The notes under the pieces: model-generated
The model's database searches: none
Told to the model about the DNA's origin: nothing
The model's input: only the letters and a program-made list of their open reading frames with translations
Assembly: GCA_003130845.1 (NCBI GenBank)
Contig: QEXW01000073.1
Coordinates: 1 to 34,624 of the forward strand
DNA from: Anaerolineae bacterium
Lineage (GTDB): Bacteria > Chloroflexota > Anaerolineae > Anaerolineales > Villigracilaceae
Reading direction: 5' to 3'
Length of the DNA: 34,624 nt
Shown here: positions 1 to 34,624 of the stretch, one piece after another
How positions within the stretch are numbered: position 1 is the first letter of the stretch
How the letters are laid out: each line of letters begins with the position of its first letter
Made by a program: the position numbers and the translations under genes

Positions 1-24
1 AGGGTTCGATTCCCTCTGTCCCCA
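1..24 (+). tRNA. tRNA, 3' end only, isotype unknown
   Basis: The window opens inside a tRNA. The T-arm is visible as AGGG, the loop TTCGATT and CCCTC (positions 1-16), followed by seven acceptor-stem bases TGTCCCC (17-23) and a discriminator A at 24. CCA is not encoded directly after the discriminator. The matching 5' acceptor strand would read GGGGACA. The anticodon lies before the window, so the amino acid cannot be told. Confidence 0.8.
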
Positions 25-59
25 CACCACACGCAATTTACCAGAAAGGAACGTTGGCA

Positions 60-1451
60 TTGAAAATTGAAACTCACCCTCTTGAAGACCATCAGATGAG
101 AATGGTGGTCGAGCTTGAATCAGAACAACTGGAAAGTGCGCGCCGCAAAGCCGCCCGCCGGATTGCCGAAAGAGCAAAAATCCCTGGCTTTCGTCCCGGC
201 AAAGCCCCTTACGATGTCATCCGCCGGCTATATGGGGATGGTGTACTCAACGAAGAAGCAGTTGAAATTCTTGTAGACGAGATGTATCCCCAAGCACTCA
301 AGCAAGCCGACTTGAAACCCGCTGCCGCTGGTCTGCTTGAAGAGATTCAAAGCCTAGAACCGCCCAAATTTGTCTTTACTGTTCCGCTGGAACCAACGGT
401 AGATTTAGGTGATTATAAGTCTGTACGCCTGCCCTATGAATGGGTCGAACCAACCGAGCAAGCCGTGGAACAAGAAATCGAAACCCTGCGGCAAATGTAC
501 GCCAACAGCCAGCCCGTCGAACGCCCGGTGCAAGAAACCGATTACGTTCTGGTATCCGTCACCGGTCACAAAGACCCCTCCTCCGAAGGAGAAGGCCCAG
601 TACTAGAACGAAGTGCCTATGCTGTCGTGGTGCGCCCTGAACCGAAAGAAGGCGAATGGCCCTTCCCCGGCTTCGGCAAGCACTTAGTCGGCGCAAAACC
701 GGGTGACGTCGTCGAATTCATTCACACCTACCCCGAAGATTTTGAAGACGAAACACTCAAAGGGCAACACATTAAATTCTCGGTGACCATCAAGGCCATT
801 CGCGGCGTGACCCTGCCGGAATTGAACGATGAATTTGCCCAAAAAACCGGCCTGGGGCAAACGGTTGACGAATTACATCAGAAGATGCGCGAAAACGTCA
901 ATCGCCAATCACAAGCCGAGTACGATGATGAATACTTTGAGAAACTGCTTGAACAAATTAAAGCCGGCGCGACCATTAAATATCCGCCACAGGTGCTAGA
1001 ACACGAAGTCGAACATGTGCTAGCAGACGTAGATTACCGCCTGCGTTCCCACGGGATAGAAGGGCTTGAAAAATATTTAGAAATGACCAACACGACTCGT
1101 GAGCAATTCATCGAGGAACAGGCTCGACCGGTAGCCAAGAAGCGGCTGGAGCGGGGCTTGGTGATGGACGAACTGGCGCGGGTAGAAAATATCCAAGTAG
1201 AACAAAAGGCTCTTGAAGAAGAGTTTGGCAACCGCTGGGCAGCCCTAGCCATGACCAATGAAGATTTTGCTCGCCGCACCAAAGGCGGAACCAAACCCAC
1301 CCGCGAGATAGTGGATGCGGTTGCGATGGACGCCGTCAATGTATTGGTCACACGCAGCGTACTAGAGCGCTTAAAAGCCATTGCGACGGGCCAGGCCGAG
1401 GCCCAAGTGGCTTCTGTCGAAACCCCTGCTGAAGAAACTAACCAAGAGTAA
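60..1451 (+). CDS. tig: Trigger factor, ribosome-associated chaperone and prolyl isomerase
   Basis: Trigger factor binds at the ribosomal exit tunnel and shields nascent chains in the cytosol. The N-terminal ribosome-binding domain carries the family signature GFRPGKAP near residue 46. A FKBP-like isomerase domain follows (about 150-250), then the helical C-terminal chaperone arms ending in a Glu-rich tail. About 463 residues is normal for the family. Two in-frame TTG codons compete as start. The one at 54 sits only 3 nt after the AAGGA at 46-50. The one at 60 has a 9-nt spacing and gives the family-like N-terminus MKIETHPLEDHQ, so 60 is preferred. It follows a tRNA gene and ends at a strong hairpin shared with the convergent dehydrogenase. 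Confidence 0.95.
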   Translation: MKIETHPLEDHQMRMVVELESEQLESARRKAARRIAERAKIPGFRPGKAPYDVIRRLYGDGVLNEEAVEILVDEMYPQALKQADLKPAAAGLLEEIQSLEPPKFVFTVPLEPTVDLGDYKSVRLPYEWVEPTEQAVEQEIETLRQMYANSQPVERPVQETDYVLVSVTGHKDPSSEGEGPVLERSAYAVVVRPEPKEGEWPFPGFGKHLVGAKPGDVVEFIHTYPEDFEDETLKGQHIKFSVTIKAIRGVTLPELNDEFAQKTGLGQTVDELHQKMRENVNRQSQAEYDDEYFEKLLEQIKAGATIKYPPQVLEHEVEHVLADVDYRLRSHGIEGLEKYLEMTNTTREQFIEEQARPVAKKRLERGLVMDELARVENIQVEQKALEEEFGNRWAALAMTNEDFARRTKGGTKPTREIVDAVAMDAVNVLVTRSVLERLKAIATGQAEAQVASVETPAEETNQE

Positions 1452-1473
1452 CAACCAACTTGGATACTCCAAA

Positions 1474-1508
1474 AACACTTCCCAAAGGGCTGGCCTTTGG
1501 GAAGTGTT
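1474..1508. terminator. Bidirectional intrinsic terminator between tig and the aldehyde dehydrogenase
   Basis: A perfect 15-bp inverted repeat (arms 1474-1488 and 1494-1508, 5-nt loop GCTGG) lies between two convergent genes. On the minus strand the stem is followed by a T run (complement of the A's at 1471-1475), so it is strongest for the minus-strand dehydrogenase. On the plus strand the tail is poorer in T. Confidence 0.85.
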
Positions 1509-1544
1509 GATTTGAGCAGAAAGCCGCCTTGTCGATCAAACTGC

Positions 1545-3119
1545 TTATTTGGGCTTCACCAGCGTGCGAATTTGTTCGTGCATGTACAAGGGCAGGTAAT
1601 ACAACCCGCCGGCGTTCTTACCGCTAGAACCAGAACCTTTCCACCCGCCAAAGGGCTGGAAGCCCGGCCAAGCCCCGGTGGTGGCACCCTGCGGACGGTT
1701 AGCATACGTCACACCGGCCTCGATATGCTCAAAGAACCAGGCTGCCTCTTCTTCTGTGCCGTAAAAACCAGCCGTTAAACCATAGTTCACGCTGTTAGCA
1801 ATTTGCATGGCTTCCGTCAAGTCTTTGACCTTGCCAATGGTTGCAATCGGCAAAAACATTTCATGTTGCCAGAGCGGATGCGAATAAGGCACATCCACCG
1901 CCAGGGTTGGTTGGCAAAAATAACCATTGGCAAATGGGCCATTGAGCGTGTGTCCACCCGTCAGAAAACGCCCTACCTGCGAAAGTTCCTCGGTAAAGTG
2001 CTTAAAATCTTCATAAGCAGATTGGTTAATCACCGGCCCCAAAAAGGTCTGCCGCTCGGTGGGGTCGCCAATGACCAACTTTTCAGTCAGTTCTTTCAGA
2101 CGACCAATCAGTTCATCATACACCGGTTCTTCGATGAGAATGCGACTGGCTGCCGAGCATTTCTGCCCTTGCAAACCAAAAGCCGAGCGCACAATGCCGG
2201 TTGCGGCATCTTCCAAATTGGCATGACGCGAGACGATGGCCGGATTCTTGCCACCCAACTCCAAAATCACCGGACGGATATAATTGCGCGCGGCAAAATC
2301 GCGGAACAGTTTCATCCCCACATCAAACGAACCGGTAAACGTCACACCATCCACTTCAGGACTATCTACTAGCGCCTGCCCCAGCGTGCGCCCCGGCCCA
2401 GTGACAAAGTTCACCACGCCCTCTGGAATACCTGCATCACGGAAACAATCTACCAGCAAGCGCACAATCCAGGCGGTATCGGTAGCCGGCTTGATGACCA
2501 CCGTATTCCCGGTCACCAGCGCCGCCCCAGCCGGCCCACCCGTCAGCGCAAAGGGGAAGTTGAATGGGCTAATGACCAGCCACACGCCGTAAGGCCGCAG
2601 AATCGAGATGTTGGTGGAATCGTGATGCGGCAGCGGGTCTTTGCCCAGTGGTTTGATGTAACCATCATTGGCTTCCATCTGGTCACAAGCATAATAAATT
2701 AGGTCAGCGGTTTCTTGCACATCACCAATCGCTTCCATGCGATTCTTGCCGACCTCTAAGGACATGGCAGCGCTCAAATCAAAGAGACGCTCTTCTATCA
2801 GGTGGGCCGCCTTGCGTAAAAGCGCCACCCGCTCCTGCCACGGTGTACGACTCCACCCCGGGAAAGCCTTGCGTGCCGCCTGCAGCGCCAAGCGTGCATG
2901 TTGTTCATTGCCCTTTTGCATGACCGCCAGCACAATTTCGGTGTTAATGGGGGTGCGGTCTTCAAACTTGTCCTCCGCAAACACATCCCGTCCATCAATG
3001 AACATGCCATATTCTGCGCCCAAACCAGCCTTTTGCTTGCCAAGCGCTTGGTCGTAGCGAACGTGCAGTTCTTCCGGCGGATTGAACATGGTAGCGTAGG
3101 TAAATTTGAAATCAGTCAT
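1545..3119 (-). CDS. Aldehyde dehydrogenase, probable L-glutamate gamma-semialdehyde (P5C) dehydrogenase
   Basis: NAD(P)-dependent aldehyde dehydrogenase, probably oxidising glutamate-gamma-semialdehyde to glutamate in proline breakdown. Visible ALDH residues are Asn187 in FNFP, Lys210, the general base Glu287 in LELGGKNP and the nucleophile Cys321 in GQKCSAASR. The GQKCSAASR block and the 524-residue length with a long N-terminus match the P5C dehydrogenase subgroup rather than generic 480-500-residue ALDHs. The start at 3119 is chosen because AAGGAGATG lies about 8 nt upstream. The longer open frame adds a low-complexity Ile/Lys stretch from the AT-rich promoter region. No proline dehydrogenase gene is adjacent, so the substrate is inferred from sequence alone. 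Confidence 0.8.
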   Translation of the reverse strand: MTDFKFTYATMFNPPEELHVRYDQALGKQKAGLGAEYGMFIDGRDVFAEDKFEDRTPINTEIVLAVMQKGNEQHARLALQAARKAFPGWSRTPWQERVALLRKAAHLIEERLFDLSAAMSLEVGKNRMEAIGDVQETADLIYYACDQMEANDGYIKPLGKDPLPHHDSTNISILRPYGVWLVISPFNFPFALTGGPAGAALVTGNTVVIKPATDTAWIVRLLVDCFRDAGIPEGVVNFVTGPGRTLGQALVDSPEVDGVTFTGSFDVGMKLFRDFAARNYIRPVILELGGKNPAIVSRHANLEDAATGIVRSAFGLQGQKCSAASRILIEEPVYDELIGRLKELTEKLVIGDPTERQTFLGPVINQSAYEDFKHFTEELSQVGRFLTGGHTLNGPFANGYFCQPTLAVDVPYSHPLWQHEMFLPIATIGKVKDLTEAMQIANSVNYGLTAGFYGTEEEAAWFFEHIEAGVTYANRPQGATTGAWPGFQPFGGWKGSGSSGKNAGGLYYLPLYMHEQIRTLVKPK

Positions 3120-3253
3120 GCAAACATCTCCTTTTGGCTGAGAAATTATTATGATTATTTTTATAAATTTTATCATATTAGGCATGGAAAAGAAAACACC
3201 TCAACGCAAAAACAAATACAACGCTTACTAAGGAGTTTGTTCTGCTCTCACGT

Positions 3254-3259
3254 TATAAT
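3254..3259 (+). promoter_or_regulatory. -10 box of the GT-C-like membrane protein gene
   Basis: A consensus TATAAT ends 8 nt before the first ATG (3268). A start site about 7 nt downstream would fall at the ATG or one to two bases before it, so the mRNA would be leaderless or nearly so. No Shine-Dalgarno sequence precedes the ATG, which fits. No good -35 box is seen. The AT-rich stretch 3140-3183 on the other side probably holds the divergent dehydrogenase promoter. Confidence 0.5.
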
Positions 3260-3267
3260 CACCCCCT

Positions 3268-5346
3268 ATGATGTCTACAAAACCTTTTTTCTTGCACCGC
3301 CCCAATCCATCCTTAATACGTGCAGCCGCACTGATTGGCTTGTTGGCACTGGCCTACGGCTTACTCATTCCCTGGCAAGGATATGCGTTTGATGAATGGC
3401 ACTTCATCTACTACTCCCTCATAAATGGCCCCAAAGGACTGCCTGAATTATTTCACTATGATGGACACCCCCAATCCACCTGGATTTACCTATTGATGTT
3501 TCGTCTACTGGGGTATGCTCCGCTCGGATGGCACCTGTTTGCCTTTTTCTGGAAAACCGCATGTGTGCTGATGTTCTGGGCAATGCTCAGGCAGGTTTGG
3601 CCAGAAAAAGACCAGCAAACCTTCCTCACCGCCCTACTGTTTGGATTGTATCCATTTTTCACATTACAAATATTCGCAATCGCTTACTTCGAAGTTTGGT
3701 ATAGCTTTTTCTTGCTCTGGTTATCTATTTACCTTAGCCTGCGCGCTATCCGTCAGCCTGCATACTTTTGGGCTTGGACAGGGTTCGCCTTATTGGCAAA
3801 GATTGGACATCTCTTTACCAGTGAATACACCTGGTTTCTAGAAATCTTTCGTCCTTTATTCCTCCTGCTCGTCCTGCCGGCCGATTTGCCACGCGGAGAA
3901 AGAGTGCGACGCACGGCCCTGCTCTGGCTACCATATTTTGTGCTGTTTTTCACCTCGGTAATCTGGCGCGGTTTTTTCTACCAGCCGCTGCGGCCTTCGT
4001 TTCGGGTCATGGAAGGCATGTTCGATGCGCCGCATCTGTTTGTTCTGGCCGCGCTGCGTCACTGGATTCCTGACTTTAGTCTAACCTTATTCACGTCCTG
4101 GTTTCATATCCTGCAACCAGAATATCTTGACCTAGGCAGAAGAACCAACGCGCTCATTTTGTTTATCTCAGTCCTGGCAGGTGCACTCGCCTGGCTTGGC
4201 ATCAAACCCCAGGCAGAATCAGAAAATCAGCCGGAGACAGCCTTTGGGTGGACATCCAGTACATTGGCCATTGGCCTACTTGGGATGATAGCCGGCTTCC
4301 TCCCTTCTTACATTGCGGGGTACACCGCCTACTTGAGCGAATGGCCAAGCAACGCTCGACTGGCGCTGGCCGCTTTTCCAGGCGCAGCGCTCATTCTCAC
4401 GACACTGCTAGAACGGATTGCTAGGCCGCGTGCGAAAGTAATTTTAGTAGCTATTTTGACTGGGTTGCTCATCGGTTGGCATGTGCGCGTTCAGGTTGAT
4501 TTCTTACGAGTGTGGGAAGCACAGAAAGAGTTCTATCGCCAGTTAATCTGGCGCATCCCTGCATTACCCCCTGACACCATGCTGATTCTCACCGGCCCCT
4601 ATCATCCGCCTTTACATCCTGATTCTCCCGCGCGCATTGCCGCTGAACCCGATTTCGCCACTTCGCTGGCCATCAACACGCTATATACTGCCCTGCCAGA
4701 AGCAGACGGGCGCCTTCCGTATTGGTTCTCTTCACACCTAGATGCTTTTGAACCCGGTCATCGAGGCGAACAAAAACCCTTGTGGGAGCGCAGCCACGCC
4801 ACGCTCTACTTCAAAGGAAACCCCGAAAATTTAATAGTATTGCAATTCCAACCTGAGCAGAGAGAGTGCCTGCGCGTAGTAGGGCCAGAATACGCCAACT
4901 ACAAACGAATTCCGCCCCGCGTTAAAGAAGCGGCCTTGCTCTCTCGCCCCGAAAATATTCGAGAAGAAGCACAGACTTCTTTCTGGTTGCGGGATGTCAT
5001 CCTGGGCAAAGAAGAAAACCCAGGCTGGTGTTATTACTACCAAAAAGGAGCGTTGGCGGCGCAATTTGGCCGCTGGGAAGAAAGCCTAGCATGGTGGGAG
5101 CAGGCGGTACTGGCAAGACGCCGACCGCGCAATGGCTACGAACTTTTGCCGTTTATTGAAGCCCAAATGCGCATGGAAAGGTGGCAGCAAGCCGCCGACC
5201 TCACGCGCCTATCGGCCCAACTAACGCCCGGCATGGACGCTGCCCTCTGTCCATTGTGGAAACAAATTTCACAAACCACTCGTTCATCCGAACAACAACA
5301 GGAAGCACAAACCGAAGTCTATACCTTGCTCAAGTGCATCCCATAA
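3268..5346 (+). CDS. Multi-pass membrane protein, GT-C glycosyltransferase-like, with TPR-like C-terminus
   Basis: Predicted membrane protein of 692 residues. The first two thirds hold about ten hydrophobic segments. An acidic pair, Asp42-Glu43 in FDEWHF, sits in the first loop after the first helix, where GT-C transferases (PMT/ArnT type) carry their catalytic acid. The last third is soluble. Residues about 595-680 read like two or three TPR-type helical hairpins (ALAAQFGRWEESLAWWEQA and the segment after it). The role, transfer of a lipid-linked sugar at the outer face of the membrane, is inferred from architecture and no specific family is recognised. Two consecutive ATG codons (3268, 3271) are possible starts. 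The gene stands alone between the divergent dehydrogenase and the downstream oxidoreductase. Confidence 0.7.
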   Translation: MMSTKPFFLHRPNPSLIRAAALIGLLALAYGLLIPWQGYAFDEWHFIYYSLINGPKGLPELFHYDGHPQSTWIYLLMFRLLGYAPLGWHLFAFFWKTACVLMFWAMLRQVWPEKDQQTFLTALLFGLYPFFTLQIFAIAYFEVWYSFFLLWLSIYLSLRAIRQPAYFWAWTGFALLAKIGHLFTSEYTWFLEIFRPLFLLLVLPADLPRGERVRRTALLWLPYFVLFFTSVIWRGFFYQPLRPSFRVMEGMFDAPHLFVLAALRHWIPDFSLTLFTSWFHILQPEYLDLGRRTNALILFISVLAGALAWLGIKPQAESENQPETAFGWTSSTLAIGLLGMIAGFLPSYIAGYTAYLSEWPSNARLALAAFPGAALILTTLLERIARPRAKVILVAILTGLLIGWHVRVQVDFLRVWEAQKEFYRQLIWRIPALPPDTMLILTGPYHPPLHPDSPARIAAEPDFATSLAINTLYTALPEADGRLPYWFSSHLDAFEPGHRGEQKPLWERSHATLYFKGNPENLIVLQFQPEQRECLRVVGPEYANYKRIPPRVKEAALLSRPENIREEAQTSFWLRDVILGKEENPGWCYYYQKGALAAQFGRWEESLAWWEQAVLARRRPRNGYELLPFIEAQMRMERWQQAADLTRLSAQLTPGMDAALCPLWKQISQTTRSSEQQQEAQTEVYTLLKCIP

Positions 5347-5426
5347 GGCCATAGAGCAGCCCCAAAGTTAGTCCTCCTGACACACCAAAAACGGGACAAT
5401 CATCAGTAGCCAAAGACAGCGGGGTC

Positions 5427-5435
5427 TGTCATAAT
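5427..5435 (+). promoter_or_regulatory. Extended -10 promoter of the AOR gene
   Basis: TGTCATAAT matches the extended -10 form (TG, one base, then a -10-like hexamer), which can work without a good -35 box, and none is seen upstream. It gives a leader of about 40 nt before the ATG at 5480, with the Shine-Dalgarno AGGAGA at 5467-5472. Confidence 0.45.
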
Positions 5436-5479
5436 GGATACATGCGCCGATTTCGATTTCCCTTTTAGGAGACCTATCC

Positions 5480-7654
5480 ATGACCCTTCCCCAAACCCTG
5501 ACTGACAACGCCCTTTTGGCTGAATATCACTACGAACTACGACCGGTCGAACGCGGCTACGCCAATCGCACGCTTTATATCAACCTGAGCGACTTCACCA
5601 TCCGCGAGAAACCGGTGACACAGCAAATGAAAGACCTGTTCACGGGCGGGCGCGGCTTTGCGCTCAAACTCTTATGGGATGCTGTCACACCCCAAACGCG
5701 CTGGAATGACCCACAAAACGAATTGGTCATCGCCAATGGCCCCATTTGTGGCATCACCGCCTACCCCGGCAGCGGCAAAGCCACGGTAGTCGGCCTCTCG
5801 CCGCTGACCAACAACGTCATGGACAGCAATGTCGGCGGCTATTTCGCGCCCTTCCTGAAATTCTCCGGTTTCGATGCGCTCGAAATTCAGGGCAAAGCCG
5901 AAGAAGACGTCATCATTTACATTGATGGTGATACCGGCTTGATCACGATTACGCGCAATTCCTTGCCTGAAGTAGACGCCCACGAAATTGGCAAAGTGCT
6001 TACCGAACGAATTGGCGGCGATGAGCGTGGCAAACGTGGTGTTTCTGTTCTTTCCACCGGCCAAGCCGCTGAGCATGTCCGCATCGCGATGATTAATTCC
6101 ACCTGGTACGATGTGCGCCGCAAAGAAGTCCGCATGAAACAAGCCGGACGCGGCGGATTGGGCCGCGTGTTCCGTGATAAGAAAATTAAAGCAATTGTGG
6201 TTCGCTTTACCGATATGGGGGGCGACCTGAACGGTGTAGCCGATATGGCTCTCATCCGCAAGGCGGGTCAGCGCATTAACAAAGAAATTGCCGACCTCGA
6301 TGACAAACAAAACCAGATGCGCAAGGTCGGCACGGCCAACATCGTTGAGATTATGGACCACTTCGACCTGCTGCCCACCCACAACTTCCGCTATGGCTCC
6401 CACCCCGAAACCTACAAAATCGACTCAAAAGTCTGGAAAGAAGCCTTCACCCAAGGTTTGCCGGATGGTTGCTGGCTGGGGTGCACGCTTTCCTGCTCGC
6501 ATGGCGTAGACCACTTCCCGCTCAAAACCGGGCCGTACGCCGGTCAATGCGTGCTGGTGGACGGGCCGGAATATGAAAACGCGGCGGGATTGGGCGCAAA
6601 CATCGGCAATTTCGATGCCCAAAAGGTGCTGGAACTCAACTTCTACTGCGATACCTACGGCGTGGATACCATCTCTTTTGCCAACTGCGTAGCCTTTGCG
6701 ATGGAGTGCTATGAGGAAGGCATTTTGACCAAAGAACACACCGGCGGCTTAGAGCTAAACTTTGGCAACGGTGCCGCGGCCCTGGAACTCTTACATCAGA
6801 TGGCGCGCGGCGAAGGCTTTGGCGTCATCGTGGGGCAGGGCGTGCGCTACATGAAAGAATACTTCGCCCGTGAATTCGGCGCCGACCCGGCCTTCCTGCA
6901 TGATATTGGCATGGAAATTAAGGGCTTGGAAATTTCGGAATACATGACCAAAGAGTCAATTGCCCAACAAGGTGGCTACGGCCTGGCAACCAAAGGGCCC
7001 CAGCACGATGAAGCCTGGCTCATCTTCATGGACCAGGTTCACAACCTACTGCCGACCTTCAAAGACAAGGCCGAAGCGTTACACTACTTCCCCATGTGGC
7101 GGACCTGGTTTAGCTTGCATGGCCTGTGCAAATTGCCCTGGAACGACATCACCCCTGAAAACAACAAGAACACCAAAGAACCCGCCAAAGTGGAAGAGCA
7201 TGTGGAGAACTACACCTGGATTCATCAGGGCGTCACGGGCATTCCCACCACGCCCGAAACGTTGCTGGCGCAATCGGAGCGGGTCTATAACTTCCAGAAA
7301 ATCTTTGCCCTGCGGATGGGACGGGTGGGACGCGAGCATGATGTGCCACCATACCGCGCCATGGGTCCGGTCACCAAAGTCGAATATGAATCGCGCCAGG
7401 AACGCTACGATAAGCAACTGCGCGACCTGGTTGGAATTGACCCCACCGGTCTTTCCACTGAGGAAAAAATGGCGCACCTGCGTAAATATCGTGAAGAGCA
7501 GTACCAAAAGATGCAAGATGCCGTGTACGAACGGCGCGGCTGGGACAAAAACGGCATTCCAACCCCCGAAAAGCTTAAAGAACTAGGCTTAGACCTGCCT
7601 GAACTCCTAGAAGTGGTGGCACAAGCGCAAAACATGGTGCGCACCCAGCAATAA
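5480..7654 (+). CDS. Aldehyde:ferredoxin oxidoreductase family protein (tungsten/molybdenum bis-pterin enzyme)
   Basis: Member of the AOR family, cytosolic enzymes with a tungsto-bispyranopterin centre and one [4Fe-4S] cluster that typically couple aldehyde/acid conversion to ferredoxin. The N-terminal AOR fold is visible from residue 28 (NRTLYINLSDFTI, then TGGRGFALKLL). The cluster ligands are probably Cys331, Cys335 and Cys339 (C-x3-C-x3-C) with Cys550 in LHGLCKLPWND as the fourth. The pterin-binding type motif DTYGVDTIS begins at residue 391. At 724 residues it is longer than the roughly 600-residue archaeal AORs, with extra Lys/Glu-rich C-terminal sequence. It has its own promoter and terminator and no ferredoxin or maturation gene beside it. 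The substrate cannot be predicted. Confidence 0.9.
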   Translation: MTLPQTLTDNALLAEYHYELRPVERGYANRTLYINLSDFTIREKPVTQQMKDLFTGGRGFALKLLWDAVTPQTRWNDPQNELVIANGPICGITAYPGSGKATVVGLSPLTNNVMDSNVGGYFAPFLKFSGFDALEIQGKAEEDVIIYIDGDTGLITITRNSLPEVDAHEIGKVLTERIGGDERGKRGVSVLSTGQAAEHVRIAMINSTWYDVRRKEVRMKQAGRGGLGRVFRDKKIKAIVVRFTDMGGDLNGVADMALIRKAGQRINKEIADLDDKQNQMRKVGTANIVEIMDHFDLLPTHNFRYGSHPETYKIDSKVWKEAFTQGLPDGCWLGCTLSCSHGVDHFPLKTGPYAGQCVLVDGPEYENAAGLGANIGNFDAQKVLELNFYCDTYGVDTISFANCVAFAMECYEEGILTKEHTGGLELNFGNGAAALELLHQMARGEGFGVIVGQGVRYMKEYFAREFGADPAFLHDIGMEIKGLEISEYMTKESIAQQGGYGLATKGPQHDEAWLIFMDQVHNLLPTFKDKAEALHYFPMWRTWFSLHGLCKLPWNDITPENNKNTKEPAKVEEHVENYTWIHQGVTGIPTTPETLLAQSERVYNFQKIFALRMGRVGREHDVPPYRAMGPVTKVEYESRQERYDKQLRDLVGIDPTGLSTEEKMAHLRKYREEQYQKMQDAVYERRGWDKNGIPTPEKLKELGLDLPELLEVVAQAQNMVRTQQ

Positions 7655-7672
7655 CGGCATCCAACCGATGAG

Positions 7673-7705
7673 AATGGCGGTCAAAAAACATGACCGCCAT
7701 TTTTT
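7673..7705 (+). terminator. Intrinsic terminator of the AOR gene
   Basis: Arms ATGGCGGTCA (7674-7683) and TGACCGCCAT (7691-7700) pair perfectly over 10 bp with a 7-nt A-rich loop, followed at once by a T run at 7700-7705. The stop codon lies 19 nt upstream. Confidence 0.9.
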
Positions 7706-7732
7706 ATCCTGAAAACACGGCCTGCTAAAAAT

Positions 7733-7865
7733 CTAGCCACCATACAGTGATTAGACGCAGACAAACGCAGAGAAACGCAGAGAAACGCGGACAAGGAGCG
7801 CGTTTGCCGAAGAAAGCCCAGAAAATTTCCGCGTTTTCCGTGTGAATCCGTGTCCCAAAAACACA
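7733..7865 (+). repeat. Dispersed intergenic repeat, copy A
   Basis: Fills most of the gap between the AOR terminator and slyD. It starts CTAGCCACCATACA and contains a short run of 10-bp units (GACAAACGCA, GAGAAACGCA, GAGAAACGCG starting at 7760, 7770 and 7780). It then has CCGAAGAAAGCCCAGAAAA followed by TTTCCGCG and GTGAATCCGTGTCC. The same blocks recur at 8968-9061 and, inverted and shortened, at 21590-21661. No coding sequence is seen in it. Confidence 0.75.
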
Positions 7866-7980
7866 CTATCGGGTAGTGAGATAAAAATCAGCCGCCAAAA
7901 ATGCAAAAACCAGTTACAATGTCCACATTGCATCCAGCAGAAGACAACTTCTGGCATCTATCCCAAAGAAAAGAGTAACT

Positions 7981-8469
7981 ATGGACAAACCAACAGTACA
8001 AGACGGGCAGGTCGTCTCGATGGAATATACCCTGCATGTAGATGGGCAGTTAATTGATTCATCACAAGGCCGCGCCCCCCTGGAATTTTTACAAGGTGCG
8101 GGCAATATTATCCCTGGGCTAGAAGATGAACTTTACGGTATGGAAGTCGGTGAAACCAAGAACGTCATCGTATCCGCAGAAGATGGCTATGGCGAACTAG
8201 ACCCCGATGCGTTCGTGGACGTGCCGCGCGCCCAATTCCCGACCGAAATTCCCCTAGAGATAGGCGTCGAGCTGCAGGTACGCGATGATAGCGGACGCGT
8301 CCTGCTAGCGCGCATTGACCGGGTGGACGATGAAAGTGTGCGGCTCGATTTCAATCACCCCCTCGCCGGCAAAGAACTCGATTTCACTGTAAAAATCGTC
8401 GGTTTGCGCGATGCCACCGATGAAGAAATGGAACATGGCCACGTTCATGGCCACGACCATGCGCACTAG
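7981..8469 (+). CDS. slyD: SlyD-like FKBP-type peptidyl-prolyl isomerase with His-rich tail
   Basis: Cytosolic prolyl cis-trans isomerase and chaperone of the SlyD type. It has the split FKBP fold with an inserted flap domain. The FKBP part shows VSMEYTLHVDGQLIDSS and the FLQGAGNIIPGLEDELYGM block (about residues 36-54). The insert-in-flap region spans about 70-130. The C-terminus is HGHVHGHDHAH, a short metal-binding tail of the kind that binds nickel in SlyD. At 162 residues it is in the SlyD range. A possible -10 box TACAAT lies at 7915-7920, and the Shine-Dalgarno sequence is weak (AAAGAG). A stem-loop terminator follows. Metal-related function is inferred from the tail, since no hydrogenase or nickel gene is nearby. 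Confidence 0.9.
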   Translation: MDKPTVQDGQVVSMEYTLHVDGQLIDSSQGRAPLEFLQGAGNIIPGLEDELYGMEVGETKNVIVSAEDGYGELDPDAFVDVPRAQFPTEIPLEIGVELQVRDDSGRVLLARIDRVDDESVRLDFNHPLAGKELDFTVKIVGLRDATDEEMEHGHVHGHDHAH

Positions 8470-8495
8470 ATAAACGGCAAAACGCTTTGACAAAA

Positions 8496-8530
8496 AAACA
8501 GTCTGCGCTCGTGCGTAGACTGTTTCATTT
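8496..8530 (+). terminator. Intrinsic terminator of slyD
   Basis: Arms 8496-8508 (AAACAGTCTGCGC) and 8513-8525 (GCGTAGACTGTTT) pair over 13 bp with one G-T wobble and the 4-nt loop TCGT, followed by CATTTT. Confidence 0.8.
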
Positions 8531-8546
8531 TAGCCAATTAAACATC

Positions 8547-8581
8547 GAAGGCGGCCGCTGGGGTTACAACAGGCCGCCTTC
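8547..8581 (-). terminator. Hairpin terminator-like element after the small membrane protein gene
   Basis: A GC-rich 10-bp perfect stem (GAAGGCGGCC at 8547-8556 with GGCCGCCTTC at 8572-8581) has a 15-nt loop. It lies 27 nt after the stop of the minus-strand 38-codon gene. On that strand the tail reads ATGTTTAATT, a modest T tract. Confidence 0.55.
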
Positions 8582-8608
8582 AGGGAGATTGGGAGTCGTC
8601 TATCATAC

Positions 8609-8725
8609 TTACTCGTGATGCTCTACCAGAGAATTGTCGTCCTGACCAGTAAAGAGCGGCAGGAGGCTGATGACGACGAACAACCCGACAACCAGGAATA
8701 AAACTGCCATTGCGTATGGGGTCAT
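8609..8725 (-). CDS. Small single-span membrane protein, 38 residues
   Basis: A short gene with convincing translation signals. The ATG at 8725 is preceded by a perfect AAGGAGG with about 5-nt spacing (AAGGAGGTTTCTATG on the minus strand). The product starts MTPYAMAVLFLVVGLFVVIS and ends in a short charged tail QDDNSLVEHHE. Residues about 5-25 form one transmembrane helix, so it should be an inner-membrane peptide with an acidic tail. A hairpin terminator-like element follows the stop. No family is recognised. It could be a small subunit of a membrane complex or a stress peptide. It sits alone, convergent with slyD. Its reality rests on the ribosome-binding site, the hydrophobic pattern and the terminator, not on homology. 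Confidence 0.65.
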   Translation of the reverse strand: MTPYAMAVLFLVVGLFVVISLLPLFTGQDDNSLVEHHE

Positions 8726-8967
8726 AGAAACCTCCTTTCAGAATGAACTTGTGGATGAATATATAACGTTCCAAAATAGGTTTTGGTTCCATGATTCGTA
8801 TTAATAAAACACCACTTTTCCCAAGATGTTCCTTACAAGAGATTAACCCAATCCTTACAAATCCATGACAAAGCGACTATCACCGTATTTCAGTATACGC
8901 AACATGGACAAAATGCCTATTCCCCCACAAGTCTTACTTGGTCAAATGACAAACCGAAAAGACAATT
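8726..8967. other. Gene-free stretch upstream of the small membrane protein
   Basis: AT-rich gap that must hold the promoter of the minus-strand small gene. On that strand TATATT or TTATAT around 8758-8766 are possible -10 boxes, without a clear -35. No ORF with a ribosome-binding site, no RNA fold and no strong repeat was seen before the dispersed repeat that begins near 8968. Confidence 0.4.
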
Positions 8968-9061
8968 CTAGCCACCCTACAAACACGAAGGAAAGCGGAC
9001 AACAACCGTATTTCCCGAAGAAAGCCCAGAAAATTTCCGCGTGAATTCGTGTCCAAAAAAC
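8968..9061 (+). repeat. Dispersed intergenic repeat, copy B
   Basis: Begins CTAGCCACCCTACA like copy A and shares the core CCGAAGAAAGCCCAGAAAA, TTTCCGCGTG and GAATTCGTGTCC, ending in an A run. It lacks the 10-bp units of copy A. It lies just beyond the terminator of the FAD oxidoreductase gene. Confidence 0.75.
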
Positions 9062-9062
9062 A

Positions 9063-9099
9063 AAATAAACGTAGAGCGAGAGTGTATCTCGCTCTACGT
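9063..9099 (-). terminator. Intrinsic terminator of the FAD oxidoreductase gene
   Basis: A perfect 12-bp stem (ACGTAGAGCGAG at 9069-9080 with its complement at 9088-9099, 7-nt loop) lies just past the stop of the minus-strand gene. On that strand the stem is followed by TTATTTTG. Confidence 0.85.
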
Positions 9100-9103
9100 G
9101 ACA

Positions 9104-10438
9104 TCAACCCACTGACATAATTCGCTCAAGCATCTCTTCGTTCGTACCGAACTTGAAGGTTTCTAACCCGCGCTGACGAGCAATCTCATCTTCAATTTCC
9201 GCCAGTTTACGAATATCAGATAAATTGACGACCGGTTTGCCTAACGCCTTCAGCCGTGCTGCAAGAGCAGACTCATCTGGAACAATCGGTGATAACGTCT
9301 GAAGGTATTGCAAAACCGCTTTGGCGCCGTTCACACCGTCTTTGCGGGCATAGCCCACCAGCCCGGTACTGGCCTGGCGGCTCCAACCGGCAATAAATAC
9401 ATCGGGGATAATGGCCTGTGCTTCCGGGTCATACGCTTCATAGGAAATATCATCTACCGGAAAGCGAGGCGCAGGATTTTTGGCAAACTCGGCAGAAGAA
9501 ACGGGTAGACCAAAGTCTTGGTCCACGCGGTCGCCCACTGCAAAGACCACCGAATCCACCTTGATTTCGCGAAACTTACCTGTGCCGCGCGCCTTCACCA
9601 CACCGTTTTTATCTACGGTCAAAATGTTTTCTTCCACTTCCAAGCCTTGGGCCTGCTGTTCGCCAAGCACCCGGCTGGGAGAAACCAAGAATTCGAGTCG
9701 AAAACGAGAACGCGAACTGGGTGGTTCGGCTTTCGGTAGAGCGGCTAAGATGTTTTCTTTGGCTGCCTGCACATCTTGCCCAATCGCCTCCAAGTGTGGC
9801 CGAATGCGTTCTATCTCTTTTTCGAAGTCCTCTAAATCCAGATAGGCTGCGACATGTTCCAGTTCTTTGCGGTCGAACTTGACTTCTAGCGGCCCACGCC
9901 GGACGAGGGCAATCACTTCATCTACCTGCAAGCGGCGCGTCAGGTAACGGGTAATATCGAGCATCACATTCCCGGCACCCACAATGGCCACACGTTTGCC
10001 GAATTCAAAAACCTTTTGTGTGTAGGGTGGCAAGAGGTTGTAATGATACACTGGGCCTTTGGCATGATATACCCCATTGAGCGCCTCACCAGGAATGCCA
10101 AGCCACTTGATACCCTGCGCACCGGCACAGACCAAAATGGCCTGAAAGCCCAAGGCGCGCAAATCATCGAGCGTTAGGTCTCCCTTGGAGCCAATCGTCA
10201 CGTTGCCGCAGTAGGTTAGGCCGGGTGTATCCAACACTTGATGAAACTGCTGACGCAAGCCCCGTTTCATGGCATGTTTTTCAGGGTAAATGCCATATTC
10301 GGCTAACCCTCCAGGCTTAATATCGCGGTTAAAAAGCACCACCCGTACCCCATGGCGTGCCAACTCACGGGCGGCGTACAACCCTGCCGGACCCGCACCC
10401 ACTACGGCGGCATAATAACGCTGGTCTGTCACTGTCAT
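9104..10438 (-). CDS. FAD-dependent ferredoxin/adrenodoxin-NADP reductase-like oxidoreductase
   Basis: Two-dinucleotide-binding-domain flavoprotein of the adrenodoxin reductase/FprA or glutamate-synthase-beta-like group, expected to move electrons between NADPH and a ferredoxin in the cytosol. The FAD motif VVGAGPAGLYAARE starts near residue 12, followed by the PGGLAEYGIYPEK block of this group. The NADPH-binding motif VAIVGAGNVMLDITRY is central. The C-terminal part (GWSRQASTGLVGYARKDG) is the usual flavin-contacting end. Two starts are possible: ATG at 10438, very close to its AAGGAG, or GTG at 10432 with a 7-nt spacing. The protein is 444 or 442 residues. The true partner is unknown. The AOR enzyme 1.5 kb away also uses ferredoxin, but a link is only a guess. 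Confidence 0.82.
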   Translation of the reverse strand: MTVTDQRYYAAVVGAGPAGLYAARELARHGVRVVLFNRDIKPGGLAEYGIYPEKHAMKRGLRQQFHQVLDTPGLTYCGNVTIGSKGDLTLDDLRALGFQAILVCAGAQGIKWLGIPGEALNGVYHAKGPVYHYNLLPPYTQKVFEFGKRVAIVGAGNVMLDITRYLTRRLQVDEVIALVRRGPLEVKFDRKELEHVAAYLDLEDFEKEIERIRPHLEAIGQDVQAAKENILAALPKAEPPSSRSRFRLEFLVSPSRVLGEQQAQGLEVEENILTVDKNGVVKARGTGKFREIKVDSVVFAVGDRVDQDFGLPVSSAEFAKNPAPRFPVDDISYEAYDPEAQAIIPDVFIAGWSRQASTGLVGYARKDGVNGAKAVLQYLQTLSPIVPDESALAARLKALGKPVVNLSDIRKLAEIEDEIARQRGLETFKFGTNEEMLERIMSVG

Positions 10439-10533
10439 TCTCCTTTTTACTGAAACAAAATGCCGAGCGGCACGATTATATGGCATTCGACAAGGCATGG
10501 CAAGCGGGCGTTGATACTTTTCTAACAAATCTC

Positions 10534-10562
10534 TTGCCAAACACCTATGCATTCGATATAAA
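10534..10562 (+). promoter_or_regulatory. Sigma-70-type promoter of htpG
   Basis: TTGCCA (10534-10539) and TATAAA (10557-10562) are separated by exactly 17 bp, the ideal spacing. Transcription would start near 10569, leaving a leader of about 77 nt. No CIRCE inverted repeat is visible nearby. Confidence 0.65.
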
Positions 10563-10645
10563 ATAAACGCGCTTTTTAAGATGCCCCAACCGGCCTTCAC
10601 CAATTATCGTCCTGACCATCTTTTGTCATCTCGGAGGAGATTCCG

Positions 10646-12493
10646 ATGACCGAAACCTTTGCTTTCAAAGCCGAAACCAAACAACTCCTTCATATTCTCA
10701 TTCACTCGCTTTACAAAGACCGCGAAGTCTTCCTGCGTGAACTGCTTTCAAACGCATCGGATGCACTCAATCGCCTGCGCTTTGAGATGCTTACCAACAA
10801 AGATGTGCTTGACGCCGAAGCACCCCTTGAAATTCGCATTACGGTAGATAAAGATGCCCGCACGTTGACCATCCGCGATACCGGTATTGGCATGACCCGC
10901 CAGGAAATCATCGAGCATCTCGGCACCATTGCGCAATCAGGCGCCAGGCGCTTCTTAGAAGCCGCGCAAAAGAACAACTTCGACACGACCGGGCTGATTG
11001 GACAGTTTGGGGTTGGTTTTTATTCGGTCTTTATGGTAGCGGAATCGGTTCGAGTAATTTCTCGTTCCTACAAACCGGAGGCCGAAGCGGTGAGTTGGCT
11101 GTGCCGCGGCGATGATATCTACCAGGTCGAAGCAGCAGAAAAAACCACGCGAGGCACCGAAATCAAAGTCGTGCTCAAAGAAGATGCTGCTGAGTTTGCC
11201 GATGAGTATCGCATCAAAGAAATCATTCGCAAACATTCCGATTACATTGGTTTTCCCATTTACGTTGGCACAGACGAAAAGCCCGTCAACAAGCAGACTT
11301 CGCTTTGGCGCACGGCCAAATCGGAAATCAGCGAAACACAATACACCGACTTTTACCGCCAATTGACCCTGGATTTTGAGGAACCGCTGGTCACCACCCA
11401 CTTCGTCACCGATGCGCCTGTGCAGCTATACGCTTTGCTCTACATCCCTGCCAAAGGCGAGCGCGGCATGTTCTCCCTGCGCAAAGAGGATGGCTTAAAA
11501 CTGTATTCGCGCAATATTTTGATTGATGAATACAACAAGGACCTGCTACCTGACTACCTGCGTTTTGTGCAAGGGGTGGTTGATTCGGAAGACTTACCGC
11601 TGAATGTCTCTCGTGAAACGGTGCAATCCAGTGGGTTGATGCCCCGCCTGAAGAAGGTCCTGACCGGCCAAGTCCTTAAGGAACTGGAAACGCTCGCCAA
11701 AAACGCTCCCGAAAAATATGCCAATTTTTGGAAAGAGTTCGGCAGTTATCTCAAACAAGGCGTTGCCGCCACACCTGCCGATGCCGATAAGCTAGTACCG
11801 CTCCTGCGCTTCCGCACCAACTTGCACCCGGAAGTTTGGTCATCGCTCGAAGAGTATACCGGCCGCATGAAAGAAGGTCAAAAATTCGTCTATTACCTGC
11901 TCGGCGAAGACCCCAAATCGCTGGTGCGCAGCCCACACTTGGAGGCCTTCCAAGCCCAGGGGATGGAAGTGCTTTTGCTGACCGAACCGATTGACCCCTT
12001 CTTACTGATGGGTTTGCGCAAGTATAAAGACTTTGAGTTAAAGAACGCCGCCCAGGCAGAAATCGAGACTCCCTCCCAAGCACAGGAAGGCCAGCCAGAG
12101 CCGGAAAAAATCCCCGAAAGCGAACTCGCCCCGCTCATGGAGCGCTTCAAACAAGTGTTGGGTGAGCGCGTGAACGAGGTACGGGTGAGTCACCGCTTGG
12201 CGCAATCGGTGGCGCGCTTGGTGGACCCGCAAGATGCGCTCAACCCCGAATTACAACGGGTGTATAAATTCCTAGGGAAAGAATACGAAGTGCCGAAGAA
12301 AATCTTGGAACTCAACGCGGCTCATCCCATTCTCAAAGGCTTGTTGCACCTACCCGCCGATTCGGAGTTGGGCACGCTGGTGATTGAACAAATCTACGAT
12401 AGCGCCTTGCTGGTCGAGGGGTTACATCCTGACCCATCGAGCATGGCGCCGCGTCTCCAAAAACTGATTGAAGCCGCGCTTGGACAACGATAG
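10646..12493 (+). CDS. htpG: Chaperone protein HtpG (bacterial Hsp90)
   Basis: ATP-dependent homodimeric chaperone of the cytosol. The N-terminal GHKL ATPase is complete: Glu32 and Asn36 in ELLSNASDALNRL, DTGIGM at 78-83 and the lid glycines GQFGVGFYS at 119-127. The middle domain includes SLWRTAKSEI and the catalytic-loop Arg region NVSRETVQSS. A Glu/Pro/Gln-rich linker near residues 470-495 precedes the C-terminal dimerisation domain. At 615 residues it is normal for bacterial HtpG and lacks the eukaryotic MEEVD tail. The ATG has a strong GGAGGAGA about 7 nt upstream. A promoter precedes it and a terminator follows, so it is probably a single-gene unit. Confidence 0.97.
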   Translation: MTETFAFKAETKQLLHILIHSLYKDREVFLRELLSNASDALNRLRFEMLTNKDVLDAEAPLEIRITVDKDARTLTIRDTGIGMTRQEIIEHLGTIAQSGARRFLEAAQKNNFDTTGLIGQFGVGFYSVFMVAESVRVISRSYKPEAEAVSWLCRGDDIYQVEAAEKTTRGTEIKVVLKEDAAEFADEYRIKEIIRKHSDYIGFPIYVGTDEKPVNKQTSLWRTAKSEISETQYTDFYRQLTLDFEEPLVTTHFVTDAPVQLYALLYIPAKGERGMFSLRKEDGLKLYSRNILIDEYNKDLLPDYLRFVQGVVDSEDLPLNVSRETVQSSGLMPRLKKVLTGQVLKELETLAKNAPEKYANFWKEFGSYLKQGVAATPADADKLVPLLRFRTNLHPEVWSSLEEYTGRMKEGQKFVYYLLGEDPKSLVRSPHLEAFQAQGMEVLLLTEPIDPFLLMGLRKYKDFELKNAAQAEIETPSQAQEGQPEPEKIPESELAPLMERFKQVLGERVNEVRVSHRLAQSVARLVDPQDALNPELQRVYKFLGKEYEVPKKILELNAAHPILKGLLHLPADSELGTLVIEQIYDSALLVEGLHPDPSSMAPRLQKLIEAALGQR

Positions 12494-12520
12494 GGCGAGA
12501 AGGTACTCGCCCTTTCTTAT
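12492..12520 (+). terminator. Intrinsic terminator of htpG
   Basis: AGGGCGAG (12492-12499) pairs with CTCGCCCT (12506-12513) around a 6-nt loop, followed by TTCTTATT. The stem starts inside the htpG stop codon and the tail runs into the end of the convergent sixA. Confidence 0.75.
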
Positions 12521-13032
12521 TCTCGCTCTCCCAGCGCGACCAGGTGTTTGGGCATCATCAACCATTCGAGCGTTGCACGCCGTTCGTGGCGCAAATTTTC
12601 AGCGCTGAGAAAGCATACACCGCCTTTGCGCATTTCAATTGAGAGGCCAGCATCACCAGCCACCAACAATCCAATCAGCGCGCTCAGGTTGGGTTCATGC
12701 CCCACCAGCGCAATACTCTCCACATCGTAATACTTCTCGTTGATTTCACCAATCACCTCGTCTGGGAGGCTGAGAGGGGTAAGATGCTCGGTTGTGACTA
12801 ACTGCTCTTTTTTCATTTTGAGAATTTTGAGCAGGATGTGGGCGGTTTCCAAGGCACGGACATAGGGGCTGGAGAGAATCAGGTCGAAGCACACGCCAAG
12901 CGATTTCAACCCACGCGCGATGTTGGTCATCTTTTCACTGCCTTTGGGGGTGAGTGGGCGCAAACTATCATCTTCATAGCCCGGTGTGCCGGGTTCAACA
13001 GCAATGGCGTGTCGAATGATGTATAGATTCAT
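12517..13032 (-). CDS. sixA: SixA-type phosphohistidine phosphatase
   Basis: Small histidine-phosphatase-superfamily protein that removes phosphate from phosphohistidine in proteins such as HPt domains (known role of SixA). The catalytic RH motif is IIRHAIA with His8. Arg59 in SSPYVRALETA and the second histidine His112 in LVGHEPNL are present. At 171 residues it is near the 155-165 typical of the family. It lies 35 nt downstream of the Ppx/GppA-HD gene on the same strand, so the two are probably cotranscribed. The pairing with a polyphosphate/ppGpp phosphatase is suggestive of phosphate signalling but not proof. Confidence 0.88.
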   Translation of the reverse strand: MNLYIIRHAIAVEPGTPGYEDDSLRPLTPKGSEKMTNIARGLKSLGVCFDLILSSPYVRALETAHILLKILKMKKEQLVTTEHLTPLSLPDEVIGEINEKYYDVESIALVGHEPNLSALIGLLVAGDAGLSIEMRKGGVCFLSAENLRHERRATLEWLMMPKHLVALGERE

Positions 13033-13067
13033 AATTTGCTCCTGTTCACAAAACGTTTTCTTAAATA

Positions 13068-14564
13068 CTACACAATTTCCAGCCTCACCCCAAAGACATC
13101 CTCGAAGAGGGTCTTGCGTTTTTCAAATGACCAGCGCTCCAGCATCATCTCGCCTTCTCCACGCAAAAGAATTTGCCATACGCTGCCGTTCTTTTCAAGG
13201 GTTACATCGCGCAAGCGAGCAGCATGGCTGATTTCAAGCGCATCGGCCAGACGTAAGATGGCACACAGTTTGAGAACCGTCATCCTCTCTTTGGGAGGCA
13301 AAGCGCGAAAGGAATCTTCTTGAACCGATGGAGAGGTTTTGCGGTGAAAGCGTACAATATTCGCCACCACTTCTTGCTGAGGTGGCTCTAGCCCCATCAG
13401 AGGCGAGTGTTTCAAAATGTAGTAGCCATGCCGGTCGTGGTCAATCGTGTTGATGAAATGGCCAATATCGTGTAAGAGCGCGGCGGCTTCTAAAGAAAGG
13501 CGGTCATTTTCATCCAAACCATGCAGAGAAAGGGTTTGGTCAAAAATGCGCCCCGCCAAGCGTGAGACGTGTGTGGCATGTTCGGCATCGAAAGCGTATT
13601 TCTGCCCCAAACGCATGGCAGCGTTAAGCACTTGTTCCCGGCGTGGCAAACGTGGGCCGAGCGCTAACGGAAGCATATCCCACAACACTCCATCTTTAAG
13701 CCCAACCCCCGGAATTTGGATTTCACGCACGCGCGCTTCGCGCGCAATGAGATGGACAACCATGCACGCGGGTAACAAGACATCTGCGCGGTCGGGGCGC
13801 AGGTCAAGTTTTTTGATACGCTCTTCAATGGTCATCTCTGAGAGTTTCTCGATGAGAGCATTTAACTCGTCCAGGGTAATGCGGTCGCTGGTTTCGCGGC
13901 GAAACAGACGTTTACGCAGCAAGCCCATCTCTTCCAGGTTGCCGCCGGTGCCGGCGCACAAATCTACCTTTTCGCCGCCGAGTTCACGGTCAATCCGCCG
14001 TCGCGCCGATTCGGTATATTCGCGCAACAGGTGAATATCCATCAGGCCACCATTTGCGCCAAGCCGCTTGAGCAAGCGCACTGTTCCCATAGGATAACTT
14101 TCAGAGGAGAGAATTTCATCCCCCCGCACAATGGTCACTTCCACGCTGCCGCCGCCGATGTCAATCAGCACTGCCCGCTTACCGGTCAAATCCACCGCTT
14201 TGGAAACTGCCAGGTGAATCAGCCGCGCCTCTTCTTCGCCGCTGATGATTTCGACCTGAATCCCGCTTTGGCGAACGATGCGGTCGAGCAACACTTCGCC
14301 ATTTTCAGCCTCGCGCAAAGCCGAAGTGCCAACCGCGCGTAACTGGCTGACTCCAAATTGGTCGGCAATCGAACGAAAGCGTAAGAAGGCATCTACCGCC
14401 GCTTGCATCATCGACTCGCTCAATTGCCCGCTGGTAAACACATCTTGCCCTAAACGCACCGGCAAACGCGTAGATTCGAGCACTTCCAACTGGCCTCCAC
14501 GCACCGGACGGGCAACTGCCATGCGAATGGCATTCGAGCCAACATCAATTGCGGCGATATTCAT
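13068..14564 (-). CDS. Ppx/GppA phosphatase with C-terminal HD domain
   Basis: Exopolyphosphatase/guanosine pentaphosphatase family protein with the actin-like ATPase fold. The phosphate-1 motif is AAIDVGSNAIRM at residues 4-15, the catalytic Glu region GTSALREAENGE follows, and phosphate-2 is VLIDIGGGSVEVT. The C-terminal part (about 325-480) is an HD-type domain: HATHVSRLAGR, then LLHDIGHFINT with the HD pair and the distal histidines of FHRK. This matches long-form Ppx. The start at 14564 is set by GGAGG 4 nt upstream. The longer frame adds 37 residues without family character. A TACAAT (14618-14623, minus strand) could be the -10 box. The substrate, polyphosphate or pppGpp, cannot be told from sequence. 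Confidence 0.9.
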   Translation of the reverse strand: MNIAAIDVGSNAIRMAVARPVRGGQLEVLESTRLPVRLGQDVFTSGQLSESMMQAAVDAFLRFRSIADQFGVSQLRAVGTSALREAENGEVLLDRIVRQSGIQVEIISGEEEARLIHLAVSKAVDLTGKRAVLIDIGGGSVEVTIVRGDEILSSESYPMGTVRLLKRLGANGGLMDIHLLREYTESARRRIDRELGGEKVDLCAGTGGNLEEMGLLRKRLFRRETSDRITLDELNALIEKLSEMTIEERIKKLDLRPDRADVLLPACMVVHLIAREARVREIQIPGVGLKDGVLWDMLPLALGPRLPRREQVLNAAMRLGQKYAFDAEHATHVSRLAGRIFDQTLSLHGLDENDRLSLEAAALLHDIGHFINTIDHDRHGYYILKHSPLMGLEPPQQEVVANIVRFHRKTSPSVQEDSFRALPPKERMTVLKLCAILRLADALEISHAARLRDVTLEKNGSVWQILLRGEGEMMLERWSFEKRKTLFEDVFGVRLEIV

Positions 14565-14736
14565 AGAGCCTCCATGTCCAAAGTGTACACCCAATTGGGC
14601 CGTTCCAGCATGGAGGAATTGTATCGCGTATGGCTGGGTAGTGTGCCAAAAAAGGTTAGAAGGACTGGTTGTCATTGACCCCTCTTATTTTGGCAGTGGC
14701 GGAAAGCGCCCAGGCGCCATACCTGCTTGTTATAAA

Positions 14737-15513
14737 TTATGACTTCCAATCCCAATCCCCCAAGGTTGGGATAGCACTGTACATGGTTAGGTCGAGTTGA
14801 ATCGGGGTGATGGAGACATAGCCGCTGGCGACTGCGCCCACATCGGTGCCTTCTTCCGGTGTGCCGGTGGGTGAATCGCCGCCAATCCAATAATAGGGCT
14901 TGCCGCGTGGGTCAATCCGTTTATCCAAGCGGTCACGATACACACGCAAGCCCTGACGCGTAATCCGAATCCCCTTGATTTGCTCGATGGGCAAATAGGG
15001 GATGTTCACGTTGAGCAACATACCAGGCGGAAAACGATGTTCACGCACGGTGCTGACCACACGGCGAGCAATTTCAGCAGCAGCCGTGTAATCGAGAGCG
15101 CCAAGGTGATTATCCAGCGAGCCAAGCGAAAAGGCAATGCCAGGGGTATCCCAGATGACCGCTTCCATGGCAGCCGTCACCGTCCCGGAGTAGGTGACAT
15201 CATGCCCCAGGTTGTGCATCGGGTTAATGCCAGAAACCACCAAGTCAATTTTTTCTTCAAAGAAACCCAGCAACGCCAAGGCAACACAGTCTGAAGGGGC
15301 GCCATCGCTTGTAAAAGCCGCAGAACCATCTGCCAAGGTCAAGTCACGCACGCGCAAAGGACGCTCCAGCGTTTTGACATGGCCACTGCCCGACCAGTTG
15401 CGGTCTGGCGCAAGAATGCTCACCTTAACATCAGACAATGAGCGCATAGCCTGCGCCAGCGCCAAGAGACCCGGCGCAGTGACACCATCATCATTCGTAA
15501 CGAGAATATGCAT
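14737..15513 (-). CDS. surE: 5'/3'-nucleotidase SurE
   Basis: Metal-dependent nucleoside 5'/3'-monophosphate phosphatase; family members also cut short polyphosphate. The metal-binding NDDG is at residues 7-10. The serine/asparagine ligands appear in APDRNWSGSGH, and SGINPMHNLGHDVTYSGTV is the family's central motif. The end (EGTDVGAVASGYVSITPI) is also typical. 258 residues is normal. The start at 15513 follows GAGG with about 8-nt spacing. It lies 29 nt downstream of the CBS/GAF gene on the same strand, so the pair is likely one transcript. A 172-nt gap without features separates it from the next minus-strand gene. Confidence 0.95.
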   Translation of the reverse strand: MHILVTNDDGVTAPGLLALAQAMRSLSDVKVSILAPDRNWSGSGHVKTLERPLRVRDLTLADGSAAFTSDGAPSDCVALALLGFFEEKIDLVVSGINPMHNLGHDVTYSGTVTAAMEAVIWDTPGIAFSLGSLDNHLGALDYTAAAEIARRVVSTVREHRFPPGMLLNVNIPYLPIEQIKGIRITRQGLRVYRDRLDKRIDPRGKPYYWIGGDSPTGTPEEGTDVGAVASGYVSITPIQLDLTMYSAIPTLGDWDWKS

Positions 15514-15542
15514 ACAAAAAGCCTCGGATAGGTTTGTTCTGT

Positions 15543-16538
15543 TCAAAACGCACTTTCGGCATCAGCCCATTCTAGCGTCTCGAACGGTGCAAAAAAAATT
15601 GTCTCGTCTGAAAATGTCTTTTCCCTGCGTTTTTGTAACAATAATCTGGTCATACGCTGAGAAAAGGCCTGGCAAGTTTGTTTTTCATCCGAGGTAAAGG
15701 GGCTTTCCACATTCCTTCCAAGCGAGAGAAAGCCCAAGCAAGTGCTCTCTTCGTACAAAAGCGGCACGCCCAGCCACGAAGCCGGCTGACCTAAGCTTTC
15801 CATGCCTTGCCAGGCTGGCACACGGCGCGTATCGGGCAGGTAAATCGCCTGACGGTGCTGCAACATCATTTGATAAATCGCGTTCGACTCGATTTGAGCG
15901 AAATCAAGTGTCGGGTTTTCAACGCCCCACGCCGCGCCAAGTTCCAGCCGGTCGCCACGCACCAACACATACGCTTGATGATAGGGGACAACCTGGGCAA
16001 GCAATTGTAACATGCGCTTTAAGATGCCCCGTTCGTCGGCATCCTGATAAATCAATGCATCGAGTTGGCCCAAACGACCAACGATGTTGCTCAGATTAGA
16101 GACAATTAACGATTGGGCCAAAACGAGCACGGTCAAATCGAGAATGCGAAACATGTCGTTAGAGAGCTGAATCACCACCGGGTCGTACATATCACGCAAC
16201 GGACGCGACAATGCCCGTTGAATTGCTTCATCCACCCGCAAATGACCGGGTAAAGGTTGCACTTGGCTAGACATGGCAGCAGCCAAATGCGCAATCGGCT
16301 TGCGCATGAACAATTCTATCCCATACCGATGCCCTAAGCGCTCAAAAAGTTTCAGACGTGTCAGGAAACCCAGCAATTTGCGATTTTCCACAATTAACAC
16401 GCCCGGCAAATCGGGGTTGTCTTCCAACACCATCACTACATCTTCCGTCAAGGTATACGGTGACACCTGAAAATCATGGGCGGGCAAATCGGCAATACAG
16501 ACGGGTATTTGAGATTCGTCTCGTAGAAATGGCAACAT
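15543..16538 (-). CDS. CBS-like plus GAF domain sensor protein
   Basis: Soluble 331-residue protein without an output domain. Residues about 20-155 look like a CBS-type pair (TEDVVMVLEDNPDLPGVLIVENRKLLGFLTR and the second unit PLPGHLRVDEAIQRALSRP). Residues about 165-310 form a GAF domain (DERGILKRMLQLLAQVVPYHQAYVLVRGD, then WLGVPLLYEESTCLGFLSLGR). It may bind a small ligand and act through a partner. No kinase, cyclase or DNA-binding part is seen. The upstream Shine-Dalgarno is weak, so the start is less certain. It precedes surE by 29 nt. Domain calls are from pattern reading only. Confidence 0.65.
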   Translation of the reverse strand: MLPFLRDESQIPVCIADLPAHDFQVSPYTLTEDVVMVLEDNPDLPGVLIVENRKLLGFLTRLKLFERLGHRYGIELFMRKPIAHLAAAMSSQVQPLPGHLRVDEAIQRALSRPLRDMYDPVVIQLSNDMFRILDLTVLVLAQSLIVSNLSNIVGRLGQLDALIYQDADERGILKRMLQLLAQVVPYHQAYVLVRGDRLELGAAWGVENPTLDFAQIESNAIYQMMLQHRQAIYLPDTRRVPAWQGMESLGQPASWLGVPLLYEESTCLGFLSLGRNVESPFTSDEKQTCQAFSQRMTRLLLQKRREKTFSDETIFFAPFETLEWADAESAF

Positions 16539-16719
16539 AATCGTACCCGATATACTCTCTCAAAAAGGAGAACGTGCAAAGGTAGTTTAACTGCTTGCGA
16601 TTAACATCTGTAAAAATTTTTGTTAACGACCGGAAAAAAACAATTCGTTTACCAGACCTTAATGGGTTGTTCCATGCCAATTAACTTAGGGTGAATACAA
16701 TGCGGATGAGGAGACGAAT

Positions 16720-17748
16720 ATGCCCCAAAACATCTTATTCATCTGCGGGTCGCTTAACCAGACGACCCAAATGCACGCCGTGGCCCAGCACTTAAGCGAC
16801 CACAACTGTTATTTCACCCCATATTATGCCGATGGAATCGAGCATCTCGCAGCCAAAGCCGGATTGCTCGATTTTTGTGTCCTAGGCGGGCGGCATCGGC
16901 GCGATACCCTGCAATACCTGGCCGACCACAAATTACCGATTGATGAGCGCGGCGCAGGTCACAAATACGATATGGTCGTTACCTCCTCCGACCTGATTAT
17001 TCAGAACAACATTCGCGGTAAGCGTTTGATTTTGGTGCAGGAAGGCATCACCGAGCCAGAAGGCAAACTCTACCGGCTATGGAAACTCTTCCCCTTCTTG
17101 CCGCGCTACATTGCCAACACCGCCACCAATGGCCTTTCAAATGCTTATGATATTTTCTGCGTGGCATCCGAAGGCTACCGCGACCACTTCATCCGCAAGG
17201 GCGTGCCGCCGGAAAAAATTGCCGTCACGGGCATTCCCAACTTCGACAACTTGCAGCGCCACCTAAAGAACGACTTCCCCTACCGCGATTTCGTCCTGGT
17301 CGCTACCACGCCTTATCGTGAAACGTATCGCGGCGACGACCGGATGACCTTCCTGCGCCGCTGCGTACAGGCCGCCGAAGGCCGCCCGCTGATTTTCAAA
17401 CTGCATCCCACCGAACACGTCGAGCGCGCCACGCGCGAAATCAAATCGGTGGCGCCCGATGCGCTGGTTCTCACACATGGCAACGTGAATGACATGATTG
17501 CCAACGCCAGCATGGTGATGACCCAGCAATCCACCTGCACCTTCGTCTCACTGGCGCTGGGCAAAGAGACCTACACCTATCTGGATAAGGACGAACTGCG
17601 CCGTCTGATGCCTATCCAAAACGGCGGCGTCTCCGGCGAGCGCATTGCAAAAATCGCCCGCCGCCTGCTGCATACCCCCATGCATATCCTGGAACAAATC
17701 CGCAAGCGTTACCGCCCGCGCCCACGCTGGGAAGCCGATGCCATTTAA
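16720..17748 (+). CDS. GT-B-fold transferase-like protein (glycosyl or glycerophosphotransferase-like)
   Basis: Cytosolic 342-residue protein with the look of a GT-B fold. The N-terminal half starts with a Rossmann strand (NILFICGSLNQTTQMHAVAQHL). The C-terminal half holds LIFKLHPTEHVERA and the segment MIANASMVMTQQSTCTFVSLALGKE. That pattern (K-x-HP-x-E, later S-x-x-x-x-E) resembles CDP-glycerol glycerophosphotransferases and UDP-GlcNAc 2-epimerase-like enzymes. Donor and acceptor are unknown. The ATG has GAGGAGA 5 nt upstream. It is the first gene of a plus-strand run with the two binding-protein genes, 76 nt apart from the next, so cotranscription is possible but not shown. Confidence 0.6.
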   Translation: MPQNILFICGSLNQTTQMHAVAQHLSDHNCYFTPYYADGIEHLAAKAGLLDFCVLGGRHRRDTLQYLADHKLPIDERGAGHKYDMVVTSSDLIIQNNIRGKRLILVQEGITEPEGKLYRLWKLFPFLPRYIANTATNGLSNAYDIFCVASEGYRDHFIRKGVPPEKIAVTGIPNFDNLQRHLKNDFPYRDFVLVATTPYRETYRGDDRMTFLRRCVQAAEGRPLIFKLHPTEHVERATREIKSVAPDALVLTHGNVNDMIANASMVMTQQSTCTFVSLALGKETYTYLDKDELRRLMPIQNGGVSGERIAKIARRLLHTPMHILEQIRKRYRPRPRWEADAI

Positions 17749-17758
17749 AAACAAAGCG

Positions 17759-17773
17759 TTAACAATCTGTTAA
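17759..17773. promoter_or_regulatory. TTAACA-N3-TGTTAA palindrome, possible operator
   Basis: A perfect 6-bp inverted repeat with a 3-nt spacer lies in the 76-nt gap before the substrate-binding protein gene. A related TTAACATCTGT with a later TGTTAA occurs at 16601-16626, in the divergent region upstream of the transferase gene. This could be a regulator site or chance. Confidence 0.25.
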
Positions 17774-17783
17774 GCAACGAAAT

Positions 17784-17811
17784 CCACACCCTATCGTATC
17801 ATCAGGTGTGG
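17784..17811. repeat. 7-bp hairpin before the substrate-binding protein gene
   Basis: CCACACC (17784-17790) and GGTGTGG (17805-17811) can pair around a 14-nt loop. It is just upstream of the ATG at 17825 and has no T tract, so it is not a terminator. It may affect translation of the gene or have no role. Confidence 0.35.
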
Positions 17812-17824
17812 AGAATCGAATTCA

Positions 17825-19033
17825 ATGTACACCCCTCGCATCAACTGGATATTCTTGATTCTTTTTGGACTGGCGGCCATTGGCGTCTTCGTGGCCGCCT
17901 TGCTGCTTCCCCCCTTCCGGGCGGTTGCCTACGCCCCGCTGCGAGAACTCATCATCCCGCCCCCGGCTCCCATCGTTGTGACCGTTCTCTACTCTACCGA
18001 GAAACAGGCCTGGCTAGAGGAAGTTGTTCCGGCCTTCGAGGCGAGCGGAGCCAACGTCAACGGGCATCCGGTCAAAATCCAGATGGAAAAAATGGGGTCG
18101 TGGGAAATCATCAACGCCGTGCTAGATGGCAGCCGCCAGCCGGTCATCATCAGCCCGGCCAGCATGTTGCAGATTGCCGCGCTTCAGGATTCTTCCACAA
18201 TTCAATTTGGGCGCAGCCTGGTCATCCCAGCCGATGCAATCAACTGCCGACCCGTCTTGCGCACACCGCTGGTGCTGGTGGCATGGAAGGAGCGGGCCGA
18301 CGCGCTGTGGGGGCAGCAGCCGGGCGCATCGTTATGGCCCAACATCCACGATGCGCTCGTCAACCCCAAGGGTTGGGCCGCTTTTAATCAGCCCGATTGG
18401 GGCTACGTCAAATTCGGTCACACCGACCCGCTCAAATCCAACAGCGGATTCATGACCATCCTCTTGATGACCTACGGCTATCACGGCAAGACCTCCGGCC
18501 TGACCGCCGCCGATATTCTAAACGACAGCGACTACCAGAAGTGGTTCCTGGAAATCGAAGCGAGCATTGGGCAGTTCGAGCATAGCACCGGGCCGCTCAT
18601 GCAAAAGATGATAACCTATGGCCCCAGCGTTTACGACTTCGTGGCCGTCTATGAATCCACCGCCATTGAACAAGCCGAAAATGCCGTAGGGCGCTATGGC
18701 GAGTTGCGCGTTTATTACCCGCCCGCCACGCTGTGGAGCGACCATCCCTTCTGCGTCTTGAACGCCGATTGGGTCACGCTCGACCATCGCAAAGCCGCCA
18801 TCTTGTTCCTCGATTACCTGGTGAGCAAACCCGTTCAGGAAATTGCCCTGCTCAAATACGGCTACCGTCCGGTAGATACTTCTATTCCACTCGAACAACC
18901 CGGCTCGCCCTTCGACCGCTACGCTGCCAACGGCTTCCGCGCCGATTTGTCCTTCCTGCCCGAAGCGCAGGTCCCGCCCGGCAGCGCGCTCAATACCCTG
19001 CGTGATTTTTGGGCGAGGAATGTAAATCGGTAA
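17825..19033 (+). CDS. Membrane-anchored extracellular substrate-binding protein
   Basis: 402-residue protein with one N-terminal membrane helix (about residues 8-30, IFLILFGLAAIGVFVAALLL) and no lipobox cysteine, so it is anchored with its body outside. The body is a type-2 periplasmic-binding fold of the ModA/sulfate-binding kind, starting VVTVLYSTEKQAWLEEVVPAFE. It includes VKFGHTDPLKSNSGFMTI and ends with a fold-closing GYRPVDTSIPLEQPG. The same landmarks recur in the next protein, so the two are paralogs. No permease or ATPase gene is beside it, which argues against a normal importer role. The ligand is unknown. Confidence 0.8.
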   Translation: MYTPRINWIFLILFGLAAIGVFVAALLLPPFRAVAYAPLRELIIPPPAPIVVTVLYSTEKQAWLEEVVPAFEASGANVNGHPVKIQMEKMGSWEIINAVLDGSRQPVIISPASMLQIAALQDSSTIQFGRSLVIPADAINCRPVLRTPLVLVAWKERADALWGQQPGASLWPNIHDALVNPKGWAAFNQPDWGYVKFGHTDPLKSNSGFMTILLMTYGYHGKTSGLTAADILNDSDYQKWFLEIEASIGQFEHSTGPLMQKMITYGPSVYDFVAVYESTAIEQAENAVGRYGELRVYYPPATLWSDHPFCVLNADWVTLDHRKAAILFLDYLVSKPVQEIALLKYGYRPVDTSIPLEQPGSPFDRYAANGFRADLSFLPEAQVPPGSALNTLRDFWARNVNR

Positions 19034-19049
19034 TTGGTAATTGGTAATT
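19029..19049 (+). repeat. Three tandem GGTAATT units at the stop codon of the binding-protein gene
   Basis: GGTAATT is repeated three times and includes the TAA stop of the upstream gene (19031-19033). A CCAATTAC at 19082-19089 can pair back to it, giving a weak stem across the gap before the lipoprotein gene. No promoter is evident. Confidence 0.5.
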
Positions 19050-19104
19050 CGTAACGCGCTCCAACTACTGTTTGCGATTGACCAATTACTAAATTGGAGA
19101 AACT

Positions 19105-20781
19105 ATGCGCAACACTCTCTATCTTTTATTCTCTCTCTTAGTCATCCTCTCCCTGGCTCTCTCGGCCTGCGGGCAAATCCAAGGCCTGCTTCCGGGCGGG
19201 AGCGTAACGGTCAGTATCGTCTATGGCTCAGAAAAGAAGGAGTGGCTAGAGCCGCTCGTAGCGCAGTTCAACGCGGCGGGTAACAAAACCGCTGAGGGCA
19301 AGTTGATTGTCATCGAAGCAACCCCTATGGGCTCGATTGAATCGGTGCGCGGCATCCTCGAAGGCGCGCTCCAGCCAACGGTCTGGAGCCCGGCCTCGTC
19401 CGTTTATATCCCGGTCGCCAACGCCGAATGGCGTAAATTGCATGGGGAAGACCTGGTAACAGGCAACCCCAACGACCTGGTCCTTAGCCCGGTGGTGATT
19501 GCCATGTGGCAGCCGATGGCGCAAGCCCTGGGCTGGCCCGATAAAGCCATCGGCTGGGCCGATATTGCCGCGCTGGCCACCTCCGAGGAAGGCTGGAGCG
19601 CCTACGGCCACCCGGAATGGGGCGAGTTCAAGTTTGGTCACACCCACCCCGCTTACAGTAACAGCGGCATCGTCTCCATCATCGCCGAAGCCTACGCCGG
19701 CGCAGGAAAACAGCGCGGCCTGACCGAAGCCGACCTGGACGACCCCAAAGTACGGGACTTGATGGCAGCGGTCGAAAAGAGCATCATCCACTACGGCACC
19801 AGCACCGGCTTCTTCGCCGAGCGCATGTTCGAGCGCGGACCATCGTACCTGAGCGCAGCCGTTTTATATGAAAACCTGGTGGTGGCGCAGGAAACCAAAC
19901 GCCTAAACGGGCAATCTTCCCAAATCCCGGTCGTGGCAATTTACCCCAAAGAAGGCACGTTCTGGACGAATAACCCCTACGTGGTGGTAAACGCGCCCTG
20001 GGTCACGGCAGAACAGCGCGAAGCGGCGGGCATCTTCGAGGCCTTCCTGCTCGACCGGCCCCAACAGTTGAAAGCCCTGGAATACGGCTTCCGCCCGGCC
20101 GACCCCAGCATCCCACTCACCGCCCCGCTCGATTCCCAACACGGCATTGACATCACCCAGCCCAAGACCATTCTAGAGATTCCTAGCGCAGCGGTGATAG
20201 ATAAAATTCAAACCCTGTGGCGCGAGACGAAAAAACCGGTGGACCTGGTGGTGGTGATGGACATTTCCGGCAGTATGCGCGGCGACAAAATTACCACGGC
20301 CCGCGCCAGTTTGCTGGAATTCGTCAAGAAATTGGATGACCGTGACCGCCTGCAAATCATCCTGTTCAGTTCCAAAATTTCCACCCTCACGCCGCTCACC
20401 CCACTGGGGCCGAAGCGCCAGCAAGTGTTGAACAGCGTGGCCGGCATTTTTGAGCAGGGTGATACCAAACTCTACGACGCCACCCTGGCCGCCTACCAAG
20501 ATTTGGCCGCCAACGGCAACCCTGACCATATTCGCGCCATTGTAATCTTGAGCGACGGTGCAGATACGGCTTCCAATCAAACGCTGGATGAAGTGATGAG
20601 CCAAATCAACGCGGCCGCCGGCGAAGGGGGCAACGCCATCAAGATTTTCACCATTGCTTTCGGCAGCGACGCAGATGAAAACGTGCTAAAACAAATTGCC
20701 GAACCCACCGGCGGCAAACAATACAAAAGTTCGCCGGAAAATATCCAAAAAATCTACGACGAAATCGCCACGTTCTTCTAA
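19105..20781 (+). CDS. Substrate-binding and VWA domain lipoprotein
   Basis: 558-residue surface lipoprotein. The signal peptide ends in the lipobox LSAC with the lipidated Cys22. Residues about 33-345 form a type-2 substrate-binding domain paralogous to the preceding protein (VSIVYGSEKKEWLEPLVAQF; FKFGHTHPAYSNSGIVSI; GFRPADPSIPL). Residues about 378-555 are a von Willebrand factor A domain with a complete metal-ion site: DISGS (Asp386, Ser388, Ser390), Thr454 in GDTKLYDAT and Asp484 in LSDGADT. Such VWA domains bind protein partners through a divalent metal. RefSeq uses a name like this for similar fusions, but no function is established to my knowledge. Cotranscription with the neighbours is likely. 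Confidence 0.9.
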   Translation: MRNTLYLLFSLLVILSLALSACGQIQGLLPGGSVTVSIVYGSEKKEWLEPLVAQFNAAGNKTAEGKLIVIEATPMGSIESVRGILEGALQPTVWSPASSVYIPVANAEWRKLHGEDLVTGNPNDLVLSPVVIAMWQPMAQALGWPDKAIGWADIAALATSEEGWSAYGHPEWGEFKFGHTHPAYSNSGIVSIIAEAYAGAGKQRGLTEADLDDPKVRDLMAAVEKSIIHYGTSTGFFAERMFERGPSYLSAAVLYENLVVAQETKRLNGQSSQIPVVAIYPKEGTFWTNNPYVVVNAPWVTAEQREAAGIFEAFLLDRPQQLKALEYGFRPADPSIPLTAPLDSQHGIDITQPKTILEIPSAAVIDKIQTLWRETKKPVDLVVVMDISGSMRGDKITTARASLLEFVKKLDDRDRLQIILFSSKISTLTPLTPLGPKRQQVLNSVAGIFEQGDTKLYDATLAAYQDLAANGNPDHIRAIVILSDGADTASNQTLDEVMSQINAAAGEGGNAIKIFTIAFGSDADENVLKQIAEPTGGKQYKSSPENIQKIYDEIATFF

Positions 20782-20791
20782 TTCTCCCTCA

Positions 20792-20816
20792 CCCCCTCTC
20801 CTCCGGGGAGAGGGGG
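20792..20816. repeat. REP-like GC-rich hairpin
   Basis: CCCCCTCTCC (20792-20801) pairs perfectly with GGAGAGGGGG (20807-20816) around a 5-nt loop, between the VWA lipoprotein gene and the coiled-coil gene. There is no T tract. A similar CCTCTCCC-ACC-GGGAGAGG hairpin occurs at 28770-28788. It may protect mRNA ends within the operon. Confidence 0.6.
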
Positions 20817-20832
20817 AACAACGCTAGCAATT

Positions 20833-21564
20833 ATGCCCCGCTCTCCACTCTTTCTCGCCTTGCTCAACCCCGTCAACCTGGCCATGCTGGCGCTGACGGC
20901 TGCCGCCGGTCTGTGTTCGGCCTGGTGGCTGGCACCAATTGGCTTCGTCCTCTGGCTGGTGATGGTCATCCTCATCGCCCGCGACCCCGGCCTGCAAATG
21001 ACCTTCACCCGCCAGAACCGTCAGCCGCTGGCCCAGCGCTATCAATTTCGATTTGACCGTTTGGAACGAGCCCGGTTTTCGGTCTTCAACACGCTTTCAC
21101 AATCCAGCCCACAACTGCGCCGCGCGCTGGAACCGGTGGAACTGGCACTCGATGAACTCGTCGAACACGCGTATCAACTCTGCCTGCGCATGAGCGCGTT
21201 GGATAACAATCTGGCTGTCCAGCAAATCAGCAGCAATTTCAACGAGGATATCGCCAAACTAGAGAAAAGCATTGCCGAAACCAGCGACCCAACCGCACGC
21301 CGCGAGTTTGAAGCCGCTTTACAATCGCTGCAAACTCGTCAAGCCCAGTTGAAAGAAATCAGCACCCTGCTCTCCCGGTTTGAAGCGCAACTGACCGGCA
21401 CCATCAGCGCCGTAGATGGCGTAGTGACCGGGGTGGTCAGCCTGAAAGGACGCAGCCCGCAGTTCGCCGCTGAAAAAATCCCAGCTTTGCTGCAAATCCT
21501 GCAAACAGAACAAGACGAATTGACGCAATTTGACCGTCAACTTGAGACATCCTCCATTTTGTAA
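20833..21564 (+). CDS. Two-helix membrane protein with cytosolic coiled-coil
   Basis: 243-residue protein not matched to a known family. Two hydrophobic helices lie at about residues 8-28 and 32-50 with a short turn between them, so the N- and C-termini are on the same side. The rest is charged and helical, with a heptad-like coiled-coil around 105-190 (NFNEDIAKLEKSIAET and LQSLQTRQAQLKEISTLLSRFEAQL). It lies 51 nt after the VWA lipoprotein gene on the same strand. In position and form it resembles small membrane partners seen near toxic-anion-resistance (TelA/XpaC-like) genes, but this is a loose comparison. The Shine-Dalgarno is weak, so the start at 20833 is tentative. Confidence 0.65.
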   Translation: MPRSPLFLALLNPVNLAMLALTAAAGLCSAWWLAPIGFVLWLVMVILIARDPGLQMTFTRQNRQPLAQRYQFRFDRLERARFSVFNTLSQSSPQLRRALEPVELALDELVEHAYQLCLRMSALDNNLAVQQISSNFNEDIAKLEKSIAETSDPTARREFEAALQSLQTRQAQLKEISTLLSRFEAQLTGTISAVDGVVTGVVSLKGRSPQFAAEKIPALLQILQTEQDELTQFDRQLETSSIL

Positions 21565-21589
21565 CCTGCACAATACGAGCCACCCGCCA

Positions 21590-21661
21590 GTTGTTTTTGG
21601 GACGCGCAAATTTTCCAAGATTTCTTCGGAAAACGCGCTTTTTTGTCCGCGTTTCTCTACA
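21590..21661 (-). repeat. Dispersed intergenic repeat, copy C (inverted)
   Basis: Read on the minus strand this gives AGAGAAACGCGGACAA, then GCGCGTTTTCCGAAGAAA, GGAAAATTTGCGCG and TCCCAAAAACA. It aligns with copy A (7780-7858) with a few changes and a deletion near the end. It lies in the 362-nt gap before tatA. Confidence 0.65.
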
Positions 21662-21926
21662 CCCAATCTTGACCCAAGTTGCCACCTTGCAAAATTCGCA
21701 CGGGTCTTAAGGCAACGTCGCAGAGACGCCAAGAAAAGCATGAGAATCTTGGCATCTTAGCGCTGTTGGATTCACAAAGCCCACCCCAAAGCGATTCAAG
21801 AACCAAAGGGAGCCACTTGAGCATTTTAAAACTGTCCAGCGGCTCGAACAAAGACAAGAGGGGGAGAACATTTTCGGGTAAAATCAGGGCATTCCACTCC
21901 TACCAGCCCCACAAAAGGAGACTCGC
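21662..21926. other. Gene-free stretch upstream of tatA with a short hairpin
   Basis: Holds an imperfect stem GACGCCAAGA (21725-21734) with TCTTGGCATC (21747-21756) in a run of the 'cgcagagacgccaag' type often seen between bacterial genes. A TAAAAT at 21879-21884 could be the tatA -10 box, with no convincing -35. No coding sequence with a ribosome-binding site was found. Confidence 0.45.
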
Positions 21927-22097
21927 ATGCCCAATTTCGGCCCAACCGAACTGATTATCATCCTCATTATCGTCATCCTGCTCTTTGGCGTTGGACGCAT
22001 TGGCAAAATTGCCGGGGAGCTTGGCAGCGCCATTCGCAACTTCCGCGAATCGCTCAAAGGCGAAGAAGAAAAAAAAGAGACTGAAAAGAAAGAATAA
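21927..22097 (+). CDS. tatA: Sec-independent protein translocase subunit TatA
   Basis: 56-residue TatA/E-type protein, pore-forming component of the twin-arginine pathway that exports folded proteins across the inner membrane. The N-terminus FGPTELIIILIIVILLFG gives the short transmembrane helix with a polar Glu8. The FG hinge is followed by the amphipathic helix GRIGKIAGELGSAIRNFRESL, and a Glu/Lys-rich tail ends the protein. AAAAGGAG lies 6 nt before the ATG. It is only 36 nt from pgl, so the two may share a transcript. No tatC is in the window. The gene is easy to miss because of its length. Confidence 0.92.
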   Translation: MPNFGPTELIIILIIVILLFGVGRIGKIAGELGSAIRNFRESLKGEEEKKETEKKE

Positions 22098-22133
22098 CGG
22101 TTTCATCATTTTGTGCTGCTCCCCTCCATCGTC

Positions 22134-22844
22134 ATGCAGCCTGTTCTCGAAATCTTCCCCACCCCTAACGCACTGGTTGATTACGCTGCTCGCTTGTTCG
22201 CGCAAATGGCAGAAGCCGCGCCGAAGCGCTTCAGCGTGGCGCTCTCCGGGGGCAGCACGCCGCGCGCGCTGTATGAACGGCTGACCGCGCCAGACCTGGC
22301 CAAGCGCATCCCCTGGCGCAAGGTTCACTTGTTTTGGGGCGATGAGCGCTGCGTCCCTCCAGAACATCCCGATAGCAATTACGGCCTGGCTGCCAGCACG
22401 CTGCTGGCGCGCATTCGCCTGCCGGTTGAAAACATTCACCGCATACGGGGTGAACTGCCCGCGGCCGAAGCCGCCCGCCTGTACGAAGCAGAATTGCGCG
22501 CCTTCTTTGGCGAGATACCGGCCTTTGACCTGGTTTTCCTGGGGATGGGCGAAGACGGTCACACCGCCTCGCTCTTTCCGGGTTCGCCCGCCCTGGCCGA
22601 ATCCGTGCGCTGGGCGATAGAGGTGGAACATACCGCCCCGCCGCCCCCCCTCATCTCGCGGGTGACCCTGACCTTTGGAGTGTTAAACGCCGCCCGCCGG
22701 GTGATTTTCCTGGTGAGCGGCGCATCGAAAGCCGAAATGTTTGCACAAGTTTGGCGCGGAGCCGATTTCCCGGCCGCTCACATCCGCCCTGGCAAAGGGG
22801 AAGTGCTGTGGCTGGTAGACCAGGCCGCCGCGGCAAGGTTGTAA
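22134..22844 (+). CDS. pgl: 6-phosphogluconolactonase
   Basis: Cytosolic hydrolase of 6-phosphogluconolactone, second step of the oxidative pentose phosphate pathway. The family (DevB/NagB-like) motifs are FSVALSGGSTPRALYERL near the start, WGDERCVPPEHPDSNYGLA in the middle and FLGMGEDGHTASLFPGSP in the second half. 236 residues is normal. The open frame also allows a GTG at 22113, but ATG at 22134 gives the usual N-terminus (VLEIFPTPNALVDYAA). Neither has a good Shine-Dalgarno sequence, and coupling to tatA is possible. It faces zwf tail to tail with only 3 nt between the stop codons and no terminator hairpin, so the two transcripts probably overlap. Confidence 0.93.
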   Translation: MQPVLEIFPTPNALVDYAARLFAQMAEAAPKRFSVALSGGSTPRALYERLTAPDLAKRIPWRKVHLFWGDERCVPPEHPDSNYGLAASTLLARIRLPVENIHRIRGELPAAEAARLYEAELRAFFGEIPAFDLVFLGMGEDGHTASLFPGSPALAESVRWAIEVEHTAPPPPLISRVTLTFGVLNAARRVIFLVSGASKAEMFAQVWRGADFPAAHIRPGKGEVLWLVDQAAAARL

Positions 22845-22847
22845 CGA

Positions 22848-24305
22848 CTATTCTCTGCCCAGCCGCCAGCGATGACCGGCGCGGGCGAGCAGCGCATCGG
22901 CCTCGGCCGGACCCCACGAACCGCGCGGGTATGTCACCAGCGGGGGCGCAGCCGGGGTTTGCCAGCCTTCCAGGATGGGGTCAATCAATTTCCAGGAGGC
23001 TTCGATTCCATCCGAACGGGTGAACAGCGAGGCGTCGCCATCCAGGGCTTCGAGCAGAAGCCGCTCATAGGCTTCGGGAATGCTGCGGTCATTGAAAGAA
23101 TCGCGATAGTGAAAATCCATATCCACCGGGCGCATCTCCTGGTCAGAATCGGGGACTTTGGCCTGGAAGCGCAGGTGAATGCCTTCATCCGGCTGAATGG
23201 TGAGCGCCAGGATGTTAGGGCTGAAATCGGCCCCTGGCGGCAGGTGGAACATCAGGTGGGGCGGGCGCTGAAATTCGATGATGATTTCCGAAATTTTGCG
23301 CCGCAAGGCCTTGCCAGAACGCAGGTAAAACGGCACGCCCTGCCAGCGCCAGTTATCTATGAAGAGTTTAAGCGCGGCATAGGTGGGGGTTTGAGAATCG
23401 GGCGCTGTGCCTTCCGTTTCGCGGTAGCCCGCGTATTGCGCCCGGACGGTATCTTCCAGCGCAATCGGGCGAATGCTCTTAAGCACTTTGACCGTTTCGT
23501 TGCGCACCGCATCGGCTTCAAAGGAAGCGGGCGGCTCCATCGCCACCAGCGAGAGCAGTTGCAACAGGTGATTCTGGAACATATCGCGCAAGACGCCGGA
23601 AGTGTCGTAATAGCCAGCGCGGGAGCCAATATCTACGCTCTCGGCCACCGTGATTTGCACATTGCTCACATAGCGGCGGTTCCAGACCGGCTCAAAGATG
23701 GTGTTGGCGAAACGAAAGAACAAGATATTTTGCGAGGTTTCTTTGCCCAAATAGTGGTCAATGCGATAGATTTGCCGCTCAGCGAAAGACGCCTGTAGGG
23801 CATGCGTCAGTTCGCGCGCCGATTGTAAATCGTGTCCGAAGGGTTTTTCCACGATAATGCGCCGCCACGCGCCGTAATCTTCGTCATCTTGCGCCATGCC
23901 GGCTGCGCCCAAATGCCCGGCCACCGCCACGTAATACTCCGGCGCGGTGGCCAGATAGTACAGCCGGTTGGCAGGGCCGCCTTCCAGCCCGCGCAGGAAG
24001 TTCTCCAGGCGAGAGAAGTCTTCAGCCTGGTCGAGATTGCCCTGAAAGTAGTGAATGCGCGGGGCGAATTGTTCCCACACCGCCGGGTCGAAGGTCTCCG
24101 GGCTGAATTGCACCACGCCCTCGCGCAAACGGGCGCGAAAGGCGTCATCGGAATACGGGCGGCGGGCAAACCCGACCACGTTCGCGCATTCCGAAAGCCG
24201 CCCTTTGCGGAAGTTGTTATACAGCGCCGGAATCAGTTTCCGCCAGGTCAGGTCACCGGAAGCGCCAAAAATGACAATGCTGGTAGATTGGCAGGTTTCG
24301 CTCAT
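22848..24305 (-). CDS. zwf: Glucose-6-phosphate 1-dehydrogenase
   Basis: Cytosolic first enzyme of the oxidative pentose phosphate pathway, making NADPH and 6-phosphogluconolactone. The nucleotide-binding [17 protein letters not shown] is at residues 14-30, EKPFGHD at 153-159 and the active-site RIDHYLGKE at 181-189. 485 residues is the usual length. Its ATG overlaps the TGA of the upstream gnd gene by 4 nt (24302-24305), which indicates translational coupling in one operon. The lactonase gene lies on the opposite strand just past its end. Confidence 0.97.
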
Positions 24306-25216
24306 CGTTCAACCTTCTTGACGGCGTGTCCACCGAACTGATTGCGCATGGCGGCCAGCAATTTGGCAGCGAAACTCTCCTCCTGACGGCTGGCGAATCG
24401 CTGCTGAAGCGAGAGCGTGATGACCGGCGCGGGTATATCTAAATCTACGGCTTCAAAAACTGTCCAGCGGCCTTCTCCAGAATCGGGAACGTAACCGGCA
24501 ATTTCGCTTAATTCCTGGTCAGCGGCCAGGGCATTGGCGGTCAAGTCCAACAGCCAGGAGCGTACCACCGAGCCATGCCGCCAGATTTCGGCAATCTGGT
24601 GCAGGTCAAGGGCATAGTCGCGCTTGGCGTGCAGGATTTCGAAGCCTTCGGCGTAGGCCTGCATGAGACCGTATTCAATGCCGTTGTGAATCATCTTGAC
24701 GAAATGCCCGGCGCCCACGCCGCCCACGTGTCCCCAGCCCTTATCCGGCGCGGGGGCCAGGGTCTCGAAAATCGGTTTCAGACGGGAAACGTCTTCCGCT
24801 TCGCCGCCGACCATCAGGCTGTAGCCTTCTTTCAGCCCCCACACCCCACCACTCGTGCCGACATCCACATAGTGGATGCCTTTCTCTTTCAGCGCGGCGG
24901 CGCGGCGGATGTCATCTTTGTAGAAGGTGTTACCGCCGTCAATAATCGTATCGCCCAGGGCGAACAACCCGGCCAGTTCTGCGATGACGGCTTCGGTGGC
25001 GTCTCCGGCCGGCACCATCACCCAGGCGGCGCGCGGCGCGGGCAGGGTGGCGGCTAGTTCTGGCAGCGTGCGGACGGCGGTCAGGCCAATTTCCGCCTGG
25101 AGCGATTCGGCCAGGCTGAAATCGCGGTCGAACCCGACCACGCGATGCCCGCCTCGCACCAGGCGGCGCGCCATGTTGGCGCCCATTTTTCCTAATCCAA
25201 TCAATGCAATGTCCAT
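24302..25216 (-). CDS. gnd: 6-phosphogluconate dehydrogenase, decarboxylating, short form
   Basis: Third step of the oxidative pentose phosphate pathway, giving ribulose-5-phosphate and CO2. The Rossmann motif [11 protein letters not shown] lies at residues 6-16. Substrate-binding [19 protein letters not shown] and the catalytic region [18 protein letters not shown] are clear. At 304 residues it is the short form found in many Gram-positives and Chloroflexota, lacking the long C-terminal helical domain of the 470-residue enzyme. The second strand ends VVGFDRDF; an acidic residue there favours NAD+ over NADP+, which is an inference. AGGAGACG precedes the ATG and a good -10 box lies about 60 nt upstream. 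Confidence 0.93.
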
Positions 25217-25275
25217 GAAACGTCTCCTATTTGACGAAAAGTTTGGCTATTGAAAAGCGTTTGATATGCCGAACG

Positions 25276-25281
25276 ATTATA
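25276..25281 (-). promoter_or_regulatory. -10 box of the gnd-zwf operon
   Basis: On the minus strand this reads TATAAT, 59 nt before the gnd ATG, giving a leader of about 50 nt. A TTTCAG 17 bp upstream is a weak -35 candidate. Confidence 0.5.
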
Positions 25282-25352
25282 GTCTGTTGAACACTCCACT
25301 GAAATTAACGTTGTATCTAAAATTTTCTAGCCGTGTTCCCCTTTCTAAACAC

Positions 25353-25383
25353 AAAAAGGCCTGCCGGGTTCCCTGGCAGGCCT
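25353..25383 (-). terminator. Intrinsic terminator of the liv cluster
   Basis: A perfect 9-bp stem AGGCCTGCC/GGCAGGCCT (25357-25365 with 25375-25383) is followed on the minus strand by a T run (complement of 25353-25357). It starts 20 nt after the livM stop and ends the long minus-strand cluster. Confidence 0.88.
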
Positions 25384-25402
25384 GATGTGCAAGCCGAGTT
25401 CA

Positions 25403-26449
25403 TCAACCCATCGAACGTTGAAAACGCTTGAGCAGGTCTTCCCAACCTTTTTTCAGTTCCAATGATTTCAGCCGCCACGTACCGATGATGCCATACGGGA
25501 TGAACAAGACGAACAGGACATAGACCGCCCCGTTGATGAAACTGGCGCTCTCGCCGATATAGCGGCGCAGGCCAAAATCAAGAGCGCGGAAGACAATGGC
25601 CCCGAGGAAGGCCCCGCTCAACGTGCCAACCCCGCCAATTAGGACAATTAGCAGCGCGGTGACGGTAAACGCCAGGCTGGCGGTGTTGGGGCTGACAATC
25701 GGCTGGTAGATGGTGTGTAAAAATCCGGCCAGAGCGGCGGTGATGGAAGAAAGCAGCAGCGCGGCAAACTTAAAGGTGAACACGTTGTAGCCGAGCATTT
25801 TGGCGCGGTCTTCATTTTCGCGAATGGCAACGCACACCCGACCGGTGGGGGAATCAACAAAGCGCTTGTAAAGCAGGTAGAACAAGATGAAAACCGTCAT
25901 GGCCACAAAATACAAACGCAGACGCTCCACAGCAGGGTTGATGAAATCCGGGATGATGACGCCCTGCAAGCCCACATCCGCGCCGGTGTAGGGGCCGAGT
26001 TCGGTGGACATGACGATGAGATGGAGAACGCTCGCCATACCCAGCGTCACCAACGCAAAGGTGATGCCCTTGACGCGCGGCAAGACGATGCCCACCAGTA
26101 CAGCCTGGATGAAAGCCGCCGCGAGAACCAACAGAAAGGTTTGTCCAAGATTCAAACCAAAACTCTTGATGGCGATGCCAGAGGCATACGCGCCCACCGC
26201 GAAAAACATGCTGTGACCAAACGACAAAAGACCGGTGATGCCGAAAATCAGGTCGTAACTGAGGGCAAACATCGCCAGGATGAAGACTTCGATGGCAAGC
26301 CCTTGCATAAACTTACTGGTTCCGCTTCCATTTGCCCAAACCACCGCCGGGGATGCGCCTTCGAACAGGCCAACCAGGAAGGGGAACAGGACCAGCGCAA
26401 GCAGGGTGAGCAGCGAAGCCTGATGTTGGCGGAAAAAGGATTTGGTCAT
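25403..26449 (-). CDS. livM: Branched-chain amino acid-type ABC transporter permease LivM
   Basis: Inner-membrane permease of a LIV-I/HAAT-family importer. It has about nine hydrophobic segments. The family region LLSFGHSMFFAVGAYASGIA (about residues 73-92) and the coupling-helix block VAIRENEDRAKMLGYNVFTFKFAALLLSS (about 210-240) are clear. LIGGVGTLSGAFLGAIVF is also typical. 348 residues is usual for LivM. It lies 6 nt after livH and is the last gene before the terminator. The substrate of such systems ranges from amino acids to aromatic and short organic acids or urea, so the name gives the family, not the substrate. Confidence 0.92.
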   Translation of the reverse strand: MTKSFFRQHQASLLTLLALVLFPFLVGLFEGASPAVVWANGSGTSKFMQGLAIEVFILAMFALSYDLIFGITGLLSFGHSMFFAVGAYASGIAIKSFGLNLGQTFLLVLAAAFIQAVLVGIVLPRVKGITFALVTLGMASVLHLIVMSTELGPYTGADVGLQGVIIPDFINPAVERLRLYFVAMTVFILFYLLYKRFVDSPTGRVCVAIRENEDRAKMLGYNVFTFKFAALLLSSITAALAGFLHTIYQPIVSPNTASLAFTVTALLIVLIGGVGTLSGAFLGAIVFRALDFGLRRYIGESASFINGAVYVLFVLFIPYGIIGTWRLKSLELKKGWEDLLKRFQRSMG

Positions 26450-26455
26450 GGCGGT

Positions 26456-28012
26456 TTATTCCTTCTTTCCCAACAAGCCATTGGGCAGCAACAGCAGGAT
26501 GATGACCATCAGGAAGATGGTCGAAGCCGGGACGATAGGCGGGGTGGGTTTGAAAACAATCTCGGTGAAGGGGATGGCAATGCCAATCTGCCCGTACTTA
26601 ATCATGAATTGCTGAATCAACCCCACGATGACCGAACCGAGCGCCGCGCCGGGATAACTGGTTAGCCCGCCAATGGCCAGCGCCACCAGCGCGTTGAGCA
26701 TGACGGATTCGCCCATGTGATAGGAGAGACCCAGGGAAGGCGCGGCCAGTGCCCCGCCCAGGGCCGCCAACCCCACGCCAAGCGCAAAGACCAAGGTGAA
26801 GACCTGCCGGACGTTGATTCCCAACGCTTCGACCATCTCGCTATCTTGCACGCCGGCGCGGATAATCATGCCCAGGCGCGAGCGTTTGAGCAACAGCCAG
26901 ACGGCCACCAGGACAACCAGCCCCACCAGCGGAATAAAAATCTCGTTATAGACGCGCACGCGCCCGCCCAAAACCAGGATGGTGGCGCAGTTGAGTTGCC
27001 ACCAGGCGGCCAAGGTCGTTGCCGGGCAGCCCGGCCCCGAACCGGTGAACAAGGCCGGTTTGGGCATGATGAATTCGGGCCGCCCCCACACGGCACGCAC
27101 GATTTCGACGCCAATCACGCTCATGCCCAGCGTCAGCATGATTTGGTAGATGTGCCGAACGTAGAGCGGACGAATCAGGGTGACTTCCATCAACCCGCCC
27201 AACCCCATGCCCGCCAGCACGGCCACCACCACCGAAACCAGGAAAAGCCAGTTGGTGTTTAGCCCCACCAGCCAAGCAGTCAGCGGTTCGTTGAAAATCA
27301 GCGCCAGGATGCCCACCAGTGATAACACGGCAAAAGGCGCAAAATGTCGCCAGGTCAATTGTTGCGGCGCGGTGGGGGGATGAGCAAGCCAGACCATCGA
27401 AAACGCGGCAAGCAGACTGCCAGCCAATAATCCGATGACCGCCAGCGCGGGAGAAAGGCCCTCGAAAACGGCCGCTTCGGGAACCAGGCGCGTCCCCTGG
27501 TCGGCCATGAAGGCGTAGGTGCCGGGGCTTTGGGCAAACACCTCCACATCCCAAACCGCAATCGGATAACGGGCGAGAGTCATGAACAGGATGACCAGCG
27601 AGAGCGCCATCCCGCCCCAAGGCAGGATGCGTCCCATCGCTCCCGAAAGCCGAATGCGAGCAGCAACAAACGCCCAGACGCCCTGCAGCGTGAATCCGCT
27701 CAGGAGCAGAGCCAGGGGCGTCAGCAGGTCAACGAACGTATCGGGCCGGACGAAGACCGTCCAGGCGATGTAGGCCCCAATCATATAGAGCGTGCCATGC
27801 GCCAGGTTGAGGACGTGCATCAGGCCAAAGATGAGCGAAAAGCCAGAAGCGACCAGGAAGGTGAGCGAACCGACCGCCAGTCCGCGCAAGAAGGTGATGA
27901 CGAAATCCTTGCTCTCCATACCCTGGGCGGCGGCAATCAACAGACTGACCAACACGCCAAGCGTAAGGTAGAGAACCAAATTTTTACGGAGGGTCACTTT
28001 GAAATTGTCCAT
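26456..28012 (-). CDS. livH: Branched-chain amino acid-type ABC transporter permease LivH with large insertion
   Basis: Second permease of the importer. The N-terminal landmark is GFSLIFGLMHVLNLAHGTLYMIGAY (about residues 57-81). The C-terminal half is standard: LIRPLYVRHIYQIMLTLG, then MIIRAGVQDSEMVEALGINV as the ATPase-coupling loop and LVALAIGGLTSYPGAALGSVIVG. At 518 residues it is far longer than the roughly 290-300 of LivH. The excess is an insertion at about residues 90-255 with several extra hydrophobic helices, plus about 30 residues more after VRAVWGRPEF. The frame is open throughout with no sign of a frameshift. It follows livF by 13 nt with AAGGAAGAGAG as ribosome-binding site. Confidence 0.88.
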   Translation of the reverse strand: MDNFKVTLRKNLVLYLTLGVLVSLLIAAAQGMESKDFVITFLRGLAVGSLTFLVASGFSLIFGLMHVLNLAHGTLYMIGAYIAWTVFVRPDTFVDLLTPLALLLSGFTLQGVWAFVAARIRLSGAMGRILPWGGMALSLVILFMTLARYPIAVWDVEVFAQSPGTYAFMADQGTRLVPEAAVFEGLSPALAVIGLLAGSLLAAFSMVWLAHPPTAPQQLTWRHFAPFAVLSLVGILALIFNEPLTAWLVGLNTNWLFLVSVVVAVLAGMGLGGLMEVTLIRPLYVRHIYQIMLTLGMSVIGVEIVRAVWGRPEFIMPKPALFTGSGPGCPATTLAAWWQLNCATILVLGGRVRVYNEIFIPLVGLVVLVAVWLLLKRSRLGMIIRAGVQDSEMVEALGINVRQVFTLVFALGVGLAALGGALAAPSLGLSYHMGESVMLNALVALAIGGLTSYPGAALGSVIVGLIQQFMIKYGQIGIAIPFTEIVFKPTPPIVPASTIFLMVIILLLLPNGLLGKKE

Positions 28013-28025
28013 CTCTCTTCCTTCG

Positions 28026-28730
28026 TTAGGCCGCGCCCAGGTAGCGGTGAATGGTGGCCTGGTCTTGGACCAATTCAGCCATCAGTCCATGCCTGACCGA
28101 ACGGCCTTCTTCGATGATGACGTAATACTCGGCCAGTTGACTGGCGACCAGGAAGTTCTGTTCGACAAGAACAATGGTGGCGTTTTTCGAGAGTTCGCGA
28201 ATGGCGGCCATGACGTTTTCGATAATCACCGGGGCCAGCCCTTCCGAGGGTTCGTCAATCAGCAGCAGAGAATTATCGGCAACCAGGGCGCGGGCAATGG
28301 CCAGCATTTGCTGCTGTCCGCCGGAGAGATTCGCGCCAGGCAAGGCAATCAGCCGCTTTAGGTCAGGAAACAGGCCAAAGATGAAGTCTTGCTTGCGGGC
28401 GTAATCGCCTTTTTTGCGCTCGGCGATTTTCAGGTTTTCTTCCACGCTCAAATCGCGAAAAATGGCGCGGTGTTCGGGGACAAAGCCAATGCCGCGTGCG
28501 GCGATGTCGAAGGAACGCATGCCGTTGATTTCGCGCCCCTCAAAAACAATTTTTCCCTGACGCGGCGGCAGCAACCCCAAAATCGTCTTGAGCGTGGTGG
28601 TTTTGCCAGCCCCGTTGCGCCCCAGCAAAGCGGTGATGCTGCCGCGCGGTATGCTCAGACTCACCCCTTGTAAGATGTGATATTGCCCAATGAAGGTGTG
28701 AACGGATTGAACGTCGAGAATCGTGTCCAT
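28026..28730 (-). CDS. livF: ABC transporter ATP-binding protein LivF
   Basis: Cytosolic ATPase subunit of the importer. Walker A GRNGAGKTT, the signature LSGGQQQMLAIARAL and Walker B LLLIDEPSEGL are intact, and the C-terminus (HRYLGAA) is the LivF type. From the ATG at 28730 it has 234 residues, the usual size. An upstream GTG at 28751 is also in frame but lies on the edge of an inverted-repeat element, so the ATG is preferred although its Shine-Dalgarno is weak. A 187-nt repeat-bearing gap separates it from livG, unlike the tight spacing to livH. Confidence 0.94.
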   Translation of the reverse strand: MDTILDVQSVHTFIGQYHILQGVSLSIPRGSITALLGRNGAGKTTTLKTILGLLPPRQGKIVFEGREINGMRSFDIAARGIGFVPEHRAIFRDLSVEENLKIAERKKGDYARKQDFIFGLFPDLKRLIALPGANLSGGQQQMLAIARALVADNSLLLIDEPSEGLAPVIIENVMAAIRELSKNATIVLVEQNFLVASQLAEYYVIIEEGRSVRHGLMAELVQDQATIHRYLGAA

Positions 28731-28749
28731 GATTTTTTCTTTTTGGGTC

Positions 28750-28893
28750 ACTGCCTACCATCACCCTGCCCTCTCCCACCGGGAGAGGAAAACGGAAAGA
28801 AAAACGGATTTTGTTGCCACAAACGACAAAGCTACTTCGTTTTCTCCCCTCTCCCGTTGGGGCAAGGGTTGGGAGCGAGGGCAGGTAGGCAGT
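28750..28893. repeat. 144-bp element with terminal inverted repeats between livG and livF
   Basis: Ends are the perfect 10-bp inverted repeats ACTGCCTACC (28750-28759) and GGTAGGCAGT (28884-28893). The repeat continues inward as CTGCCCTC-type sequence after a 6-7-nt offset. Inside are a REP-like hairpin (CCTCTCCC at 28770-28777 with GGGAGAGG at 28781-28788) and CTCCCCTCTCCC-rich sequence near 28845. No clear target-site duplication is seen and nothing is coded. Confidence 0.6.
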
Positions 28894-28917
28894 TACCTTT
28901 TTTGGAAGTTTCTGATT

Positions 28918-29715
28918 CTATTTGTCATACGTCTGAGGGGTAGGGCTTTCCAATTCGTACAAACCACCCAAATAGGCGGTCTGCACTTCGGGGTTGGCTT
29001 TGATTTCGGCGGGCGTGCCTTCGGCCAGCACGCGCCCCTGGTGCATGACCGTGATGGTGTCGGAAACGGTCATGACAACGTTCATGTTGTGTTCCACTAG
29101 GAGAACAGTCTTGTTACCGGCGCGCTGAATTTCTTGAATGAGCGCAATCAATTCAGGGACCTGTTCTGAAGCCATCCCCGCCGTCGGCTCATCGAGCAGC
29201 AGCACTTCGGGGTCGGGGGCCAAAATCATGCCCAGTTCCAACTTGCGCTGGTCGCCGTGCGGCAGGGTACGCGCCAGATGGTAGACCCTGTCCTTGAGGC
29301 CTACTTTTTCGGCCACCTGCCAGGCGCGTTGCTCATATTGTTTGAAAGCCGAAGCCGATTGCCAAAATTTGAGATTATCGCGCCCCATGGCTTGCGCCGC
29401 CAGGCGGATATTCTCCAACACAGTCAGGTTAGGGAAGATGTTGGTAATCTGGAAGGAGCGCCCGATGCCAAAATGAATGGTCTTGTGAACGGGCTGGTGG
29501 GTAATATCGCGGCCTTTGAAGATGACCTGTCCACTGGTCGGCTCGATGTTGCCGGAAAGCAGATTGAAAAACGTGGTTTTGCCCGCTCCATTGGGGCCAA
29601 TGATGGCGTGAAGGGTATTGGCTCGCACTTGCAGGTTGACGTTATCCACCGCGACCAACGCGCCAAACTCTTTGCGCAGGTTGATGGTTTGAAAAATGAT
29701 GTCAGAGTTTGCCAT
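28918..29715 (-). CDS. livG: ABC transporter ATP-binding protein LivG
   Basis: Cytosolic ATPase subunit of the importer, partner of LivF. Walker A GPNGAGKTT, the degenerate LivG-type signature LPHGDQRKLELGMIL and Walker B VLLLDEPTAGM are seen. The insertion FGIGRSFQITNIFPNLTVLENI is characteristic. From the ATG at 29715 it is 265 residues, normal for LivG, with GGAAGGTG just upstream. The longer open frame adds 42 residues that run back through an intergenic hairpin and are not part of the protein. Confidence 0.94.
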   Translation of the reverse strand: MANSDIIFQTINLRKEFGALVAVDNVNLQVRANTLHAIIGPNGAGKTTFFNLLSGNIEPTSGQVIFKGRDITHQPVHKTIHFGIGRSFQITNIFPNLTVLENIRLAAQAMGRDNLKFWQSASAFKQYEQRAWQVAEKVGLKDRVYHLARTLPHGDQRKLELGMILAPDPEVLLLDEPTAGMASEQVPELIALIQEIQRAGNKTVLLVEHNMNVVMTVSDTITVMHQGRVLAEGTPAEIKANPEVQTAYLGGLYELESPTPQTYDK

Positions 29716-29781
29716 GTCACCTTCCGAAAACTTAGACGTTGACCGTTGACGAGGGCCAATCAATAATCTGCCAGGAATTTC

Positions 29782-29825
29782 CTCGCCCCTCGCCCTGCCT
29801 GGAAGGAGGCAGAGGGAGGGACGAG
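29782..29825. repeat. Imperfect GC-rich hairpin between livK and livG
   Basis: The 19-nt arms 29782-29800 and 29807-29825 pair with three mismatches. The sequence has the same CCCTC/GAGGG style as the other REP-like hairpins in the window. It has no T tract and lies just past the livK stop, where it might stabilise the highly needed binding-protein message. Confidence 0.5.
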
Positions 29826-29841
29826 AGAGAGAACGGTTCAA

Positions 29842-31239
29842 TTACTTGCCGCTCAGGCTGCCATAGGGCAGGCTGCCGCAACGGGCTTTCAGGTTTTCGG
29901 GCAACAGGCAGGGCGGTTCGGGGCGGGTGGTTTCGACGTATTCGTAGAAGTTGGCCTCGGGGTCGGTCACGTTGAGCAGTTTCAAGATGTACATATCCTG
30001 AATGGCCACGTGGTCTTCGGGGCGGATGTAAATCGTACCTTTGGGGCCTTCAAAAGTCATGCCTTCCATCGCCTTGACAAGCGCCGCGCCGCTGACATCG
30101 CCACCGGTCAACTTGAGGGCTTCCACCAGCATAATCGCGGCGTTCATGCCGTCGGCATCGAACAGGTCGGGGTTCACGCCGTAGCGCGGCTTGGTGTTTT
30201 TGACCAGGAAATCGTTGATTGGGTTCTTGGGCGCGCTGTAGTGGTAGATAATGCCGTTGGTGCTGCCGATGGCATTGCCGTACCAGATGGGCATCAGGGT
30301 GTTATCAATGAACGTCGCGCCAAGCGCCATCGTTTCGGTCACGCCCTGGTCTTTGGCGGCCTGCATGAGCGGGACGAAGCCGCCACCGGCCCAACTGACG
30401 ATGTAGGCCTCGGCGCCCGAATTGGCAATTTGCTCCATGTAGGGCGTAAAGTCTTTGGTATCGAGCGGAGCAAAAATATCATCGGCCACAAATGTGCCGC
30501 CCTGCAGCGTGCAGGCATCGCGGAAGGCCGCCGCCGAACCACGTCCGAAGGCGTAATCGGGCGCAATTTGCACGAAGGTCTTGTATTTCTTGGCAAGATA
30601 CAGACATTCGTTGATGGCATCTTGGTAATTATTGCGGCTGACGCGGAAGGTGTACTCGTTGAAGTTCACGCCGGTAATATCGTTGGCAGCAGCAGGCGCC
30701 ACAATCAGCGGGATTTTGCTCTCAAAGGCAATCCCTTGCAGGGTGGCGGTTGCGCCCGAAGAGACCGTGCCAACCAGCAGGTTGACCTTCTGCACGTCAA
30801 TCAGTTCACGGGCGATGGTGGCTGTGTTTTCTGGGTTGCTGGCGTCATCACGGACGAAGACTTGAATTTCACAATCCTCCACCTTGAAGGTGTTCTCCTG
30901 CGTCACTTTGAAGTCGAACGTTTCGCCGGCGGAACCAGGCGCCCCAGCCATGTACTCCATGCCGAGCATGAACGAGCGCAAGATGTGCGCGCCATAAATT
31001 GCCAAAGTGCCGGAGACATCGGTAATCAGGCCGACTTTGACCGGCTGGGCGCAGGTCAGGCGCACCGCGGCGGGTGCGGCGGTTGGTTCAGCCGTCGGTT
31101 CCGGGACTTTGGTGGGTGGAACGGCAGTCGGTTCGGGAACCTTGGTCGGCTCCGGGGTGGGAGTGGCCGGGGGCGTGCAGGCTGCCAACACCAGCGAGGC
31201 CGCCATGACGAGAACAAAGAGCGTGCGAAACAGTTTCAT
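29842..31239 (-). CDS. livK: Branched-chain amino acid-type ABC transporter substrate-binding lipoprotein LivK
   Basis: Extracellular solute-binding lipoprotein of the importer. The signal peptide ends in the lipobox LAAC (Cys21). A Pro/Thr-rich linker with repeated KVPEPTA units follows (about 22-60). The type-1 periplasmic-binding (Leu/Ile/Val-binding-like) domain starts VKVGLITDVSGTLAIYGAHI, with LLVGTVSSGATATLQGIA and FVQIAPDYAFGRGSAAAF as typical segments. The 465-residue length includes the linker. The start at 31239 follows GGAGGAGAAA. The longer frame adds 65 non-signal residues. The ligand is unknown. The adjacent CoA-pathway genes suggest an organic acid or similar compound rather than an amino acid, by inference. 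Confidence 0.92.
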   Translation of the reverse strand: MKLFRTLFVLVMAASLVLAACTPPATPTPEPTKVPEPTAVPPTKVPEPTAEPTAAPAAVRLTCAQPVKVGLITDVSGTLAIYGAHILRSFMLGMEYMAGAPGSAGETFDFKVTQENTFKVEDCEIQVFVRDDASNPENTATIARELIDVQKVNLLVGTVSSGATATLQGIAFESKIPLIVAPAAANDITGVNFNEYTFRVSRNNYQDAINECLYLAKKYKTFVQIAPDYAFGRGSAAAFRDACTLQGGTFVADDIFAPLDTKDFTPYMEQIANSGAEAYIVSWAGGGFVPLMQAAKDQGVTETMALGATFIDNTLMPIWYGNAIGSTNGIIYHYSAPKNPINDFLVKNTKPRYGVNPDLFDADGMNAAIMLVEALKLTGGDVSGAALVKAMEGMTFEGPKGTIYIRPEDHVAIQDMYILKLLNVTDPEANFYEYVETTRPEPPCLLPENLKARCGSLPYGSLSGK

Positions 31240-31273
31240 TTTCTCCTCCAAAAACAAAGAATCAGGGGCAGAC

Positions 31274-31306
31274 AAAGGCCTGCCGGGTTCGTCTTGAGAC
31301 AGGCAG
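31274..31306 (-). terminator. Weak stem-loop between the thiolase partner and livK
   Basis: CTGCC (31280-31284) pairs with GGCAG (31302-31306), with a nested GTC/GAC stem inside. On the minus strand CCTTTG follows. The 17 bp at 31274-31290 are identical to 25355-25371 in the strong terminator at the cluster's end, so this may be a decayed or partial terminator that lowers read-through into the transporter genes. Confidence 0.4.
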
Positions 31307-31354
31307 AAAGCCCATCCTACAACGCAAAACAATGCCAGCCTGGGCGGGGTTGGC

Positions 31355-31762
31355 TCAGGGCTGGAAAGCGAGAAAAGTCCTAGCCGATTCGCCTTCACCG
31401 CGCTGCAAGAAGGTGGCTTGGACAGGCTGACCAATGCGAATGCTCTCCGGCTGTTTCACATCCACGCCCACCAATTGGGCGCAGATGCGCGGGCCTTCTT
31501 CCAATTCGACCACCGCCGCGCAGTAGGGATTCTTGCGGTCGAACCCGGCTTGAATCATGGCGGTGGGGGCGATATAAATCACCGAATAAGCAGCCAGTTT
31601 GCCCTTGCCCGAAAACTCGACAGCCTCCAGCGCGCTGCCATAGCAGGCCGGGCACATCGGGCGCGCCGGGTAAAAGGTTTTACCGCAGGCTGAGCAGCGA
31701 CTGCCAACCAACTTGTTCTCGCCAAGCGCGGCGTAATGGGTGATGTGATTGAACGCGCTCAT
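31355..31762 (-). CDS. Zn-ribbon/OB-fold (DUF35) acyl-CoA-associated protein
   Basis: Small partner protein of thiolases. An N-terminal zinc ribbon has Cys23, Cys26, Cys37 and Cys40 (CSACGKTF and CPACYG). An OB fold follows at about residues 50-135 (GKGKLAAYSVIYIAP onward). DUF35 proteins are known to bridge thiolase and downstream enzymes in acyl-CoA channelling complexes of archaea and to pair with SCP2-like thiolases in bacteria. Only 2 nt separate its ATG from the thiolase stop, with GGAGA upstream, so the two are translationally coupled. 135 residues is normal. The start at 31762 is chosen for this spacing. Confidence 0.9.
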   Translation of the reverse strand: MSAFNHITHYAALGENKLVGSRCSACGKTFYPARPMCPACYGSALEAVEFSGKGKLAAYSVIYIAPTAMIQAGFDRKNPYCAAVVELEEGPRICAQLVGVDVKQPESIRIGQPVQATFLQRGEGESARTFLAFQP

Positions 31763-31764
31763 GG

Positions 31765-33027
31765 CTATCTCCGCTCGAAAATGTGGACGACGCAAGTCTG
31801 ACCGGTGCCGCCGACGTTGTGGGTCAGCCCCAGGCGGGGGTTGCCCGGCAATTGGCGTTCACCCGCCTCGCCGCGCAGCTGCTTCCAGATTTCGATGACT
31901 TGTCCCACGCCCGAAGCGCCCACCGGGTGCCCTTTCGACTTCAAGCCGCCGGAGGTGTTGATGGGACGTTCCCCGCCACGCGCGGTTTTGCCCTCTGCCA
32001 CCGCCCGCCAGCCCTGACCGGGTTCGAAGAAGCCCAAGTCTTCGGTGGCGATGATTTCGGCAATGGTGAAACAATCGTGGACTTCGACCACGTCTATATC
32101 GGCGGGTTTCACCCCGGCCATCTGATAGGCCATTTCGGCGGCTTTTTTGGCAGAGGGCAGGGAAGTGAGGGTTGGGCGGTCGTGAATCGCGCCATCGCTG
32201 GCCTGCCCGGAGCCGATGACGTAGAGCGGGGTATCGGTGAAACGGCGGGCCAGGTCTTCGCTGACCAAAAGCACAGCCGCCGCGCCATCTGAAACCGGTG
32301 AGCAATCGTACAAGCGCAACGGCCAGGCAATGGTGGGGTTGGCGCGCTCATCGTTTAGGAAAGCCATTTCATCAGCCCATTCGGGGATGGGCAGCCCCTT
32401 CTTGGCCGCGCTCTTTTTGCGGGCTTCCATGATGTCGGCGATGCGCTGTCCGAACTGGGCTTTGGGGTTGAGCGCGCCGTTTTCGTGGTTTTTGTAGCCC
32501 ACTTTCAGGAAAACATCGGGGGCAGCGCCATATTCGGCCATGTAAGCAGTCGCCATCGCAGCATACAGGCCGGGGAAGGTGAAGCCCGCCGGCACTTCGT
32601 ACAGCGCGTCGGCAGCGGTTGCCAGGGTGTCGGTGACGCGCTCGATGGGCAGGTCGGTCATCTTCTCGATGCCGCCAACCAGCACGATGTCATATAAGCC
32701 AGAAGCAATCGCCAGGACGCCCTGGCGCAAGGCCGCGCCGCCACTGGCACAAGCGTCTTCAATGCGGGTGGCCGGGCGCGGAGTCAGGCCCACCCAATCG
32801 GCCATAATCGGAGCGGTGTGCCCCTGGTTTTCAAACAGGTCGCTGCTAAAGTTGCCGATGAAGAGCGCTTCAATCTCTTTGGGGTCAAAGCCTTTCTCCA
32901 CCGAAGCCAGCATTTCTTGAAAGGCTTCTACGAACAGGTCGCGGCTCGATTGGCCGGGAAACGCGCCAAATTTCGACATTCCCGCGCCGACCAAGGCCAC
33001 GCCCCGGCTGAGTTTGCGAATGGTCAT
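31765..33027 (-). CDS. Thiolase family protein (SCP2-like acetyl-CoA acetyltransferase type)
   Basis: Cytosolic thiolase-fold enzyme that cleaves or forms 3-ketoacyl-CoA. The nucleophile Cys93 lies in DACASGG. His316 with Cys318 is in the VHDCFT motif, His366 in SKGHPVGASG, and Cys411 in GGTGQTC. The HDCF variant and pairing with a DUF35 protein place it with the SCP2/archaeal-type thiolases rather than PhaA/FadA. 419 residues is slightly longer than usual. The ATG at 33027 follows AGGAGAG, while a TTG ten codons upstream is not supported. Substrate chain length and direction are unknown. Confidence 0.9.
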   Translation of the reverse strand: MTIRKLSRGVALVGAGMSKFGAFPGQSSRDLFVEAFQEMLASVEKGFDPKEIEALFIGNFSSDLFENQGHTAPIMADWVGLTPRPATRIEDACASGGAALRQGVLAIASGLYDIVLVGGIEKMTDLPIERVTDTLATAADALYEVPAGFTFPGLYAAMATAYMAEYGAAPDVFLKVGYKNHENGALNPKAQFGQRIADIMEARKKSAAKKGLPIPEWADEMAFLNDERANPTIAWPLRLYDCSPVSDGAAAVLLVSEDLARRFTDTPLYVIGSGQASDGAIHDRPTLTSLPSAKKAAEMAYQMAGVKPADIDVVEVHDCFTIAEIIATEDLGFFEPGQGWRAVAEGKTARGGERPINTSGGLKSKGHPVGASGVGQVIEIWKQLRGEAGERQLPGNPRLGLTHNVGGTGQTCVVHIFERR

Positions 33028-33093
33028 TGTGTGTCTCTCCTGGGTGTCGGAGTGCAAAATTGCGCGAATGCCGGGAGATTGCCAACTCCAGGC

Positions 33094-34155
33094 TCAACGC
33101 GTGAGAAACGCGTGGAACAAAGCATTAAACTCGCCCGGCTTTTCGATGTGCGGGCTGTGCGCGGTATCGGCGATGACGTGTTCCTCGAAACTGCCGCCGG
33201 AGGCCGCGTAGCGCTCTAACACCTTGCGGGTTTGTTGAATCATCGGCTGGGGCGGATAGACCTCGTCACCCGGCCAGCCGGGGACATAGCCCAATTTGCC
33301 CAACACGCCCAGGTCAAACATGGAATGGTCGGAGACAATCAGGTCGCTATCGCCGCGAATCCATAAGATGGGCGGTTTGGGGCTGACGGCCAGCAGTTCA
33401 GCCACGTCATTGGCCAGGTATTTGGGCGACCAGCAGTTGACGATGCCCTTCGTGCCGGGGGCTACATTTGGCCAGTTGGGGGAGGGGACGAAATCACCGG
33501 GGTATTTATCGGGGCCGGTTTTTTCCATCAGCGAGGCGGTCAGGAAGTCTTCCTCGCGGGCGGCGCGGAAGGGCGGTTTGTAGTAAAAGGCATTGATGAT
33601 GTTGCGCGGCGAATTGGGGTCTTCCGCGCCCCGGTCGCCCATTTGGATGCGTTGAACGAAGAGCGGGCTGACCACGCCGCCACCCGAACCGGCAAAATCG
33701 TCGTAGCAGGGCGTGCCGTCCACGTCTTTGGTGCCACCGAAGCCGTAGGGCGAAACCGGGCAAATCAGGGTGAGCGAGAGCGCGCGGCCAGGGTAATCGG
33801 TGATGAAGCGATACAAAACACCCGCGCCCATCGACCAGCCAACGAAGTGCGCTTTTTCAATGCCAAGCGTATCGAGCAGGGCCGCCACGTCATCGGACAA
33901 ATCACGCATGCCGCGCGTGGAGTCAATCAACTTATCTTCGGTCCAGCCGTAGCCGCGCAGGTCGGGGGCAATGCCGCGAAACCCGGCGGGCAGGGCCAGC
34001 ATGGTTTCTTCCCAATACAGGGCGGCAGAGAAGTTACCGTGCAGGAAAACAACCGGCAGGCCGTCTTGGGGCCCGGAGAAGTAAACGTTTTGTTCGAGAC
34101 GGGCGGTGGCGACCATTTGGTTGGTAATGCCAGGTAAGGGGGTTGGTTTGTCCAT
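33094..34155 (-). CDS. Alpha/beta-fold hydrolase
   Basis: Serine hydrolase of the alpha/beta family, 353 residues and without signal peptide. The oxyanion motif FLHGN is at residues 38-41, APDLRGYG at 63-70 and the nucleophile elbow GWSMGAG holds Ser108. An acid is probably in RGDSDLIV and the catalytic His in DTAHSPHIEKP near the C-terminus. A longer segment between elbow and acid (about 150-230) forms a cap. It may release a thioester, lactone or ester intermediate in the pathway of its neighbours, which is inference from position. The start at 34155 follows AGGAG. The gap of 66 nt to the thiolase gene holds no terminator. Confidence 0.85.
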   Translation of the reverse strand: MDKPTPLPGITNQMVATARLEQNVYFSGPQDGLPVVFLHGNFSAALYWEETMLALPAGFRGIAPDLRGYGWTEDKLIDSTRGMRDLSDDVAALLDTLGIEKAHFVGWSMGAGVLYRFITDYPGRALSLTLICPVSPYGFGGTKDVDGTPCYDDFAGSGGGVVSPLFVQRIQMGDRGAEDPNSPRNIINAFYYKPPFRAAREEDFLTASLMEKTGPDKYPGDFVPSPNWPNVAPGTKGIVNCWSPKYLANDVAELLAVSPKPPILWIRGDSDLIVSDHSMFDLGVLGKLGYVPGWPGDEVYPPQPMIQQTRKVLERYAASGGSFEEHVIADTAHSPHIEKPGEFNALFHAFLTR

Positions 34156-34177
34156 CAGGTTACTCCTAATTCAAAAT

Positions 34178-34244
34178 CGTAGAGTGCGATACCGAGACAG
34201 ATAGTCCCCGCAGGGGGTTGATACGCCCAAAGGATTGCACTACG
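34178..34244. repeat. Inverted-repeat element around the stop of the CoA-transferase gene
   Basis: Outer arms CGTAGAGTGCGAT (34178-34190) and ATTGCACTACG (34234-34244) pair with a 2-nt bulge and one mismatch. An inner CCCC-GCA-GGGG hairpin sits at 34206-34216. The element includes the TAG stop (34240-34242) of the preceding gene. It looks like a small REP-type repeat and has no T tract. Confidence 0.5.
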
Positions 34245-34624
34245 GTCGGCCCGGCACGAGCAGTTTCGGCACGATGCCCAAGCGGTGGGCTTCTTCGCGC
34301 AGCCAGTCACGGAAATTGGGATGGGCAATCTTGATGAGCGCTTCCATGCGGTCGCGCACGCTGCGCCCGCGCAGTTCGGCCACGCCGTATTCGGTGACAA
34401 TGGTATCCACATCCTGGCTGGGGACGGTCACTTCCGCGCCTTCGGACAGGATGGGGACGATGGTGGAAATCGCGCCGTCTTTGGCGGTGGAGCGCAGGGC
34501 GATGATGCCGCGCCCGCCGGGGGAAAGTTGCGCGCCGCGATGCGTATCCAACTGGCCGCCGGTGCCGCTAAAGTGACGATAGCCGATGCTCTGCGAGCAG
34601 ACCTGCCCGAAAATATCCACCTGC
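34240..34624 (-). CDS. Acetyl-CoA hydrolase/4-hydroxybutyrate CoA-transferase family, C-terminal part (cut by window edge)
   Basis: The frame stays open to the window's end, so only the last 127 or so residues are present and the start lies beyond. The sequence is the C-terminal domain of the Cat1/AbfT family: VDIFGQVCSQSIGYRHFSGTGGQLD, then a GGRGIIALRSTAKDG stretch, and VTEYGVAELRGRSVRDRMEALIKIAHPNFRDWL at the end. These enzymes move CoA between acyl groups and acetate or hydrolyse acetyl-CoA. It is the first visible gene of the cluster and would activate or release an acid in the pathway. The stop is TAG. Confidence 0.9.
   Translation of the reverse strand, partial: QVDIFGQVCSQSIGYRHFSGTGGQLDTHRGAQLSPGGRGIIALRSTAKDGAISTIVPILSEGAEVTVPSQDVDTIVTEYGVAELRGRSVRDRMEALIKIAHPNFRDWLREEAHRLGIVPKLLVPGRP

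Follow-up and report, generated by a model that had tools for sequence, protein, structure and literature searches.

The best explanation we can offer for the three genes at positions 17825-21564 of the window (the whole analysed stretch of 34,624 nucleotides) is that they encode an extracytoplasmic ligand sensor that signals inward and is not an importer, and that in several lineages this signal may reach PspA-type membrane maintenance; we hold this as a serious possibility, short of a probable one. A sensor is preferred to a nutrient importer because the trio recurs without an import pump of its own and its relatives are tied to PspA and to a receptor kinase. At the level of sequence, our survey establishes a genetic association of two paralogous binding proteins with a membrane-hairpin protein (CC), the addition of PspA, usually together with an AAA+ ATPase, in related operons and, in one lineage, a fusion of the anchored binding protein with a Ser/Thr kinase. 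No description of the combination was found in the literature searched.

The four adjoining plus-strand genes of the preliminary description are all present as open reading frames, with intergenic gaps of 76, 71 and 51 bases, but the module is made up of the last three genes and not of all four. These are the anchored binding protein (SBP; 17825-19033, plus strand, 402 aa), a lipoprotein joining a binding protein to a VWA domain (SBP-VWA; 19105-20781, plus strand, 558 aa) and CC (20833-21564, plus strand, 243 aa), which has no Pfam family above cut-off. The remaining gene (16720-17748, plus strand, 342 aa), glycosyltransferase-like and previously counted as a member, yields only sub-threshold epimerase/glycosyltransferase-type Pfam matches (Epimerase_2 26.4 bits, below the 30.6 cut-off), so that ‘transferase’ is a weak label. 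It is present in 17 of the 101 kin genomes and stands next to the trio in no more than two of them, the window's genome and its close relative G009. In kin it is found within a phosphate/polyphosphate gene block (L140, L141, L143, L144, L146 and L147), and the genes that flank the window's trio divergently on the minus strand, encoding a Ppx/GppA phosphatase (13068-14675), SurE (14737-15546) and a GAF/CBS protein (15543-16538), represent this same block and are likewise non-members. The four-gene unit was thus rejected, the transferase belonging to the phosphate block instead. At L041, two of the window's three left flank genes (Ppx and GAF/CBS) directly precede the trio without the transferase. 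Promoter and terminator scans gave no excess over shuffled sequences (promoter-like 3 vs 2.6 expected; terminator-like 6 vs 8.8).

The two binding proteins are paralogues (36% identity between SBP and residues 30-341 of SBP-VWA), and both lie above the curated Pfam cut-off of 25 bits for SBP_bac_11, with 53.3 bits for SBP and 50.2 bits for SBP-VWA. As judged from its sequence, SBP starts with a hydrophobic helix and has no lipobox, in agreement with the helix anchor initially proposed; an N-terminal hydrophobic stretch is present in 57 of 59 SBP relatives, with a lipobox pattern additionally in 10 of the 59, and the pocket-type motif S[NT]SG is kept in all 59. Pfam detects no kinase domain in the window's SBP. 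The claim of a VWA lipoprotein with a complete metal site is also borne out: SBP-VWA carries the lipobox LSAC (Cys in 50 of 56 relatives; strict lipobox pattern in 40 of 56), and its DxSxS, T, D metal-site (MIDAS) residues are conserved over 56 aligned relatives (D386 in 56, S388 in 56, S390 in 55, T454 in 55 and D484 in 56). Its SBP half has many invariant residues among the 56 sequences and matches distant binding proteins only, and its VWA half (73.9 bits, cut-off 23.8) is closest to extracellular binding VWAs and matches the alpha2-delta VWA by both sequence and fold. The AlphaFold model of SBP-VWA as a whole has a pLDDT of 92.5 and a pTM of 0.87. CC had been described as a two-helix coiled-coil protein. 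In its AlphaFold model (mean pLDDT 84.9), helices 13-28 and 33-49, by sequence a membrane hairpin, are followed by a helical bundle at residues 68-239, and CC is hence more than a two-helix protein. This helical domain of about 170 residues is probably cytoplasmic, as a weak charge count suggests.

The trio recurs far more often than chance would allow. CC is strongly matched (E <= 2e-64) in 22 of 251 Chloroflexota genomes, each of which has a family SBP or SBP-VWA on the CC contig at a distance of no more than about 2 kb; in seven of them, however, CC stands beside SBP with the SBP-VWA match on another contig, which counts against the sensor explanation. Similarly, CC is matched strongly (E <= 2e-56) in 10 of the 101 kin genomes, and SBP-VWA adjoins it in each of these. 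The neighbourhood search across Chloroflexota that had been proposed shows SBP, SBP-VWA and CC staying together but, in the kin genomes, not the transferase. Among loci of the best 80 of 150 confirmed relatives, SBP is present in 61 and a CC-type gene in 53, and in 18 no CC-type gene was detected despite more than about 1 kb of sequence after SBP-VWA. The gaps in relatives are operon-like, with medians of 32.5 bases from SBP to SBP-VWA (n = 40) and 11 bases from SBP-VWA to CC (n = 38). These relatives are found in several phyla, which are no census because only the best 80 of 150 were kept; most of the loci belong to metagenome bins and may be mislabelled (for instance L068 and L086). No family dominates the 66 downstream neighbours of at least 100 residues that made up our neighbour scan, the counts being four response regulators and three each of GPP34, PF01663 and acyltransferase.

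PspA is encoded at 10 of the 80 loci (best 80 of 150 relatives), as counted with a profile built from the c6 cluster that possibly missed other PspA types; nine of these 10 loci also hold an AAA+ ATPase, and in eight of 10 the PspA is the only PF04012 match of its genome. Locus L074 (Granulicella aggregans M8UP14) carries SBP-VWA, SBP, PspA and a CC-type gene, with the AAA+ gene undetected. Profile comparison shows CC and its counterpart in the PspA operons, the CC-type gene, to be homologous (95.9%, E 5e-9), as against 0.5% in the negative comparison of CC with the c6 PspA alignment. Given this low value, and fold searches with CC that returned only common helical bundles and no significant match (best E 0.038), we provisionally rejected the idea that CC itself is a PspA relative with an ESCRT-III-like fold. 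Within Chloroflexota, PspA matches at the module were obtained in G088 (41.9 bits, its only PspA), G295 (47.3 bits) and G198 (24.8 bits, below the 33.9 cut-off). The window's genome has no PspA/IM30 (PF04012) match at E <= 0.001, and PspA is rare in its kin (5 of 101 genomes and, among the 17 with SBP-VWA, G088 only); a PspA output can hence not apply as such there. Its matches to the AAA+ ATPase are two partial, domain-level ones. Another link is seen in family f40, where a gene adjoining SBP-VWA combines a Pkinase domain (141.6 bits), a hydrophobic stretch (peak from residue 408) and SBP_bac_11 (57.2 bits) in a frame of 790-818 aa, found in six of eight f40 genomes of two genera; for G291, where the motif check was empty, the fusion is deduced from the 818-residue frame with kinase and SBP matches in one register. 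Together, the recurrence of the trio, the kinase fusion and the PspA genes in operons of several lineages lend support to the ligand-sensing surface complex guessed at in the preliminary description.

We infer that a small and probably anionic ligand, which in Chloroflexota might be a phosphorus compound, would close one or both SBP domains at the outer face of the membrane. Closure would alter the SBP/SBP-VWA pair, the VWA metal site gripping an acidic residue of a partner, and the change may be relayed to the cytoplasm by the CC hairpin or, in family f40, by the kinase. There, in several lineages, the membrane would be maintained or remodelled by recruited PspA, with the AAA+ ATPase resetting PspA, and in the window's genome, with no detectable PspA, the output may be CC's own helical domain or some further partner. 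The near-invariance of pocket-type and metal-site residues over 56 sequences is consistent with such a mechanism.

Phosphorus has a larger part in a competing explanation that we regard as possible but doubtful, in which the SBPs, by sensing or capturing phosphate, phosphonates or phosphate esters, would act alongside the Pho system (Pst, PhoB/PhoR, phosphonate uptake). Besides the Ppx and SurE genes flanking the window's trio, seven of 43 Chloroflexota loci have PstS in their flanks, vs 0.23 expected from kin PstS counts (142 matches in 61 genomes) with the genome size taken as 3.8 Mb. PstS, PstC, SurE, Ppx or PPK occur at 11 of the 43 loci vs 1 of 40 control regions (Fisher p 0.0025; p 0.014 with four related loci counted once), the controls being drawn from two genomes (G018 and G097) and their sole positive overlapping a previously fetched Pho block. 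With phosphonate genes included (L040, L043, L048, L058 and L065) the count rises to 16 of 43 (p 5e-5), in categories chosen partly post hoc, the phosphonate one having been added after the loci were seen. The phosphonate evidence comprises a 2-aminoethylphosphonate transaminase (PhnW, 492.9 bits, cut-off 296) and a phosphonate-type ATPase (445 bits, just below the PhnT2 cut-off of 457.7) accompanied by two multi-helix proteins; ATPase and PhnW matches reach at best 270 and 121 bits in control regions, vs at least 393 and 544 bits at module loci. Moreover, a PF01663 phosphodiesterase follows SBP-VWA and CC in L101, L102 and L105. However, the nearby importers bring their own binding proteins (PstS, or in L048 a protein with a lipobox), all but one of the four phosphonate-type sets are on the strand opposite to the module, and no PstS was found on the module's contig in the kin genomes searched for both. 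The PstS model TIGR02136 matches neither SBP, its matches in the window's genome being confined to contigs C120 and C116 with none on the window's contig C48. Outside Chloroflexota, phosphorus genes occur at only 2 of 37 loci, with L084 (C-P lyase-type ATPases, 252 bits, below cut-off) a possible third.

The same importers, along with the SBP fold, are what favours ordinary ABC import with a permease encoded nearby or elsewhere, since at least eight of the 43 Chloroflexota loci have pst (L046, L050, L054, L062) or phosphonate-type importer genes (L040, L043, L048, L065) close to the module. The preliminary description had named a permease/ATPase pair coregulated with the binding proteins as counter-evidence to its view; these nearby importers go some way towards that, but they stand outside the trio and have binding proteins of their own. 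Within the module, as that description held, there is no cognate permease or ATPase, and no ABC gene is found among the window's genes from 13068 to 25216. The nearest ABC set identified (Liv/urea-type, 25403-31434, minus strand) has its own Peripla_BP_6 protein, and import through it was rejected. Considering also the two paralogues, the VWA and kinase fusions and the fixed CC partner, plain import seems quite improbable.

A structural scaffold, with SBP folds that bind a protein or polymer, no longer sense solutes and join CC and PspA in keeping a membrane-maintenance complex at the cell surface, would agree with the co-occurrence with CC and in places PspA, with the distant matches of the SBP half and with the tendency of VWA metal sites to bind proteins. 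We judge it unlikely, because the S[NT]SG motif and the invariant residues of the SBP half of SBP-VWA are retained and the kinase fusion points to signalling. Still less can be said for surface adhesion or coat assembly, with the VWA lipoprotein binding an extracellular partner and the SBPs acting as spacers: the affinity of the VWA half to extracellular binding VWAs favours it, but no sortase or pilus family appears among the 25 commonest families of the 66 downstream neighbours, and the links of CC, PspA and the kinase point inward, making it highly improbable. A defence-system reading was also rejected, as PADLOC returned nothing for the first three of the window's proteins and a 13.5-bit match for CC; the L075 AAA+ ATPase matches IetA (32.1 bits) in its AAA part only.

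Returning to the ligand sensor that we prefer, the trio may, still more tentatively, exemplify a cross-phylum class of ligand-gated membrane-maintenance receptors, with paired SBP and SBP-VWA outside, a membrane-spanning hairpin coiled-coil adaptor and interchangeable outputs inside (PspA with AAA+ ATPase, a Ser/Thr kinase, or CC alone). If so, some PspA/ESCRT-III machinery would be switched by a specific external ligand, beyond membrane damage alone, and phosphorus status could be the trigger in Chloroflexota, possibly linking phosphorus supply to membrane upkeep. A surface receptor would then be named for the PspA system where the operon holds the genome's only PspA match, the trigger of PspA outside the well-studied phyla would become testable (ligand, face and partner), and SBP-VWA proteins of several phyla would gain a function-based reading.

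Several known systems resemble the module in part. VWA proteins occur in stress contexts in TerY/TelA-type systems, but TelA (PF05816) is absent from the window's genome and a TelA/Ter link was rejected. The f40 fusion of kinase, hydrophobic helix and SBP is presumably comparable to PknB-like receptor Ser/Thr kinases with extracellular sensor domains, unlike the window's SBP, which has no kinase domain. In the alpha2-delta subunits of calcium channels and other VWA-Cache proteins an extracellular VWA is likewise joined to a small-ligand-binding domain, whereas the module is bacterial and has SBP in place of Cache; on this working analogy, the MIDAS would grip a membrane partner. PSP systems, including bacterial PspA with a double-AAA+ ATPase (PMC11237479), differ in that the window's genome lacks a PspA match, but are similar to the operons with PspA and AAA+ in 9 of the best 80 of 150 relatives. 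The main text of Ravi et al. 2024 (PMC11237479) contains no occurrence of ‘vWA’ or ‘Verrucomicrob-’, and it describes PspA/Snf7 accompanied by AAA+ and by a PBPB-OmpA binding protein. The latter arrangement recalls L193, where the gene between CC and SBP-VWA codes for a protein that matches NMT1 above cut-off (28.5 bits) and OmpA below cut-off (23.0 bits, cut-off 27.2).

All four plus-strand reading frames of the preliminary description are present exactly where it had placed them. Gene 1 (16720-17748) encodes a putative transferase whose epimerase/glycosyltransferase-like matches, those in NCBIfam included, all stay under their cut-offs, while gene 2 (17825-19033) encodes a solute-binding protein, SBP (SBP_bac_11, 53.3 bits, cut-off 25), and gene 3 (19105-20781) its paralogue SBP-VWA (SBP_bac_11, 50.2 bits, then VWA, 73.9 bits), with 36% identity across residues 30-341 of gene 3. 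By sequence, the former begins with a hydrophobic helix and the latter with the lipoprotein signal LSAC. Gene 4 (20833-21564; CC) has predicted helices and no family match above cut-off in a Pfam-type domain search. AlphaFold modelled genes 3 and 4 with mean pLDDT of 92.5 and 84.9, respectively; in the latter model helices 13-28 and 33-49, a predicted membrane hairpin, precede a helical domain (68-239). The window also contains a set of Liv/urea-type ABC importer genes (25403-31434, minus strand), which includes a Peripla_BP_6 protein of its own and is unrelated to the SBP, SBP-VWA and CC trio.

The trio is genetically linked. A strong CC match (E <= 2e-56) was detected in 10 of 101 kin genomes, and SBP-VWA adjoins it in all 10; weak CC matches occur in two more (G017 and G079). 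An SBP-VWA match covering parts of both halves was found in 17 of these kin genomes, seven of them without a strong CC. Divergent CC genes lie near SBP-VWA in G088 (25.8 bits) and G082 (14.0 bits), and in G034, G004 and G010 the place of CC beside SBP-VWA is taken by a protein of ~120 residues with an N-terminus resembling, by eye, the hydrophobic hairpin (L113 3483-3839, L114 6575-6949 and L115 2329-2685, respectively; all minus strand). No short hairpin-type ORF is among those listed beside SBP-VWA in G053, and in G065 the SBP-VWA gene is shortened, ~0.5 kb from a contig end. Strong CC matches (E <= 2e-64) were obtained in 22 of 251 Chloroflexota genomes, each with a family SBP or SBP-VWA within ~2 kb on the same contig (22/22); in seven it is SBP that stands beside CC, and SBP-VWA is matched on a different contig. 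A 23rd genome (G266) has two weak, non-adjacent matches. SBP-family genes occur in 42 of the 251, and CC is therefore narrower in distribution than the SBP family. A GPP34 (Golgi phosphoprotein 3) cluster lies <1 kb from the trio in L042, L047, L048 and L050, and an acyltransferase cluster adjoins it or is near in L037, L039, L043, L058 and L065.

The transferase, previously counted as a fourth member, has to be removed from the module: of the 101 kin genomes 17 carry it, but it stands next to the trio only in the window and in G009, with ~5 kb between them in G065; in other kin it belongs to a phosphate/polyphosphate block. At L140 this block comprises PhoU, PstB, two PstC/A-type permeases, PstS, SurE, a PHP protein, the transferase, Ppx, CHAD and polyphosphate kinase, and parts of it are seen in L141, L143, L144, L146 and L147. 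Of 16 genomes with the transferase that were searched for PstS as well, 4 have the two genes no more than 8 kb apart (~0.18 expected, computed with 17). The Ppx/GppA, SurE and GAF/CBS genes standing with it at 13068-17748 of the window belong to the same block, to which kin add PhoU, pst, CHAD and polyphosphate kinase genes; at L041, Ppx and GAF/CBS directly precede the trio with no transferase. Possibly, the transferase is a Pho-linked enzyme that has so far gone unrecognised.

When genome contigs were scanned with gene 3, 150 relatives were confirmed; the records of the best 80 carry the labels Chloroflexota, Verrucomicrobiota, Acidobacteriota, Planctomycetota, Myxococcota, Lentisphaerota and Pseudomonadota. 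Among these best 80 of 150, SBP is found in 61 loci, a CC-type gene in 53 and PspA in 10; of the 27 CC-less loci, 9 end ~1 kb or less past SBP-VWA and 18 represent true or undetected absence. Median gaps are 32.5 bases from SBP to SBP-VWA and 11 from SBP-VWA to CC. In a tree of 56 SBP-VWA sequences, the window and 23 of 28 Chloroflexota rows form one supported group, the other five a second deep group, and other phyla are mixed. The second clade (L063 4629-6269, L064 277-1914, L066 4922-6562, L106 3915-5570 and L109 7953-9575) sits in Chloroflexales-type bins, has 36-40% identity to the SBP-VWA of the window, and sometimes shares one locus with the main type.

The strongest leads to function are PspA and a kinase. 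Verrucomicrobiota/Acidobacteriota-type loci have the order SBP-VWA, SBP, PspA, CC-type gene and AAA+ ATPase (L067, L075, L080, L087 and L110), with variants in L068, L074 (no AAA+ gene), L082 and L100 (both without SBP and CC) and L086. The PspA of L075 exceeds the PF04012 cut-off (36.3 vs 33.9 bits), and in 8 of 10 genomes, their completeness unstated, the operon copy is the sole PF04012 match. By profile comparison, the CC-type gene of these operons is a homologue of CC (95.9%, E 5e-9), whereas CC against PspA gave 0.5%. Within Chloroflexota, similar arrangements are SBP-VWA, PspA, CC in G088 (41.9 bits, the only PspA of the genome), PspA, SBP, SBP-VWA, CC in G295 (47.3 bits), and, in G198, a PspA-like protein (24.8 bits, under cut-off), SBP, SBP-VWA and a protein of 254 residues whose N-terminus, judged by eye, has hydrophobic helices. 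Against the PspA link count the genome of the window, in which no PspA match was found, and the kin set, where only 5 of 101 genomes have PspA and none of these besides G088 has a full-length SBP-VWA. In family f40 (8 genomes, two genera), the anchored SBP consists of an N-terminal Ser/Thr kinase (141.6 bits), a hydrophobic helix and the SBP domain, and SBP-VWA adjoins. The frame is intact in 6 of 8 genomes (790-818 residues), interrupted in G262 and cut by a contig end in G345; a version with an N-terminal zinc ribbon is at L188 8874-11294 (minus strand), and also in L205-L209. This fusion is the most direct sign of inward signalling by the anchored SBP.

Could the trio instead be part of an importer? 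Among the best 80 of 150 relatives, 7 of the 43 Chloroflexota loci have PstS in their flanks (0.23 expected), and 11 of 43 have PstS, PstC, SurE, Ppx or PPK nearby, vs 1 of 40 control regions (p 0.0025; 0.014 with four related loci counted once). Curated models confirmed the identity of PstS, PstC and PstB in examples, the L050 PstB scoring 322.7 bits under a 343.2 cut-off. In the kin genomes searched for both, no PstS is on the contig of the module. A second recurrent importer, an ATPase with PhnT2 as best model (445 bits in L040, cut-off 457.7) plus two multi-helix proteins, stands at a distance of 1.6-6 kb from the module in four loci (L040, L043, L048 and L065), three times on the opposite strand; a lipobox-bearing protein accompanying the L048 set is probably its own binding protein. 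L040, L058 and L065 have a gene of one cluster, represented in L040 by a 2-aminoethylphosphonate transaminase (492.9 bits, cut-off 296). These phosphonate-type importer and/or transaminase genes span L040 7888-14235, L043 13709-16518, L048 2253-5043, L065 13358-17308 and L058 5322-6461. With phosphonate genes added, phosphorus genes are near 16 of 43 Chloroflexota loci (p 5e-5, post hoc). Outside Chloroflexota the count is 2 of 37 loci, again among the best 80 of 150; L084, with C-P lyase-type ATPases below cut-off, is a possible third. A PF01663 phosphodiesterase/nucleotide pyrophosphatase follows SBP-VWA and CC in L101 (5286-7172), L102 (2612-4366) and L105 (9619-12096). The module is therefore not the missing part of an importer, but among the signals that it may sense, phosphorus status has to be taken seriously.

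The earlier proposal of a four-gene ligand-sensing surface complex was partly right and is sharpened here: the kinase and PspA leads favour a sensor rather than an importer, with three genes, not four. The fold of the SBP half is similar to that of proteins binding sulfate, sugar phosphates and iron, and both paralogues keep S[NT]SG, which we read as a pocket-type motif, so that binding of a small ligand, probably an anion, is likely; phosphorus compounds are the likeliest putative class in Chloroflexota. Nearly all relatives keep a complete metal site in the VWA domain. In the simplest picture, SBP and SBP-VWA would form a cis pair on the external side of the membrane, coupled to the cell inside via CC or via the kinase. 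We infer a cytoplasmic CC helical domain from the small positive excess after helix 2 (5 K/R vs 2 D/E).

The label 'undescribed' holds within the literature searched, subscription papers and preprints being mostly outside its scope, and we extend it no further; beyond Ravi et al. 2024 (PMC11237479), nothing relevant was found there. For bacteria they report PspA together with a double AAA+ ATPase, as well as operons that include a PBPB-OmpA protein, and vWA is absent from the main text of that paper. Between CC and SBP-VWA, L193 encodes an NMT1-type binding protein whose C-terminus matches OmpA below threshold (3164-4798), which may tie the PBPB-OmpA operons to the module.
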